Shown here: piece by piece, positions 1 through 64,000 of the stretch
How the letters are laid out: every line of letters begins with the position of its first letter
Position numbering within the stretch: position 1 is the first letter of the stretch
Assembly (NCBI GenBank): GCA_014859965.1
Contig: JACZKQ010000074.1
Span: forward strand, 124,001 to 188,000
Origin: Phycisphaerae bacterium
GTDB lineage: Bacteria > Planctomycetota > Phycisphaerae > Sedimentisphaerales > Anaerohalosphaeraceae
Length of the DNA: 64,000 bases
Reading direction: 5' to 3'
Translations under genes and position numbers: made by a program
The notes under the pieces: generated by a model
Told to the model about the DNA's origin: nothing
What the model saw: only the letters and a program-made list of their open reading frames with translations
Database searches by the model: none

Positions 1-1
1 C

Positions 2-3000
2 GTCGACGCCTTCGGAACGCCCGCACTCCTGACTGATTCGCAGGGCCACTACATCCTCGGCGGCATGCCCATATACATCGCATATGACGACACCCGTGCG
101 CCCTTCTACGTCGACAAGGAAGGCTATCGGCTTACCGAATACTTCGAAATGATCGCAGGCAATCCGCTGCCTGCTAACGGCCGCCTCACGTCCAGTGTGA
201 TGCTCAACCTGCGGCTGGACAACGGTCTTGGAACGGTCATCGACGGCCCCAACGTCGTGATCAGTGCCGCCGCCACCGCCGCCTTCACGTCGCCGGCCCA
301 GTTGATCAACCACATCAACGCGGTGCTCGACGCCGGCCCGTTCGCGGCGATTAGCGTTCTGGAACGCGGCGGCATGCTTGTCCTGACCGTCGTCGGTTAC
401 GAAATTGAGATCGAAAGCGCCTCCCTCAATCTCGCCCAGTTGGGCCTCCAGACCCGCGAGACCACCGTGCGTTTCTTCCACGTTGACGCCGGCGGCCAAC
501 TGCTCGACGCGTCCGGCCTTGTGGTGAACGGCCGCGGCATGCGTCTGGACGCAAGCGGCAACCTCGTCAACGCATACGGCTATCGCATCGACGAATACGG
601 CAACTTCATCAACCAGTACGCCGAGGCGATCAACGCCTACGGCGACCGCGTCGACCAGTATGGCAATCTCATCGCCGACGACCATGTCACACTCATCGAC
701 AGCGAAGGCTATAGGATCAACGCCGGCGGCCTGCTCCTCAACGCCTCCGACGGCCTGCTCAACGGCGTCGGCGCCCGCCGCACCGCCGTCGAGATCGCAG
801 GCATCCATTACCTCGCCGACCGCTGCGGCAATCTCGTCAGTTCCGAAGGCGAGCTGATCCGTCGAATCGACAGCACATGGTACCTGATCAACGACCGCGG
901 CGAACTCGTCGACGCAAGCGGCGTGCCCGTCGTTGGCTTCCAGATGCCCGCCGAGGCCCAGGGCACGCCGGTCGTCGTCGACCCGCTCACCCTTGAGCAG
1001 CCGGTCCACGTCGGCCCGCGATGGAACCACGGCGGCATTCAGCCCGGCAACGGCTTCAAGACCACCACCGGCAAGGTCCTCATCGACCTGCCCGCCCGGC
1101 TAAGCGGCGGCACACTGAACGCCACCGGCCCCACCGGCGAAATAACCATCACCGGCGACAAGGCCATCTACCTCTACGGCATGGTTGGCCGTGTATATCT
1201 CAACGACGGCGCCGACTCGGCCGCCGCTGTCGATGTCACCCAGGTACACATCCAGTCCATCTCGGACATCTACCTCTGGACCGATGCACTGGTCAACGCC
1301 CGCAACATTATCGACATGACCGCCGCCAACATCTGGGGCCGCGACGAGAGCGTCACTATTGCCCGCCACCCGTATTCCCAGGTCCGCCTGACCGCAACCG
1401 GCACGGGCCCGGATTCCGGCAGAATCTACATCGCCCGCAGTGAAATCTATTACTTCCGCGCCTACGTCGCCGCCCAGGGCCTCGTCGAACTCAACGGCTA
1501 TGACGTCGGCATCTACGGCACCGTCGCCGTCGAAGGCGCCGCCCTGAACGATTCCCCTGCCTCGCCGCACTCGCGCGTCGCAATCAATGCCGACCGCAAC
1601 ATCCTCGTCCGCGGCGAGATCCTCGCCGCCGGTGACGCCGCCCTCAACGCCGGCCTTGCCGATCCCACTGGCAGCATTATCGTCTCCGCCGAAGGCAAAA
1701 TCGCCGCCGGCCGCAATTCCGCCGTCAGCGGCAACATCACCCTCGACGCCCCCGGCGAAGTCATCCTGCTCGCCTGGGACGACACTATGAACGACGCCCT
1801 CCAGTTCGCACCCGCCTACGTAACCTACGAGCCCGTCTACGTCGACGTGGTCACCGGCTACCGCAGGGTCGAGGCCGGCTTCATTCTCCGGCCAGTCGTC
1901 CATTGGATTCCCACCATCACCACCGAACAGACCGGCTTCGACGAAGTTAAAGTCGGCAGCGAATTCGGCAGCGTCGAGGCCCGCCTCTTCCAGGACGGCT
2001 ACTACAAGACCGGCTTCGGTTTCGTCGATCTGACCGACGACTACGGCGCCAACGCTGCGCTGGCGATGGGGATTCTCAAGTCGGGATCAAGTTCCGCACC
2101 GTCCCCGCAGCGCCAAATCTGGCTCCAGCTCAGTGCCGGCACGCGGGCCATGCTCGCCGCCTATACCTACCCCAATGAGCCGTCCATCGCCCTCAAAAAC
2201 GCCATTGTCGCCGATCTCAACGCCATCGTCGCAAGCGGTGTGTCGCTCTACAACGCCGCCGCCTTCGATGGCTGGACCCTGAGCCCCGAAGCCCAGAGCC
2301 TCCTCGCCAGGAGCCAATTGACCGACGCACAACTTGCCCGCCTCAACCGCGTGCTCATTCAGGACGTCCTGCCTGGCGTCCGCAAACTGGCCTTGGCCGA
2401 TCAGTTCCGTGAGTACTTCATCATGGGCACCGAGTATAAGGTGGATGATTTAACCTGGCCGGGTAAAGCCAGCAGCAGCAACGGCTCGATGATAATCTTC
2501 ATTTACGATGCGCTGAATCAGCCGGTGCAGGTCATCGACGAGGCCCTGCTCTTTGTTTTTGAGGAAATCATCAACTACGCCGGAACGCTGCCGGACCTCG
2601 GACCGACCTTCGCCCAGGGCGCGACGCTTCAACAGGTCATCAATCACGCAAATGCCGCCGGCGCGCCATTTAACCCGGCGATCTTCATACCCGCCGAAAT
2701 GGGCATCAACAAGGCGTCAGGCGTCGGCGCGGCCTCCGAGCTTTACACCGAGCACACGTTCACCGAGCTGTATACGATGCTGACCGACGTCGTGCTGCAG
2801 CAGGGGACCAAATACAAGACGTGGCATGACCTGACCGATACTGAGCAGGCCCGGGCCATCCTTGATTTTCTCGGCTATGAAAAACTCTTCGACGTGCAGT
2901 TCCTCTCCGGCTTCCACCGCACCGTCACCGTTCAGACGCCCATTCAGTTGACGCAGAAGGAAAGCCTCTACGAGCTGTTCAAGAACCACACCGCCGAAGA

Positions 3001-6000
3001 GGTCACGGCCATGGGCGGTTACTATATCAGTAACGCCGCGATTCAATTCGCCGTCCAGATCTCCGGCGACGATTCGAACAAGGCCGGCGGCAGCGGCAAT
3101 GTGATCGCCGTCGAGTCCGCCTACGCGCCGTCGGTCCAGGGTATCATGTACCAGGACGCGGCCGACGGCATGGTCTTTGTTCCCGGCCTGTTCGTCAACA
3201 ACCGCTTCCAGGCCACCCCGGTGCTCTCGGCCGGCTTCGGTCGCTTTGAAGTGACCACCTATCATGAATACAAGACGTATTTCGATTTCTGGTTCAACGA
3301 ATACGAGCCCTTCGACCCGGCCGTCCACTACGATCCGCTGCGGCACGACAGCGTTGAAGAGGCCGCACTGGCCCATTGGCTGCCCCCGTTTGCCATGCTC
3401 AACGAAGCGCTCAAGGGCATCAGCACCGCCGGTATTCCCGTCTCGCTCCTTATCGGAGGCAAGATTGCCTTCTCCCAGCAGGCCGCCGCCGACTATGCCG
3501 CCATCATACGCAGCAATTTCACCATCGACGGCACGACCATGACGCGGCAGACCGCCGAACTGATCTTCAATCGCGTCCAGGGGGCCATCCAGGAATTGGC
3601 TGAGGACTTCTTCATCGCCGGCATCGATTATGACGAAGACTACGGCAACCCTTTAGAGGCCCAGTACATCGCCAGCTTCTTCGCTCGCGAAGACCAGATC
3701 CTCGCCGAGCACCACTGGGAAAAGCTCTACTCGGCCACCGAAGGCCTCGGGCGGATTAACCGCAATCTCGAAGGCATCCCGACGGCGACCTTCTGGGAAC
3801 TCGATTTCAGCGGTTCGACTCGCAACGTCGTGCCCTACGAACTGGACGATGGCACGGACATCTTCCTGCGAGTCCCGGAGGAATGGTGGGCCAATTACGT
3901 GGTGACTACCTTAGGCAACGACCGCACCGACCCGGACGACAAGACCCTGCAGTATGTCGGCAACGTCAACACGTATGACGAACTCGTCGGCCAGTTCCGC
4001 CAGGTCGCCCAGATGCGGTACACCCAGGAATGGTCGTACATGCAGTATCAGCAAAACGCGCCGAGCAATCCGGAGGTCGGTGACCACTGGACCCGCGAGG
4101 ACAAGGACAACAGCCCGGCCCGCTGGCTCGTGACCTATCAGGAAACTCCCGACGCCGCCTGGGCCGCAGGTGAGCCCACCTCTTACGAGCAATACAGCAT
4201 CTACGATGGACGCGAAGCCAACCACATTCAACTGGATTACGTCGACGACATCCAGATCGGCTCGATCATTCTTTACGCCCAGGTATTGACGTCTATGGCA
4301 AAGCTCTACGCCGCCTACCTGGGCGACCTCGGCTTCTTCCAGCAGAGCATTCTCGAACAGGGATTCCTGTCCGCGATGAGTTTTGTTGATAACTCTGTCA
4401 AGGTCAACTGGGCCCGCGAAGACTGGGACCTGGGTCAGGCCGGCACGATTGCGCAGGACGGAACCCTCATCTACCAGGTTAAGGATGGCGACGGCAACGT
4501 CGTTTATTACCGAACCACCAATTCACAGAGCCTTGATGATCCGCAGACGCTGGGCGGGACGCCCGCAGGCGCCTTCACCGGCAATAACTGGGCGTTCGGC
4601 GTGGATGCCGAGGGTCGGCTCGTCTTTGGTCAGACCAACGTCGGCAACGACGCCGCCGTCCAGGTCGGCCAGGCCAACGTCAATCTCGAACTGCTCAATG
4701 ATTATCAGCGTTACCAGTCGGCGACCGGAAAGCTGCGCGACTGGCTGGGCACCGCCTATCACTTCCACCAGATACTGGAAACATGGGATTCGGCCAACGC
4801 TGCCCACGCGGGCACCGGCTGGTACCTTGCGGTTATCAATGACCAGGCCGAGAACGACTTTATCCGCGATCTCGCCCAGGGCAACAGCGTGTGGTTAGGC
4901 GGCTACAATGTCCTCGGCGCCTCGCACAGTGCGTGGACGCTGGACTGGGTCAACGGCACATATCTCAGCGCCTGGTCGGGCGGTTACTCCAATTTCGCCG
5001 CCGGCGAGCCCAACAACCTCAACGATGAAGATCATCTGATGATGTGGCCCAACGGCTTGTGGAACGATCTGGACGGGTCGGTGCCCCTGTATGCGATGTA
5101 CGAAATGGACCCGCGGTGGAGCCACGAGTCGCTGGACGGATACATCGCCGGAGAGACCCAGGACGACTATATCTACAAGATGACCACCGACTGGAAGGAC
5201 ATCATGGATGTTCGTTCCGACATCACTTACCGCATCTTCACCCAGGCCCACGACATCGTTGACCTGCGGCCGCGATATGAAACGATTGCCTCCGAAGTGC
5301 CGGTCATCAAGATGGAGCAGGTCACCAACTGGCAATTCGAGCCCGTCATGGAACAGCGCCTCGCCTGGCAGAGCACCGCCGTCGCCGGCGATGGCCCGCT
5401 CGACCTGTCGGTCTTCGACCTGGATACACTGACGGCCTCCGGCAACATCACCATCACGGCGGGCGGCCGGGTCCTGGTCAAGGCGAGCATGAACGCCTCC
5501 GGTGAGAACAGCGCTATTTCGATGGAGTCCACCGGCGGTGACGTAACAGTTGGTGCCGACATGCCGGCCGATCCGAAGATATTTGACATGATCCACATCA
5601 AGTCCGGCGCCTCGATCAGCATCGCGGCCGCCGGCGCAGTGGTCGTCGGCGAAACGGCCACTCTTATAACGGGGGCCGGCACAGCCGCCGAGAGCACCGG
5701 GACCTTCGGGCAGGATATCGTCATCAGTGCCGCCGCAACCATTCTTATCGATGGCGTCATTACTGCCTGGGACAGCGTCCAGATTCTCGCCGGCACGGAT
5801 GCCCGAATCACCAACATCATTCAGGCCGCCGGCCACGGCATCCAGGTCCGGGCAGGTGAAAACGCTGCCGGCGTCGGCACGGTCTACGTACATAAGGATA
5901 CCGAGATTCCGACCGATGAGACCGATGAAACCGGCCGGCGCCCCACAATCGGCGGATTCCTCCAAGCCACCGGCTCCGGTGGCATCATCCACCTCAAGGC

Positions 6001-9000
6001 CGGCGACAACGGCGGCGATGTGTCGCTTCTGGACGCCAACCTCTCGGCGGAGACCGTCATTCTGGAGGCCCCGGCCGGCCAGATCGTCCAGCCCGACCAG
6101 GTCGGCCCCCAAAGCAAGGCCGGCGACGACAACGCTATGCCCGACACCGGCGGATCTATCAACGCCGCCAACCTCAACGCCGCGGCTCTGGCCGGTATCA
6201 CCCTTCAGAACCTCTCGGTCGCCGCAATCACCGCGACAGTCACCGGAACCGGCGATCTGGTCCTTGGCGTTCACAACCTGAACCCCGCGATCGCCTCCGT
6301 CGAACTCGTGGATGTCAGCACTGCTGACGGGTCGATGGCAATTGCAGTTAATAGGCTCTCGGTGCTGGCGACCAGCGTCCGCTCTCTAACCGATTCCGAC
6401 GACAACGACATCAGCCTCTGGGCCGTTGCGGGCGAGATTCCGATTACCCTGACCGTCGACCTGATCTCGGCGTCCGGTTCCGCCGATGTCATGCTGGACG
6501 TCCAGGGTGTAGTCGCCATGCGCGACGAGACAAGCATCCTCCTGACCGATCATCTCCATGTGACCGCGTGGGGCGACGTGGACCTCAACACGCAGCTCAA
6601 TTCCATGTCCGTTGAGATTTCCGGTGAGGGCGACCTCACCGTGACTAACGACAGCCCGGACCTCGTCCTTACCAGTATTGTCTTGGCCAACGGCTCAGTC
6701 GACATCTCTGCGACAGGCGACGTGACCGCCGAGAGTATCGAACTCAAGAATGACTGGAACATCTGCGGCGTCGACCCGTGTGCCAACGTTGTTGTGCTCT
6801 CCGCCGAGGGGACCATTACCGTCATTTACGTCAGCGCCGGCGCCTACGCCGAAACCGAAGAACAGGCCAACGAAATCCGCCTCGACATGCTCAACATGCT
6901 TCTGCGGCAGGTCGCCATCCCCGCCGGCGGCACCATCCCGGCCGTCTTCATCAGCCAGGAACTCGACTCCGGCGGCAGCCCCATACTGAACGGCAGCGGC
7001 GATCCCATCTTCTTCATTGAACTGGAACTTGCCGAGGCCCTGGACATGGCGGCCATCGTCGAAGCGAACTTCGCCAACAACGGCCCGAACAACAAGGACG
7101 CCATGACCGCGACGGTCGCCTATTACCTGTACACAAGCGTCCTCGACCTGCTGGGCATCGCCTGGAAGGATACCTACGGCCCGCCGCCTGCCGGCGAAAC
7201 GCCCGCCGCCGTCCGCAGCGAAGCCGACGCCTTCTTCAAGTTCACCAAGGACTTCACGTCTCGCGGCGGCATTGAGCTCTACGCCAACGGGTCCGTCCGG
7301 AGCGAAACCGGCACGCAGACGGGCGATGTGAATCTGGTGGCCGACACCCTGATCATCCAGGCTCAGGGTTCCATCCACGGCATCGCGACGGCCGTCAACA
7401 CCATAACCTCGTTGTACTCGGCATCCACAAACTCGATTACCATCGCCGATTACGACGGCTTCGGGCAGGCCGGCGGCCTCACCATAAAGCTTTCCCGGGG
7501 CGGCCCGCTGTCCGTTAGCGCACAGGGCCACCTGATCATCGAGGACGTGCAGAGCAATGTGCCGAATGCCCTCGTAAAGCTCGAATCGCGCTTCGGCAAC
7601 ATCTATGTGGATCGCAAGGAATCGGGCCCCAGTATCTCCGCGGCCGGTCATGTCCTGCTCAAAACCCCGCAGGACCTGATTGTGACGGGCCACATCCAGA
7701 CGGCCGACGTGCTCGAATTCATAGCCGGCGGGTACCTGACCACTTTCGGCCATCACGTGGATCTGTCCGTCGGCTCCCTGGTGATCGACAGCCTGGGCAG
7801 CGTCACCCTCGACGGTTTCCTAAATGCACTGACCAATATAGACATCTACTCGCAGGGCAATGTCAACTTGATGGAGCCGATGGCCGGCCGACCCGGCTTC
7901 AGCATAGTCTCCGAAACCCTCTCGCAGCAGGCTGCAATGCTTAGCCAACTGCAAATCAATCTCCAGGCGCAGGCGGCCCTCCTGCTCAACATCGAAAACC
8001 TTGCGCAAACCATGGCCGGCCGCGACAGCGCACAGACCGCGGCCCTGCAGCAGCTCGCCAGTTCCAATATCCAGAAACTCGTCCAGTTGCCCGTCAGTGT
8101 CTACCAGCAGCAGATCCAACTGCAGATCAGCGAGTTCCAGACGCTCCTGACCGCCCAGTCGCTCCTGCCCGACACCATCCAGCAAATGCCCGGCTACACC
8201 GCCATCGTCACCCAGCGGGCCCAGTACCAGCAGCAAATCACACAGCTTCAGAGCCTCATCGGCACAAACATGGTGCGCGTCCTGCAGATCGCCGGCGACG
8301 TGGACGACTTGAACGCCCAACTCGACACAGTGCGAACAACCATCGTCGACAAGCAGAATTACCGTGATGATCTGTCCGCCGTCCTTGCCCGTTTCAATGC
8401 CGAAATCGCCAAGCGGCCCAATTTCATCTGGCCGCAGGGGGCCGGCGAGGCCCCGACCACTATCGACACCGCGGCCCTGCTCACGCTGAACCTGAAAACC
8501 CTCAGCGACAGCCAACTTGGCTACCTCTACTATGACGTCGCCGCCGTCGGTGACCAGGTCAACCAGACCCTCGCAACACTTCAATACCAGCAGCGCCATC
8601 TGCTCAATCAGATCGTCCTTCAGCAGGGCGAGTTGACCACGGTCAATCAGGAACTCCAAATCCTCCAGACCGACATCGCGGTCATGTCCGCCGAACTCAA
8701 CAACCTCAACGCCCAGATCATGACCCTGCAAGAGGCCGTGGCGAATATTGACGCCGTCCTCGCCGCCGGCGCCTACGACATGATGGATGCGATGGCGCGC
8801 AATCTCCAAATCTGGCTCGACCTCTTCAGCGCCGACTTCCGCGGCACCCTTCAGGGCCTCCTCACCCAGCGCGAATACGCCGCCGTCGACGCTGACTGGC
8901 AGAAGGCCACCGCCGACCTCAGCGATGTCCTGAACGTACTGCAAATCCTCGACGGCATGGACGACATCGGCTACGCCGGCCTCGACGCCAAACTCCGGGC

Positions 9001-12000
9001 CCTCTCCAGCTGCATGGGATGGATTAACACCCAGATGCAGAACATCGTCCTGTCCGTCACCGAAAGCCAGTACAAGGATACCACGTACCAGGAACTCTCC
9101 GATGACCTCACCGGCGTCGATGCCGAAATCGCGTATTTCCAGAATATTCTTAACATCGTCAGCCCGCTGGTGGACCAGCTCGACGATCTTTACTATCCGC
9201 ATTTTGACGCCGAACTGCGCAAGCTCACCCAGTACATGGAGGCCCTCATCCCCGAACTCGGCCAGCAGGTCGACGCCCTCTACATGACCCGTAAGCTTGT
9301 CACCGTCGATCAGGACATCGACAACGTTGTCCAGGCCATCGCATGGAGAACCCAGCTTGATCAGACACTCGTCGACCTGGCCGCCGTCCAAACCACGATC
9401 CTCCAATTACAGCAGAACCTCGACGCCGCGTATGCCGAACTGAACAAGCACGAGAACATAGAAGCCATCGTCTGGCAGCTCAACTATTATCAAAATATGG
9501 CCGGCTCCGTGGCCGCCAACCTCGCTGCCCACGAATGGCAGTTCAAGAACGTCGCCCACAACTATCTGGCCATGCAGCTGGAAATGTACAGCTCCTTAAA
9601 CAACTGGCTGATCTACACAAACGACGAACTCGTTTCAAGGGGCATGGCGGCTAATTACAAGACCCCGCGTCCCTTCTCCGACACATACGACAAAGTCCTC
9701 TTCGACACAAGAGACGGCAACTTCTATCTCACCCCGCGCGACATGGTCCCGTGGGAGTATTTCGACATCGCCGGCATCACCTACGGCGTCGGCCAATACA
9801 CGCTGGGCCAGCTCACCACGACTCTCATCCAGCGCATGAAGACCGACGACCTCGTCGTCTTGCGTGACGACCTTCTCGTCTCATGGGGCAAAGGCAACAA
9901 GAGCGGTAAATACCTGCAATATGGCGACATCCGCCTGACCTATGACACGCTCCGCAACGAAGGCGTCACCGGACATGTGGACCCCAAACTCCCGACTACC
10001 CGACCGGCCCTCCTCAAAGCCATCGACAATCTGCACGACGACCTTGCCTACGCTCAGCAGCAGGAGGCTTACTGGCATAACGAATACACGATTGTCACAA
10101 CACTCCAGAGCAACATCAACAAATGGCAGACTGAACTGCAAGTAAATCAATCCCAGGAATCCCAACTCATAAAGAATCGCAATACGCTCGAAGGCTACCT
10201 CAAGTCCATAGGCTACGACCGGCAAACGAGAGCCGAGCTCGAAATGATCAAGTCTGACTTCACCGCCGAACGCGATCAGATAGTTGGCCGCATCGACGCT
10301 GCCGCCCTCTATCTGCCCGCCGAACAACAAGCCCTCTGGAACCAGTTGCAGATTCTCAACAACCAAAGAACCCCGATCGAGCAGGACCTCCGCGGCCTCC
10401 AGTCGCTGCTCGACACCGCAAGCAGCAATCTTGCCAACCTCATTCCCCTTGAGCGAAACCGCCTCTGGGGCGAAGCCGACAACCTCTACGGCCTCCAGGC
10501 GACATACGACTATGAACGCACACAGATCACCCAATGGCTGGACACCGTGGTCGACATGCTGCCGGATGAGCGCCCGGCGCTGGCAAATCAGCTCTCCGCC
10601 GCAACGGGGCAATACAACAATCTCAACGTCGCCTATCAGGGCGCCCTACAGCAGGAGGGCGTCCTCGTCGGCCGGCGCAGCATCCTCGACGTAGAACTCA
10701 CCCAGCTTAATACCGAAAACCAGGGATACTCCACGGGCATCTCCGGCTATAAGGTCCAACTCGCCGGCCTCGACACCCAGGAGTCCGCGCTCCAGACCCA
10801 GCTCGCCGGTATCCTCCAGCAGAAGCAAACGGACCGCCTGAACCTCGGCTTTGTCCGCGCAGGCGAGCAGCAGCTCGAAGCCGCCTATCTCCTCGGCGTC
10901 CAGGACCTCGTCTTCCTGCAGAGCGACTACCGCATGGGCGACCTCGTCGATCGCTTCCGCGGCACGCTCGATGCGATGGCCGCTGACCTGCACCAATCCG
11001 AACTCGATCTCGCCGCTCTCAGGCAGCAGGAAACGCTGCTGCGTACGCAATTGCTCGCCGCCCAGCAGGCCGACGACGGTCCGGCCGCGATTCGTATCGA
11101 AGCCGCCGGCTTCGGCAATTACCTCTCCGGCAATCCGGATGTGCAGTACATCGACAAATCCGGCGACAACGCGCAGGGCCCCGCCCAAGTCGTCGAGCAG
11201 GAGCCCTTCTACGGCTTCTACATCTACCGCGACCCCGACACCGGCGAACTGTACTACCGTGACGTCGGCGACATCCCCTACGACTCGAACTATGTCTACG
11301 ACCCCGACAGCGGCGTCGTCATCGATAACGACCTCCTCGATGACATCCTCTACCAGGCCCGCAGCACCGACTTCCCCGGCTACTACCGCTTCACCGCGGC
11401 CTTCTCTGTCCGCTCGCTGGCGGAAGTGACAACCCAGCAGCGCACGGAAATCCGTGAAGACACGAACCAGCCCTACGAGATCACCATCGAAAGCGACCGC
11501 TTCCGCGTGGAGGATTTCCGCCTCGACATCTTCAAGGCTGCCTCGGACCTGAACCCCGCAGATGAAACGCTCTACGTCCTCAACGCCGCCGGCACGGCTC
11601 TTGTGCCATTCGCCGCCCGCTTTGCCGGCCTTCTCAGCCAGGTCAACGGCCTCCTCAATCCCGGCGACGGTTCCGCCGTCGTCGAGACGTATCTCGCCGG
11701 CGCCTCGGAGGACGGCTACGAACGAAACGTTGTCCGCGTCACCTTCTTCGATGTCACGCCTGTCTACAGCCGCGTGCCCGCCGGCCAGGTTGTCTTCCAG
11801 AAGCCCGAAGAACTCGCCGACACCATCTACGGCGTCGACGACGAGCTTCCCACCGTCTTTGGCGAAGTCCTGCTCAACGGCAAATTGCTGGAGCCGGTGA
11901 TCCGTTATGATGCCGGTAACATTCACCTGCTGGATACATCTTTTACGGCCTCGACCCTGCTGTCCATGGTCGCGGCGAGCAACATTACCGGAGCCGACAA

Positions 12001-15000
12001 GGGCAGCACGTACACCGCCGGCCAGATCGTCTTCCAGAGCGCAGGCGATCTTTACGTCGACGCCCAACTGATCGCCGCCCAGTCCATAGCCGTCAACACC
12101 GGCGGCAGCCTCTACCTCAACGGCTACGCCAGTCTGTCGGCCGCCTCAATCGCACTCACTGCCGGTTCGACCTCGGTCGTCATGTCGCCCGACAGCCTCA
12201 TCACTGCCGATCATCTCACAATCATCTCCGGCGGCTCCGTTATTATCAACACCGATGTCCACGAACTCAACGTTCAGACCCTGACCCCCGGCGATGTCTT
12301 CGTCAACAATATCGACTGGAACGGCAGCGGCGGGTCCCTGATGCTCGGCGACCTCAACGTCTATGCGGGCAGCGCCACGGTCGTCTCCAACATCTCGCTC
12401 ATGGCCGTGCACGTCGCCGCCAATGCGATCAACCTCCTCACGTGGGCCGATGCGAGCGTCGCCATCGGCACGCTGGCAGCCTATGGCAGCGGTCCCGTCT
12501 ATGTCGATTCGGCCCGCTATATCACTAACCTTTACGGCGCGTCCGCCCAAGTCACCGCCGGTACGGCCGGCCTCGTTGCCGGGCTCGATATCACAGCTAC
12601 GACCAACTGGGCCGGCGTCGAAGTGATGCGCAACGGCAACCTCAGCGTGCTCATCGACGAAAACTACACCGGCCCGATGGTGATCGATGCCGAACGCGAA
12701 ATTATCGTCGACACCGCAGTCATCGCCGCGGGCAGCGCCTCGTTCACCGCCCAAAACATTGTCTTCACCCGTAACGGTTCGCTCATCAACACGTCCGGCC
12801 AGGTCACGACCCTTAATGCCAATGGCGTGCTCTCCTTCGACGGATACAACTTCGACCCGTTCGCAAGCTACGATCTCAGCGGCCTCATGGGTGTTGATCG
12901 CGGCTTCGATAACCGCTGGGCGAGTTACGACGTCAAGGGCCTGTACACGTCGCGATTTGTCACGCTGGCCGGCGTCGCCGCCAAGTCGGGTTCCGCGTTC
13001 GAAAATCCCGTAAAAATCCAGGCCGGTGAAATCCGCGTGTCCGCCGGCCTCATCACCGGAGCCGACAATGCGGTGATCAGCGGCGCCAGCCTCGATATCT
13101 GGTCCGGTCGCGGCTTCGTCCTTAATACGCAGGTCGACGCCTTCTCCGCCCGGGTCCTCGGCAGGGGCGATGTCACCGTCCGCGCCGCCGGCTCCATCGA
13201 ACTGCTTAATGTCAACGTCCGCGACGGGGACTTTACCGTCAGCGCCGGCGGCAATATCATAGCCCGCGACGTAACCGTCCAAACGGACCGCTACTCCAAC
13301 AGCCTCAACTTCCTCGCCGGAGGCGGGCTCAGCATCGGCCGCATCGAGATGGGGCAAACCATGGCGCTCCACGCTGAGGTCGGCGCGCTGGTCAATCTCG
13401 CCGACGGCCTCGTCCTCACCCCCGAAACCCTAAGCGGCCTTGTCTACGAAGGCGACGTCGCCGCGTTCCGCTTCCGCATCGAGGATCCCTCCCGCCTCTT
13501 CGCGGCGTCCTGGAGCCATCTCGAACTGCTGATCGATTTCGGCGACGGCACGCCGGCCCAAACCGTCCTCGTGCCCCTGGTTCAAAGCCTCGTGCCCGAA
13601 TCGCTCGGCAAGAGTTGGGATGCCGTCTTCGGCAGCCAGAGCGGTTCGCAATTCGGCGCCGCAGTGGCCTCCGGCGATATCAACGGTGACGGCTTCGATG
13701 ACCTCATCGTCGGCGAAAAGTGGTACGACGGTATCAGGCAAGCCGTCGATGCCGGCAGAATCCTTGTTTACTATGGTTCGGCCGCGGGAATCAGTGCTCA
13801 GCCTGCAACCGTGATCGCCGCCTCGCAGGCCAACGCCCAGTTTGGCGCAAACGTCAAATCCGGATTCGATGTCAACAACGACGGCTTCGACGACGTCATC
13901 GTCAGTGCACCGTACCGCGTTACGTACAAGACCTTCACCACGGTCAATCCCGACGGAACCGTCAGCACTAATGAAGTGCCGGTTACCGGCCAGGTCCTCG
14001 TCTTCCTCGGCGGCCCCGACGGACTCCAGACGCTGCCCGTATGGACGCGCGAAGGGATCGCCGCCGACGAAACGCTGGGAATCCCCGTCGCATGCGCCGG
14101 CGATGTCAATGCCGACGGCTTCGACGATATCCTGATCGCTTCCCCCGCAGAGGATGTCTACGCATTCGTCAACGGCAAATCCGTACTCTACGAACGGGCC
14201 GGTGTGGTCTCGCTGTTCCTCGGCGGCCCCGATGGTCCTGAAAACAACATCGCCTGGGAATACCGTGGTGACCAGGCCTACGGACAGTTCGGAATGACCG
14301 TTGCCGCCGCCGGCGACCTCAACAACGACGGCTATGATGACGTTATCATAGGCGCCCCCGCCGGCGACGCCCCCAGAGGCGTCTACGCCTTCCTCGGCGC
14401 TGCCTCCGGGTTGAAGCCCAAACCAGTCATAATTCTTCAAAGCGATCAGACCGACGCGTTCTTCGGCGTCGTCCTCTCCGGCATCGGAGACATCAACGGC
14501 GACGGCCGCGCCGACATCGCCGTCAGCGCCCCGTACTACACCGGCGCCGAAGACCTCTCCGGCCGCGTCTACATCTACTTTGGCGCCGACAAGAACCAAA
14601 GCCTCCATCCGGTCGACCTGGCGCCCCTGATTCTCGACGCACCCGAAGGCGTCAGGCTCTTCGGCTACGCGGTCACCGCCGCCGGCGACGTCAATGGCGA
14701 CGGCTTCGACGACGTGATCATCCGCGGCTTGTACGCATCCGGCGGCGAAGTCGACACCGGCGTAACGTTCCTCTACCTCGGCTCAAAGACCGGGCTCCAG
14801 CCCGTCACGATTGCCCTGAACGACGGCAGGCAGGTCCACCCATTCGCCGCCGGAACCCAGTCGCTCGCCGCCGGCGACGTCAATGGCGACGGCTTCAGCG
14901 ACATGATGCTCGGGGCCTGGAGTTGTGGCCCCGACTCCGAGGGCGCCGTGTTCGTCTACCGCGGCGGCAGCAGCTTTGAATTTGGCGCACCTGTTATCGG

Positions 15001-17137
15001 CACGGTCGATCTCGACCACAGCTACAGCCAATACGGCGCCTATACCATAACCGTCACCGCACAGGTTCCAAACGGCGATACTTACATGGGCTCGACGTCC
15101 ATAAAGATCGAGGCGTATCCCGTCGCCGCTAACGACCAGATCGCAACAGACGAAGATACACCCGTCACGATTGCGCTGCACGATCTGCTGGCCAACGATT
15201 ACGACCCCGATGCGGGTGACACGATCGCGCTCGCCGACCTCAACACGACCGGCCTCATCGGCCTGCTCACTCCGCTCGGCGGCGACGTGCTGGCCTGGAG
15301 GTATTCCCCCAACGGTCAATTCGAAAACCTCAAGGCGGGCGAAACGGCGACCGACACCTTCACTTACACGATCCGCGACAGCAAGGGCGCCCTGAGCACC
15401 GCGACGGTGTTCATCCGTATCAGCCCGGTTCTGCCCGAAGCGACGGCGTGGCAGCTTACCACCGACACGGGGATCGATCCCAACGACAAGATCACTGCCG
15501 ATTCGACGCCCATGCTTCGCTTCACCTTCTCCGAACCGGTCTACGGCCAGGCCAGCCATGTCCAGGTCATGGGCCCCGGTTCGGTCCCCGTAACGCCTGA
15601 CATTGTCACCGGTTGGGGCACGAACACGCTCACCGTACGCTTCATTCACCCGCTCACCGGCGACGGCGTCTACACGGTCACCTTGACCTCCGCCATCACG
15701 GATCTGGCCAAGAATCCGCTCAATTCCGGTGCCGGCGCCGTGGTTACGTTCGAGTTGGATACTCGGGCCCCGTGGGTTGCTGAAGTGCTCGTCAACGGCG
15801 GCGAGGCCCAGCGGTCGAACATCGCGACCCTGCAGATTCGCTTCAGCGACAGCATGAACTTAGCCTCTGTCATCGGTGCCGGGCTCATCGACGACGTTGT
15901 CCGCATATTCAACCTCTCCACGCCCGAGGCGGCCCTGTCCTGGCTCGATGCCAACCGCTTCAACTGGAATGGCGACACCAACGTACTCACAATCGATACG
16001 ACGATCGATGGCTTCGGCGGTTCCCAGCGGACGGCCTTTGAGGATGGATACCTCGAGATCCGAATTAACGCCGCCCGCCTCACCGATGCCGCCGGCAATC
16101 GACTCCTCGAAGACGATGCCCTCGTCAACGGCTGGCTGGTCGTCGACCGCACAGTCGGTTCGGATGTGTACGATCTCTTCCGCCTCCTTGGCGATTCGAA
16201 CGGTGACGGCCGTGTCGATGGCATCGACCTGGCGATCTGGCAGCAGAACTACGATCCCAAGCCGCGCAATATCAACACGCCCGCCATGGGCGACTGGAAC
16301 GTCGACGGCCGTGTCGATGCCGCAGACCTTGCAATCTGGCAGCAGCAGATGCGCTTCATTGAGTTGCCTCGCGTCGCGTTCATGCAGCACCAGGCCGACG
16401 CCAACGGCGACAACAAAGTCGATGGCATGGATCTGGCCCTCTGGCAGCAAAACTACGATCCCTCGGGCGTCAATGCCAACGCGATGGACACCGGTGATTG
16501 GAACGCCGACGGTCGCGTCGATGCCCAGGACCTCACGATCTGGCAGCAAAAATACACCCCGGTTCTGGTGATCGCCATCCCGGCGGGCAAGAACCATCAG
16601 ACGCAAACATCGCCGAAGGCTACCAAAGAACGCCGGCAGGCGGACGATAGGGCGGTCGAGACCAGGCAAACCGCTCCCGCGGACCGGACCCTCAAACAAA
16701 CGCCGGGTAACACTTCTGCGACTGAGCCGCCGCAGTCGCTCGAAGTGACAAGCGATCCCTCGACGCCTGCGGAATCTTCCGATCAGCAGGCCGCGCCGAC
16801 GATGATCGCAGGGGTTAGCATATTCAATGACAAGACTGCCCCGGCCCGCGAAGACGAGATACTGCAGCAGTCGCCCGACACCCGCGACACGAAGCAACTG
16901 ACCGCACAGCGAATGCATTTCGCCTTGTTCGATACCGCCGCATTGTTTGATAGCACGAGTGCCGACATCGAGCAGGCGATCGCAAGAACCGCTGCCTTCG
17001 AACCCGGCGGTTGGCCCGCCCTCACCGGCATCGGCAGCCTTCGCGCCGTGTGGAGAAGCACTGGCCTGACCGACATGCGTGAACGGTTAAACGACCCCTG
17101 GCGTCCGGGTGATGAAAAAGATTGTCTCTTTTGGTAA
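2..17137 (+). CDS. Giant mosaic surface adhesin (5'-partial)
   Basis: The reading frame is open from base 2, so the gene begins outside the window; 5711 residues are visible. Residues below count from the ATG at 65. In order I see: 7-residue tandem repeats (140-238); Gly/Ala/Ile-rich beta-solenoid or haemagglutinin-like stretches (about 340-600, 1780-2600 and again 3940-4480); a C-type lectin domain (about 1566-1682) with EPN and WND calcium/sugar motifs; a Gln/Leu-rich coiled coil (about 2602-3673); seven FG-GAP blades (about 4516-4972) lying between two halves of a PKD-like domain; a cadherin-like domain (about 5016-5120); two SbsA-type Ig-like domains (to about 5369); and four dockerin-like EF loops (about 5374-5499) with the GD.N.DGRVD pattern. 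A Pro/Thr/Gln-rich linker and a short C-terminal domain follow. No sorting motif is visible at the C-terminus. It is probably a secreted or surface adhesin. The gene is richer in GC and C-ending codons than the downstream locus. Confidence 0.9.
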   Translation, partial: VDAFGTPALLTDSQGHYILGGMPIYIAYDDTRAPFYVDKEGYRLTEYFEMIAGNPLPANGRLTSSVMLNLRLDNGLGTVIDGPNVVISAAATAAFTSPAQLINHINAVLDAGPFAAISVLERGGMLVLTVVGYEIEIESASLNLAQLGLQTRETTVRFFHVDAGGQLLDASGLVVNGRGMRLDASGNLVNAYGYRIDEYGNFINQYAEAINAYGDRVDQYGNLIADDHVTLIDSEGYRINAGGLLLNASDGLLNGVGARRTAVEIAGIHYLADRCGNLVSSEGELIRRIDSTWYLINDRGELVDASGVPVVGFQMPAEAQGTPVVVDPLTLEQPVHVGPRWNHGGIQPGNGFKTTTGKVLIDLPARLSGGTLNATGPTGEITITGDKAIYLYGMVGRVYLNDGADSAAAVDVTQVHIQSISDIYLWTDALVNARNIIDMTAANIWGRDESVTIARHPYSQVRLTATGTGPDSGRIYIARSEIYYFRAYVAAQGLVELNGYDVGIYGTVAVEGAALNDSPASPHSRVAINADRNILVRGEILAAGDAALNAGLADPTGSIIVSAEGKIAAGRNSAVSGNITLDAPGEVILLAWDDTMNDALQFAPAYVTYEPVYVDVVTGYRRVEAGFILRPVVHWIPTITTEQTGFDEVKVGSEFGSVEARLFQDGYYKTGFGFVDLTDDYGANAALAMGILKSGSSSAPSPQRQIWLQLSAGTRAMLAAYTYPNEPSIALKNAIVADLNAIVASGVSLYNAAAFDGWTLSPEAQSLLARSQLTDAQLARLNRVLIQDVLPGVRKLALADQFREYFIMGTEYKVDDLTWPGKASSSNGSMIIFIYDALNQPVQVIDEALLFVFEEIINYAGTLPDLGPTFAQGATLQQVINHANAAGAPFNPAIFIPAEMGINKASGVGAASELYTEHTFTELYTMLTDVVLQQGTKYKTWHDLTDTEQARAILDFLGYEKLFDVQFLSGFHRTVTVQTPIQLTQKESLYELFKNHTAEEVTAMGGYYISNAAIQFAVQISGDDSNKAGGSGNVIAVESAYAPSVQGIMYQDAADGMVFVPGLFVNNRFQATPVLSAGFGRFEVTTYHEYKTYFDFWFNEYEPFDPAVHYDPLRHDSVEEAALAHWLPPFAMLNEALKGISTAGIPVSLLIGGKIAFSQQAAADYAAIIRSNFTIDGTTMTRQTAELIFNRVQGAIQELAEDFFIAGIDYDEDYGNPLEAQYIASFFAREDQILAEHHWEKLYSATEGLGRINRNLEGIPTATFWELDFSGSTRNVVPYELDDGTDIFLRVPEEWWANYVVTTLGNDRTDPDDKTLQYVGNVNTYDELVGQFRQVAQMRYTQEWSYMQYQQNAPSNPEVGDHWTREDKDNSPARWLVTYQETPDAAWAAGEPTSYEQYSIYDGREANHIQLDYVDDIQIGSIILYAQVLTSMAKLYAAYLGDLGFFQQSILEQGFLSAMSFVDNSVKVNWAREDWDLGQAGTIAQDGTLIYQVKDGDGNVVYYRTTNSQSLDDPQTLGGTPAGAFTGNNWAFGVDAEGRLVFGQTNVGNDAAVQVGQANVNLELLNDYQRYQSATGKLRDWLGTAYHFHQILETWDSANAAHAGTGWYLAVINDQAENDFIRDLAQGNSVWLGGYNVLGASHSAWTLDWVNGTYLSAWSGGYSNFAAGEPNNLNDEDHLMMWPNGLWNDLDGSVPLYAMYEMDPRWSHESLDGYIAGETQDDYIYKMTTDWKDIMDVRSDITYRIFTQAHDIVDLRPRYETIASEVPVIKMEQVTNWQFEPVMEQRLAWQSTAVAGDGPLDLSVFDLDTLTASGNITITAGGRVLVKASMNASGENSAISMESTGGDVTVGADMPADPKIFDMIHIKSGASISIAAAGAVVVGETATLITGAGTAAESTGTFGQDIVISAAATILIDGVITAWDSVQILAGTDARITNIIQAAGHGIQVRAGENAAGVGTVYVHKDTEIPTDETDETGRRPTIGGFLQATGSGGIIHLKAGDNGGDVSLLDANLSAETVILEAPAGQIVQPDQVGPQSKAGDDNAMPDTGGSINAANLNAAALAGITLQNLSVAAITATVTGTGDLVLGVHNLNPAIASVELVDVSTADGSMAIAVNRLSVLATSVRSLTDSDDNDISLWAVAGEIPITLTVDLISASGSADVMLDVQGVVAMRDETSILLTDHLHVTAWGDVDLNTQLNSMSVEISGEGDLTVTNDSPDLVLTSIVLANGSVDISATGDVTAESIELKNDWNICGVDPCANVVVLSAEGTITVIYVSAGAYAETEEQANEIRLDMLNMLLRQVAIPAGGTIPAVFISQELDSGGSPILNGSGDPIFFIELELAEALDMAAIVEANFANNGPNNKDAMTATVAYYLYTSVLDLLGIAWKDTYGPPPAGETPAAVRSEADAFFKFTKDFTSRGGIELYANGSVRSETGTQTGDVNLVADTLIIQAQGSIHGIATAVNTITSLYSASTNSITIADYDGFGQAGGLTIKLSRGGPLSVSAQGHLIIEDVQSNVPNALVKLESRFGNIYVDRKESGPSISAAGHVLLKTPQDLIVTGHIQTADVLEFIAGGYLTTFGHHVDLSVGSLVIDSLGSVTLDGFLNALTNIDIYSQGNVNLMEPMAGRPGFSIVSETLSQQAAMLSQLQINLQAQAALLLNIENLAQTMAGRDSAQTAALQQLASSNIQKLVQLPVSVYQQQIQLQISEFQTLLTAQSLLPDTIQQMPGYTAIVTQRAQYQQQITQLQSLIGTNMVRVLQIAGDVDDLNAQLDTVRTTIVDKQNYRDDLSAVLARFNAEIAKRPNFIWPQGAGEAPTTIDTAALLTLNLKTLSDSQLGYLYYDVAAVGDQVNQTLATLQYQQRHLLNQIVLQQGELTTVNQELQILQTDIAVMSAELNNLNAQIMTLQEAVANIDAVLAAGAYDMMDAMARNLQIWLDLFSADFRGTLQGLLTQREYAAVDADWQKATADLSDVLNVLQILDGMDDIGYAGLDAKLRALSSCMGWINTQMQNIVLSVTESQYKDTTYQELSDDLTGVDAEIAYFQNILNIVSPLVDQLDDLYYPHFDAELRKLTQYMEALIPELGQQVDALYMTRKLVTVDQDIDNVVQAIAWRTQLDQTLVDLAAVQTTILQLQQNLDAAYAELNKHENIEAIVWQLNYYQNMAGSVAANLAAHEWQFKNVAHNYLAMQLEMYSSLNNWLIYTNDELVSRGMAANYKTPRPFSDTYDKVLFDTRDGNFYLTPRDMVPWEYFDIAGITYGVGQYTLGQLTTTLIQRMKTDDLVVLRDDLLVSWGKGNKSGKYLQYGDIRLTYDTLRNEGVTGHVDPKLPTTRPALLKAIDNLHDDLAYAQQQEAYWHNEYTIVTTLQSNINKWQTELQVNQSQESQLIKNRNTLEGYLKSIGYDRQTRAELEMIKSDFTAERDQIVGRIDAAALYLPAEQQALWNQLQILNNQRTPIEQDLRGLQSLLDTASSNLANLIPLERNRLWGEADNLYGLQATYDYERTQITQWLDTVVDMLPDERPALANQLSAATGQYNNLNVAYQGALQQEGVLVGRRSILDVELTQLNTENQGYSTGISGYKVQLAGLDTQESALQTQLAGILQQKQTDRLNLGFVRAGEQQLEAAYLLGVQDLVFLQSDYRMGDLVDRFRGTLDAMAADLHQSELDLAALRQQETLLRTQLLAAQQADDGPAAIRIEAAGFGNYLSGNPDVQYIDKSGDNAQGPAQVVEQEPFYGFYIYRDPDTGELYYRDVGDIPYDSNYVYDPDSGVVIDNDLLDDILYQARSTDFPGYYRFTAAFSVRSLAEVTTQQRTEIREDTNQPYEITIESDRFRVEDFRLDIFKAASDLNPADETLYVLNAAGTALVPFAARFAGLLSQVNGLLNPGDGSAVVETYLAGASEDGYERNVVRVTFFDVTPVYSRVPAGQVVFQKPEELADTIYGVDDELPTVFGEVLLNGKLLEPVIRYDAGNIHLLDTSFTASTLLSMVAASNITGADKGSTYTAGQIVFQSAGDLYVDAQLIAAQSIAVNTGGSLYLNGYASLSAASIALTAGSTSVVMSPDSLITADHLTIISGGSVIINTDVHELNVQTLTPGDVFVNNIDWNGSGGSLMLGDLNVYAGSATVVSNISLMAVHVAANAINLLTWADASVAIGTLAAYGSGPVYVDSARYITNLYGASAQVTAGTAGLVAGLDITATTNWAGVEVMRNGNLSVLIDENYTGPMVIDAEREIIVDTAVIAAGSASFTAQNIVFTRNGSLINTSGQVTTLNANGVLSFDGYNFDPFASYDLSGLMGVDRGFDNRWASYDVKGLYTSRFVTLAGVAAKSGSAFENPVKIQAGEIRVSAGLITGADNAVISGASLDIWSGRGFVLNTQVDAFSARVLGRGDVTVRAAGSIELLNVNVRDGDFTVSAGGNIIARDVTVQTDRYSNSLNFLAGGGLSIGRIEMGQTMALHAEVGALVNLADGLVLTPETLSGLVYEGDVAAFRFRIEDPSRLFAASWSHLELLIDFGDGTPAQTVLVPLVQSLVPESLGKSWDAVFGSQSGSQFGAAVASGDINGDGFDDLIVGEKWYDGIRQAVDAGRILVYYGSAAGISAQPATVIAASQANAQFGANVKSGFDVNNDGFDDVIVSAPYRVTYKTFTTVNPDGTVSTNEVPVTGQVLVFLGGPDGLQTLPVWTREGIAADETLGIPVACAGDVNADGFDDILIASPAEDVYAFVNGKSVLYERAGVVSLFLGGPDGPENNIAWEYRGDQAYGQFGMTVAAAGDLNNDGYDDVIIGAPAGDAPRGVYAFLGAASGLKPKPVIILQSDQTDAFFGVVLSGIGDINGDGRADIAVSAPYYTGAEDLSGRVYIYFGADKNQSLHPVDLAPLILDAPEGVRLFGYAVTAAGDVNGDGFDDVIIRGLYASGGEVDTGVTFLYLGSKTGLQPVTIALNDGRQVHPFAAGTQSLAAGDVNGDGFSDMMLGAWSCGPDSEGAVFVYRGGSSFEFGAPVIGTVDLDHSYSQYGAYTITVTAQVPNGDTYMGSTSIKIEAYPVAANDQIATDEDTPVTIALHDLLANDYDPDAGDTIALADLNTTGLIGLLTPLGGDVLAWRYSPNGQFENLKAGETATDTFTYTIRDSKGALSTATVFIRISPVLPEATAWQLTTDTGIDPNDKITADSTPMLRFTFSEPVYGQASHVQVMGPGSVPVTPDIVTGWGTNTLTVRFIHPLTGDGVYTVTLTSAITDLAKNPLNSGAGAVVTFELDTRAPWVAEVLVNGGEAQRSNIATLQIRFSDSMNLASVIGAGLIDDVVRIFNLSTPEAALSWLDANRFNWNGDTNVLTIDTTIDGFGGSQRTAFEDGYLEIRINAARLTDAAGNRLLEDDALVNGWLVVDRTVGSDVYDLFRLLGDSNGDGRVDGIDLAIWQQNYDPKPRNINTPAMGDWNVDGRVDAADLAIWQQQMRFIELPRVAFMQHQADANGDNKVDGMDLALWQQNYDPSGVNANAMDTGDWNADGRVDAQDLTIWQQKYTPVLVIAIPAGKNHQTQTSPKATKERRQADDRAVETRQTAPADRTLKQTPGNTSATEPPQSLEVTSDPSTPAESSDQQAAPTMIAGVSIFNDKTAPAREDEILQQSPDTRDTKQLTAQRMHFALFDTAALFDSTSADIEQAIARTAAFEPGGWPALTGIGSLRAVWRSTGLTDMRERLNDPWRPGDEKDCLFW
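482..778 (+). repeat. 14 tandem 7-residue repeats within the giant protein
   Basis: Fourteen consecutive units follow the pattern [L/I/V][D/N]x[Y/S/G]Gxx, for example LDASGNL, VNAYGYR, IDEYGNF, VDQYGNL and IDSEGYR. Only one unit is 8 residues long. The near-invariant glycine at position 5 and a branched or large aliphatic residue at position 1 do not fit coiled-coil heptads; a beta-roll or solenoid rung is more likely (inference). Less regular copies flank the block on both sides. Confidence 0.75.
13612..14980 (+). repeat. Seven FG-GAP (integrin-alpha-type) repeats
   Basis: Seven blades carry calcium loops of the form GDxNxDGxxD: GDINGDGFDD, DVNNDGFDD, GDVNADGFDD, GDLNNDGYDD, GDINGDGRAD, GDVNGDGFDD and GDVNGDGFSD. 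Most are followed by a hydrophobic strand such as DVIIGAP. Seven copies match a closed seven-bladed beta-propeller of the integrin alpha type, a known surface ligand-binding fold. Confidence 0.88.
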
Positions 17138-17146
17138 GGTAGTATC

Positions 17147-18145
17147 ATGCTAAAGAAACGAAGATCAACGCTGGCCGGCCCTGCCTGCCTCATGGCCATT
17201 GCCGTGCTGTTTCTGGCCGCCGGCATGCCTGCAAAGGGGGCGACCCTGAATGCCCGGGTGCTCACGGACAAAGGCATATACAACATCGGCGACACGGTTA
17301 ATTGGACTGTCTATATGTGGGCGAGCAAAGGCGACAATCGCGGTATCGCTTTGCTGTCCGTGGACATGCATGACGACACGGTCGACACGGTGCAGTTGCC
17401 GGCCCTGAATGGTGCTGACTTCGCAAAAACCGCCTACGGAACTCCCGAAAAGTTTCTCAGAATGTCCGATCCCGTGATTTCATCCACGCCGCCCGACCTC
17501 CGAGGCATCCTCGTCATGCAGTTGCCGTACGACCGAAAACTGGATATCGGAAACGACGGCCGGACCGACCGCATCCTCGCCCACGGCAGCTACACGATCA
17601 CCGAGCACGGCTGGCACACGCTCAGTGCAATCGTCAATGCCGCCAATTACTGGCCGGATTCGGTCAGCCTGATGTCCACGGCTTTTGAGGTCGTCAAGAT
17701 CAGTCCCGCTCGTATTCGTGTGGGTCTGGCCGCCGACGTAAACGCTGATTTCTGTGTAAATATGCTCGACTATTCGATTCTTGCCGCCTGGTGGGGCAGT
17801 TCCCAATGCGGCGACATGCCCTACTGTGACGGCGCCGACATAACCGCCGACGGCTCGGTGGACCTCAGCGACGCAGCCGTCCTCGCCGGCCAGTGGCTGT
17901 CGTGTGATGGCCCGGACGACGGGGGGCTGAAGGGGGATGTCAACAAGGACCATTACGTGAACATGCTCGACATATCGGTCGTTGCCCGGTGGTGGGGGCA
18001 TTCGAACTGTGACACACACTCCTATTGTGACGGCGCCGACGCCACGGGGGATGGACAAGTTGATTTCGGCGACGCTGCGATTATTGCGTCACAGTGGCTG
18101 TGGTGTGACGACCCGACAAACCATGCATGCATCTCGAATCAGTAG
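17147..18145 (+). CDS. Secreted dockerin-repeat protein
   Basis: This 332-residue protein has a signal peptide (basic start, hydrophobic core LMAIAVLFLAAG, likely cleavage near residue 31). Next comes a beta-rich domain of about 155 residues that I do not recognise; it contains the phrase YNIGDTVNWTVYMW, typical of Ig-like or CARDB-like folds. Two dockerin-like modules follow (about 193-250 and 262-325), each with two calcium-loop/helix units (DVNADFCVNMLD / DITADGSVDLSD, DVNKDHYVNMLD / DATGDGQVDFGD). Each module has paired cysteines between its loops (QCGDMPYC and NCDTHSYC) and a QWL..C ending. The start is 9 bases after the giant gene's stop, with an AAGG sequence spanning that stop, so co-transcription is likely. 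Dockerins normally bind cohesins, but none was recognised in this window. It may be a partner or accessory of the giant protein (inference). Confidence 0.85.
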   Translation: MLKKRRSTLAGPACLMAIAVLFLAAGMPAKGATLNARVLTDKGIYNIGDTVNWTVYMWASKGDNRGIALLSVDMHDDTVDTVQLPALNGADFAKTAYGTPEKFLRMSDPVISSTPPDLRGILVMQLPYDRKLDIGNDGRTDRILAHGSYTITEHGWHTLSAIVNAANYWPDSVSLMSTAFEVVKISPARIRVGLAADVNADFCVNMLDYSILAAWWGSSQCGDMPYCDGADITADGSVDLSDAAVLAGQWLSCDGPDDGGLKGDVNKDHYVNMLDISVVARWWGHSNCDTHSYCDGADATGDGQVDFGDAAIIASQWLWCDDPTNHACISNQ

Positions 18146-18359
18146 CGGCTTGCTGCAAATTGCCATCTTGCATTGAGTCAAACAGCGACCCTTTCGGGCT
18201 AAGCGAATGGAGCCACTTTTTGCGCTTAATTTTGATCAGACTATCAAGATGGGCAGGGTTTGCGCCGATATGGCCAACGCTTTAATGAGGACGTGTCGAT
18301 TCCTTATATGACGGGCACCGCCGGGTGCTCACTTTTGCAGGCACATTAAGGGGGTTCAA
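18146..18359. other. Intergenic region before the polysaccharide locus
   Basis: This 214-base gap separates the dockerin protein from the export lipoprotein. It contains no credible gene. A promoter is expected here because the polysaccharide locus begins immediately downstream, but I could not identify convincing -35/-10 or -24/-12 elements. An AAGGGGG ribosome-binding sequence lies just before the ATG at 18360. Confidence 0.5.
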
Positions 18360-19091
18360 ATGCGACGGAATACAATTACGCGTGTGACATTTCTGACATT
18401 TTGCCTTTTTCTGCTGGCGGGTTGTCACTCTGCAAACCTGGACGACCTCAAATACTTCACCAAGCCTTCGGAGATCGATGTAACCAGCGATAATTACATC
18501 CTGCATCCGCCCGATGAGATCGAAATACGCTGCTCGAGAGTGCCCGAGCTGAATCTCACCAGGCAGTTTATTCGTCCCGACGGCAAGGTCACATTTGAGG
18601 GGCTCGGTGCAATTCACGCCTCCGGCAGAACCCCGCAGGAACTGGCCGACGTCATGCGTGAGAAGATAACGGCCTCGTATTCCCTGGCCGGTGAACATCC
18701 GATTGATGTGCAAATAACAGCCTATCGAAGTAAAGTGTATTACGTGGTAGGGCAAGTATACGCCTCCGGACCTAAGATATTCACGGGGCGCGATACCGTG
18801 CTCAAGGCGATCTCGGCGGCGCGTCCAACCAATGGGGCGTCGATAAGGAAAATTCAAGTCGTAAGGCCCTCGGCGACCGCGGATCCAAAGATTTTCGACT
18901 TGGATTATAAGGAGATGACCGCACGTGGCGATACGAGCAGGAACGTGCTTCTGGAAGAAGGCGACATAATCTATGTACCGACAACAATATTGGCACAGAT
19001 CGGATTGACAATCGATCAGCTCTTAAGGCCTGTTCGCGATGTCAGTACCACGCCCTATATCGTTCAGCCTTTGCCTATTTATCCGTACTAA
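18360..19091 (+). CDS. Polysaccharide export outer-membrane lipoprotein (Wza/OPX family)
   Basis: This 243-residue protein starts with a lipoprotein signal ending in LLAGC (lipidated Cys22). A Poly_export domain follows (about residues 48-130, with PPDEIEIR, RQFIRPDGKVTFEGLG and TPQELADVMREKI), then an SLBB-like segment (about 135-200). Family members form the periplasmic and outer-membrane part of exopolysaccharide export, working with Wzc-type co-polymerases such as the one at 54577. It is much shorter than E. coli Wza (379 residues) and I see no long amphipathic C-terminal helix of the kind that forms the Wza outer-membrane pore. It may therefore be a periplasmic-type OPX needing another outer-membrane partner (inference). 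The start is supported by AAGGGGG five bases upstream. Confidence 0.9.
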   Translation: MRRNTITRVTFLTFCLFLLAGCHSANLDDLKYFTKPSEIDVTSDNYILHPPDEIEIRCSRVPELNLTRQFIRPDGKVTFEGLGAIHASGRTPQELADVMREKITASYSLAGEHPIDVQITAYRSKVYYVVGQVYASGPKIFTGRDTVLKAISAARPTNGASIRKIQVVRPSATADPKIFDLDYKEMTARGDTSRNVLLEEGDIIYVPTTILAQIGLTIDQLLRPVRDVSTTPYIVQPLPIYPY

Positions 19092-19109
19092 GCCAGCGGC
19101 AATCTAAAA

Positions 19110-19904
19110 ATGGATAACACGGAATGTCTGCAGAAGGTGCGTCGGCTCGGCCGGGTATGGTTCTACTTCTGCACGGGCTGCCTGCTCGTTTGGCCTGTGC
19201 TGTTTACCGGTGAAGATGGGAGCTATGTTTTCTCGGCAATGCGCAGCGGCACGGTCCTGGTGTGCGTGCTGGCGGGTTTAGCCGCGGCCGTCACTCTTCA
19301 TCGTTTCAGCGGCGGGCGCAGAGACGACCGCGAACATCCGATCACAAACAGCGGGGGTTACACATTGTTTTACAGCATAAGTCCGCTCGTGGGAGGAGTG
19401 GCAGGCGGTTTGGTGGCCGCAGGCGGATCTGAGCCGCAGTATTATGCTGGATGGATTGCCGCGGGTTCGTATCTGGCAGGTGTGCTGGTATGGCTGTTGG
19501 CAACTCCTTTGCTTTACGCAGCGGAAATGCTGCTGCCCTCGAGTCGGCGGCACAGGGCTGCCCGGTTAGCATGCGCCAGAACGATGCGTCGGCAGGCACA
19601 TTCAGCCAAAGAGCGGGCATTGGCCGAGTTGGAAGCAACTGAACTGAAGAAACTGGAGACCTGGAATCATTTGCTGCAGCCCAGGGCCAGAGAACTTGCA
19701 GGTCTGGCAATCACCGGCCCAACAGCCTTGGAGCGGAATCGCGGCAAGATCGTTGATATCGGAATCGAAGCCTGGCAAATAGGGGGCGTTAGCTGTATGC
19801 GGCACCTGCACGCAATGGCCGCCGAGGTGTCCAAAAAAGAAAGCGGGGATACGAAAAGTATCGACTTGATCGTGCCGTGCTGGGACGGAATCGGGAACTG
19901 GTGA
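19110..19904 (+). CDS. Hypothetical inner-membrane protein
   Basis: I do not recognise this 264-residue protein. It has four likely transmembrane segments in the first 140 residues (about 14-32, 44-62, 88-108 and 113-137). A charged, mostly helical cytoplasmic tail follows, rich in Arg, Glu and Lys, with ALAELEATELKKLETW in the middle. It lies 18 bases after the export lipoprotein and just before a PAP2 phosphatase, so it is probably part of the polysaccharide operon. No catalytic motif is evident. Confidence 0.7.
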   Translation: MDNTECLQKVRRLGRVWFYFCTGCLLVWPVLFTGEDGSYVFSAMRSGTVLVCVLAGLAAAVTLHRFSGGRRDDREHPITNSGGYTLFYSISPLVGGVAGGLVAAGGSEPQYYAGWIAAGSYLAGVLVWLLATPLLYAAEMLLPSSRRHRAARLACARTMRRQAHSAKERALAELEATELKKLETWNHLLQPRARELAGLAITGPTALERNRGKIVDIGIEAWQIGGVSCMRHLHAMAAEVSKKESGDTKSIDLIVPCWDGIGNW

Positions 19905-19950
19905 TTTGACCGGCGTCGGGCTTGTTCGCTAACGTTTCTCTCTTTTCAAA

Positions 19951-20667
19951 GTGGTTATGTTTAAATCGAGCACAGCCAAGCGACTTCGCTCGCTCCGGGA
20001 AAGTCTGGACATTGTTGTGTTGGCGGGCCTTGCTGTCATCCTGCTTAGCGGCTGGATTTTTATTGAAGTGGCAGACGAAGTAGTCGAAGGCGAAGCCCAA
20101 AAATGGGATCGACTGATACTCCAAAGCCTCAGCGAGTCGGATGAAACATGGGATCCGATCGGCCCGCCCTGGTTCGAAGACTTCTGGCGCGATATGACTG
20201 CCGTCGGAAGTGCCGGGATCACCATCCTCGTCACCACGGCAGTTGCCGTTTATTTCGTCTTGCTGAAAAAAAAGTCGGTTATATACCTGGTGTTGGGCGC
20301 CTATGCCGGCGCTGGCATACTGGCACTGGCGCTAAAGGCACTCTTCGAAAGACCAAGGCCGGAAACATTGACTGAACTGGCGAGAGTGACTTCGGCAAGT
20401 TTCCCAAGCGGACATGCTATGGTAGCCATGGTCGTCTATCTGACTCTGGGAGTTTTGCTGGCGAGTTCAGAAAGCCGTTTGAAATTCAAGCTGTACTACA
20501 TTCTTCTCGCGCTGACGGTTGTCTTTCTTGTTGGAATCAGCAGAGTCTACCTGGGCGTTCACTATCCGACAGATATATTGGCCGGCTGGTCACTCGGAGT
20601 GGTTTGGTCAGTCTTCTGTTGGATCATTCTATACTTCCTCAGAGAGGGGCCGGGGCGAAACTGCTGA
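19951..20667 (+). CDS. PAP2-superfamily lipid phosphatase
   Basis: This membrane phosphatase of about 238 residues has all three PAP2 signatures: KALFERPRP (KX6RP, near residue 128), PSGH (near 152) and SRVYLGVHYPTD (SRX5HX3D, near 196). Several hydrophobic helices surround them. Relatives dephosphorylate undecaprenyl pyrophosphate or phosphatidic/phosphatidylglycerol phosphates on the outer face of the inner membrane. In a polysaccharide locus, recycling of the undecaprenyl carrier is the natural role (inference). The first start is GTG at 19951; an ATG lies two codons later at 19957. Confidence 0.9.
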   Translation: MVMFKSSTAKRLRSLRESLDIVVLAGLAVILLSGWIFIEVADEVVEGEAQKWDRLILQSLSESDETWDPIGPPWFEDFWRDMTAVGSAGITILVTTAVAVYFVLLKKKSVIYLVLGAYAGAGILALALKALFERPRPETLTELARVTSASFPSGHAMVAMVVYLTLGVLLASSESRLKFKLYYILLALTVVFLVGISRVYLGVHYPTDILAGWSLGVVWSVFCWIILYFLREGPGRNC

Positions 20668-20717
20668 CGCCCAGTGCGGATGCGCCTGCAATTGCCACTT
20701 TCTGACGTGTGTGCATG

Positions 20718-22178
20718 CTATTGTTCTGCGGCCTGCGGGATTGGCAGTTGCAGGCAGCCGGCATCGGGACGACCGGCGCGCGGGTGGCCGAGGAGATCGG
20801 TGGGGGGGGCCTCCTTTTCGTCGGCGAAACCGACCGCAGGAGATCGTGGATCGAGCTGGTAGGGATGGTCGCCCGTGTAGGGATAGTGCGCCGGACCCGA
20901 ACGGAAGAAGGCGCCGACGCTGCACGTGATGCCCACCCTGTTGTTGCCGGAAGGTGTAAAGTCGCGGTGAAAGCACATCCAGCCGCAGCCCTTTGCCCCT
21001 AACTTACCCATAATGTTGTTTCCGTGGCGGATGTTCGGCCACTTTTCAGGCTGTTCCACCTGAAGTCGGCCCGTTACAATATTATTGTGTATGGACAGGC
21101 CCGAGCCATCCGCCCGGGGCGCGAGGATCATAGTGACGTCACCGACGAAGGTGTTGTTGCGGAAAACGCAATTGGGCCCGATATCGATGAATTCGGTCCA
21201 CCACTGTGTACCAGGGAAATCAGGCATTTTATAAACCAGGTTGTTTTCCACGAGCATATTTCGGTAGCCATCCGCTTCTGCCCAGCCCTGATAAAAGCGG
21301 ATCGGCCGGGTGTTGCCGTAATTGTAGACTATATTTCCACGGATAACAGTGTTGTGGCTGTGGATCGAAATGCCGGATCCGTGGACGCTCGGGTTCCAGT
21401 CGGTCCGTTGATCATGGATGACGTTGTACTCGATAACGTAGTTCTGTCCGCCACCGGTCCGGATACCACTGCTGGTGACATCATGCACGTGACAGCCGCG
21501 AACTGTGACGTCATCACAACTCTCCAACTGCACCCCATGGGCCGATGCGCCGCTATAGTAGATTTCACAATCCTGAATCAGTATGTTACTGGCTGCCCGT
21601 GTGAAAATATTGGCGTAGGATGGGCCCGAACCGCCGGCGCGGCCGTGGACCTTGCAGTCAATAATCCTCACATAGGAGCCGTTGTCGACTTTGATGCAGG
21701 CGTCGGCCGAGCCGCTGTGCTCGACCTCAAAACCCCGGATGGCGACATAAAATGATGTTTTACCGCTGAAGGCGATGCGTGAGAACCGGGCGGCATAAGG
21801 GTCACTGTTGGGGTCGCTTTGAAACGTGATGAAACTGCCGCGGACGCCGCATTTGTCGCGGGAGGAAAAGGTTACCGAGCCGTAATGCCCGGGCATGAGA
21901 TTGACGGTATCACCAGGGGCGGCCGTGGCCTTGGCTTTGTCGATCGTTCGCCACGGGCTTGATGCCGAGCCGTTTGCCGCATCATTGCCTGCCGCCGGAT
22001 CTACATGGTATGTGGCGGCGTGCGCCGCAGGGCGGCAGTGTCCAGCCAGCACGGCCAGTACAAGGTATAGAGCGAGCGATGCCGGCGTTGGCCGCTTGCG
22101 AGCCTTCCCTGTGCGCTCTTCCCTTTGATACTCTGTGTATGAGTGGCCAGTGTTTCGCTTGAATATGGTTGATAGCAT
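20718..22178 (-). CDS. Secreted right-handed beta-helix protein (polysaccharide lyase-like)
   Basis: This 486-residue protein is the only minus-strand gene inside the polysaccharide locus. A long N-region leads to a hydrophobic signal segment (LALYLVLAVLAG) with cleavage after AAHA near residue 54. The mature part opens with ATYHVDPAAGNDAANG, the usual start of planctomycetal DUF1565/pectate-lyase-like proteins. It continues with repeated parallel beta-helix rungs of the type NILIQDCEIYYSGA and VTVRGCHVHDVTSSG. Beta-helix proteins of this class are often polysaccharide lyases, epimerases or hydrolases, but I cannot pick out a catalytic set. A GAGGA ribosome-binding sequence precedes the ATG. 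It may trim or modify the exported glycan (inference). Confidence 0.85.
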   Translation of the reverse strand: MLSTIFKRNTGHSYTEYQREERTGKARKRPTPASLALYLVLAVLAGHCRPAAHAATYHVDPAAGNDAANGSASSPWRTIDKAKATAAPGDTVNLMPGHYGSVTFSSRDKCGVRGSFITFQSDPNSDPYAARFSRIAFSGKTSFYVAIRGFEVEHSGSADACIKVDNGSYVRIIDCKVHGRAGGSGPSYANIFTRAASNILIQDCEIYYSGASAHGVQLESCDDVTVRGCHVHDVTSSGIRTGGGQNYVIEYNVIHDQRTDWNPSVHGSGISIHSHNTVIRGNIVYNYGNTRPIRFYQGWAEADGYRNMLVENNLVYKMPDFPGTQWWTEFIDIGPNCVFRNNTFVGDVTMILAPRADGSGLSIHNNIVTGRLQVEQPEKWPNIRHGNNIMGKLGAKGCGWMCFHRDFTPSGNNRVGITCSVGAFFRSGPAHYPYTGDHPYQLDPRSPAVGFADEKEAPPTDLLGHPRAGRPDAGCLQLPIPQAAEQ

Positions 22179-22747
22179 GGCACTTCCTCAAGAGATCAAT
22201 AAAGCCTGAAAAACAGTCTACTAAATAATCGTCCGCAAACCCCGGTGCGTTTATGCAAAAGCGAATCGTTGTGGAGATACAATACAATCCTTCAGCCGCC
22301 CTGTGTATGGGACTCACTTTTCGCTGATTCCATATTACCGTCCCTGCAGCTCGGATGAGGCCGCTGCCTGAAATACCTGCCTTCTGCAGCAAGAGTGATG
22401 TTGTACTACTGCCAAGGCCTACTTCTTTGGACGATGCTTTTGGACACGCCATGCCGGAACGAATCCGGACTGGGCTTTTTATCGCAATCTGCAATTTTTA
22501 TCAATTCGCAACCAGCCATTTGCCGAGAAATTCGGCGATGACAATTTGGGGGTAGCGATTTGGGGTAAGCCATTAACTGCGAGCATCCGCCAATCGGTTG
22601 TACCGAAAGGCGAGACGTCGTGTATGACGGCCACTCAAAGCTTTTTGTTGAAACGTTGTGCAGCTGTCCCAAGCAGGAATTTATCAGAAAAGATGCGGGC
22701 GTCGCCCACGGGGACGGAGTCCAGCGAAGACCACCGAGGAAAACGCT
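22179..22747. other. Divergent intergenic region (569 bases)
   Basis: This is the only gap over 300 bases. It lies between the minus-strand beta-helix gene and the plus-strand propeller gene, so it should hold two divergent promoters. I see no gene with credible codon use. Two short inverted repeats are present: CCGGA-N5-TCCGG (22454-22468, followed by CTTTTT) and GCCGA-N5-TCGGC (22522-22536). Neither is strong enough to name as an operator or terminator. No riboswitch motif was recognised. Confidence 0.5.
22736..22740 (+). promoter_or_regulatory. Ribosome binding site fixing the start at 22748
   Basis: GAGGA lies seven bases before ATG 22748. It favours this start over a 30-codon longer in-frame extension that has no comparable signal. 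The chosen start puts the membrane anchor directly at the N-terminus. Confidence 0.65.
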
Positions 22748-23719
22748 ATGGAAATGAGAAGAAACCCTTTCGCAATGACAGTTGCAGGTATTGCTATCAT
22801 GGGCTGTGTTCTCGCCGTATGGTTCGTTGGCGCGACGCGCCGTGTCCCGTTCGTAAAGAAAGTGGGTGAATATTCCATTGGCATTTATTCCGGGGCCAGT
22901 CCTTTTGAGTTGTCGCCCAGCCCAATGGTCCGAAATCCCGTTTTGACCGCCGGTGACGTCACGGACGTCGATGCCGAATTTGTGGCGGACCCGTTTATGG
23001 TTCGCGAAGCCGGCACATGGTACATGTTCTTTGAGGTGCTGAACCGCCAAAGCGGCCACGGCGATATAGGCCTTGCCGTCAGCCAGGATGGCTATGGATG
23101 GAATTACAAGCAGATCGTACTCGACGAGCCGTTTCATTTGTCCTACCCGAGCGTTTTCAAATGGAACGGGGAGTACTACATGATTCCGGAAACCCGCCTG
23201 GCCTACGCCGTACGTCTGTACAAAGCGGCGGAGTTCCCCTTTAAGTGGACGTATGTAAAAGATCTGATTGCAGGCAACTTCCTGGATCCTACGATTTTTC
23301 ACGACAACCAACGGTGGTGGATGTTCGTGTCGGAGCGGTGCGATGTTCTTCATCTGTTTTACGCGGACGACCTGGAAGGTCCGTGGACGAGGCATCCCCA
23401 GAGTCCGGTCGTCACGCTTGACGGAAACATCGCCCGGCCCGGTGGACCGGTCCTGAACTGTGAGGGCCGATTCTACAGGTACACCCAGGATTGCGATCCC
23501 ACATACGGCAACCAGGTGCGCGCCTTTGAAATCACCGAGTTGACAACCGAGCGATACGCAGAAAAGCCCGTGGACGGCAATCCCATACTACAGGCTACCG
23601 GACACGGATGGAACGCCGAACAGATGCACCACATAGATCCACATTACGTTGACGGCGTCGGATGGATAGCGGTCGTCGACGGCTACGGCAAGCGATTCGT
23701 TTACGGGCTTGCGTATTAA
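22748..23719 (+). CDS. Membrane-anchored five-bladed beta-propeller protein (GINT1 N-terminal-like)
   Basis: This 323-residue protein has one N-terminal transmembrane segment (about 9-27) followed by a single propeller-type domain. The sequence VADPFMVREAGTWYMFFE, then DIGLAVSQDGYGWNY and SYPSVFKWNGEYYMIPE, matches the domain fused to plant glucosamine inositolphosphorylceramide transferase (GINT1). In bacteria that domain often accompanies formyltransferases or sugar genes. The fold is related to GH43/GH68 five-bladed propellers. Possible catalytic acids (Asp in ADPF, Glu in IPE, Asp in LDPTIF) are present, so glycoside hydrolase or transferase activity cannot be excluded. It lies directly before the Wzm/Wzt exporter genes, suggesting a role at the outer face of the inner membrane. 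No substrate can be assigned. Confidence 0.75.
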   Translation: MEMRRNPFAMTVAGIAIMGCVLAVWFVGATRRVPFVKKVGEYSIGIYSGASPFELSPSPMVRNPVLTAGDVTDVDAEFVADPFMVREAGTWYMFFEVLNRQSGHGDIGLAVSQDGYGWNYKQIVLDEPFHLSYPSVFKWNGEYYMIPETRLAYAVRLYKAAEFPFKWTYVKDLIAGNFLDPTIFHDNQRWWMFVSERCDVLHLFYADDLEGPWTRHPQSPVVTLDGNIARPGGPVLNCEGRFYRYTQDCDPTYGNQVRAFEITELTTERYAEKPVDGNPILQATGHGWNAEQMHHIDPHYVDGVGWIAVVDGYGKRFVYGLAY

Positions 23720-23748
23720 GTTCGCATAGTTTGGGGAGATCCGTCTAA

Positions 23749-24612
23749 ATGGTTTCAGCAAGCACGCAGCACGGCATCCGGCAGGTGGTCTATACTCCGG
23801 GTTCGCATATAGAGCCCGGATTGCAGCACTGGCGAAAGATGGCGGTTGAACTTTTCGGCGCCAGGGAACTTATCTGGCGGTTTTTCCTGCGCGAGTTCTC
23901 GGCACGCTACCGACAGTCCTTCTTCGGGTATCTTTGGGCCGTCATGCCGGCGATTGTCATGGCCGCAACCTTTACCTATCTCAATCGCACCGGCACCCTG
24001 GCGATCGCAAAAACCGACTTGCCGTACCCGGTCTACGTCCTGTTGGGGATGACCGTATGGGAACTTTTCGCCTCCGGACTCACGCGAAGTGCTCAATGTC
24101 TGGTGAATGCGAGGATGATCATTACGCAGATCAATTTCTCACGCGAGACACTGGTGGTCGCTGCCTTCTGCGAAGCGATGTTGGACTTTCTAATACGCAC
24201 AGTCGTGATCGCGGCGGCTTTTGTGTGGTTCGATGTCGTACCGGCATGGACGGTGGTTCTGGTGCCGCTGATGCTCGTCCCGCTCGCCATGATAACAATC
24301 GGGCTGGGCTTCATACTGGCCCTGGCGAACGCGGTGTTTCGGGACATCGGCAACTCGCTGACGATGTTTCTGACGTTTGCGATGTTTCTGACGCCGGTGG
24401 TGTACCCACCGCCCGCCCAAGGGACCAGGGTGCTCATAAACTATTTAAACCCGATCAGCCCGTTCGTGATAGCCACGCGCGACCTTGCGACAACCGGACG
24501 GTTGAGCCAACCCGGGACACTGATAGGGGCAAGCCTGTTTGGAATTCTGATATTGTTCACGTGCTGGCGTGTCTTTCATCTTGCCATGTCGCGTATTGCT
24601 GAGAGAGTATAG
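23749..24612 (+). CDS. wzm: Polysaccharide ABC exporter, permease subunit (Wzm-like)
   Basis: This 287-residue ABC-2 permease begins with a cytoplasmic N-terminus. The hallmark segment RYRQSFFGYLWAVMPAI is followed by about six transmembrane helices and the family motif NPISPFVIATRDL before the last pair. Wzm-type permeases move undecaprenyl-linked O-antigen, capsule or teichoic-acid polymers across the inner membrane. The ATP-binding subunit follows after three bases, so the two form one transcription unit. GGGGAG upstream of the ATG supports the start. Confidence 0.92.
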   Translation: MVSASTQHGIRQVVYTPGSHIEPGLQHWRKMAVELFGARELIWRFFLREFSARYRQSFFGYLWAVMPAIVMAATFTYLNRTGTLAIAKTDLPYPVYVLLGMTVWELFASGLTRSAQCLVNARMIITQINFSRETLVVAAFCEAMLDFLIRTVVIAAAFVWFDVVPAWTVVLVPLMLVPLAMITIGLGFILALANAVFRDIGNSLTMFLTFAMFLTPVVYPPPAQGTRVLINYLNPISPFVIATRDLATTGRLSQPGTLIGASLFGILILFTCWRVFHLAMSRIAERV

Positions 24613-24615
24613 AAG

Positions 24616-25875
24616 ATGAGCGATCATGCCGTCATTCGTGTTGATTGTGTATCCAAGAAATTCTGCCGTGACTTGAAGCGTTCCATGCGGTACGGCTTTT
24701 CGGATGTGCTCACAGACACGTTCGGGTTTCGCGTCCGATCGGAGCGTCTGCGCAAAAAGGAATTCTGGGCGCTCGACGAAGTGTCATTCGAGATCAGAGA
24801 AGGCGAACGATTCGGAATAATTGGTCCCAACGGCTCGGGCAAAACCACGCTGCTGAAGATTATTAGCGGGATATGCGGGCCGGATTCCGGCGCCATGACC
24901 GTGCGTGGCCGGGTCGGCGCATTAATCGCCGTGGGCGCCGGATTTCATCCTCAATTAACGGGCCGAGAGAACATTTACATCAACGGCACGATTCTCGGCA
25001 TGAGCAAACGCGAGATCAAAAGCAAATTTGACAGCATTGTCGACTTCTCCGGCATCGAAGAATTTCTAGATACCCCCGTTAAGTTCTACTCGAGCGGCAT
25101 GTTTGTCAAACTGGGCTTTTCGATAGCGGCACACTGCGAACCGGACATTCTGCTGGTGGATGAGGTGCTGGCGGTCGGTGATATTGCATTTCAGTCAAAG
25201 TGCTTGAACCGACTGGAAGAACTGAAAAAAAAGGGGATCACTACGCTGCTCGTTTCGCACCACATGCCGAAAATCGGCAGTTTCTGTGAACGCGTGCTTT
25301 ATCTGTCAAACGGCAGAGTGAACGTTCTCGCGGAGCCGCATTTAGCGATCAATGCACTTGAGCGGGATATGTACCTTACGAGTGACTTAATCCGAAGCAA
25401 CGTTCAGTGCCCGGGGTATACTCCGCTTGGAGGCGCAAAGATCAAAAATCTGGTCTTCGAGCAACAATACAACGGCCACATCCGCGTGAATTACGGCGAA
25501 CCTATTAAAGTGCGGTTTGATTACGATCTGCTTGACAAGGACCCGGCGGATTGTGCGTTCGCGGTGCTTGTCAGGAGGGTTTCCGACGGTGTTATGTGTT
25601 TCGGCGCAATGTCGAATTTTCATGGCCTCAGGGTGGAGAAGAAGCAGGGGAGGGTGCATGTCGCAATCGACGGACACAACCTGGTGCCGGGCATCTACAA
25701 CGTTGACATTCAGATCCGCACGATCACCCTTGACAAGTCTTACGCCGCTCATCGCGAGCCGAAGCTTATCATTGAGTATCCGCCGGACAAATACATGCTA
25801 AGGAATCTTGCAGGAGTATATCAGCCCGCCGACATAGAATGGCGGCTGGTCGACCAGTACGCCGGCGTCTGTTGA
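24616..25875 (+). CDS. wzt: Polysaccharide ABC exporter, ATP-binding subunit with C-terminal glycan-binding domain (Wzt-like)
   Basis: This protein has 419 residues. The ATPase half shows Walker A GPNGSGKTT (about residue 70), the Wzt-style signature YSSGM (about 158), Walker B DILLVDEVLAVGD (about 177) and the switch His in LLVSHH (about 214). Residues 265-405 form a beta-rich extension like the Wzt C-terminal domain, which in E. coli O8/O9a recognises the finished chain end before export. Its presence suggests the exporter reads a specific terminal modification. The methyltransferase at 52803 is a candidate for making that cap (inference). Confidence 0.93.
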   Translation: MSDHAVIRVDCVSKKFCRDLKRSMRYGFSDVLTDTFGFRVRSERLRKKEFWALDEVSFEIREGERFGIIGPNGSGKTTLLKIISGICGPDSGAMTVRGRVGALIAVGAGFHPQLTGRENIYINGTILGMSKREIKSKFDSIVDFSGIEEFLDTPVKFYSSGMFVKLGFSIAAHCEPDILLVDEVLAVGDIAFQSKCLNRLEELKKKGITTLLVSHHMPKIGSFCERVLYLSNGRVNVLAEPHLAINALERDMYLTSDLIRSNVQCPGYTPLGGAKIKNLVFEQQYNGHIRVNYGEPIKVRFDYDLLDKDPADCAFAVLVRRVSDGVMCFGAMSNFHGLRVEKKQGRVHVAIDGHNLVPGIYNVDIQIRTITLDKSYAAHREPKLIIEYPPDKYMLRNLAGVYQPADIEWRLVDQYAGVC

Positions 25876-25997
25876 TCGACGAGGCGACCATGGGGGCTTC
25901 CTTGTGTTCATGGCACTACGCATGTCAAGACCAGATATTTCAGGCGTTTGATAATGGATTGGGAACGATAGGAACAAGGCACTTAGAAACCGTTTGC

Positions 25998-26002
25998 AGG
26001 AG
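25998..26002 (+). promoter_or_regulatory. Ribosome binding site fixing the start at 26010
   Basis: AGGAG lies seven bases before ATG 26010. An in-frame start 57 codons upstream would overlap the Wzt gene and would bury the signal peptide, so 26010 is preferred. Confidence 0.75.
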
Positions 26003-26009
26003 AACCGTC

Positions 26010-28904
26010 ATGAAAACTGAAAAACGATGGATTGCACAGGTGTGTGTTGGCACGGTGCTGTTGCTGTGCATGAGCGTATCTGCTCCGGGCGACGTGATCG
26101 TCGACAACGGCGACAGCGGCACGTCGTTTACAGGGACATGGGAGGTATCCGGAGGCTCTGACCCTTACGGCGCAGACAGTGTCTGGGCCCGCGATGGTGC
26201 GACTTACACCTGGGGGTTCGACTCTGAACCTGCCGGTAAATACGAGGTCTTGATGCGGTGGTCAGTATGGCCATCCAGGGCAAAGGCGATCGACGTGTCG
26301 ATCATGCACGCCGATGGTACGGATGCACTGCTCATCAATCAGCAAGTCGGCGGCGGTGTATGGAACAGTATGGGCGAGTACAATTTTGACGGATCCGGCA
26401 GCGTTACGATCACCGCGGCCGCCGGTCAAACGGTCAGCACCTGTGCGGACGCCGTATGGTTCAAACGTATGGACGTGGCCGAGGGGACTGTCGTAGACAA
26501 TGGCGATAGTAATACCTCTCGCACGGGCACGTGGCAGGTTTCTGACGGCTCTGGCCCGTACGGCGCGGATTCCGTCTGGAGCCGTGACGGCGGAACATTC
26601 ACGTGGTACTATACTCCGCCGCGAACCGGCGACTATGAAGTGGAAATGTGGTGGACGCCGTGGCCCTCACGGAGAAGTTCAGTGCCATTGGATGTCATAC
26701 ACGCGGACGGGACGCAAAGGATCACAGTGGACCAGCGGAGTAACGGCAGCCGGTGGAACTCGCTCGGAGTGTACACTCTTACCGGGGGCGTTCAGGCGTC
26801 TGTAACTCTGCTCGCCGAAGGCTCGGCGCCCGCCAGCTATTGCGCCGATGCAGTTAAATTCACTCTTGTCTACACCGATGAAGCGCCGGTGGCGGCAATT
26901 GATTCCGTACAGCCCAATCCCGCAATGCGGGGTGCAGCCATCGCATTCGAGGGTCACGGCACGGATTCCGATGGAGACATCGTTGCATACCACTGGGCCT
27001 CCAGTCTCGACGGGCACCTCAGTGAGGCTGCAAGTTTTTCCAGCGAAACGCTTTCTGAAGGTGTTCATGAAATAACATTGAAGGTGCAGGACGACAGGGG
27101 CCAATGGTCTGCGCCGGTCACTACCGTGTTGACCGTGAGCGCCACCCCTGTTGAGATCATCGTAGACAACAGCGACGCAAATACATCCCGGACAGGCACA
27201 TGGCAGGTGTCGGCCGGGTCTGAATGCTACGGTGAGGATTCTCTTTGGAGTCGCAGCGGCGCTACGTTCGTATGGTATTTCACTCCCGCCGAGGGCGGCG
27301 AGTACGAGGTGGCGATGTGGTGGACTCAGTACAATTCGCGAAGCGCCGCGGTGCCTGTGGACATCAAGCATGCCGGCGGAAAAGTGCGTGTTACCGTCAA
27401 CCAGTTGACCAACGGCGGCAGGTGGAACTCCTTGGGGGTGTATGCTTTCGATAGGGGGGTACGGTACGCCGTCACACTTTACGCCGACGACGTGTTTCCG
27501 ACGAGCTATTGTGCCGATGCGGTGAGATTCACTCCTGTTCAAATCAGTGACAAACCGGTTGCCGTGATTGATTCCATGCAGCCCAATCCCGCGATGGTGG
27601 GCCAGGCTGTCACTTTCCAAGGGCATGGCGCCGATTCGGACGGAGATGTCGTTGCATACAACTGGCAATCCAGTCTGGACGGTCATTTGAGCGACGCCGA
27701 CAGCTTTTCGACCAGCGCCCTTTCTGAGGGCGTTCATCAGATCAGCTTCAAGGTGTGCGATGATGGCGGCCAGTGGTCGCAGACAATGGTGAAGGCACTG
27801 ACCGTAAGTGCCGCGCCCGATGTCATTATTATCGATAACGGCAGCAGCGCTACATCGAAGACCGGCACGTGGGAGGTGTCCGGTGGTTCCGATCCGTACG
27901 GGGCCGATTCGGTGTGGAGCCGTGACGGCGGAACATTTACATGGCATTTCACTCCGCCGACAACCGGTGACTATGAGGTTTCGATGTGGTGGACCGAGTG
28001 GTTTTCACGAAGCAACTCCGTGCCGGTAGACATTGTGCACGCCGACGGTACGGAAAGGGTCGTCGTCAACCAGAGGACCAACACCGGTCGCTGGAATTCC
28101 CTGGGCGTGTATCCCTTTGTGGCGGGCGTCGACAAGGCAGTCACATTGACAGCCAATGGCACCACGCCGATCAGTTACTGTGCCGATGCGGTTAAAGTCA
28201 CTCTTGTAAAGAGCAACAAAATGCCGGTGGCTGTAATTGAAACCATGCAGCCTAACCCCGCGCCATTGGGCGCAACCGTATCTTTTGACGGCCGCGGAAC
28301 GGATTCCGACGGGACGGTCGTTGCATACCGGTGGGCCTCCAGCATCGACGGCGAGTTGAGTGATGCCGCCAGTTTTTCCAGCGATGCGCTGTCCGAAGGC
28401 GTCCACGAGATTACTTTCGAAGTGCAGGACGATGCAGGCGGGTGGTCCCGCACGGCTAACGGGGTTCTAACAGTTAACGCGGTGCCGATCGAAACCATCG
28501 TGGACAACCGTTCCAGCAATACATCCTCGACGGGCACGTGGGAGGTTTCAGGTGGTTCGCATTGCCACGACGTGGACTCAGTGTGGAGTCGTAACGGCGG
28601 CACGTTCACCTGGTACTTCACTCCCTCCGAGAGCGGTGATTACGAGGTGTCCATGTGGTGGACCGAATGGCCCTCTCGCAGCAGGGCCGTCAAGGTCGAT
28701 ATTGTCCATGCAGGCGGCACAAAAAGTGTCACTGTAAACCAGTGGATCGATGGCAGCCAGTGGAATTCACTGGGCGTGTACACCTTCAGCGAGGGTGTTC
28801 AGCATTCCATCACACTTCACGCCCCGGATGCGTTTCCAACAAGCTATTGTGCCGACGCGGTCAAATTCACAAAAGTGCCAGAGCCGGCGGCAACAGGTTC
28901 ATAG
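26010..28904 (+). CDS. Secreted golvesin/PKD mosaic protein 1
   Basis: This 964-residue protein has a signal peptide (VGTVLLLCMSVSA). It then carries five golvesin/xanthan-lyase-type carbohydrate-binding-like modules (about residues 28-153, 159-288, 382-510, 604-732 and 828-957). Three PKD-like domains lie between them (about 290-380, 514-602 and 736-825). Each module repeats the landmarks YGxDSVWSRDG, MWWTxWPSRS, NSLGVY and SYCADAVKFT. There is no catalytic domain. The Golvesin/Xly CBD-like domain is known from the C-terminus of xanthan lyases. Placed in an exopolysaccharide locus, this looks like a matrix protein binding the secreted glycan (inference). It ends VPEPAATGS without a membrane anchor. 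Confidence 0.85.
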   Translation: MKTEKRWIAQVCVGTVLLLCMSVSAPGDVIVDNGDSGTSFTGTWEVSGGSDPYGADSVWARDGATYTWGFDSEPAGKYEVLMRWSVWPSRAKAIDVSIMHADGTDALLINQQVGGGVWNSMGEYNFDGSGSVTITAAAGQTVSTCADAVWFKRMDVAEGTVVDNGDSNTSRTGTWQVSDGSGPYGADSVWSRDGGTFTWYYTPPRTGDYEVEMWWTPWPSRRSSVPLDVIHADGTQRITVDQRSNGSRWNSLGVYTLTGGVQASVTLLAEGSAPASYCADAVKFTLVYTDEAPVAAIDSVQPNPAMRGAAIAFEGHGTDSDGDIVAYHWASSLDGHLSEAASFSSETLSEGVHEITLKVQDDRGQWSAPVTTVLTVSATPVEIIVDNSDANTSRTGTWQVSAGSECYGEDSLWSRSGATFVWYFTPAEGGEYEVAMWWTQYNSRSAAVPVDIKHAGGKVRVTVNQLTNGGRWNSLGVYAFDRGVRYAVTLYADDVFPTSYCADAVRFTPVQISDKPVAVIDSMQPNPAMVGQAVTFQGHGADSDGDVVAYNWQSSLDGHLSDADSFSTSALSEGVHQISFKVCDDGGQWSQTMVKALTVSAAPDVIIIDNGSSATSKTGTWEVSGGSDPYGADSVWSRDGGTFTWHFTPPTTGDYEVSMWWTEWFSRSNSVPVDIVHADGTERVVVNQRTNTGRWNSLGVYPFVAGVDKAVTLTANGTTPISYCADAVKVTLVKSNKMPVAVIETMQPNPAPLGATVSFDGRGTDSDGTVVAYRWASSIDGELSDAASFSSDALSEGVHEITFEVQDDAGGWSRTANGVLTVNAVPIETIVDNRSSNTSSTGTWEVSGGSHCHDVDSVWSRNGGTFTWYFTPSESGDYEVSMWWTEWPSRSRAVKVDIVHAGGTKSVTVNQWIDGSQWNSLGVYTFSEGVQHSITLHAPDAFPTSYCADAVKFTKVPEPAATGS
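27154..28880 (+). repeat. Tandem golvesin + PKD units of about 222 residues
   Basis: Successive golvesin-PKD units begin near 27154, 27820 and 28492, a spacing of 666 and 672 bases. They are recognisable by VDNxxxNTSxTGTWxVS at each start. The last unit lacks its PKD half. Divergence between units is moderate, so the duplication is not recent. Confidence 0.75.
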
Positions 28905-28959
28905 AGGGGCACAGATCGTGCGCCGTTTCATCGTACGGGCAACTTTGTTCTCGACGTGC

Positions 28960-28965
28960 AAGGAG
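28960..28965 (+). promoter_or_regulatory. Ribosome binding site fixing the start at 28971
   Basis: AAGGAG lies five bases before ATG 28971. An alternative in-frame GTG at 28956 would place this sequence inside the coding region. Confidence 0.75.
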
Positions 28966-28970
28966 AAATC

Positions 28971-31900
28971 ATGGGGTTAGAAAAGTGGCTTTCAAGAAAG
29001 TGCATGCATTCACTTCTGAGGGCGATATGCGCTATCCATTTCGTCATCGCTTCGGTCGCTTACAGCGACGTGATCATTGACAATGGCGACAAAGGAACGG
29101 CGTTCACAGGAACCTGGGAAATATCAGGCGGCTCGAATCCGTACGGCGCCGACAGTGTATGGTCCCGCGACGGCGCGACCTATACGTGGGCATTTGATTC
29201 TCAACCCACAGGCAGCTATGAAGTTCTGATGTGGTGGTCGGCATGGCCGTCGAGGGCACCCGCAAACAGTGTATCGATAACTCATGGCCAGGGTGTCGAC
29301 GTCCTCCTTGTGGACCAGCAAATCGCCGGCGGCCAGTGGAACAGCCTGGGCGAGTACCATTTCGATGGCTCAGGCAGTGTCACGGTTACGGCTGCCGCCG
29401 GTGCGACGGTCAGTACGTGCGCCGACGCGGTATGGTTCAGGCGCACCAATGTGCCGGTGGAGATCATCGTAGACAACCGGGACACAGATACGTCGCGCAC
29501 GGGCACGTGGGAAGTGTCAGGCGGCTCCAATCCGTACGGTGCAGATTCGGTATTCAGCCGGGACGGCGCAACGTTTACGTGGCGCTTCACGCCTCCACAA
29601 AGCGGCCGGTATGAAATCTCCATGTGGTGGACCGAGTGGCCGTCGCGAAGTGCGGCTGCGCCGATCAATATCGTTCACGCCGGCGGAACGGAAGAAACCG
29701 CCGTAAACCAGCAGATCAACGGCGGACGCTGGAACTCCCTGGGCGCGTACACCTTCGCCGCAGGCGTACAGGCGTCCGTTACTCTTCTGGCGAAGAACGC
29801 GGCTCCTGTCAGCTATTGTGCCGATGCCGTAAAATTCACGCGTGTCGAACCGGAGACCATAGTGGACAACCGCGATGTTGATACGTCGCAGACGGGTAAA
29901 TGGGAAGTGTCAGGGGGCGCCGACCCCCACGGCTCGGATTCCGTTTGGAGCCGCGATGGCGGAACATTTACATGGCACTTTGTTCCACCACATAATGGAA
30001 ACTACGATCTGTCGATGTGGTGGACTCAGTGGCCTTCGCGCAGCACTGACGCACCGGTTGACATTACACATGCCTCCGGTACAACGAGGGTTACTGTTAA
30101 TCAGCAAATCGACGGCGGACGTTGGAACTCGCTTGGCGTCTACACTCTGAGTGCGGGTGTTCGGGCCTCTGTCACGCTGCTGGCTCCAAATCCGTCGCCG
30201 ACCAGCTATTGTGCCGACGCAGTAAAGTTTGCCCCCACTGGCAGCACCCCGATGCCGCTGGCGGTTATCGACGCCATCGATCCCAACCCCGCGGCCTTGG
30301 GTGAGACGGTCTCGTTTGCGGGTCACGGCACAGGCGGCACCATCTCTGCGTACCAATGGACCTCCAGCATTAATGGTCCTTTAAGCAGTGCCCGCAGTTT
30401 CTCGACGAATACGCTGTCCAAGGGCGTTCATGACATCACCTTTAAAGTTCAGGACAGTATGGGACAGTGGTCGCAGGCGGCGGGGCGGGTCCTGACCGTG
30501 AGCGCCGCGCCTGTCGAGATCGTGGTGGATAATCGGGATGCGAATACATCTTATACCGGTGTATGGGAGGTCTCGGGAGCGACAAAGTACTACGGCGCCG
30601 ATTCGGTATGGGGTCGTGACGGCGCAAAGTTCAAGTGGTATTTCATGCCGCCGGAAAGCGGTGACTACAAGGTGTGGATGTGGTGGACAGAATGGCCTTC
30701 AAGGAGCACTGCGGCGCCGATTGACATTGTTCATGGGCAAGGCACGGAGCGGGTTACCGCAAATCAACGCATCAACGGGGGCCGGTGGAACGCACTTGGC
30801 GTTTACACCTTCCAGAAAGGCGTTGAGGGTTCGGTTACCTTGCTGGCTTCAAACGGGTATCCGACAAGCTACTGTGCCGACGCCGTGAAATTCACAAGGG
30901 CCGCGGATCCTCCGGAGGCCGACTTTTACGCCAATGTGATTCGGGGACCCGCTCCGTTCACAGTCAATTTCGTTAATCAAACCACTGGAAATATTGACGC
31001 GTGGCGATGGGACTTCGGGGATGGGCAGACCGGCAGTTCGAAGAATCCAGCCCACACGTACACGAAGCCGGGCGTGTACACGGTAACTCTCACGGCAACC
31101 AATCAATACGGCACGCATACTACGAGACGGTACAGTTACGTGGACATCAAGGCAAACACCACTGAGAACATTTACGTGGTCGACGGATACGGCGGCAATG
31201 ACTACCTGGTGCCCGATATTAGAAAGAAGATGCGGGAAATGAATGCCACCGAAACGGCCGCCGGTTGGGTGTATCGCCCGGCGGATGTGGACATGACGTA
31301 CAACATTTACATCGTGCGCGATAAGGCCGCTGCCATAAACGCGCTGTATGAAGAGAACGCACACGTCATCATTGCCGGGCATGCCAATTACGGCTTTGGC
31401 CTCGTATTCGCAACGAGCAAGGAAATACTGGACCAGAGGATAAACGATTATCGCTACGTCGATGACGATCGCCTGCTGAACTACTCGACTGATTCGGTCT
31501 CTACGAAGGTTGACGGCATGAAGTACGGCCAGGCCTATCCTAACTGGCAAGCCGTCTTTAAGGACGGCAGCAGCGCCCTTATGCCTTATGACTTCGGCGA
31601 CCCGCGAGGAAACCCGCCCTATAATTACTACCTGACATATCAACTTCCGAATGATCCGACACATTACAGGGTTGAGATCAACGGCAGTTTTGTGGAGAGA
31701 TTCTCTGATTCCGGCGCTCCGGCGTGGTATTCATCGCAAGGCTTGAAACCCGATCCAAAGAGTAATTCAGAGTATTTCATAAGGAACAGCGATGTCCATT
31801 ACAACCGTTTCGATAAGACCGGCGAGTGGGTGATCAAAAAGGACCCGGCCGGCGGTTATTCCGGTGAAGCGGGTTATATGGGGTATAATTACCAGGTTCA

Positions 31901-33083
31901 ATGGCCGGGTTCGGGTGCAAAGGTGGCGAAATGGACAATGGTTGTTAAACGCGCCGGCCAGTACCGTGTGCTGGCTACATGGCCCGCTCACCCTGAAAAT
32001 GCGACAAATGCCAGGTACACCGTTCACCATGCCAATGGTTCCAGTGTAGTTTTGGCCGATCAGACGGCGACATTGCGGAGGAACTCGTTGGGCGTATACA
32101 ACTTCAGCGCCGGTCCAACCACAATTGAACTGAACGATAGCGCAAACGGCCAACTGGTGGCCGACGCAATGATACTGAGACCGGTGGCGGACGCTGAAAA
32201 GATTCTGCGGGCGGAATTCAGCGCCGACATTACGTCGGGTTCGGCACCGCTGACCGTGAAGTTCAGGGACCGAAGCGAGGATTATGTTTACGATTATTCG
32301 ACCCATATTAAGCAGTGGCACTGGGATTTTGGCGACGGTAACGTCAGCAGCGAACCGAATCCGAGCCATACCTACACTCGGACGGGTGCCTATACGGTAA
32401 CTCTGCGAGTAGTGGACACGGGCGGCGTTGAAGACACTGAAAGTAAAGTGAATTTTGTTACGCTGGGGACTCAGCCGAAGCCGCAGGCCCAGTTCCGGGC
32501 ATCTACCATGCGGGGCACTCAGAATATATATGTGAATTTCTACGATCAGAGTTCAGGTGGTGTCACCGGGTGGTCATGGAATTTTGGCGACGGGAAGGCA
32601 AGCAATCAGAAAAACCCCGTGCATAATTACACTCAGCCAGGCAGGTATACTGTGCGCCTCACGGTCACCGGCCCGGGCGGCAGCAGTACCGAAACTGAAA
32701 CGGAATACGTACACGTTTTCACCGGCGAGTCCTATACCGACAACACCTTCCAGACTAAACCGCATTTCTATCAAAGGGGCTATTCGACTTTCGGCAAAAC
32801 TATTTGTTACGCGGGAGAATCTTCAGTCAAGAAGGAAAAACTCAAATATACCAGACTGTTTCACGGTTCATGCGGCTCCTTTCCCTATTTCGGCGGTGTA
32901 TTTAATCGCGGCGTGATGTACGGCAAGGGCGGCAATGTCGAGATCGAGCGCGACACCGGCACGGCTTATCTCGAGTACTATCTGCGGGGATACACTGACT
33001 TGGATATTGTGGAACGTCTAAATGAGCTGGAAAACCTGCATGAGTTCTACAATTTCACCGAAAAGCCGCCGTCGATGAGGTGA
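28971..33083 (+). CDS. Secreted golvesin/PKD mosaic protein 2 with a possible split His/Cys peptidase-like domain
   Basis: This 1370-residue protein begins with a signal peptide (cleavage near residue 32). Four golvesin-type modules span about 34-643, with one PKD-like domain between the third and fourth. A classic PKD domain follows (about 648-726, WDFGDGQT). Then come an unrecognised domain A (about 730-940) with VIIAGHANYGFG (His804), a fifth golvesin module (944-1073), two PKD domains (1082-1252; WDFGDG and WNFGDG) and an unrecognised C-terminal segment with LFHGSCGSFPYF (His1298, Cys1301). Domain A has an alternating strand/helix pattern (NIYVVDGY, then VPDIRKKMREM). Together the two segments resemble the His and Cys halves of a caspase/gingipain-type fold split by an insertion. 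This is inference only. The paralog at 33198 keeps every one of these landmarks. Confidence 0.85.
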   Translation: MGLEKWLSRKCMHSLLRAICAIHFVIASVAYSDVIIDNGDKGTAFTGTWEISGGSNPYGADSVWSRDGATYTWAFDSQPTGSYEVLMWWSAWPSRAPANSVSITHGQGVDVLLVDQQIAGGQWNSLGEYHFDGSGSVTVTAAAGATVSTCADAVWFRRTNVPVEIIVDNRDTDTSRTGTWEVSGGSNPYGADSVFSRDGATFTWRFTPPQSGRYEISMWWTEWPSRSAAAPINIVHAGGTEETAVNQQINGGRWNSLGAYTFAAGVQASVTLLAKNAAPVSYCADAVKFTRVEPETIVDNRDVDTSQTGKWEVSGGADPHGSDSVWSRDGGTFTWHFVPPHNGNYDLSMWWTQWPSRSTDAPVDITHASGTTRVTVNQQIDGGRWNSLGVYTLSAGVRASVTLLAPNPSPTSYCADAVKFAPTGSTPMPLAVIDAIDPNPAALGETVSFAGHGTGGTISAYQWTSSINGPLSSARSFSTNTLSKGVHDITFKVQDSMGQWSQAAGRVLTVSAAPVEIVVDNRDANTSYTGVWEVSGATKYYGADSVWGRDGAKFKWYFMPPESGDYKVWMWWTEWPSRSTAAPIDIVHGQGTERVTANQRINGGRWNALGVYTFQKGVEGSVTLLASNGYPTSYCADAVKFTRAADPPEADFYANVIRGPAPFTVNFVNQTTGNIDAWRWDFGDGQTGSSKNPAHTYTKPGVYTVTLTATNQYGTHTTRRYSYVDIKANTTENIYVVDGYGGNDYLVPDIRKKMREMNATETAAGWVYRPADVDMTYNIYIVRDKAAAINALYEENAHVIIAGHANYGFGLVFATSKEILDQRINDYRYVDDDRLLNYSTDSVSTKVDGMKYGQAYPNWQAVFKDGSSALMPYDFGDPRGNPPYNYYLTYQLPNDPTHYRVEINGSFVERFSDSGAPAWYSSQGLKPDPKSNSEYFIRNSDVHYNRFDKTGEWVIKKDPAGGYSGEAGYMGYNYQVQWPGSGAKVAKWTMVVKRAGQYRVLATWPAHPENATNARYTVHHANGSSVVLADQTATLRRNSLGVYNFSAGPTTIELNDSANGQLVADAMILRPVADAEKILRAEFSADITSGSAPLTVKFRDRSEDYVYDYSTHIKQWHWDFGDGNVSSEPNPSHTYTRTGAYTVTLRVVDTGGVEDTESKVNFVTLGTQPKPQAQFRASTMRGTQNIYVNFYDQSSGGVTGWSWNFGDGKASNQKNPVHNYTQPGRYTVRLTVTGPGGSSTETETEYVHVFTGESYTDNTFQTKPHFYQRGYSTFGKTICYAGESSVKKEKLKYTRLFHGSCGSFPYFGGVFNRGVMYGKGGNVEIERDTGTAYLEYYLRGYTDLDIVERLNELENLHEFYNFTEKPPSMR

Positions 33084-33197
33084 CAATTCGTCCGGACGCG
33101 GGCTCCGGGTAGTCACGCGCTGGAGCGGCCGCGTGCAAAAATGGCCTTGGGGTATACATAAATTCAAATGTTTATTGAGATTCAGTTGGGGAGAAAA
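33084..33197. other. Short intergenic region with small inverted repeats
   Basis: It holds two small hairpin-forming sequences: CCGGA-N7-TCCGG (about 33092-33108) and CACGCG-N10-CGCGTG (33114-33135). The second is followed by CAAAAA rather than a T-run. They could reduce read-through between the two paralogous genes, but the evidence is weak. Confidence 0.35.
33188..33193 (+). promoter_or_regulatory. Ribosome binding site fixing the start at 33198
   Basis: GGGGAG lies just upstream of ATG 33198, with a four-base spacer. An earlier in-frame ATG at 33168 has no comparable signal and would lengthen the signal peptide. Confidence 0.65.
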
Positions 33198-36100
33198 ATG
33201 AAAGTGCAGGAATGTGTTTCAAGAGGAATGTTGCGAACGGCGATGCTAATGGCCTGCGTTGCAGGTATTGTCAGTTCGGACGCATGCGGCAACGTGATCA
33301 TAGATAACGGTGACACGCGCTGTTCGCATACAGGCACGTGGGAGGCCTCACGCGGAGGCAGAGCGTACGGTGGAGGCAGTTTGTGGGCCCGCGACGGCGC
33401 GACCTACACGTGGCGGTTCGAATCCGAGCCTGAAGGAAAGTACGAAGTTCTGATGTGGTGGTCGGCCGCGCCGTCGAGGGCGAGGGCAGTTGCGGTTTCC
33501 ATAGAACATGCCGAAGGTTCGGATGCGCTGCTCATTAACCAGCGAGCAGCGGGCGGCCGGTGGAACAGTCTGGGTGAATACTCTTTTAACGGGTCGGGCA
33601 AAGTTACGATCACAGCGTCCAGCGGCTCGAAGGCCAGTACCTGCGCCGATGCTGTCTGGTTCCGGCGTTCGGATCCGCACGGCGAAACCATTGTGGATAA
33701 CCGCGACAGGCAAACATCCCGGCGCGGCAAGTGGGTGATTTCGGACGCCGCGGAATGTCACGGCGAAGATTCCGTCTGGGGCAGTTGCCGCGCCACCTTC
33801 ACCTGGTACTTCGTTCCGCAGCAGAGCGGGGACTATGAAGTAGCGATGTGGTGGACCGAAAAGGCGTCCCAGAGTACTTCCGCCCCGGTGGATATCCGAT
33901 ATGCCGGCGGTAAGGAACGCGTGCTCGTCAACCAGCAGATCAATGGCGGCCGGTGGAACCCGCTGGGCGTGTACAACTTTAAGAAGGGGGCCCGGCATTC
34001 TGTCACACTCTGGGCTCGGGACCGATTTCCCATGACCTACTGTGCCGACGCGGTCAAATTCACCGCTGTTGGCGCCAGTGAACTGCCGGTTGCCGTAATT
34101 GACTCGATTGAGCCCGCTCATCCCAAACTGGACCAGAGCGTGACCTTCAAAGGCCACGGCACGGACAGCGACGGCGAAGTCGTTGCATACCGTTGGGAAT
34201 CCAGCGTCGACGGCCATCTGAGCGATTCAGACGTCTTTGCAACGGACAAACTGTCCAAGGGCGTGCACACAATATCCTTCACGGTTCAGGATGATTCCGG
34301 TCGGTGGTCGAAAGCGGTGGTGCGGGACATAAAGGTAGGCAACGCTCAGACATCGGAGCCGGCGAAGGCGGATTTTGCAGCCGACCATATTCGAGGTCCC
34401 GTTCCGTTCACGGTAAAATTCACGAATCACACTGCCGGAGATGCGGATCAATGGTCTTGGGATTTCGGTGACGGCAAGACAAGCACAGAAACAAACCCAA
34501 CTCACACATACACCGCTCCCGGCGTGCGTACCGTTTCTCTGACCGCGAGCAGCCAGGGACGCACGCATACCAGGACGAGATACTGTTACATCGATGTCAA
34601 GGCGGCCAAGGTGGAGAACGTCTATGTATGTAACGCGTATACCGGTAACAATTTCCTTGTGCCCGATTTGACAAAGAAGATGCGGGAAATGGGTGCGACG
34701 GAGACAGCCGACGGTTGGTCGTACCGACCGGGGAATTCTGACATGACTTACAACATTCACGTCGTGCACGACAAGGAGGCGACCGTGAATGCTTTTTATG
34801 CAAAGGATTCGCATGTGGTCATCGCCGGACACGGCAATTACGGGTTCGGACTGGTCTATGCCGATCCGAAGGAAACATTGGCTAACAGGATCGATCATTA
34901 TCGTTATGTGGACGATGATTGCCTGGTGAACTATTCCACCGACTGGGTTTCGACGAAGGTCGACGGCATGAAGTACGGGCAGTCCTATCCGAACTGGCGG
35001 CCTGATTTCAAGGATGGCCGCAGCGCCGTGATGCCGTATGATTTCGGGGATGCGCGGGGCAATCCTCCTTACAACTACTACTTGACGCACCAGGTTGGAA
35101 AAGATCCAACGCATCACAAAATTAAAGTAAACGGCCAGTATGTGGAGAGGTTTCCCGATTCGGGCGTTCCCGCATGGTATTCGCCGCAAGGTCTGAAACC
35201 TGATCCGCACCGTAATCCTGAATTCTTTATCAGGAACCCTGATACGCATTACAACAGGTTCGACTGTGTCGGGGAATGGACGATCAGCAAGATTGCAGGG
35301 GCCGGGTTCACGGGCGAGGCAGGTTACATGGGTTACAACTACCAGGTCCAATCGCCGGGTTCGGGAAGCAAGGTCGCCACATGGACGATAGCCGTCAAAC
35401 ATGCGGGCCGGTACGAGGTGCTTGCCAACTGGCCGGCCCTTGCCGATAACGCAACGAATGCCAAATACACGGTCCACCATGCCGAAGGCGCGACTGTGGT
35501 TGTCATGGATCAGACCCGCTCGGCACGGAGAAACTCGCTCGGTGTGTTTAATTTCGAGCCCGGCGCTGCAAAGGTTCAATTGGATGACAATGCCAACGGC
35601 CGTGTGGTTGCCGATGCGGTAATACTCCGGCCGGCTGCCGACCCCACTAAGATTCTCAAAGCCGAATTCAGCGCCGATGCTGCATCAGGTTCGGTTCCTT
35701 TGACGGTCCACTTCAAAGACCAGAGTCTCTGCTACAGCTACGACTATTCAATAAAACCTGCCGAATGGCATTGGGATTTTGGCGACGGCACAACCAGCAG
35801 GGAGCAGCATCCCAGCCATACCTACGTTCAGGCGGGGACATACACAGTGAAGCTGCGCGTCGTCGGCACCGACGGCACCAAAGATACTAACAACAAGACC
35901 CGCTTCATTGCGGCCGGCGGAACACCGGCTCCAAAGGCGCAGTTCAGAGCATCACCCCTGCAGGGCGTGCAAGACACCTATGTGACGTTCCATGATCAGA
36001 GTTCCGGGGATGTTAACCAGTGGTCGTGGGATTTCGGCGACGGCCATCAGAGTAATGAGAAGAACCCGGTGCACAAGTACGAGACGCCGGGCATGTACAA

Positions 36101-36524
36101 GGTTCGTCTGACGGTTGCCGGTCCTCAGGGAAATGATACGGAGACCAAAGAGAACTATGTGCACATCAGAGTCGGCGAATGCTTTACGGACAACTCGTTC
36201 CAGATCAAACCGCACTATTATTCTCAAGGGTATTCTATGTTCGGCATGGTGATCTGTTATGCCGGCGAGCCGTCGATCGAAAAGGCGCGCATGCGCCACG
36301 CCAGGCTGTACCACGGCTCATGCGGCAGCTTCACTTATTTCGGCACGACGTTCGATCGCGGTATCATGTACGGCAAGCAGGGTATTACCGAGGTTGAAAA
36401 TGATACGTCGGTCGTTTACCTGGAGTGGTACTTGCGGGGATATCCGGATGAGGACATCTGCGAACGTTTAAACCGCATTGAGCGCATTCACTACTTCTAC
36501 AACTTCGACGAGAAGCCGCTTTGA
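33198..36524 (+). CDS. Secreted golvesin/PKD mosaic protein 3 with a possible split His/Cys peptidase-like domain
   Basis: This 1108-residue paralog of the preceding gene has fewer N-terminal modules. It has a signal peptide, two golvesin-type modules (about 33-156 and 162-289), a PKD-like domain (295-381) and a PKD domain (390-467, WDFGDGKT). Domain A (470-686) carries VVIAGHGNYGFG (His545). A third golvesin module (688-814), two PKD domains (821-991) and a C-terminal segment with LYHGSCGSFTYF (His1039, Cys1042) follow. The part from domain A onward has the same order as mosaic protein 2 and is strongly similar, for example KVDGMKYGQSYPNW and MPYDFGDARGNPPYNYYLT. The selectively conserved His and Cys motifs argue for a shared enzymatic role. 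A terminator-like hairpin follows the gene. Confidence 0.85.
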   Translation: MKVQECVSRGMLRTAMLMACVAGIVSSDACGNVIIDNGDTRCSHTGTWEASRGGRAYGGGSLWARDGATYTWRFESEPEGKYEVLMWWSAAPSRARAVAVSIEHAEGSDALLINQRAAGGRWNSLGEYSFNGSGKVTITASSGSKASTCADAVWFRRSDPHGETIVDNRDRQTSRRGKWVISDAAECHGEDSVWGSCRATFTWYFVPQQSGDYEVAMWWTEKASQSTSAPVDIRYAGGKERVLVNQQINGGRWNPLGVYNFKKGARHSVTLWARDRFPMTYCADAVKFTAVGASELPVAVIDSIEPAHPKLDQSVTFKGHGTDSDGEVVAYRWESSVDGHLSDSDVFATDKLSKGVHTISFTVQDDSGRWSKAVVRDIKVGNAQTSEPAKADFAADHIRGPVPFTVKFTNHTAGDADQWSWDFGDGKTSTETNPTHTYTAPGVRTVSLTASSQGRTHTRTRYCYIDVKAAKVENVYVCNAYTGNNFLVPDLTKKMREMGATETADGWSYRPGNSDMTYNIHVVHDKEATVNAFYAKDSHVVIAGHGNYGFGLVYADPKETLANRIDHYRYVDDDCLVNYSTDWVSTKVDGMKYGQSYPNWRPDFKDGRSAVMPYDFGDARGNPPYNYYLTHQVGKDPTHHKIKVNGQYVERFPDSGVPAWYSPQGLKPDPHRNPEFFIRNPDTHYNRFDCVGEWTISKIAGAGFTGEAGYMGYNYQVQSPGSGSKVATWTIAVKHAGRYEVLANWPALADNATNAKYTVHHAEGATVVVMDQTRSARRNSLGVFNFEPGAAKVQLDDNANGRVVADAVILRPAADPTKILKAEFSADAASGSVPLTVHFKDQSLCYSYDYSIKPAEWHWDFGDGTTSREQHPSHTYVQAGTYTVKLRVVGTDGTKDTNNKTRFIAAGGTPAPKAQFRASPLQGVQDTYVTFHDQSSGDVNQWSWDFGDGHQSNEKNPVHKYETPGMYKVRLTVAGPQGNDTETKENYVHIRVGECFTDNSFQIKPHYYSQGYSMFGMVICYAGEPSIEKARMRHARLYHGSCGSFTYFGTTFDRGIMYGKQGITEVENDTSVVYLEWYLRGYPDEDICERLNRIERIHYFYNFDEKPL

Positions 36525-36555
36525 TGAGAATGCAGTAAGCGCATTGGGCAGAGGC

Positions 36556-36586
36556 CTCGAAGCCGCCAACATATTGCGGCTTCGAG
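36556..36586 (+). terminator. Hairpin after the golvesin/PKD genes
   Basis: A perfect 11-base inverted repeat, CTCGAAGCCGC / GCGGCTTCGAG, has a 9-base loop. It lies 32 bases after the stop of the third golvesin/PKD gene and 34 bases before the next gene. The stem is strong but the following sequence (TCCCTGAGTCTTATTC) is only weakly T-rich. It may be a Rho-independent terminator, an attenuator or an mRNA-stabilising end. Confidence 0.6.
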
Positions 36587-36619
36587 TCCCTGAGTCTTAT
36601 TCAATTCCAGGGGACAAAA

Positions 36620-37678
36620 ATGATTATAGCCATCCATCCAGATGACTTCACCACCCCCAGGAGCGCCGGCCGCGACGCGTCGGCGCCTCTCTGGACTCAG
36701 CACTTGACCGCCGCCGGGCACCACGTGCGCCAGGTGGACGTGACAAGGGCGGATATTCTGAACCAACTCAGAGGCTGTGACGGTTTCATGTGGCGTCACG
36801 GACACCTGCCTCATCATCGGCAGATCGCGCGTCGCCTCCTGCCGGTTGTCGAAAGAGAAATGGGTATTGCAGTTTATCCGGATCAGAACACCTGTTGGCA
36901 TTATGATGACAAGGTCACTCAGAACTATTTGTTGACAGCCGCCGGAATACCCACTCCTGAAACATGGGTCTGGTTTGATTATGACCAGGCGATGGATTGG
37001 ATTGAGAGTGCAAAGTTTCCGCTGGTTATCAAGCTTTGGAACGGAACCGCTTCACAGAATGTGTGCCTGGCGAAAGACCTCCCGGCGGCCAAGAAATGGG
37101 TTCATCGACTTTTCAAAATCGGTGTGGCCAATATGGACGAATGGTCGAGCCCGCCAGTGAAAACATTTTACCGGCGACTGCGCCGTGCGGGCAGTATTCT
37201 TCTCAAAGGTCATTTTTACAACAGGCCATGGGAACTACATAAGAACTACATACTGGCGCAGGAATTCATAGAAGGCAATGCTTTCGATACGAGAGTCGTT
37301 GTCATCGGCCGGCGGGCATTCGCCAAGAGGCGATGGAATCGCCCCGGGGATTTTCGGGCGAGCGGCAATAGCCAGGTGGATAACAACCCCGCGAACATTG
37401 ACATGGGCGCCGTTCATTTAGCCTTCCGAGCGGCGGAACGATTGGGAACACAATCTTTAGCGCTGGATATCCTCCGGTCCGGGGACGAGTTTCTCGTTAG
37501 TGAAATCAGCTACACGTATCCTTCGTTCGCACAGTATGCCTGTCCAGGACATTGGGAAATGACGCCGGACGGCCTAATGTGGACCGAAGGCCGCATGTGG
37601 CCGGAAGAGGCGCAAGTTGAGGATTTCCTTGTTCGCCTCGAATCACAACACCGTTGCAGGGGTCCCGTGTGCGTATAG
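36620..37678 (+). CDS. ATP-grasp domain protein
   Basis: This 352-residue protein resembles RimK/glutathione-synthetase-like ATP-grasp enzymes. The N-terminal subdomain recognises a start such as IIAIHPDD. The central ATP-grasp part contains DKVTQNYLLTAAGIPTPETW (the usual D-K...L...G.P.P phrase), FPLVIKLWNG (ATP-binding Lys), ILAQEFIEGNAFDTRVVVIG (E..xGxDxRV) and LALDILRSGDEFLVSEISYT. Such enzymes join a carboxylate, activated as acyl phosphate, to an amine or thiol. Its placement before the glycosyltransferases, and with CapK- and CapA-like genes in the same locus, suggests attachment of an amino acid or similar group to a glycan precursor (inference). The downstream gene overlaps its stop by 10 bases. 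Confidence 0.85.
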   Translation: MIIAIHPDDFTTPRSAGRDASAPLWTQHLTAAGHHVRQVDVTRADILNQLRGCDGFMWRHGHLPHHRQIARRLLPVVEREMGIAVYPDQNTCWHYDDKVTQNYLLTAAGIPTPETWVWFDYDQAMDWIESAKFPLVIKLWNGTASQNVCLAKDLPAAKKWVHRLFKIGVANMDEWSSPPVKTFYRRLRRAGSILLKGHFYNRPWELHKNYILAQEFIEGNAFDTRVVVIGRRAFAKRRWNRPGDFRASGNSQVDNNPANIDMGAVHLAFRAAERLGTQSLALDILRSGDEFLVSEISYTYPSFAQYACPGHWEMTPDGLMWTEGRMWPEEAQVEDFLVRLESQHRCRGPVCV

Positions 37679-38925
37679 CATTTCTCACATCCGAATATGT
37701 AACCGAAGCCAGTTTTGCCGGCGGACTGGCACAGTACCTTGGACGAGTCACAAGCGGGTTAGTCGCACGCGGACATGATGTGGAGGTATTTGTAATTGCC
37801 GAATCATGTGAGACCGTAGAGCACCAGGGTGTCATCGTCCGGCGTGTACCGGCAAAGAAATGGCTGCCTTTGCGGATCGCAAATATCGCATGTAAAGCGA
37901 TGCACAGGCGACGGCTTTGCAAGTCGCAGTTAGCGTGCAGTACGGCGCTGGGTTTATATCATGCTTTCCGCCAACGCGCATCGGCGGCCAGGTTTGACAT
38001 CGTACAGGCCGCCAGTTGGCTTGGCACGGGCTACTTTGCGGCGAAAAACCCGTGGACACCCGTCGTCGTGCGGGCCTCTTCGTTTGAACCCGTGCTGTTT
38101 CCTCACCGCGGACAAAGTCTGTCGCTCGACGAAACGATATATTGCCGGTTTGAGACCGCGGCGATGCGTCGCGCGGCGGCCGTTTATACGCCCAGCAGGT
38201 TTCTGGCCGGCGAAATTCGGAAGGCCACGGGCGTTCAACCCCACGTTGTCAATCCGCCGTTCTGTGCAGCACTCGGCCGGGCGCGAGAAGACGTGGGCGC
38301 ACATGACGGCCGGTCAGATTACGTTATGTATTTCGGCAAGGTGGCAAAGTACAAAGGTTCAGGGCTTCTTGCCGAAGCGATCGAACCGTTGTTGACACAG
38401 ACTGAGCAACTGCATCTTGTGATTGCCGGGCCGAGCGAGGACGATCCTGAAGCGCAGCGTCTGTTGTCGCTTGCGGAGCGCTTTCCAGCTTCGGTGCGTT
38501 ATGTCGGGTCGCGCGACCATGATACGGTCATGCGGCTTGTCGGAGGGGCCCGCGTCGTTGTTCTGCCATCGCTGATGGACAATTTGCCCAATACCTGCCT
38601 GGAGGCGATGGCGATGGGAAAAGTTGTCGTCGGGCCCAATGGCGTCAGTTTCGATGAACTCATTACAGACGGACAGTCGGGTATCCTTTTTCAAACCGGC
38701 AATCCGTTGTCTTTACGGCAGGGTATTTTGCAGGCGTGGCACATGACCGAGGACCGGCGCCGCGCGATGGGACGTGCAGCGTGCATGAGAATAGATCAGA
38801 TGGCGCCGGAAACGGCCCTGCGCGATTTGGAATGCTTCTACGAAGGCGTGATAGAGAACCATGCACAATCAGGCGGTACGAGGAGGCCCGTTGGTCGGGT
38901 CGCAAAAGAATGTTCCTTACGGTAA
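37669..38925 (+). CDS. Glycosyltransferase, GT4-type (GT-B fold)
   Basis: This 418-residue protein starts at a GTG overlapping the previous stop by 10 bases; an upstream TTG at 37654 is possible. It has the GT-B layout. The N-terminal domain holds RIAFLTSEY and a glycine-rich acceptor loop (FAGGLAQYLGRV). The C-terminal donor domain contains YFGKVAKYKG, LVIAGPSEDDPEA and the EX7E-type region NTCLEAMAMGKVVVGPNGVS. It is a cytoplasmic or membrane-associated sugar transferase acting on the lipid-linked intermediate. The specific sugar cannot be predicted. Confidence 0.9.
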   Translation: MRIAFLTSEYVTEASFAGGLAQYLGRVTSGLVARGHDVEVFVIAESCETVEHQGVIVRRVPAKKWLPLRIANIACKAMHRRRLCKSQLACSTALGLYHAFRQRASAARFDIVQAASWLGTGYFAAKNPWTPVVVRASSFEPVLFPHRGQSLSLDETIYCRFETAAMRRAAAVYTPSRFLAGEIRKATGVQPHVVNPPFCAALGRAREDVGAHDGRSDYVMYFGKVAKYKGSGLLAEAIEPLLTQTEQLHLVIAGPSEDDPEAQRLLSLAERFPASVRYVGSRDHDTVMRLVGGARVVVLPSLMDNLPNTCLEAMAMGKVVVGPNGVSFDELITDGQSGILFQTGNPLSLRQGILQAWHMTEDRRRAMGRAACMRIDQMAPETALRDLECFYEGVIENHAQSGGTRRPVGRVAKECSLR

Positions 38926-39857
38926 CAATACAAACGCATAACAACGCAGGCATGCTGGATGCGACATTGCAGAAGCTGCAGACCTTGCAGTGTCCACTGG
39001 AAAGCGATTACGAAATACTTGTGGTCGACAACAACAGCTCGGACAGTACCCCGGAAGTTATAAGAATGCACATGGAAACACAGCGGGCCAGAATGAGAAG
39101 TGTATTCGAATCCGCTCAGGGACTTAGCCACGCCCGTAATCGGGCCTTGAAGGAAGCCTCCGGAGAGGTCGTGTGCTTTCTGGACGACGATGTGGTCGTC
39201 GATCCCGGATGGCTCCATGCCGTATCTGCGGCGTTTAAGAAGTATGGCGCGGACGTTGTCGGCGGGCGAAGTTATCTGATCTATCCGTGTGATCGCCCGG
39301 AATGGATGAGTCCGTTGACCGAAGTCCTTCTCTCTCGACTGGATCATGGCGATACGGCCCTGGTTAACACGGACAAGGATCTGTTCGGCTTGAATTTCTC
39401 TGTGCGTCGGCGGCTGGCGATCGAATTGGGGGGCTTTAGGACGGACTACGGCAGACGCGGTAAATCCCTCACTTGCGGCGAAGAGATCGAACTGCTGGAT
39501 CGCGTACGCAACAGGGGCGGAATGGTCGTCTACGAACCGGCCGCCGTGGTGGGGCATGTGGTTAAGCCCGAGCGGCTGTCAAGAAGCTGGCTGCTTCGGC
39601 GCACCTATGCCGGAGCGGTGGCGACTGAACGTCTGTTGATCGGCAAGGGAAAAGTCGGCCGCGTCGGAGCCCTGGGCATGCATACCGCGCGCTGCTGGGG
39701 AAGTGTCCTCAAGAGCTTGCTTTGGCGGCGAGATTCGGCATTAACGCTGTTTGAAAAGCAGTATTACGCCGCCTACAGCCTGGGCCGATTCGCGGCGAGC
39801 GTAAGGAATTCATATTTCAGTATATCCCCGAAGATTCGCAGAGGGACCCAGGTGTGA
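38910..39857 (+). CDS. Glycosyltransferase family 2
   Basis: This 315-residue GT-A transferase begins FLTVTIQTHNNAGML. Nucleotide-binding and metal-binding motifs follow: LVVDNNSSD and CFLDDDVVVDPGWL (DDD as the DXD motif). EEIELLDRV is a probable catalytic-base region. ATG 38910 overlaps the preceding gene by 16 bases; a longer frame upstream is read through that gene and is less likely. It is translationally coupled to its neighbours on both sides. Confidence 0.9.
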   Translation: MFLTVTIQTHNNAGMLDATLQKLQTLQCPLESDYEILVVDNNSSDSTPEVIRMHMETQRARMRSVFESAQGLSHARNRALKEASGEVVCFLDDDVVVDPGWLHAVSAAFKKYGADVVGGRSYLIYPCDRPEWMSPLTEVLLSRLDHGDTALVNTDKDLFGLNFSVRRRLAIELGGFRTDYGRRGKSLTCGEEIELLDRVRNRGGMVVYEPAAVVGHVVKPERLSRSWLLRRTYAGAVATERLLIGKGKVGRVGALGMHTARCWGSVLKSLLWRRDSALTLFEKQYYAAYSLGRFAASVRNSYFSISPKIRRGTQV

Positions 39858-40834
39858 CCGGAGTATCCATCATCATTCCGCTTTATAACAAAGCCGGCTT
39901 TGTCGGGCGGGCTCTAAAGTCCGTATTCTCGCAGAGCTTTCAGGATTATGAAGTTATTGTCGTGGATGACGGGTCTACTGACAGCGGAGCCGAGATCGTC
40001 AGAAGCTGCAAGGATAAACGCGTACGACTCATCCAGCAGGCGAATGCGGGCCCCGGTGCGGCTCGCAATCGGGGCATAAGAGCCAGTCGGTATAATTATG
40101 TGACGTTTCTCGACGCGGATGACGAATGGCTGCACGGTTTTTTGCAGACGTCGATTGACAATCTGCGAGCGTCTCCCGATTGCGTTGTTTCGGTGACGGG
40201 CCATTGCATTGGCGAAGAGAAGTGTCCGTGGCCGGGCCTTGCGAAATTACAGATCGCCAGGGGACCGTGGCGGCTGGAGCCGCATATGGATCCGCGTCTG
40301 ATGGGGGCGGCGCTGGCCTTTATGCATTCGGCTGGGGCCTTAATGTGCCGCCGCGAGGTCCTGATGCGTTTTGGGGGATTCTATGAGAAGGCCTGCGTGT
40401 ACGGCGAGGATTTGTACCTGTGGCTCCAGGTCATGTTGAATTGCCGCATATTCAGGGATCCGGCGCCCCTGTTTTGGCAGCACACGGAAAGCTCGGAACT
40501 TACAAATGCCGGCCGGGCTGTCCAGCGGAAGCAGCCTGTGATGCCTTTTCTGACCTTTCCTGACGTGATCAGAAGAACCTGCCCGCAGACGCATCGAAAG
40601 CTGCTCGAACGCTATTTGGCATACGAGGCGTTATGCAGCGCACATGAGTGTTCGACCGAGGGCAATGTGTCGGTCGCACGGGGGCTGCTGATGAATTATC
40701 CTTGGATGAAATCCCACCGATGGCAGTATACGAAGCTGAGATACAAACTGGCATTCCCGAAGACAGTGCCGTTTCTCCGCAAATCGAAGAGGGCTCTGCG
40801 GCTCGACCGGGTGGCGTCAATATTCGCAAGCTGA
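39854..40834 (+). CDS. Glycosyltransferase family 2 (duplicate A)
   Basis: This 326-residue GT-A enzyme starts at a GTG that overlaps the previous stop (GTGA). Motifs are SIIIPLYNKAGFVGRAL, VIVVDDGSTDSG, NAGPGAARNRG and TFLDADDEW (DXD type). A candidate acceptor/base region is YGEDLYLWLQVM. It is closely similar along its length to the next gene, indicating a tandem duplication. It should add a sugar to the growing lipid-linked chain. Confidence 0.9.
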   Translation: MTGVSIIIPLYNKAGFVGRALKSVFSQSFQDYEVIVVDDGSTDSGAEIVRSCKDKRVRLIQQANAGPGAARNRGIRASRYNYVTFLDADDEWLHGFLQTSIDNLRASPDCVVSVTGHCIGEEKCPWPGLAKLQIARGPWRLEPHMDPRLMGAALAFMHSAGALMCRREVLMRFGGFYEKACVYGEDLYLWLQVMLNCRIFRDPAPLFWQHTESSELTNAGRAVQRKQPVMPFLTFPDVIRRTCPQTHRKLLERYLAYEALCSAHECSTEGNVSVARGLLMNYPWMKSHRWQYTKLRYKLAFPKTVPFLRKSKRALRLDRVASIFAS

Positions 40835-40905
40835 TTTGGTTCTTTTTACAACTGCCCTGTCATCTGCAAGGGCAATCTTATTAGGTCCTGAAGGTGTGGC
40901 CTGCT

Positions 40906-41868
40906 ATGACTGATGTGAGCGTTATCATACCACTATACAACAAAGCGCAATATATCCGCAGAACCCTGGATTCCGTATTGGCTCAGACCTATTCAAATTT
41001 TGAGGTCGTCATTGTCGACGACGGATCGGACGACAATGGCCCCGAGATCGTCAGCAGTTATGATGATACCCGCATCCGGCTGATTCGACAGGAAAATGCC
41101 GGACCCGGAGCCGCCCGGAACTATGGAACACAATGCAGTGAGGGCGCATTGGTGACCTATCTGGATGCCGATGACGAATGGATGCCGGGGTTCCTGCAAA
41201 CGTCGGTGGACATATTGGCGCGACATTCGGATTGTGACTTTGCCGCTTCCGGGTACTACATCGGGCCCGACAAGATCGACCGGGGCCGGCAACTGACGCA
41301 TCATCGCATACCCATCGGTCCATGGCGACTGCCGCTTGACGCAGACCAGGAGCAGTTGAGTTACGCCCTCGGCGTATTTCATTCCTGCGCGACGGTCTAC
41401 AGACGATGGGTCATTGAGAAATACGGCGGCTTTTACACTAAAAACGCCTGCAACTACGGTGAGGACGTTTACCTTTGGCTGCAGATATTGTTTGGCCACA
41501 AGTTCTTCCGCAATGAAGAGGCGCTTGCCTGGTACCATTGGGAAGCATCGGAATTGGGGCTGAGCAGTTCTCGGAAGTCCTTTCCAATAGAACCGTCGTT
41601 ATTGGACAGTGAACCGTTATATAGAAACTGCCCTGTACATTATCATCCGCTCCTGGATCGCTGGCTGAGTATTCACGCGCTCCGTGCCATGCATCTGAAT
41701 GTCGAACTGGCTGATATGGCCCAAGCCCGTCAGCTTCTCAAAGCGTTCCCCGCAATCAGAGAGTGGAACTGGGAGTACTTGAAATTAAGAGTCAAGATGC
41801 TATGCCCTGACGTGATCCCTCACGTGCGGCGTTTTAAAGCCGAAATGCGTCACTTGACGCGCCGGTAG
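40906..41868 (+). CDS. Glycosyltransferase family 2 (duplicate B)
   Basis: This 320-residue paralog of the preceding transferase shares SVIIPLYNKAQYIRRTL, VIVDDGSDDNG, NAGPGAARNYG, TYLDADDEWMPGFLQTSVD and YGEDVYLWLQI. AAGGTG nine bases before ATG 40906 supports this start; a GTG at 40894 is an alternative. The C-terminal thirds of the two copies differ more than the catalytic parts, consistent with a changed acceptor after duplication. Confidence 0.9.
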   Translation: MTDVSVIIPLYNKAQYIRRTLDSVLAQTYSNFEVVIVDDGSDDNGPEIVSSYDDTRIRLIRQENAGPGAARNYGTQCSEGALVTYLDADDEWMPGFLQTSVDILARHSDCDFAASGYYIGPDKIDRGRQLTHHRIPIGPWRLPLDADQEQLSYALGVFHSCATVYRRWVIEKYGGFYTKNACNYGEDVYLWLQILFGHKFFRNEEALAWYHWEASELGLSSSRKSFPIEPSLLDSEPLYRNCPVHYHPLLDRWLSIHALRAMHLNVELADMAQARQLLKAFPAIREWNWEYLKLRVKMLCPDVIPHVRRFKAEMRHLTRR

Positions 41869-41893
41869 TGCAGTTTTGTCAAAGGCTAAGGAA

Positions 41894-42841
41894 ATGAAAA
41901 CCAAACAGTACACGACATGTCAGTGCGACAAGGTTGTTTCGGTGGTTATTCGGGTAAGGAATGCCGCGGCACACATGCAGCGATGCCTGGCCGGACTGGA
42001 GCGGCAGATTCTGCCGCCATCTGTCAGGCTGGAGATCATCGTCGTGGATAACGGTTCCACCGATGAGTCCATCCTTGTTGCCCGCAGATACGGCGCCAAA
42101 ATCGTTTCGATTGAGCCGGATGAGTTCACCTGGGGCAGGGCGTTAAACATGGGTTTTGCCAGAGCGACGGGTCACATCGTGCTGCTGCTGTCGAGTGATA
42201 CATACACGTCTGACAGCAACTGGCTATGCGAGATGCTTAAACCCTTCAGCGATTCGAAAGTGGCCGCTGTTTACGGGCGCCAGATTCCTTATCGGGACGC
42301 ACCCGTCGATGAACGGGTCCGCTTGAAGAAAACCTTTCCGGCCGTTTCGCAACGCTTCAACCAGAACGGCGCCACCGTCGATCCCACGGGCAGAGGCATG
42401 ATTGCATCGAATGCGTGCGCAGCCATCAGGCGCGATGCATGGGAAGCACTACCTTACGATGAGATTCTTGCTGGCGGTGAAGAGGGTCCGTGGTCGTATG
42501 AAGTGTTGCGCCGGGGCCATGCGATCGTGTATCAGGCTTCCGCGAAAGTGTATCATTCGCACAGCGACGGCCCTCTGAAGCAGGCGTGGAGACACTGGGA
42601 ATTGCGCGTCAAAGACGAATGTCTTAACGGCAGCCGAAAGCGCCGGACGGTCACGTTGCGATGGATGGCAAGTTTTGCCAAACGCAGGCTGCGCAATTGC
42701 CTCTGCCCCGGATTGCCTATGGAGGTCCGACTCAAAGGCTTTGCCGTCTTGCCGCTGGAGCTGCTGGCATTTGCCGTAATAGATGTCGTTCCCAAAAAGC
42801 ATGTGCAATTGGCAAAACTCAAAAGGCTTTTCTGGGGCTAA
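41894..42841 (+). CDS. Glycosyltransferase family 2 (rhamnosyltransferase-like)
   Basis: This 315-residue GT-A protein has SVVIRVRNAAAHMQRCL at the N-terminus, IIVVDNGSTDES, TWGRALNMGFARATG and LLLSSDTY as the DXD-equivalent SSD. EFTWGRALN and the later GGEEGPWSYEVLRRGH resemble rhamnosyl- or galactofuranosyl-type GT2 enzymes. AAAGG eight bases before ATG 41894 supports the start; a TTG at 41876 is possible. Substrate is unassigned. Confidence 0.87.
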   Translation: MKTKQYTTCQCDKVVSVVIRVRNAAAHMQRCLAGLERQILPPSVRLEIIVVDNGSTDESILVARRYGAKIVSIEPDEFTWGRALNMGFARATGHIVLLLSSDTYTSDSNWLCEMLKPFSDSKVAAVYGRQIPYRDAPVDERVRLKKTFPAVSQRFNQNGATVDPTGRGMIASNACAAIRRDAWEALPYDEILAGGEEGPWSYEVLRRGHAIVYQASAKVYHSHSDGPLKQAWRHWELRVKDECLNGSRKRRTVTLRWMASFAKRRLRNCLCPGLPMEVRLKGFAVLPLELLAFAVIDVVPKKHVQLAKLKRLFWG

Positions 42842-42866
42842 CGCAACCATATTAGTGAGCGATCGC

Positions 42867-44183
42867 ATGATGTCGTATGAAACAACCATTTATCAATCAA
42901 CCACAGCTCTGGCAATACTGTTTGCGGTAACAATGCTGTTGGTTCCGCGAAAGTACTTTCTTGTCCCGTTTGTTCTCGCTTCGTGTTTTGTGCCCACGGA
43001 TCAGCGGATCATCATGATGGGTCTGGATTTTACCGTAATAAGGATGCTTGTGGTCGTCGGCGTCTTGCGGGTATTCCTCTATGGCGAATACAGACCGCTC
43101 ACCGTCAATCCGGTCGACCGGTTGATGCTGGCCTGGGCCCTGTGCGGCGCCCTTGTGTACAGCATCCAGCACGGCAGCGCCGAAGCGGTTATCAACCGGG
43201 CCGGCTATGTATTCACCGCCGTGGGCCTGTACTGGTTGTTTCGGCAAAATATTCAGTCGTGGGAGGGCATCAAGCACGCGTTTGCTCTGTTCGCCGTCGG
43301 CGCCATAGTGTCGCTTCCGTTCGTCCTGATAGAATGGTCGACAGGGAGCAATCCGTTTGTATTTCTCGGCAAGGTGATCACGGCGGTGCGGGAAGAAAAC
43401 CTGAGATGCCAGGCGGCGTTTCCTCATTCGATCATGATGGGATTGTTCTGGACACTGCTTGCACCGGTGTTTCTTGCCCTTGCCAGAATTGAGAAACAGA
43501 AAGTCCTGTATACGTGTGCGTTCGCCGCAAGCGTCATCATTGTCATCGCTTCGGCTTCAAGTACGCCCATACTGGTACTCCTGGTGGCCGTCATTGTATT
43601 CGGGGCATTTCCCTGGCGGCGATATACGGGCGCGGTCGCCTGGTCGCTTGTGGGTATCGCGGCTGGACTTCACGTGGTGATGAATGCCCCGGTGTGGCAC
43701 CTGCTGGCACGAGTCAACGTCATCGGGGGCTCTACCGGATGGCACCGGTACAACCTGATTGACAAAGCGGTCACAAATTTCGACGAATGGATGGTCATGG
43801 GCTGCCGCAATACGGACCATTGGGGGTTTGGCCTTGGGGATGTGACGAACCAGTATATCCTCGAAGGGGTGAGCGGGGGCGCGGTCACGCTGGTTCTCTT
43901 TCTGCTGATGATATACGTCGTGCTGCGAACGCTGCTGAGGACATCGTTGTCCTGCGAAGGCGTTCGGGGGCGGGTGCTTATCTGGGCGCTGTTTGCCATG
44001 ATGGTCGCACATTGTATCGGTTTTATAGGCGTTTCCTATTTCGGGCAAATCATGGTCGTGTGGTATCTGACGCTTGCTGCGGCAGCGTGGTTTGCGGAGC
44101 AGCGGCAGTTAGCAAGAACCGTAGCCGGAAGAGCATATCGTGAAAGGACACACTGTGCACGTTCAGTCTGCGCCCATGCTTGA
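42867..44183 (+). CDS. O-antigen polymerase/ligase-like membrane protein (Wzy/WaaL)
   Basis: This protein of about 438 residues has roughly 10-12 transmembrane helices and a large periplasmic loop in its second half (about residues 245-320, INVIGGSTGWHRYNLI and WMVMGCRNTDHWGFGLGD). The O-antigen ligase/polymerase superfamily shows this topology, with a functionally important loop placed just before the last helices. It should polymerise repeat units or ligate chains on the periplasmic side. It shares the locus with an ABC exporter, which normally does not need a Wzy. Starts at ATG 42867 or GTG 42855 are both possible. The next gene overlaps its end by 29 bases. Confidence 0.83.
   Translation: MMSYETTIYQSTTALAILFAVTMLLVPRKYFLVPFVLASCFVPTDQRIIMMGLDFTVIRMLVVVGVLRVFLYGEYRPLTVNPVDRLMLAWALCGALVYSIQHGSAEAVINRAGYVFTAVGLYWLFRQNIQSWEGIKHAFALFAVGAIVSLPFVLIEWSTGSNPFVFLGKVITAVREENLRCQAAFPHSIMMGLFWTLLAPVFLALARIEKQKVLYTCAFAASVIIVIASASSTPILVLLVAVIVFGAFPWRRYTGAVAWSLVGIAAGLHVVMNAPVWHLLARVNVIGGSTGWHRYNLIDKAVTNFDEWMVMGCRNTDHWGFGLGDVTNQYILEGVSGGAVTLVLFLLMIYVVLRTLLRTSLSCEGVRGRVLIWALFAMMVAHCIGFIGVSYFGQIMVVWYLTLAAAAWFAEQRQLARTVAGRAYRERTHCARSVCAHA
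44143..44148 (+). promoter_or_regulatory. Ribosome binding site fixing the start at 44155
   Basis: AAAGGA lies six bases before GTG 44155, inside the 3' end of the polymerase-like gene. An in-frame GTG at 44140 precedes this signal and is therefore less likely. Confidence 0.6.
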
Positions 44184-45144
44184 AAAAACGATTGCGACGG
44201 ACTCGATTGATGTCTCTGTCACGATTGTCAACTGGAATACGCAGCACCTCTTGCGCGACTGCATCGCGTCCATATACGAGCACGCAGGCGATGTGTGCTG
44301 CGAGATCATCGTCATTGATAATGCATCGTCGGATGGTTCGGCGAAAATGGTCAAGACCGAATTTCCAGACGTGCATCTGATCGGAAATACTGAAAACCAC
44401 GGCTTTGCCCGCGCCAACAACCAGGGCATGCAGACGGCGCGCGGCCGTTATATTCTGTTACTGAACAGTGATACGCTCCTGCTGGAGAACGCCCTCGGCA
44501 GGGCGGTGGCGTTTGCCGATCGCAATGCGGATGCGGCCGTTGTGGGATGTCGCGTTCTGAATCCCGACATGACCCTTCAGCCGACGTGCTTTATGTTTCC
44601 TTCGACGCTGAATATGCTGCTGTCGTTGAGTTATATGTACAAGCTTTTTGAGAAAAGCCGCTGGTTCGGACGCGAACGCATGTCCTGGTGGAGCAGAGAC
44701 GATGTGCGCTGCGTAGACGTCGTGACCGGCTGCTTCATGCTGGTCAGACGCAAGGCGATCGAACAGGTGGGCCTGATGGATGACCGATTTTTCATGTATG
44801 CCGAAGAAACCGACTGGTGTTACCGCTTTAAACAGGCGGGATGGAAAGTGCTTTTTACACCCGAAGCCGAGATTATTCACTACGGCGGGCAGAGCAGCCG
44901 CAACGCCAAGCCCGAAATGCTCATTGAGCTGCGGCTAAGTCTGCTCAAATTTATCCGCAAACACCAGGGACGCGTGCAGCATGCGATTGCGTCTGCATTG
45001 GTCCTGTTGTTTGCCGCCATCCGTCTGCCGGCATGGTTGTTTATTCAGGCGTTTTCATCCGGACATAAAGCACATGCGGCAATCAAGGTGAAAGCCTATG
45101 CCGGCTGCATCCGGCGGATACTGCTGGCGCAGCGCAAGGTGTGA
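44155..45144 (+). CDS. Glycosyltransferase family 2 (rhamnosyl-type, RfbF/WcaA-like)
   Basis: This 329-residue GT-A enzyme has VSVTIVNWNTQHLLRDCI, IIVIDNASSDGS, NHGFARANNQG, the DXD-like LLLNSDT and ETDWCYRFKQAGWKV near the active site. This motif set is typical of dTDP-rhamnosyl- and related transferases. A hydrophobic region near residues 275-295 may associate with the membrane. ATG 44176 is a third possible start. It is probably translationally coupled to the polymerase-like gene. Confidence 0.88.
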   Translation: MHVQSAPMLEKTIATDSIDVSVTIVNWNTQHLLRDCIASIYEHAGDVCCEIIVIDNASSDGSAKMVKTEFPDVHLIGNTENHGFARANNQGMQTARGRYILLLNSDTLLLENALGRAVAFADRNADAAVVGCRVLNPDMTLQPTCFMFPSTLNMLLSLSYMYKLFEKSRWFGRERMSWWSRDDVRCVDVVTGCFMLVRRKAIEQVGLMDDRFFMYAEETDWCYRFKQAGWKVLFTPEAEIIHYGGQSSRNAKPEMLIELRLSLLKFIRKHQGRVQHAIASALVLLFAAIRLPAWLFIQAFSSGHKAHAAIKVKAYAGCIRRILLAQRKV

Positions 45145-45224
45145 GCCAAGTGTTTGTGCGCCACAAAATCATGAAAAACAAGTAGTTACTTCAACACAAC
45201 GAATTGCGGATACGAGGGGGTCTT

Positions 45225-46676
45225 ATGCACAGAATATGTACCGCGCCGGTGTCGCATTTTATAGCCAAACGTCTCGTGAGTCCTTTCTGGTTGCGTAAGA
45301 GGTGGCTCAATAAGACTCAATGGATGAGCGCCGACGAATTGTCGGACCTGCAATTCACCCTGCTCAAACGGATGATTCGGTATGCCGAACGCAACGTACC
45401 CTACTACCGCGAACTGATGAAAAACGGCGGTTTCTCATCAGAAGATATGTGCTCTCTGGCGGATATCAACGTGTTTCCAATCCTGACAAAGAAGGACGTT
45501 CTCAAGGCGGGAAATGACTTGTTATCTCAAGCCTTCCCAAAGGCGCTGCTTCGCCGTGAGCGTACAGGAGGCACCACGGGCACACCACTCAGTGTCTATC
45601 GAAATTACTGCTCGATCGGGAATGAGCACGCCTTTGTGCGGAGGCAGTGGGATTGGGCGCGCGTGCATGTAAAGGACCGATGTGCCTACCTGCGAGCCCG
45701 CATCATTGCAGAGCCGGACGCCCCAAAGCAGAAGATGTGCAGATACGATCCATTGCTGAGGGAATTGCATCTGTCTACATATCACCTTAAACCGGATACA
45801 GTGCCTGAATACATTGACATAATGAAACGGTACCGCATCGCCGCGCTGGCGGGGTATCCGTCGGCCGTATCCTTGTTAGCGAGGGTATGTCTGGCGCGCC
45901 GGCTGTCCTGCCCGCTCAAAGCCGTACTCACATCCTCCGAGGCGCTGACCGCCCCTGCACGAGAGGAAATATCAAACGCGTTCGCCTGTCCTGTGTATGA
46001 CTTCTACGGCAGCGTCGAGAGGGTCTGTTATATCTTTACCTGCGAACACGGACGGTATCATATGCAGCCCGAATACGGGTATACGGAATTGATCCCTGTA
46101 AACGGGTCGGAGGACGACCGTTGCCGGGTCGTCTCCACGGGTTTCTGGAACAAGGCCATGCCTTTGATCAGATACGATACCGGCGACCTGGTCATCAAAG
46201 GTAATGGTCCTTGCCCGTGCGGAAGAGCGTTTCCGGTGATACGAGCCGTCGTTGGAAGAGAAGGAGACATCATTAAGGCGCCTTCAGGAGAGGAGTTCGG
46301 GGCCACCCTCATGATAACGCTGCTTCATGTGGCCTGCCGCGCGTCCAACATACTTGAAACCCAATTTATTCAGGATGCGCCCGGGCACCTTACCGTTGCT
46401 TACGTACCCGGTGAAAACTTCTCCGCGGATGCTTTCCGGGCGGCCCGGACAAAATTCGCTGCGCACCTGCCGAAAGATATCAATGTCGACTTCGAGCGCG
46501 TTCATGCAATCAGCAGGACCTTACGTGGCAAAATGCGGCCGGTTATAAGCCTCTTGCCCACTGAAACAATGCAGAATGACGTTCCTGATCTGACAAGCCG
46601 CCGCAGTGAAGCACTTCGTAGTGCGGTGGAGGTACAGGGCGCAACGTCACACGCAACGATGGGGATGTCACTATGA
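45225..46676 (+). CDS. CapK-type adenylate-forming enzyme (copy 1)
   Basis: This 483-residue protein belongs to the phenylacetate-CoA-ligase-like/CapK (COG1541) branch of the ANL superfamily. It has the phosphate-binding loop TGGTTGTP (residue 115 region), the acyl/adenylate motif DFYGSVERVCYI, the ATP motif IRYDTGDLVI, a hinge GREGDIIKAPSGEEFG and the catalytic Lys context LRGKMRP near the C-terminus. Such enzymes activate a carboxylate as an acyl-AMP. In capsule loci their substrate is generally unknown. GAGGGGG upstream sets ATG 45225 as start. The end overlaps the next copy (ATGA). It carries a C-terminal tail of about 30 residues that the other two copies lack. Confidence 0.88.
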   Translation: MHRICTAPVSHFIAKRLVSPFWLRKRWLNKTQWMSADELSDLQFTLLKRMIRYAERNVPYYRELMKNGGFSSEDMCSLADINVFPILTKKDVLKAGNDLLSQAFPKALLRRERTGGTTGTPLSVYRNYCSIGNEHAFVRRQWDWARVHVKDRCAYLRARIIAEPDAPKQKMCRYDPLLRELHLSTYHLKPDTVPEYIDIMKRYRIAALAGYPSAVSLLARVCLARRLSCPLKAVLTSSEALTAPAREEISNAFACPVYDFYGSVERVCYIFTCEHGRYHMQPEYGYTELIPVNGSEDDRCRVVSTGFWNKAMPLIRYDTGDLVIKGNGPCPCGRAFPVIRAVVGREGDIIKAPSGEEFGATLMITLLHVACRASNILETQFIQDAPGHLTVAYVPGENFSADAFRAARTKFAAHLPKDINVDFERVHAISRTLRGKMRPVISLLPTETMQNDVPDLTSRRSEALRSAVEVQGATSHATMGMSL

Positions 46677-48010
46677 ACGTAAAACTGCTGGCCACGTCAG
46701 CTTCACACTACGCGATCAAGCGTGTTCTGGGCCCGTTTCGAATGCGCCGAAGATGGCTCGACAAAACGCAATGGTATGACGAAGAACGACTCGATCAGAT
46801 ACAGTTGAATTGTCTCAAAAGACTGGTCCGACACTGTTATAAGACCGTGCCGTATTACAGGAAGCTGATGGACAAAAAGCATATCCGTCCGGAATGCGTA
46901 AGAACACTTCAGGATATCCAGTTGTTTCCGGTGCTTTCAAAGCAAGATGTTCTGGCGGCGGGCGATTCGTTGGTGTCCACGCGGTACCCAAAATGGATGT
47001 TGCGGCATGCCCACACCGGAGGGACGACCGGCACACCGATGGATATTTACCGAAATCCGTTTTCGGTCGGGACGGAGCATGCATTCGTGCGACGGCAGTG
47101 GACCTGGGCGGGGATCGGGCTCCACGACAGTTGTGCCTATCTTACAGGCAGAATTGTCGCGCCGGCCGATCGCACGGACGGCCGTTTGTACGCCTATGAC
47201 CCGTTTGCCAGGGAACTCATCCTGTCGACTTACCATCTTTCTGCGGAGACGGCCAAAGAATACCTTCAAGCCATGAAGGCCTATGGCGTGGACGGCATCG
47301 TAGGTTATCCTTCGAGCGTGTTTCTGCTGGCGCGGAGGTGTCTGGACGGCTGCTTCGATATTAAGTTGAAGGCAGCGTTGACGTCTTCGGAGACGATCAC
47401 CGAGACGATGCGGCAAACTATTTCGAGCGCATTCGGGTGCGGGGTTTTCGATTTCTACGGCTCGGCCGAGCGCGTGTGCTATATTCACACGTGCGAACGA
47501 GGCCGATACCACATTGTGCCGGAATACGGGCGGACCGAGCTGATCCCCGAGGGCGTCTCGGACCCGTCGCGCTGCAGGGTGATTGCGACCGGCTTCTGGA
47601 ATTACGCCATGCCGCTGATTCGGTACGATACCGGGGATGTCGTGGTTAAATCGGAGCAACCCTGTCGGTGCGGCAGGGCCTTTCCAGTCGTGGAAAGCAT
47701 CGAGGGCAGGCAGGGCGATGTGATTCGAACGCCGTCACGAAGGGAACTTGGCTGCGCCGTGCTTACTCATTTGCTGTACGGCACCGCAAATATCGTCGAA
47801 AGCCAAATCATCCAGGATCGATTGGACCGCATCGTCATCGAATACGTTCCGTCCGAACAGTTCGCCCCCAAGGATCTCAAGGCCTTCAAACAACTCATCG
47901 TCCAGCACTTGCCCGCCGAATTGAATGTGGAATTGAAACAGGTCGGCTCTATCAATAAGACTGAATCAGGCAAGCTGCGTCCCGTGGTTTCGAGTGTGAG
48001 TCATGATTAA
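46673..48010 (+). CDS. CapK-type adenylate-forming enzyme (copy 2)
   Basis: This 445-residue paralog has the same motifs: TGGTTGTPMDIYRNP, DFYGSAERVCYIHTCERG, IRYDTGDVVVK, GRQGDVIRTPSRRELG and ESGKLRPV. The start overlaps the previous stop as ATGA, so translation is coupled. It is the most diverged of the three copies in the middle third, suggesting a different acyl substrate. A shared N-terminal phrase in all copies (KRxLxPFxxRRRWLDKTQW) may be a docking or membrane-association element. Confidence 0.88.
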   Translation: MNVKLLATSASHYAIKRVLGPFRMRRRWLDKTQWYDEERLDQIQLNCLKRLVRHCYKTVPYYRKLMDKKHIRPECVRTLQDIQLFPVLSKQDVLAAGDSLVSTRYPKWMLRHAHTGGTTGTPMDIYRNPFSVGTEHAFVRRQWTWAGIGLHDSCAYLTGRIVAPADRTDGRLYAYDPFARELILSTYHLSAETAKEYLQAMKAYGVDGIVGYPSSVFLLARRCLDGCFDIKLKAALTSSETITETMRQTISSAFGCGVFDFYGSAERVCYIHTCERGRYHIVPEYGRTELIPEGVSDPSRCRVIATGFWNYAMPLIRYDTGDVVVKSEQPCRCGRAFPVVESIEGRQGDVIRTPSRRELGCAVLTHLLYGTANIVESQIIQDRLDRIVIEYVPSEQFAPKDLKAFKQLIVQHLPAELNVELKQVGSINKTESGKLRPVVSSVSHD

Positions 48011-48133
48011 GAAAAGATTCAAAGGCCAACGTGCGTTTCTATCCCTGCAACCTCGCTCCCGGAGGCACGCTACGGCCAGGAACATGCCAGTTGGTCCGGC
48101 ACAGAAAGAATACATCACAGTAGGGGACATCAT

Positions 48134-49513
48134 ATGAGCGTCAAATCGCTGACGACATCAGTATCGCATTTGGCAGTCAAACGTATCCTGGGGCCGTTTT
48201 GGAAACGCCGGAGATGGCTTGATAAAACTCAGTGGCTGTCAGCGGACGAACTTGCCGATCTGCAGTTTAAGCTGCTCAAGCGTGTGATTCATTACGCCGA
48301 ACGCAATGTTCCCTACTATCAGTGTCTGATGCAGCATTACGGCTTCTCATCCGAAGATATTCGTTCTCCCGGGGACATCCATTTGTTTCCAATCCTGACA
48401 AAGAAGGATGTCATGGAGGTCGGCGACGACATGATATCGCGGGAGTTCTCGAAAAAGCTGCTGCATTGCGCCCACACCGGCGGAACCACCGGCATGCCCC
48501 TCTGTGTCTATCGCAACTTCGCTTCTATCGGCGACGAACACGCGTTTGTACGCAGGCAGTGGGATTGGGCGCAAGTCCGCTTCGGCGACAGATGTGCCTA
48601 TCTGCGAGGCGGGATCATCAAGAACGCCGATGCCCCCCAGCGCCGATTCTATAGATACGATCCCATTCTGAAGGAACTGCACTTGTCCTCCTATCACCTC
48701 ACGCCGGAAACAATCCCGGTCTATATCCAGGCCATCGAAAAGTACGGGGTGGTTGCGCTTGCGGGTTACCCGTCGGCCATATCGTGTTTTGCGCGTGCCT
48801 GTCTGGCTCGAAAAGCGTCACTGCCCATGAAAGCGGTGCTCACCTCGTCGGAGGCGCTGACGGCGCCCATGTCAGAAGAGATATCCAGAGCTTTCGCATG
48901 CCCCGTTTACGATTTCTACGGCAGTGCCGAGCGGGTCTGCTACATTTTTACATGCCGACACGGATGCCGCCATATTCAACCCGAGTACGGATACACCGAA
49001 TTGATTCCTGTAGACGGCCCGGGGGCGGGGCGGTGCCGTGTCGTGGCAACCGGGTTCTGGAACAAGGCCATGCCTTTGATCCGGTACGACACCGGCGACG
49101 TGGTCGTCAAGAGCAATCGCCTGTGCGCATGCGGCAGGGCCTTCCCGGTGATTGAGGAAGTTACCGGAAGAGAGGGGGACGTCATCAGGACCCCTTCCGG
49201 CGAGGAGTTCGGCGTTACGATTATGATCCACCTGCTCTATGTTGTCTGCGGGGCGGCCAACGTCCTCGAAACGCAGTTTATTCAGGATGCACTGGACCAC
49301 ATCACGGTGGAGTATGTACCCGATACGGCTTTTTCTGCTGATGCCTTCGCGGCAGCCCAAGCCCGCTTCATCAGGCATCTGCCGAGCGACATCAGGGTCG
49401 ACTTCAAGCGCGTCAGAGCCGTCCAGAGGACGTCGAGCGGCAAGATCCGGCCGGTCCTCAATCTATTACCGACCGCAACCCCGGAACGTGTACCATGTCT
49501 TGAGGCTGTTTAA
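48134..49513 (+). CDS. CapK-type adenylate-forming enzyme (copy 3)
   Basis: This 459-residue enzyme is closer to copy 1 than to copy 2. It contains TGGTTGMPLCVYRNF, DFYGSAERVCYIFTCRHG, IRYDTGDVVVKSN, GREGDVIRTPSGEEFG and SSGKIRPVL. Gap 48011-48133 separates it from copy 2 and holds no gene; AGGGGACATCAT leads into the ATG. The stop overlaps the next start (TAATG). The closer match between copies 1 and 3, on either side of copy 2, suggests duplication followed by insertion or separate divergence. Confidence 0.88.
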   Translation: MSVKSLTTSVSHLAVKRILGPFWKRRRWLDKTQWLSADELADLQFKLLKRVIHYAERNVPYYQCLMQHYGFSSEDIRSPGDIHLFPILTKKDVMEVGDDMISREFSKKLLHCAHTGGTTGMPLCVYRNFASIGDEHAFVRRQWDWAQVRFGDRCAYLRGGIIKNADAPQRRFYRYDPILKELHLSSYHLTPETIPVYIQAIEKYGVVALAGYPSAISCFARACLARKASLPMKAVLTSSEALTAPMSEEISRAFACPVYDFYGSAERVCYIFTCRHGCRHIQPEYGYTELIPVDGPGAGRCRVVATGFWNKAMPLIRYDTGDVVVKSNRLCACGRAFPVIEEVTGREGDVIRTPSGEEFGVTIMIHLLYVVCGAANVLETQFIQDALDHITVEYVPDTAFSADAFAAAQARFIRHLPSDIRVDFKRVRAVQRTSSGKIRPVLNLLPTATPERVPCLEAV

Positions 49514-50724
49514 TGGTGAAACGAAATCAATCTGCTATGGCGACACTTGCAAACCATGCCATCGTGTGCTTCGGGCCCTCAGACTGGTGGGGGATGAACC
49601 CGAGCAGCGCAACGCATATCATGCGGCGTCTGGCTCAAAGCAACCGCATACTTTATGTGAATCCCGTCAGTTCCGATCTGCTCGGCGTACGGAATCACAA
49701 AGGCCTGGCCGTAAGGATTTGGAGGAAACTCAAGAGCATGCTGCGGTTCGTACGGCGGGTGGATCGCCATCTGTACGTAATGAGCCCGTTCTTCATGCCT
49801 ATACAGGGCCACCCGGTTGTGGACCGGCTCAACAATGCAGTGTTGAAGATGCAGCTCGGGGCGGCCATGCTGTTGCTTCGGTTCAAGCAGCCCCTGTTGT
49901 GGGTGGAAAACATCAGGGCCGCCGACTGTCTAAACTGGTTTAACTGGCGATTGATCGTTTATCACGCCTCGGACAAATTTGACGAGTGCTGCAATACGCG
50001 CAATAAATCGGCCCTTCAGCAGAGAGAAAAGCGGATAAGCGAGCGCAGTGATGTCATCGTATGCGCCTCCCGCAAAATCTACGAATCCAAACGCACTCAG
50101 AACACAAACGTCCATTATCTGCCGCACGGTGTCGATGCCGAACTCTTCTGTACGGCCGCCGAGCGTTGGCAGCCACGTGACGGTCTCGATAGTTCGTCCA
50201 GCCCGACTGCCGGATACTTCGGAACACTGACCGGGCAAAATGACATAGAAATGCTTGAATACTGTGCCCGCAGTCTCCCGCACATTCGGTTCGTTTTTGC
50301 CGGGCGGGTTACCGGCGGCGACTATGAAAAACTTCGTAAAATGTCCAACGTCCGCTTTCTCGGGCATGTGCCGTATGAAGAAATCCCGCACCTGTGTGCC
50401 CGCTTTGACGTCTGCCTGCTTCCGTGGCGCATGAGCCCGTGGATCGAACACTGTAATCCACTGAAACTCTTCGAGTATATGGCTTCGGGCAAGCCCATCG
50501 TCTCGGTGCCTATTTGCGAAGTGCAAGACCAGTATTCCGATGTCGTCGCCGTCGCGGAAACAAGAGAGCAGTTCTGCCGTGCCATCGAGCATGAATTAGC
50601 CAATGATACGGATCAGCGAAAGAACCTGCGTATACAGACGGCTATGCGGCATACATGGGAAAAGCACAGCGATCAATTAACGCGCATTTTAACGGACGCT
50701 TTATCAGGAAGTCTGCGGGTCTAA
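49513..50724 (+). CDS. Glycosyltransferase, GT4/TuaH-like (GT-B fold)
   Basis: This 403-residue protein opens with IVCFGPSDWWGMNPSSATH and RILYVNPVSSDLLG, the characteristic start of TuaH-type GT-B transferases. The donor half contains GYFGTLTGQNDIEMLEYCA, IRFVFAGRV, VRFLGHVPYEEIPHLCARF and CNPLKLFEYMASGKPIVS with the conserved Glu. Its start codon shares a base with the preceding stop (TAATG), indicating translational coupling to the CapK cluster. Confidence 0.9.
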   Translation: MVKRNQSAMATLANHAIVCFGPSDWWGMNPSSATHIMRRLAQSNRILYVNPVSSDLLGVRNHKGLAVRIWRKLKSMLRFVRRVDRHLYVMSPFFMPIQGHPVVDRLNNAVLKMQLGAAMLLLRFKQPLLWVENIRAADCLNWFNWRLIVYHASDKFDECCNTRNKSALQQREKRISERSDVIVCASRKIYESKRTQNTNVHYLPHGVDAELFCTAAERWQPRDGLDSSSSPTAGYFGTLTGQNDIEMLEYCARSLPHIRFVFAGRVTGGDYEKLRKMSNVRFLGHVPYEEIPHLCARFDVCLLPWRMSPWIEHCNPLKLFEYMASGKPIVSVPICEVQDQYSDVVAVAETREQFCRAIEHELANDTDQRKNLRIQTAMRHTWEKHSDQLTRILTDALSGSLRV

Positions 50725-50753
50725 TCTGCAGACCCTATCGGGTGGCATGTACC

Positions 50754-51845
50754 ATGAGCACAATTCGAATAGCATGTCTTGGCGACATCATGTGTGGAGA
50801 TTCCTTTTATAATGCGGGCAGCGGGGTGGCGTCGTCTCTGGCGCACTACGGCAGGGATTTTCTGCGGCCGGACATTGTGGATTATCTTCGCGGTCACGAC
50901 CTCGTTATGGGCAATGTCGAATGCGTCCTCTCTGATAAGGGCAGAAACAACCGACGTCTGCGGAGCATTCAGATGCGGGGCAGCGGCCGAACGGCCGATT
51001 TGCTGGCGGACTGGAATCTGACCGTGGCCAACGTCGCCAATAATCACATACTGGAACATGGACATGCCGCCGCCCGAGACACTGTCGATAATCTGCTGCG
51101 GTCCGGCATAAGAGTCATTGGTTCGGGCGGCGCGAACACCTTTCACAAGGGCTTGCGCATCGAGCAGGTGTGTCGTCAGGGCCTTAAGATGGCCTTCATC
51201 GGCATGTGCCTGCGTCGCGAGAAATACGCGTTTAACGGCGGCGCTGAACTCGACCAGGTGATCGAAGCCGTGGAAGCCTTGAACAAAACGAACGTCTTTG
51301 TCTGCGTGTCCATGCACTGGGGGAATGAGTTCATGGATTACCCGAGCCCCGAGCAGACAAGAATCGCTGACGCATTGATCCGGGCCGGGGCCAGAATGAT
51401 TATCGGCCATCACCCCCACGTTGTCCAAGGGGTTGAATCTCGGAACGGGGCGCTTGTCGCATACAGTCTGGGCAATTTCATTTTCGACAGCTTTCTTGCC
51501 GACTGCCGTTGGTCTGTGATGCTTAGTGTAGACATATCCGACGGCGAGGTGGCCGGCTGGCGGTGCGTGCCTGTCCTCAAAGATCACGAGCATCGCCCCG
51601 TACTGGTTGGAGATCCCGGCAAAGCCGAGCTGACAAAAGAGTTCCTGCGCCGATGTACGCTGTTAAAGGCCAGCCTCTGCGAAGAAGTCGACGAACAGCG
51701 TTATCTCGCCGCTTACAGATCGAGAGACGCCCGGGCCCGCAGGAGCCTCCACGGTCATCTGTGCAGGCGCTTGGTGCACATGGAAAAGATCTACTGGCCG
51801 CAGATTCTGTTCAGGCCCATACAAAGGAGATTAGGTTTATGGTAA
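50754..51845 (+). CDS. CapA-family metallophosphatase-like protein
   Basis: This 363-residue protein of the PGA_cap/CapA family has the metallophosphoesterase-like motifs CLGDIMCGD, NVANNHILEHG, SMHWGNEFMDYP, IIGHHPHVVQGVE and YSLGNFIFDS. CapA is required for poly-gamma-glutamate synthesis or export in Bacillus, and homologs are widespread in capsule loci with unclear function. No signal peptide or membrane anchor is visible if ATG 50754 is the start, so it would be cytoplasmic. Its company with CapK and ATP-grasp enzymes hints at amide or ester decoration chemistry (inference). Confidence 0.88.
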   Translation: MSTIRIACLGDIMCGDSFYNAGSGVASSLAHYGRDFLRPDIVDYLRGHDLVMGNVECVLSDKGRNNRRLRSIQMRGSGRTADLLADWNLTVANVANNHILEHGHAAARDTVDNLLRSGIRVIGSGGANTFHKGLRIEQVCRQGLKMAFIGMCLRREKYAFNGGAELDQVIEAVEALNKTNVFVCVSMHWGNEFMDYPSPEQTRIADALIRAGARMIIGHHPHVVQGVESRNGALVAYSLGNFIFDSFLADCRWSVMLSVDISDGEVAGWRCVPVLKDHEHRPVLVGDPGKAELTKEFLRRCTLLKASLCEEVDEQRYLAAYRSRDARARRSLHGHLCRRLVHMEKIYWPQILFRPIQRRLGLW

Positions 51846-52303
51846 CAAAAAAACTCAAAATCTGTCTTGCCGCCTCGGCGGGGGGGCACTTGAGCCAGTT
51901 GTTGGCCTTGGCCGACAGTTGGAAGGGGCACGACACGTTCTGCGTGTGCACATCCGAAGTGGTGCGAGGCCGATTGGCCAGATATGGTAGAAGCTATATC
52001 GTCGGCGAATGCAATCGGCAGCATCCGCTGCAGGTTTTGAAAGTCTTTTTGCGGTGCACCGCCATCGCTTTTCGAGAAAGACCCCATGTGGTGATAAGCA
52101 CCGGCGCCGCCGCCGGGTGCATGGAATGTTTCCTGTGCAAACTCATGGGCGCGAAAATTGTCTGGATGGACAGCATTACCAACGTGGACCGGCTTTCCCT
52201 TTCCGGGCGCATGGTGAGACACATCGCGGACCTGTTTCTGGTCCAGTGGCCGGAGCTCACGCTGAAATACCAAAATGTGCATTTTGCAGGAACCGTCATA
52301 TGA
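51839..52303 (+). CDS. Alg14/PssD-type glycosyltransferase membrane subunit
   Basis: This 154-residue protein matches the acceptor-binding half of split GT28-type transferases. Hallmarks are CLAASAGGHLSQLLAL, PHVVISTGAAAG and WMDSITNVDRLSLSGRM. In yeast Alg14 or bacterial PssD/CpsF this half anchors the enzyme to the membrane and recruits the catalytic half. AAGGAGA eight bases before ATG 51839 decides the start inside the CapA gene's last codons (7-base overlap). It is coupled by ATGA to its partner. Confidence 0.92.
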   Translation: MVTKKLKICLAASAGGHLSQLLALADSWKGHDTFCVCTSEVVRGRLARYGRSYIVGECNRQHPLQVLKVFLRCTAIAFRERPHVVISTGAAAGCMECFLCKLMGAKIVWMDSITNVDRLSLSGRMVRHIADLFLVQWPELTLKYQNVHFAGTVI

Positions 52304-52782
52304 TATTCGTAACCGTGGGAACGCAGTTTCCTTTTGACCGCCTGATCAGGGCGGTGGATACGGCTCTGGAAATGGACCGCATAAACGAGGAGGTCTTTGC
52401 ACAGACAGGCGAAGGACTCTATCAGCCTCGCCGATTCTCGGCCGCACCGGCGCTCGATAAGGAATCTTTCGACGCCCATATTACAAGTGCGACGGCCATA
52501 ATCAGCCATGCGGGAATCGGCTCAATGACCATGGCCATGGCTTCTGCCAAGCCCATGCTTGTTATGCCAAGACTGAAGAAGTACGGCGAAGTTGTCAATG
52601 ACCACCAGGTTGCGATTGCCCGCAAATTCGCGGAATCCGGCTATGTCTTGCTCGCAGAAGACGAAAACGACTTCATAAAAAAAATTGTCGAGTTGCCGGG
52701 CTTTGTGCCCAGGCATCGCACCGCCAAACCTGATTTGGTTAGCCGCCGTGTCGTGGAATTCCTAAATGAACTGACCGTATAA
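52300..52782 (+). CDS. Alg13/PssE-type glycosyltransferase catalytic subunit
   Basis: This 160-residue protein matches the donor-binding half of split GT28 enzymes. It has IFVTVGTQFPFDRLI at the N-terminus and ATAIISHAGIGSMTMAMA with a GG/GS-rich nucleotide-sugar loop. MPRLKKYGEVVNDHQ contains the ribose-contacting Asp/Gln pattern. The start overlaps the Alg14-like stop as ATGA, matching the obligate heterodimer. Related pairs add GlcNAc, galactose or glucose to the second position of lipid-linked glycans. Confidence 0.92.
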   Translation: MIFVTVGTQFPFDRLIRAVDTALEMDRINEEVFAQTGEGLYQPRRFSAAPALDKESFDAHITSATAIISHAGIGSMTMAMASAKPMLVMPRLKKYGEVVNDHQVAIARKFAESGYVLLAEDENDFIKKIVELPGFVPRHRTAKPDLVSRRVVEFLNELTV

Positions 52783-52792
52783 TTACATTTGT

Positions 52793-52799
52793 GGGGGGA
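52793..52799 (+). promoter_or_regulatory. G-rich ribosome binding site of the methyltransferase
   Basis: GGGGGGA precedes ATG 52803 by four bases. A nearly identical stretch (seven Gs then AATATGAGC) precedes the next gene at 53463-53478. The pair looks like a duplicated initiation region. Confidence 0.6.
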
Positions 52800-52802
52800 A
52801 AT

Positions 52803-53627
52803 ATGAGCTGTTTTACGGTACTGTCAAAACTGAGTCGCCAACGCAAACTCGATTTATTCTATCGTCTGCTTCGCCCGACCGAACACATGCGCGTACTTGA
52901 CGTGGGCGCCGAAGCGAATCCCAACGGCGACAGAGGTTTGCAGCTCATCGACTCATATGAATGGAAATGGAATCTTACCGCGTTGAATCTTTGTGAAGCG
53001 CATGTGGGTCGCATTACGGAGCAGTATCCGCAAATCAGCGGCGTGGTAGGCGATGCGTGCCGTCTTCCCTGGCCCGACAAGTACTTCGATATTGTATACA
53101 GCAACGCCGTAATCGAGCACGTCGGCAGTTACGCCAGACAGAAGCAAATGGCCGATGAAATCATGCGCGTGGGAAGACGATGGTTTGTCACCACACCGAA
53201 CCGCTGGTATCCGTTTGAGTTCCACCTTCGTTTGCCGCTGGTGACCTGGCTTGCCGGCGACACGTATTTGAATGCCGCGCGCATCGTCCGCTATGACCAC
53301 GCCCGGCAGCGCTATACGTTCTGCAATCCCAAGGCCGAATTCAGATTAATGACATGCAGCGAGATGGCGTCCTGTTTTCCGGACAGCACGATAGTAAAGC
53401 AGCGGGTTACGTTTATGGCCGAAACACTGATTGCCCTTGGTGGAGACATGGGGAGAATGCATGGGGGGGAATATGAGCGGATGCAATTACAAACGGAGAA
53501 TCAGGGCGGTTATTTTGACGCCGATTCTCGACTTCGGGCGATGTCGGTTGGCGTCTCGTGTATGTGCGGCGCTGTGGCCGGTGGCGGGCAGGCCGGTGCT
53601 GAATCGGCTGCTTGCGAATCTATATAA
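52803..53627 (+). CDS. SAM-dependent class I methyltransferase
   Basis: This protein is 274 residues long as read. Motif I is VLDVGAEANPNGD, with Glu in place of the usual Gly at the second position. The acidic motif II region, DACRLPWPDKYFDIVYSNAVIEHVG (given here in parts: DACRLPWPDKYFD, then IVYSNAVIEHVG), is typical of Methyltransf_11. It may cap or decorate the sugar chain. Its last 52 codons overlap the next gene in another frame and look like low-quality coding (GGGQAGAESAACESI). The overlap begins at a G7 tract. One added G would end this gene as an ATGA overlap; one missing G would fuse it in frame to the next gene. Confidence 0.82.
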   Translation: MSCFTVLSKLSRQRKLDLFYRLLRPTEHMRVLDVGAEANPNGDRGLQLIDSYEWKWNLTALNLCEAHVGRITEQYPQISGVVGDACRLPWPDKYFDIVYSNAVIEHVGSYARQKQMADEIMRVGRRWFVTTPNRWYPFEFHLRLPLVTWLAGDTYLNAARIVRYDHARQRYTFCNPKAEFRLMTCSEMASCFPDSTIVKQRVTFMAETLIALGGDMGRMHGGEYERMQLQTENQGGYFDADSRLRAMSVGVSCMCGAVAGGGQAGAESAACESI

Positions 53628-54531
53628 ACAGGGCGTTGATGAAGCGGTTATTTGCGCATACGGCGACACCCGACAACTGCGAGATGCCGCTGAGACCACG
53701 GGTCCGATGCGCCTTGACTTTCTGCATGAGCCTCTTCCGGTAGGAAATGCCGGTTGCATCAGGGATGCTTACGATGGTGACAAAAGTACCGTATTCCTGG
53801 TGCTGCAGGCGGCCATGATATCGCCACCGCATGTAAGTGCGCTCTTGGAGGCCCACCGCGAGAGCAAATCGCGACTGACCGTAATGCTGGGCTCGGGCTC
53901 AGAAGTCTATGTGTGTGAACCGGATATTATAAAGTACATGCCCGCGGGGGGATACTTTGACATGAAGGAAGGTCTGATTCCTGCAATGGTCAGCGCGGGC
54001 CAAACGGTGGCCGCAAGGACGCTCCCCCGGCACACGTGCAGTTTTCGCGACCGAAAGACCTATTTATCTGCGTTGGAAACGTGGGTGAACAGCGTCAGCG
54101 GCGCCGGTGACCTGCTGTCACTGGGTCTGGTCCGGCGATCGGCAGATCTCTGGCTGGCCGGCAGCGCCGTAGTGGGCCCCCATGTCACGACGCACGGACC
54201 TGTGGTCGTTATGGACAATGTGCGTATCGCCTCCGGAGCGGTGATATTCGGTCCGACCATCATAGAATCCCATGTGATGGTTGGAGGCAACGCTGTAATC
54301 GACAGCAGCGCAGTCTGGCCCGGGGCTGTACTTGGAGCGCGTTGTCACATTTCTCAATGCATTGTTGATCGCGGCGCTGTGGTGCCGGATCACTGTGTTG
54401 TGAGTGAAGATGTCGTGCTCCGGAAAGGTACTGTTCGGTTGGGTTCGTGGGCAAACAGGCTCAGTTCAGCAGTAAGCAGGACCCGGCAGGATAAGAGCGA
54501 GAGCGTAACGGCAATGAGCGATGTGCGATAG
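53473..54531 (+). CDS. Degenerate nucleotidyltransferase with left-handed beta-helix domain
   Basis: This 352-residue protein resembles sugar-1-phosphate nucleotidyltransferases in layout: ALWPVAGRPVLNRLLANL, then EAVICAYG and FLHEPLPVGNAG. The usual N-terminal GGxGTRLxPLT...PK nucleotide loop is replaced by TPILDFGRCRLASRVC, so classical activity is doubtful. From about residue 225 hexapeptide-type repeats form a left-handed beta-helix (VVGPHVTTHGPVVV, VRIASGAVIFGP, AVIDSSAVWPGAVLG). A regulatory or scaffold role, or acyl/nucleotidyl transfer with another mechanism, is possible. The start is ATG 53473, or in frame ATG 53461; both follow or contain the G-tract. Confidence 0.8.
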   Translation: MSGCNYKRRIRAVILTPILDFGRCRLASRVCAALWPVAGRPVLNRLLANLYKQGVDEAVICAYGDTRQLRDAAETTGPMRLDFLHEPLPVGNAGCIRDAYDGDKSTVFLVLQAAMISPPHVSALLEAHRESKSRLTVMLGSGSEVYVCEPDIIKYMPAGGYFDMKEGLIPAMVSAGQTVAARTLPRHTCSFRDRKTYLSALETWVNSVSGAGDLLSLGLVRRSADLWLAGSAVVGPHVTTHGPVVVMDNVRIASGAVIFGPTIIESHVMVGGNAVIDSSAVWPGAVLGARCHISQCIVDRGAVVPDHCVVSEDVVLRKGTVRLGSWANRLSSAVSRTRQDKSESVTAMSDVR

Positions 54532-54564
54532 CCGAAAACAATAAGATAATGTACTTGCAGGAAC

Positions 54565-54569
54565 AGGAG
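54565..54569 (+). promoter_or_regulatory. Ribosome binding site for a TTG start
   Basis: AGGAG lies seven bases before TTG 54577. The first in-frame ATG is 11 codons later with no matching signal, so the TTG is the likely start. Confidence 0.7.
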
Positions 54570-54576
54570 ATTAACA

Positions 54577-56898
54577 TTGGATTCTATTCGAAAACACGAG
54601 GTTCAGCCGATGGCGCACCGTATGTCCGACTTTTACGATGATGATCAATCACAAGAGAGCAGTCTGCCGACCCTGCTTGCCGGCATTGCGCGTCGGTGGC
54701 GGATCGTACTGACGACGTTTCTCATCGTGTGCACGATCGGACTGCCGGCCGTGTGGATTGTGATGAAACCCTATTATCAGGCCACCGCGGCCATTCGGGT
54801 CACTCCGGTCGTATCAAGCATTCTTTTCAGCGGGGATAACACCATCCCGATGTACAAAAACTTTGTACGCACGCAAGCGGACCTTATGGTCAGTGATCTG
54901 GTGCTTCAGAGCGTCGGTGAAGAACTGGTCGCGCAGGGAATAATGGAAGCCGATCAACCGAAGGGCGGCGGCACTGTCTCCGCAGCCAATGCGAAGAACC
55001 CCAATGGCGGCTGCATCATGACTCTGAAGAATATGGTAAGCAGCAAGACATTGCAGGTACTGGCCGAGGATAATACGGAGCTGATCAAGATTACTATGAA
55101 GAGCAGCAGCCCTGATGAGGCCGCCGCCGTGGCTAACACGTTTCTGAACTCCTATATGACTATTGTGGCTCGTGAAGAATCTCAGGGCGAGGACGACAGA
55201 ATCGCCGTACTGGAAAACGAAGCCAAAGTACTCGATGAAAAATTGCAAAGGCAGCGCAGAGCTATTAACGAATTGATCAAAGAGTATGGAACAGCATCCC
55301 TGACGGCCAGGCAGGAGATGAAACTGGGGCAAATTTCCGCTCTGCAAAGCAAGATCACAGAATTTGAGATGCAGAAAATATCACTGCAGATCAAGGAGCA
55401 ACTGCTCACGAACCAGGGGGATGCCGAGTTGGCGCCCCATGAACGAGTTCGCCTGCGGTACGACTTTGTAAATGCTGATCTGATGGTCAAGACACTGACC
55501 GTAAATGCCGCTCAACTCGAACAGGAACTGATGGTTGCCAGGCAGCAGTTGGCGGGGACCAATCCGGAACTCGCCCGTAAAGCCGAACTGGTCGAGGCCC
55601 TGAAGGAACGTCTGCAGCAGCGATGTACGGAAGTCGGCGAAAATTTCGACGGCATGGTCCAGAAGGAGTTGGCCAGGAACGACGTTGATCAACTGGCCGA
55701 TATAGCAATACAGTTGGAGCAGATCAACACGTATCAGCAACGGCTGCAGGAGATGTTATCCGCCGAGGATATCAATGTCATCGAACTGGGGCGCAAGCAA
55801 ATGGCCATCGACGACCTGCAAGGTCAGCATGAGATGACAAAGGAGCTTCATGCCACCGTGAATCGCCGCATACAGGAAATCGGAGTCGAAAGAAAGCGAC
55901 CTGCGAAGATCAGCAGGGCGTATTTCGCCAATACCGCGCCCTTACAAGACAAGCGGCAAAAATACACGCTTGCGTTATTATTTGGCGGCCTGGGTTTGGG
56001 AGCCATGCTCGGCCTTCTCAGAAATCGGTTTGACCTGAGTGTGCACACGCCCGGTGACGTCGCCCGGACGACGGGCATCAGAATCCTGGGCACAACCACG
56101 CGGTCACGCAACATTGAGGATGCATTTCTGCCGGAGCATTTTGTCAATGACTATCAGACGATTTGCGCCAACATTGGACTGCTTGACGGAGCGGGCATAC
56201 CCAGGATTATTACAGTGACCAGTCCGCGCCCGCGCGACGGAAAGACCACATTGGCCATCAATCTCTCCGTCAGTTTGGCCAAGATGGGCAAGAAAGTCCT
56301 GCTGATCGACGGCGATCTGCGAAAGGCGGATATTGCCTTTCTGTTGAAACTGTGTGGAACCTCAAACGGCCTTAAACATGTGCTTCTCGGAGAAAACCCG
56401 GAAGAATTCATTTGCCACACGTCAGTGGAAGGTCTTGACTTATTGCCGAGCAATCCGTGCGAGCCGTCCATGATTTATAATCTGCTGTCGCCCGAGCGCG
56501 TGGAGAACGCCCTCGAACATGTCAGCCTGCACTACGATCACATCATCATTGATACACCGCCGGCACTGGATGTACCGGATGCGTTATTGTGGGCGAGAGC
56601 GGTTGACGCCGTCATTCTAACCGCCTATTCGGGGCATACCAAGAGCATTGATATCAGGGAGGCGATAGCAAGACTTGAAAGGGCCCAGGTGCCGGTGCTT
56701 GGGGCCGTATTGAGTAATGTTGCTGCACGGCAAAGCTATAACGCGTTTCACTGGTACGCAGAATCCACATCGACTTTAAAACCCAATCTGAAGGGAACCA
56801 AAAGGGCGCATTTGCTGCCAATGGGCGAAGAAGATGAAAATGGTTATCAATCAGAAAACGCCGCAAAGGAAGCATATGCAATTGATTGTGATGCATAA
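54577..56898 (+). CDS. wzc: Polysaccharide co-polymerase with tyrosine-kinase domain (Wzc-like)
   Basis: This 773-residue protein has two transmembrane segments (about residues 45-68 and 465-485). They flank a large periplasmic Wzz-type domain with long coiled-coil helices (about 190-440). The cytoplasmic BY-kinase domain shows Walker A PRPRDGKTT (about 550), Walker A' KVLLIDGDLRKAD (about 575) and Walker B HIIIDTPPALDVPDA (about 660). The C-terminal tail has scattered Tyr residues (SYNAFHWYAE, NGYQ, EAYAI) that could be autophosphorylated, fewer than the cluster of E. coli Wzc. It should control chain length and dock with the Wza-type lipoprotein at 18360. Confidence 0.93.
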   Translation: MDSIRKHEVQPMAHRMSDFYDDDQSQESSLPTLLAGIARRWRIVLTTFLIVCTIGLPAVWIVMKPYYQATAAIRVTPVVSSILFSGDNTIPMYKNFVRTQADLMVSDLVLQSVGEELVAQGIMEADQPKGGGTVSAANAKNPNGGCIMTLKNMVSSKTLQVLAEDNTELIKITMKSSSPDEAAAVANTFLNSYMTIVAREESQGEDDRIAVLENEAKVLDEKLQRQRRAINELIKEYGTASLTARQEMKLGQISALQSKITEFEMQKISLQIKEQLLTNQGDAELAPHERVRLRYDFVNADLMVKTLTVNAAQLEQELMVARQQLAGTNPELARKAELVEALKERLQQRCTEVGENFDGMVQKELARNDVDQLADIAIQLEQINTYQQRLQEMLSAEDINVIELGRKQMAIDDLQGQHEMTKELHATVNRRIQEIGVERKRPAKISRAYFANTAPLQDKRQKYTLALLFGGLGLGAMLGLLRNRFDLSVHTPGDVARTTGIRILGTTTRSRNIEDAFLPEHFVNDYQTICANIGLLDGAGIPRIITVTSPRPRDGKTTLAINLSVSLAKMGKKVLLIDGDLRKADIAFLLKLCGTSNGLKHVLLGENPEEFICHTSVEGLDLLPSNPCEPSMIYNLLSPERVENALEHVSLHYDHIIIDTPPALDVPDALLWARAVDAVILTAYSGHTKSIDIREAIARLERAQVPVLGAVLSNVAARQSYNAFHWYAESTSTLKPNLKGTKRAHLLPMGEEDENGYQSENAAKEAYAIDCDA
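56865..56870 (+). promoter_or_regulatory. Ribosome binding site fixing the start at 56876
   Basis: AAAGGA lies five bases before ATG 56876, within the last codons of the Wzc-like gene. Another in-frame ATG at 56834 lacks such a signal. Confidence 0.65.
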
Positions 56899-58519
56899 TG
56901 GTCCGGTCCGCGGCGGCAAGACCAGTCCCGGCCTGCTCCGGTCCATTCTGGAGATCGAACCTCTTGCCGATATTGTCTGGGAGGAGCTGGCGCGCTGCGG
57001 CGGTTTTGACGCCCGCAAAGTTATCCTGATACCGGAAGAGTGGCGGGCGCAACCTTCATGTGAAGGTATTGAGGTGATGCATTACGCGAGCGGCAGACTG
57101 GCCGGCGGGGCGCTTGCCAGGGTGCGCAGCCGGAGCCGCTGGTGCATCATCTCCAACGGCAGGTTTGTCGCGAGTATCCCAAGGCATCACATCGAGCGAT
57201 TACTCGACAAGGAAAAAGGGCTGATAGCACTTCGTGTGGATCCCGCGTCGAATGCCTATCGCGAAAAAGTGTGTCTCGGTTCAAGCGGCCATCTGGCCGG
57301 GTTCAAACGGGTGTACGCAAATGCGCCCTACCCGGATTTTATGGGACCGGATTGGCCGCACCACCTGCTTGTGAGAATGTCGATGCTGGACAAACTGCTG
57401 ATCGACGGTGCATTGCCGCTGGATTTTGGCGACCTGCTCAATGTCTGCTCCCTGCGTTCATTGGAATGCAGGTGCCACAGTATCGGCGGGAGCGTGCTGG
57501 ATATGGAGACGGAAAGCGGGATATTGCGTCTGTTTGCCGCCAGGCGTCATTTGCTGCGACGTATTCCGTCGGCCTCGCTTAGCCGCGTGCAATGTCATAT
57601 TTCACCCAGTGCGAGGTTTTACGGCGATGTGCTGGTAACAGACGATGTTCACGTCGACGATGATGCTGTTGTCGTCGGGCCGGCAATTCTCGGCGGTAAG
57701 GCCAGCATCGGCAGGCGTGCAGTCGTCAAAGCTTCCATCGTGGCCCCCAACGTGCTCATACCTGACGGCACTGTCATACGGAACCGCGTTCTTGTAGCAC
57801 CCAGGCCGGGTCAGGTGCAATCGCCAAGGCAGTATCCGCTCCCTCCGGTTGAAGGTGAAACGACCGCCGCTGGCGAGAGCGGCTATCGTACGTGGCCGCT
57901 GCTCTCGTATGCCCGCTGCACAAAGCGAATCGCGGATGTGATCTTTTCTGCGGTCGTCCTTCTGCTGTTTGCGCCGGCGTTTCCCGTCATTGCTGCAATT
58001 ATCAAGATGAATTCGGCAGGCCCCGTCTTTTTCAAGCATAAACGTCAAGGCCTGCATGGCCGGGCGTTTAATTGCCTCAAGTTCAGAACCATGATCGTCC
58101 GCGCAGAGGTTATGCAGGAAAAGCTGAGGTCCATGAATCACGTCGACGGACCGCAATTCAAAATGGCCGATGACCCCAGGGTGACCAGCGTGGGGAAGTT
58201 TTTGCGGGACACCTTCATTGATGAGATCCCGCAGTTTATCAACGTGCTGCTGGGAGAAATGAGTGTGGTCGGCCCCCGGCCGTCTCCGGAAGCGGAAAAT
58301 CTGCTATGCCCATTCTGGCGTGATGCGCGACTTTCGGTTCGGCCGGGCGTGACAGGGCTGTGGCAAGTCTGTCGAACCCGTCGCCTGGGCCAGGATTTTC
58401 AGGAGTGGATTCATTATGACACGCAATATGTCAGAAATATGTCTTTGCGGCAGGATCTGGGGATATGCTTGAAGACGGTCGGCAAACTGATCGCAAATTT
58501 CGCACATCATATAAGATGA
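56876..58519 (+). CDS. Initiating phosphoglycosyltransferase fused to a nucleotidyltransferase-like/beta-helix N-terminus
   Basis: This 547-residue protein has two parts. Residues 1-320 resemble the degenerate nucleotidyltransferase plus left-handed beta-helix of the gene at 53473: NGRFVASIPRHHIERLL, then ISPSARFYGDVLVTDDVHVD and VVGPAILGGKASIGRRAVVK. Residues 350-547 form a WcaJ/PglC-type polyprenyl-phosphate transferase. A membrane hairpin (VIFSAVVLLLFAPAFPVIAAI) is followed by GPVFFKHKRQG, FNCLKFRTM, the catalytic Asp-Glu in FIDEIPQF, GEMSVVGPRP and RPGVTGLWQV. This part transfers a sugar phosphate to undecaprenyl phosphate, starting glycan assembly. The gene overlaps the Wzc-like gene by 23 bases. 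Confidence 0.9.
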   Translation: MQLIVMHNGPVRGGKTSPGLLRSILEIEPLADIVWEELARCGGFDARKVILIPEEWRAQPSCEGIEVMHYASGRLAGGALARVRSRSRWCIISNGRFVASIPRHHIERLLDKEKGLIALRVDPASNAYREKVCLGSSGHLAGFKRVYANAPYPDFMGPDWPHHLLVRMSMLDKLLIDGALPLDFGDLLNVCSLRSLECRCHSIGGSVLDMETESGILRLFAARRHLLRRIPSASLSRVQCHISPSARFYGDVLVTDDVHVDDDAVVVGPAILGGKASIGRRAVVKASIVAPNVLIPDGTVIRNRVLVAPRPGQVQSPRQYPLPPVEGETTAAGESGYRTWPLLSYARCTKRIADVIFSAVVLLLFAPAFPVIAAIIKMNSAGPVFFKHKRQGLHGRAFNCLKFRTMIVRAEVMQEKLRSMNHVDGPQFKMADDPRVTSVGKFLRDTFIDEIPQFINVLLGEMSVVGPRPSPEAENLLCPFWRDARLSVRPGVTGLWQVCRTRRLGQDFQEWIHYDTQYVRNMSLRQDLGICLKTVGKLIANFAHHIR

Positions 58520-58646
58520 TCTCTGGCGACTATGGCATTACAGACTGTCCGTTAATGGGCGGCGATTGCAACTGAAAAAAAGGATGAAAGAGCCTATATG
58601 GTTTTCCTAAACACCCGAATACCTGGGCACCGATAAAAGAGCTGAA

Positions 58647-58958
58647 ATGGCAGCGGTACAAAAAAAAGAAACGAACGAAGATCGCTCGCTCTTCAGACGC
58701 CCGGAAGGCGTCCTGAAAGAGGACGAGCAATGGATGTTTCTCAAGAAGAGGTATCATTTGACTTCGAGGGAAACTCAGGTGGCCATTCTGATCTGCAGAG
58801 GTTTCAGCAACGAGGAGATTGCCGAGGCGCTGCGGATAAGTCAAAGCACCGTAAAGACGCATCTAAAGAATCTGTACAGAAGAGTTCGGGTGGATAGCCG
58901 CATACTCTTGCTGCTGCAGTTTATTGAAGACGTCAGCAAATCGCACGAGAAAACATGA
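58647..58958 (+). CDS. LuxR-type helix-turn-helix protein
   Basis: This 103-residue protein consists almost only of a GerE/LuxR DNA-binding domain (about residues 32-95): LTSRETQVAILICRGFSNEE, IAEALRISQSTVKTHLKNLY and a final dimer helix. There is no receiver or ligand-binding domain, as in GerE itself. It stands 127 bases after the phosphoglycosyltransferase gene and is the last plus-strand gene, so it probably regulates the polysaccharide locus or the divergent operon next to it (inference). Confidence 0.85.
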   Translation: MAAVQKKETNEDRSLFRRPEGVLKEDEQWMFLKKRYHLTSRETQVAILICRGFSNEEIAEALRISQSTVKTHLKNLYRRVRVDSRILLLLQFIEDVSKSHEKT

Positions 58959-59156
58959 CCCTGTATGCATGAGCGGCTCACCAGGCCGCCGGCAGTCGTC
59001 GATCCGCAAGAATAATCCGCCTGTCATTTGACCACCGACTCCAACCGGTGTTCAAAAGACTTCTGTGGCGGCACTCTTCCGCAAGCCAATCCGCCGGAAT
59101 CTCCCTCCTTATCGCCGCATCTCGAGACGTTGCCTGCCATGCGACTGTGTCGAAGA
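58959..59156. other. Convergent intergenic region
   Basis: This 198-base gap lies between the ends of the LuxR-type gene and the minus-strand sugar porter. A short GCGGC-N7-GCCGC inverted repeat (about 58973-58989) could form part of a bidirectional terminator, but no T-run follows. Nothing else was recognised. Confidence 0.4.
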
Positions 59157-60584
59157 TCAGACGCGCGATAGCCACATGTGCTCGATTTGTTCGAGGCTCC
59201 TTCCTTTTGTTTCGGGGACAAAACGCCAGAAGAATAGCGTCGCTACGGCACAAATGACGGCAAAAGTCAGGAACCCGGTATGCATCCCAAACTTCTCCAC
59301 ATATGAGGGGAAGAAGTACGCACTGAGCCAGTTTGTCGCCCAGTTGGAAAGGGTAGCGATTGAAACCGCCCGCGCACGAATAGAATTCGGGAAAATCTCC
59401 GGCGTGAGCACCCAGATCACGGCACAGATCGACAGAGCCACGCACGCCATATAAAGACCGAGCACCACAACGATCAATATGCTGCTTCCGCCGATAATAA
59501 AAAACAATCCTGCCGCCGCCAGCGAAAGGGTCACCGCCGCCATGCCGCCGATCAGAAGCGGACGCCTGCCGAGTCGGTCGATGACGCTCAGGGCGATGAT
59601 TGTGAAGATAAGATTAATAAAGCCGAGCAGCACCTGGTATTGCAGCGCGCCGCCGATCTCAAACCCCGCTTTTTCAAGAATGGAGGGGCCGTAGTACACG
59701 ACAATATTTACGCCTGTGAGTTGTCCGAAGACACTCAGGCCGACGCCGACCATGAGGGCGGTTCGCAGACCCGGACGGAATAGTTCCCTGATAGAACCCT
59801 CCTCCTGCTGAAGGGCTTCCTGAATCGTGTTCTTTTCTTTAATGGCCTTTTCTCTGCCGACAATCTTTGAAAGGACGGCCAGCGCTTTACCGGGCTTATC
59901 CGCTTTAAGCAGCCATCGAGGGCTTTCAGGAACAACAAACAAGAGGAGGATGAATAATGCCGCGGGGATCATTTCGGCGCCAAACATGCTCCGCCACACC
60001 TGGTCGATCATCAGCCATGAGAAAAACTCGTTGACAAAAACGCCGTCTGCATTTCTCTGCGCATAACCCAGAAGCGACCAGTTGGAGAAGTAGGCCAGCA
60101 GAATGCCGACCACAATGGACAGCTGATACAGCGCCACAAGGCGGCCGCGGATTTTGGCGGGCGCGAACTCCGAAATGAACAGAGGCGCCAGTACGGAAGC
60201 AGTGCCGACGCCAATCCCCCCGATGAGACGCGCGATTATCAGTACCGTAAAGGTTGGCGGTATCGTGGACCCCAGGGCGGAAAGGAAGAACATGACGGCC
60301 GCAAAGATCAAAACGGGCTTGCGGCCGAACCTGTCTCCCAGCACGCCTGCGGATGCGGCCCCGAGGATGCATCCGATCAAAGCCGATCCGGTAAACCAGC
60401 CCACCTCCAGCTTGCTCAAATCGAAAAGCTCCTCCACCATACCCACGGTGCCCGAGATGACGGCCGTGTCAAAACCGAACAGAAAACCTCCCAATGACGC
60501 CACGAGGCAAACCATGCCCAGATACCACGCATTTGCATTGCCGTTCTCTTCAAGCGTCTGATCCATAACGTCACTTTCCTTCAT
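59157..60584 (-). CDS. MFS sugar porter (sugar:H+ symporter family)
   Basis: This protein of about 475 residues has 12 predicted transmembrane helices and the sugar-porter signatures GGFLFGFDTAVISG (helix 1), DRFGRKPVLI (loop 2-3), ARLIGGIGVGTASVLAPLFI, PESPRWLL (loop 6-7), DRLGRRPLL (loop 8-9) and PETKGRSLEQIE at the C-terminus. Such proteins import hexoses, pentoses or inositol with protons. Its ATG overlaps the stop of the upstream gene (TGATG at 60584), so it is the last gene of the minus-strand operon. ATG 60566, preceded by GGAAAG, is another possible start. Confidence 0.93.
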   Translation of the reverse strand: MKESDVMDQTLEENGNANAWYLGMVCLVASLGGFLFGFDTAVISGTVGMVEELFDLSKLEVGWFTGSALIGCILGAASAGVLGDRFGRKPVLIFAAVMFFLSALGSTIPPTFTVLIIARLIGGIGVGTASVLAPLFISEFAPAKIRGRLVALYQLSIVVGILLAYFSNWSLLGYAQRNADGVFVNEFFSWLMIDQVWRSMFGAEMIPAALFILLLFVVPESPRWLLKADKPGKALAVLSKIVGREKAIKEKNTIQEALQQEEGSIRELFRPGLRTALMVGVGLSVFGQLTGVNIVVYYGPSILEKAGFEIGGALQYQVLLGFINLIFTIIALSVIDRLGRRPLLIGGMAAVTLSLAAAGLFFIIGGSSILIVVVLGLYMACVALSICAVIWVLTPEIFPNSIRARAVSIATLSNWATNWLSAYFFPSYVEKFGMHTGFLTFAVICAVATLFFWRFVPETKGRSLEQIEHMWLSRV

Positions 60585-61759
60585 CAACAGCGGTGTTTAA
60601 AAGCTGAGACCTTCTCCACGAGAAGGCGGTAATTGTTCAGCGTGCCCTCCGATATCTTGCGGCCGTAGGGGCTTGATGAAGGCATCGCCACAAAGCCCTT
60701 GCCGGCGCAGCATGTGCCTTCTGCAAGCGTCTTATCCACGGTTTTGGCGAACGCCTCCGGAGGCATGTTTTCAACGTCGGCGATCTCTATGTTTCCGAAG
60801 CAGGCGAGGTCCCGCCCGTACTCCCTGCGGACGAATTCCAGTTCGACATCGCCGTGCGGCGGCGGCTCAATGGGGTCGATGGCGTCTGCGCCCATCTCGA
60901 TGATCGACTTGAGGATCGCACGGATCCGTCCGTGGCAATGGATGCGAACAAATCCCGCATGTGCATGAATCATTTCGATCATCGGGCGCGTGTACTTCAC
61001 AGCATATTCGTCAAAAAGATTCGGCGGCAGATACGGTTCCGAGGCGAATTCTGAGCCGTATATGCGCCACAGCCTGCCCGGAAATTCGCGGGCCACGCGT
61101 TCGGTTCGGGCGTGGATGTACCTGGCACACTTCTCTAACAGCCGGTGGAACAGGGTTCGTTCGGTCATGGCGACGATGGTAAAATCTTCCATGCTGAACA
61201 GCGTGGCCGCGGCGCAGAGCGGATCTTCTGTGTCGACCATCACCAGGCCCCGGTCGCCCAGCCGCTGCTCCTCTTCGATCAGGCCCGCTGCATCCACATG
61301 CTCGGCGAACGCTTCATCCGGGATATGCAGATAGGCCTCAACATCCTGCGAATCTTTCAGGAGCGGCTCGACAGTCCAGATCGTGTCAATCTCTTTTTGC
61401 CGCTTCATCAATGAGGTCAGCGTTCTGCCGCCGGCGTTCACTGTAACGCGCGTCAGCCGCACGTCCTTGTCAATCAGTTGCTCCGTTCTGAAGAGACGTG
61501 CTTTGAGGGAATCGGCTGAAGCCGTTGAAGAGTCCCACGATTCGTGGGAATTTGAACGCACCGCGCTGCGCATTCTGATGAGATCGGTTTCCGTCTCCGC
61601 CAGGGCGATGAGGGGTTCCCATGACGGATCGTTATACACGTTGAACGGATCGCGATCCGACGGATCCATCCGGATACCGCCAATTTCATAGAAGCTTACC
61701 GCAGGACGGTCCACGGGCTCACCCCGCATGGTCGCAGTCAGACGTTGACGCCGGTTCAT
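60584..61759 (-). CDS. Uroporphyrinogen decarboxylase-family protein (MtaA/CmuA-like), first copy
   Basis: This 391-residue TIM-barrel protein begins MNRRQRLTATMRGEPVDRPA, the usual start of catabolic URO-D homologs. It carries IHCHGRIRAILKSIIEMGAD, AIDPIEPPPHGDVELEF and CFGNIEIADVENMP, typical of the methyltransferase-like MtaA/CmuA branch rather than of haem synthesis. Members bind zinc or cobamide-linked methyl groups, and many in Planctomycetota lie in sugar operons with unknown function. The start overlaps the epimerase stop as ATGA. Confidence 0.88.
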   Translation of the reverse strand: MNRRQRLTATMRGEPVDRPAVSFYEIGGIRMDPSDRDPFNVYNDPSWEPLIALAETETDLIRMRSAVRSNSHESWDSSTASADSLKARLFRTEQLIDKDVRLTRVTVNAGGRTLTSLMKRQKEIDTIWTVEPLLKDSQDVEAYLHIPDEAFAEHVDAAGLIEEEQRLGDRGLVMVDTEDPLCAAATLFSMEDFTIVAMTERTLFHRLLEKCARYIHARTERVAREFPGRLWRIYGSEFASEPYLPPNLFDEYAVKYTRPMIEMIHAHAGFVRIHCHGRIRAILKSIIEMGADAIDPIEPPPHGDVELEFVRREYGRDLACFGNIEIADVENMPPEAFAKTVDKTLAEGTCCAGKGFVAMPSSSPYGRKISEGTLNNYRLLVEKVSAFKHRC

Positions 61760-62964
61760 AGACTGCCCGCCTGCCTTGCCTCTTCCAGCAATTTCCAGCA
61801 ATACAACTGCATCCGCGGAAGGTGAAATGCGCCTTTCCATTGATTGCCTTTTAAGCGGCTGGAGACACTGCCGTCCCGATGCAGATAGCCAAACCACTCG
61901 CCGTAATCCGGATCGGGGAAATGGGCATACGTCCAGTCGTGTACCTTCCTGAACATGTTCAGATATTTGTCGTCCCCCGTCAAAACATGCGCCAGAAGGC
62001 TGGCGATGATCGTCTCATTATGCGGCCACCAGAACTTCATATCATGCCAGTACTCGCTGCACGACAGCCCCTTGACGTCCGTATAGTACAGTATGCCGCC
62101 GTACTCCTTATCCCAGCCCCTGTCCCACATCCAGTCCAGCATCGTCAGGCCCGTTTGGCGAAGTTCAGCATCGTTGTCGCGAAGCTTCGCTTCATGAAGA
62201 ACGAACCATGCCGCTTCAATGGCATGGCCGGGCGTAAGCGTCCTTCCCTCCATGGTGTCGATCAGCTCGCCCGCCGGGCCGGTCGTTTCCATCACGGCCT
62301 CATAACCGTGGTGCATGAAGTTGTTCTGAATCTCCGCGATGCTGCGGTCAATCCATACCTGGCAGAAGGGGTCGTCAACGGCCTCTCGCAGAACCTGCGC
62401 CGTCGAGATAATGATCATAGGCGTCGAAAGCCCCTTCATGGGTCGAGTCCGGCTGTCGAATTTCGGTTCGATCATTCCCGGCGTCGTAAAATACTCTATG
62501 ATCTGCTTGAAAAGCGCCAAGGCCCGATTTGCGAGGGCAGCATCCTTCTTCGCACGGCTAAGAGATGCCATCGCCATGACGGCGAACGTTTCCGAAAAAA
62601 CGTAACGCCTCATCCTCAAAGGTCTGCCCTGCTGGTCGACCGAAAAGTACATCTTGCCGTTGTCCGCAAAACCGTGCCTCAGGATGTATGCCATGCCATG
62701 TTCCGCAAGCTCCAGCCATTCGCCGTTCGGTTCGACCTGCAGAAACAACTCGCTCAATAACCAGACAAACCTGCCGTGCAGCCACAGGTACTTGTCCGTG
62801 CTCAGCACGGTGCCGTCCCGGTCCAGCGCGAAATTAAAACCACCGTATTCCCGATCGACACAGTGGTCCATCCAGAAAGGCAGGGTATCTTTCAGGAGGC
62901 CGTCGCGATAGACTACAATCAGGCGTTCCATTTCTGTCAGATCAAGCTTTGATGTCAACTCCAT
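61756..62964 (-). CDS. AGE-family sugar epimerase/isomerase
   Basis: This 402-residue (alpha/alpha)6-barrel protein belongs to the N-acylglucosamine 2-epimerase family. Recognisable parts are DREYGGFNFALDRDG, KYLWLHGRFVWLLSEL, GHAIEAAWFVLHEA, GGILYYTDVKGLSCSEYWHD, KFWWPHNETIIASLLAHVLT and GEWFGYLHRDGSV, including the catalytic-type His in GHAIEA and WWPHNE. Family members interconvert mannose/glucose, cellobiose/glucosyl-mannose or N-acyl-hexosamines. GGAGA six bases upstream selects ATG 62964 over an earlier TTG. Confidence 0.93.
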   Translation of the reverse strand: MELTSKLDLTEMERLIVVYRDGLLKDTLPFWMDHCVDREYGGFNFALDRDGTVLSTDKYLWLHGRFVWLLSELFLQVEPNGEWLELAEHGMAYILRHGFADNGKMYFSVDQQGRPLRMRRYVFSETFAVMAMASLSRAKKDAALANRALALFKQIIEYFTTPGMIEPKFDSRTRPMKGLSTPMIIISTAQVLREAVDDPFCQVWIDRSIAEIQNNFMHHGYEAVMETTGPAGELIDTMEGRTLTPGHAIEAAWFVLHEAKLRDNDAELRQTGLTMLDWMWDRGWDKEYGGILYYTDVKGLSCSEYWHDMKFWWPHNETIIASLLAHVLTGDDKYLNMFRKVHDWTYAHFPDPDYGEWFGYLHRDGSVSSRLKGNQWKGAFHLPRMQLYCWKLLEEARQAGSL

Positions 62965-63052
62965 TCGGATTCTCCGAAAACGCAATATTCCAGTTGTTTT
63001 CTTACAGCCATCGCCCCAAGCACACGGCGCTATCTCGGCAATTACTTGCCCG

Positions 63053-64000
63053 TCAAGACGGTCTCCCGGATTGTCTCACCGTTTCGATCATGGCACGGAT
63101 ATTTTCAGCCGGCGTATCCGGCGCCAGCGTGCAGCCTGAACTGAGTACGAACCGGGTTCTGCCATGCGACTTAACCTTGTTCAGGAGGTGTGACGTCTCA
63201 TCGGCGACCTGCTCCGGCGTACCTCGCTGCAAAACCGACACCGGATCAAGATTGCCCCACAATGCGATTTCCGCCCCGACCTGTTCCACAGCACGGGAAA
63301 TGTCAACTCGAGAATCAATCTCAAGGACATCACAGCCCGCTTGCGACATCTCTTTAAGAATATGCGATGTGTCGCCGCAAATGTGCAGCGACAGCAATGC
63401 GCCGCATTGGCTTCTTATCTCCTGAAACATTCTTTGCTGGGCGGGCATTGCGATCTTGCAGTACATCCGGTGCCCCACAAGACCCGCCACCGAGTCGCCG
63501 GTGCTCAGCATGTCCGCTCCCGCACGCGCCAGACCAATCGCGTAGGAGACCGCGTATTCGATGCAGCGATCGAGAAGCGCATCGACAAAACCCGGCTCGT
63601 CAATCGCTTTCACCATGAAGGCCTCCATGCCCATGAGGGCTGACGCCAATGAAAATGGGGACTGGTCGAAACAGCCGACAATGAATACGTCTCTGCCGAG
63701 CCGCTCTTTGACGATCGACAGTGCCTTACACATCAGCGAAAACCGGCCCTGAACGCGCGGCTCCACCGGGGGTATTTTTCTGATGTCCGAAAGTCGCTGC
63801 ACCAGCGGCCCTCCGACGCCGGACATTGGCTGATTGTCATCGGCGAAACCTGTCCTGGCCCCCATAGCCTCAGCGGTAACCCACGTGTCCGCCGATAACC
63901 ACACCGCATCCGGTTGAAATGCCTCGTAGTAGCTTATCACGCAGGAAGCCAGTTTCTCCGCATCCAGCGTGTACTCGCGCATCGACACACCGGCCCGCTT
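63053..64000 (-). CDS. Uroporphyrinogen decarboxylase-family protein, second copy (5'-partial)
   Basis: The frame is open to the right window edge, so the N-terminus is missing; 315 residues are visible. It shows the URO-D barrel pattern AWLSADTWVTAEAMG-like start (here AVWLSADTWVTAEAMG), DVFIVGCFDQSPFSLASAL, LSLHICGDTSHILKEM, VLEIDSRVDIS, ALWGNLDPVSVL and FVLSSGCTLAPDTPAENI. The His-x-Cys-Gly metal site and the late Cys (SSGCTLAPDTP) match zinc-binding MtaA/CmuA-type methyltransferases. It is only distantly similar to the copy at 60584. It lies 88 bases upstream of the epimerase and probably heads or continues the operon beyond the window. Confidence 0.88.
   Translation of the reverse strand, partial: KRAGVSMREYTLDAEKLASCVISYYEAFQPDAVWLSADTWVTAEAMGARTGFADDNQPMSGVGGPLVQRLSDIRKIPPVEPRVQGRFSLMCKALSIVKERLGRDVFIVGCFDQSPFSLASALMGMEAFMVKAIDEPGFVDALLDRCIEYAVSYAIGLARAGADMLSTGDSVAGLVGHRMYCKIAMPAQQRMFQEIRSQCGALLSLHICGDTSHILKEMSQAGCDVLEIDSRVDISRAVEQVGAEIALWGNLDPVSVLQRGTPEQVADETSHLLNKVKSHGRTRFVLSSGCTLAPDTPAENIRAMIETVRQSGRPS

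Follow-up and report, generated by a model that had tools for sequence, protein, structure and literature searches.

The window, the whole stretch of 64,000 nucleotides analysed here, holds an exopolysaccharide/capsule locus. A Poly_export/SLBB polysaccharide export gene (18360-19091), an ABC-2 membrane protein with an ABC ATPase (23749-25875), glycosyltransferases (37654-41868) and a Wzz/tyrosine-kinase-like ATPase with a bacterial sugar transferase (54577-58519) are all encoded on the forward strand, as are the proteins considered below, numbered 1 to 3, and a RimK-like ATP-grasp protein (36620-37678) directly downstream of protein 3. In the Pfam matches, protein 1 (25839-28904) has golvesin and PKD repeats only; it lies upstream of the other two genes and looks like a paralog without their core. 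Protein 2 (P0001, 28956-33083, 1375 aa) has, from its translation and Pfam matches, a signal-peptide-like N-terminus, golvesin repeats and PKD, and then a predicted caspase-like domain that is split in two. Protein 3 (P0002, 33168-36524, 1118 aa) is a paralog with the same split core. Weak similarity to AMP-binding (adenylating) enzymes was also seen within the polysaccharide locus, at 45204-46676 and 48134-49513. At the edge of the locus a 5690 aa ORF (65-17137) has FG-GAP repeats, cadherin/Ig-like domains, dockerins and a weak C-type lectin match, and it is possible that this giant surface protein is a substrate or partner of the split-core proteins.

The split core and its insert

An earlier note on this DNA had described two strongly conserved, unrecognised segments in proteins 2 and 3, with a His and a Cys 497 residues apart and a golvesin module and two PKD domains between them, and all of this is borne out. 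Both ORFs are real, and neither segment matches any Pfam or NCBIfam model. A sequence search of solved structures likewise gave nothing convincing for the core, the only matches being to the golvesin and PKD parts. We number P0001 from a GTG start at 28956, the earlier note having used an ATG at 28971, and His809 and Cys1306 here are its His804 and Cys1301; His555 and Cys1052 of P0002 are 545 and 1042 in its count. The N part of the P0001 core, placed by the AlphaFold2 model and homolog alignments, spans residues 736-944 (31161-31787). In it VIIAGH809ANYGFG follows strand 3 and is itself followed by about 130 conserved residues; the codon of His809 (CAT), the predicted catalytic His, is at 31380-31382. 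The C part, placed by the model and by its co-occurrence with the N part, spans residues 1260-1375 and the stop codon (32733-33083). Here FHGSC1306GSF follows strand 4, and the codon of Cys1306 (TGC), the predicted nucleophile, is at 32871-32873. In P0002 the N part lies at 34614-35237 (His555 at 34830-34832) and the C part at 36183-36524 (Cys1052 at 36321-36323). The paralogs are 67% identical in the N segment and 60% in the C segment. By eye, the N-termini of the window proteins are signal-peptide-like, from which we infer that the split-core proteins are secreted.

The insert of P0001 begins with a golvesin module (31800-32189; Pfam PF25275; model residues 221-350), which matches the xanthan-lyase C-terminal domain 6f2p with Z 17.1 and 32% identity. 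Two PKD domains with Z values of 12-13 follow, the one at 32193-32471 (Pfam PKD; 6aem, Z 12.1, model residues 352-444) and the other at 32472-32726 (1l0q, Z 13.6, model residues 445-528). Pfam matches and the comparison of the paralogs place the same golvesin and two PKD domains of P0002 at 35250-36176. Among 14 members of the family the Golvesin_C model PF25275 was matched in 13 (best E 6.5e-29) and the PKD model in 12 (best E 3.6e-35). The golvesin-PKD-PKD insertion is about 315 residues long and lies in the predicted connection between beta3 and beta4. In 29 distinct full-length cores the gap between the N and C profile matches is mostly 291-314 residues, the outliers being two cores with 120-130, one with 518 and the relative L014 with 5; in L013 the insert is a golvesin module only. 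Proteins with a golvesin/xanthan-lyase type domain are lectins in Bacteroides (PMC9166713).

Relatives of the split core

His and Cys are both kept in all 29 full-length relatives (30-64% identity; Planctomycetota, 'Deltaproteobacteria' and Omnitrophota) and in three of three distant relatives of about 25% identity; in six of the 29 the Cys was read by eye, in the rest by pattern. Homologs without the His or the Cys, which would have spoken against the earlier note's reading, were looked for among these sequences, and none was found. As the relatives come from several phyla, the conservation of the pair is more than chance. The window's own genome holds five complete split-core copies and one that is cut at a contig end, and of 148 related genomes searched, five others carry one to three copies each. 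In a scan of genome contigs from 84,980 species, each represented by one genome, 19 loci were found in Planctomycetota, records titled Deltaproteobacteria, Syntrophobacterales, Desulfobacterales, Desulfosarcina widdelii and Omnitrophota; D. widdelii, a cultured species, has a single copy. The family is sparse in even genome samples. Among 392 genomes of the window's phylum it was seen in the window's own genome, with distant relatives in two others, and in the phylum of Desulfosarcina it was found in 4 of 297 genomes. The viral contigs searched held no relative.

Tandem pairs of the split-core gene occur in distant genomes (L034, L036, L040 and L046) as well as in the window, which suggests that the pairs work together. 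The window protein ends in NF..KPPS[ML]R and a stop codon (33048-33083), an ending that is near-identical in many relatives across phyla (for example L007, L008, L013, L035, L036, L040 and L045); several relatives have extra C-terminal tails of about 80-220 residues instead. The conserved terminal Arg could matter to the enzyme, as Arg-specific members are common in the clan with which the core is compared below.

A sugar-transfer ATP-grasp gene (PF14397) lies downstream of the split-core gene in L034, L036, L040, L045, L047, L050 and L063, and is absent from that position at L038 and L041. Each of 11 genomes searched has between zero and five matches to this family, and its adjacency to the split-core gene is therefore unlikely to be due to chance. 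In the assembly with L034 this downstream gene (7839-8919) is broken into two frames that overlap. The surroundings in other lineages resemble those in the window, with genes for capsule (PGA_cap), pyruvyl transferase, flippase, glycosyltransferase and UDP-GlcNAc 2-epimerase among the neighbours.

The two halves form one domain

Whenever both the N and the C segment could be observed, a single gene carried the two. Uninterrupted homologs, the search for which the earlier note had proposed, were found twice. In L014 the two halves are joined directly, with no golvesin or PKD insert. L052, L053 and L055 are proteins of another family in the same phylum, reached through a weak profile match, which have GHSNFGMG and SC and in which golvesin and PKD are absent. 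When the profile of the split-core family without its insert was aligned to them with hhalign, the match spanned both halves (98.7%, E 2.9e-16) and brought each of the two residues, His and Cys, onto its counterpart. The reverse search, from the profile of L052, L053 and L055, recovered four proteins of the genome that holds the window, by their C part, so that the two families find each other from either side. These three are uncharacterised planctomycete proteins whose only Pfam match is a borderline one to PF14930, upstream of the region related to the core.

We considered L014 as the ancestral uninterrupted form and rejected this, since in the tree its long branch nests, with support 91/89, among the members that have the insert. 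From its position, L014 has probably lost its insert secondarily, and it is the family of L052, L053 and L055 that is the independent witness. The direct joining in L014 and this insert-free distant family together indicate that the N and C segments are one domain.

Predicted fold

AlphaFold2 models were made of the L014 domain (pLDDT 74.5, pTM 0.77, from 14 sequences) and of the window domain (pLDDT 88.2, pTM 0.76, from 26 sequences), and the core elements are the same in both; residues 142-152 and 206-220 are weak stretches of the L014 model. In each, both segments build a single alpha/beta domain in which strand 1, a helix, strand 2, a helix and strand 3 precede the His and strand 4 precedes the Cys, followed by a helix, strand 5, two helices and strand 6. 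The strands in question are residues 66-70, before H72, and 241-245, before C247, in L014, and 75-79, before H81, and 572-575, before C578, in the window model. In clan CD peptidases the His of the dyad is at the C-terminal end of beta3 and the Cys at the C-terminal end of beta4 (PMC4357240). The predicted models of L014 and the window place the two residues at these ends, and the conserved His is ahead of the Cys in all 29 full-length and three distant relatives.

Of the 50 matches listed by VIA-align for L014, 48 are caspase-fold enzymes (clan CD entries) and two are DdvA, which we count apart and whose fold class we leave unassigned. The best match is SAVED-CHAT (Z 9.3, 161 residues at 3.4 A), and separase (8.1), C11 iotapain (7.8), caspase-7 (6.4), metacaspase (6.3) and MALT1 (5.8) are also present, with alignments over model residues 1-310. 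As single Z values below 8 are unremarkable, it is the make-up of these 50 matches that is the evidence, and it places the predicted L014 model in the caspase/haemoglobinase fold. Foldseek alone on L014 gave no match with E <0.001; nucleosidases and GTPases were at the top, over partial stretches, and the candidates included many other alpha/beta folds. With the whole window model the Foldseek and VIA lists were filled by matches to the insert. The predicted models and the structural neighbours of L014 thus support a caspase-like topology of the clan CD type for the split core, and with it the earlier proposal of a caspase-like fold that holds a glycan-binding insertion.

In one respect the core is atypical. 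A Gly next to the catalytic His, on its C-terminal side, has been reported as a conserved feature of every clan CD family (PMC4357240). The core motif of the split-core family is H-[S/A/G]-N-[Y/F]-G-x-G, and the residue after the His is Ser in 21, Ala in 7 and Gly in 1 of 29 sequences. Of the GH(G) motif to which the earlier note had appealed, the His therefore stands and the Gly that follows it does not, being Ser or Ala in 28 of 29. Because of this replacement we liken the putative working of the core to that of clan CD enzymes but file it in no known peptidase family. The Pfam models of Peptidase_C14, C11, C25 and CHAT gave no match up to E 10 in 14 members, and hhalign against the same four families gave probabilities of at most 2.1%; C14 against C11 and C14 against C25 also fail in this set-up, however, so the negative result with sequence profiles says little. 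A literature search found no paper on such a domain. As modelled, this is a caspase-fold family that has yet to be classified, and the insertion between its catalytic residues is unusual.

Function and alternative explanations

The reading that we favour, and hold to be likely, is that these proteins are secreted, glycan-anchored caspase-fold cysteine enzymes, peptidases or transpeptidases, of the polysaccharide matrix that use a His-Cys dyad. A caspase-fold pseudoenzyme, catalytically inactive and serving for structure or binding within an adhesive matrix protein, would account for the non-canonical residue after the His, for the golvesin and PKD domains that make up most of the protein and for the neighbouring paralog (25839-28904) that has these domains only. 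We consider it unlikely, since pseudoenzymes usually lose the catalytic dyad, and here His and Cys are invariant in 32 of 32 sequences, the long-branched L014 included.

Two further explanations dispute the fold itself. The two segments might be separate folds with unrelated roles and the order of their motifs a coincidence, as the 497 residues between them and the lack of a match of either to a known sequence family would allow; their direct fusion in L014, the uninterrupted distant family, their constant co-occurrence and the one domain predicted from both make this very improbable. As GHSN resembles the esterase elbow GHSxG, GHSNYG could also be the nucleophile elbow (GxSxG-like) of an alpha/beta-hydrolase or other fold and not a caspase His motif. 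This we regard as scarcely credible: in 8 of 29 sequences, both window proteins among them, Ala or Gly stands in place of the Ser, while the His is invariant, and no alpha/beta-hydrolase is among the 50 structural matches listed for L014. We reject the alpha/beta-hydrolase reading of GHSN, the Ser not being conserved.

In the favoured reading, that of a secreted caspase-fold enzyme, both segments would build one domain with a His-Cys dyad, and the golvesin module and two PKD spacers would sit in the beta3-beta4 connection, between the catalytic residues. The dyad would act in thiol catalysis, which would make the protein a working cysteine peptidase or transpeptidase, the label 'peptidase' being itself putative. 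The golvesin modules may bind the producer's own polysaccharide, and, given the place of the insert between the catalytic strands, a bound glycan could conceivably position the active site or act as its switch. The substrates would probably be matrix or surface proteins that are processed or attached, or peptide-decorated polysaccharide. We also entertain, as a doubtful extension, a glycan-gated transpeptidase, in which the insert, on binding the cell's own exopolysaccharide, would close the active site and the enzyme would couple exported proteins to the polysaccharide or trim peptide groups from it. Such an enzyme would be an equivalent of PorU beyond the Bacteroidota. If this is true, the polysaccharide substrate is made by the surrounding genes.

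Most clan CD enzymes are compact and are usually controlled by loops, prodomains or small ligands. In the predicted split core a whole carbohydrate-binding module and two spacers separate the catalytic His from the Cys, and this arrangement recurs in several phyla and in exopolysaccharide gene clusters. The predicted domain would add an unclassified caspase-fold family to the bacterial surface, opens the question of whether glycan binding controls a caspase-type active site, and would link polysaccharide synthesis to protein processing.

Comparison with known systems

The split core resembles the clan CD peptidases (caspases C14, clostripain-like C11, separase C50, CHAT/SAVED-CHAT and gingipain C25), its best structural matches, in the predicted order of strands and helices, with the His after beta3 and the Cys after beta4. 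It differs from them in having no sequence-profile match, in the Ser or Ala in place of the Gly after the His, and in the golvesin-PKD-PKD insertion of about 315 residues between beta3 and beta4. The sortase PorU is gingipain-like. At the cell surface it joins secreted proteins to a surface polysaccharide, anionic LPS, by transpeptidation (PMC8545088). The likeness is that of a surface enzyme and a surface polysaccharide, the glycan link of the split core coming from its gene context; the difference is one of family, and a type IX system and a C-terminal sorting domain are not among the features seen here. It is the gene context that suggests a PorU-type transpeptidation onto surface polysaccharide for the split core. 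A caspase-like fold, of the legumain family, is also that of PIGK/Gpi8. This catalytic subunit of the GPI transamidase swaps a signal peptide for a glycolipid anchor by transamidation (PMC10491789); it belongs to a eukaryotic membrane complex and has no golvesin or PKD insert, and the likeness is conceptual. The C-terminal/golvesin domain of xanthan lyase (PF25275) is the same as the inserted module, but there it is appended to the lyase, whereas here it interrupts a predicted caspase-like core.
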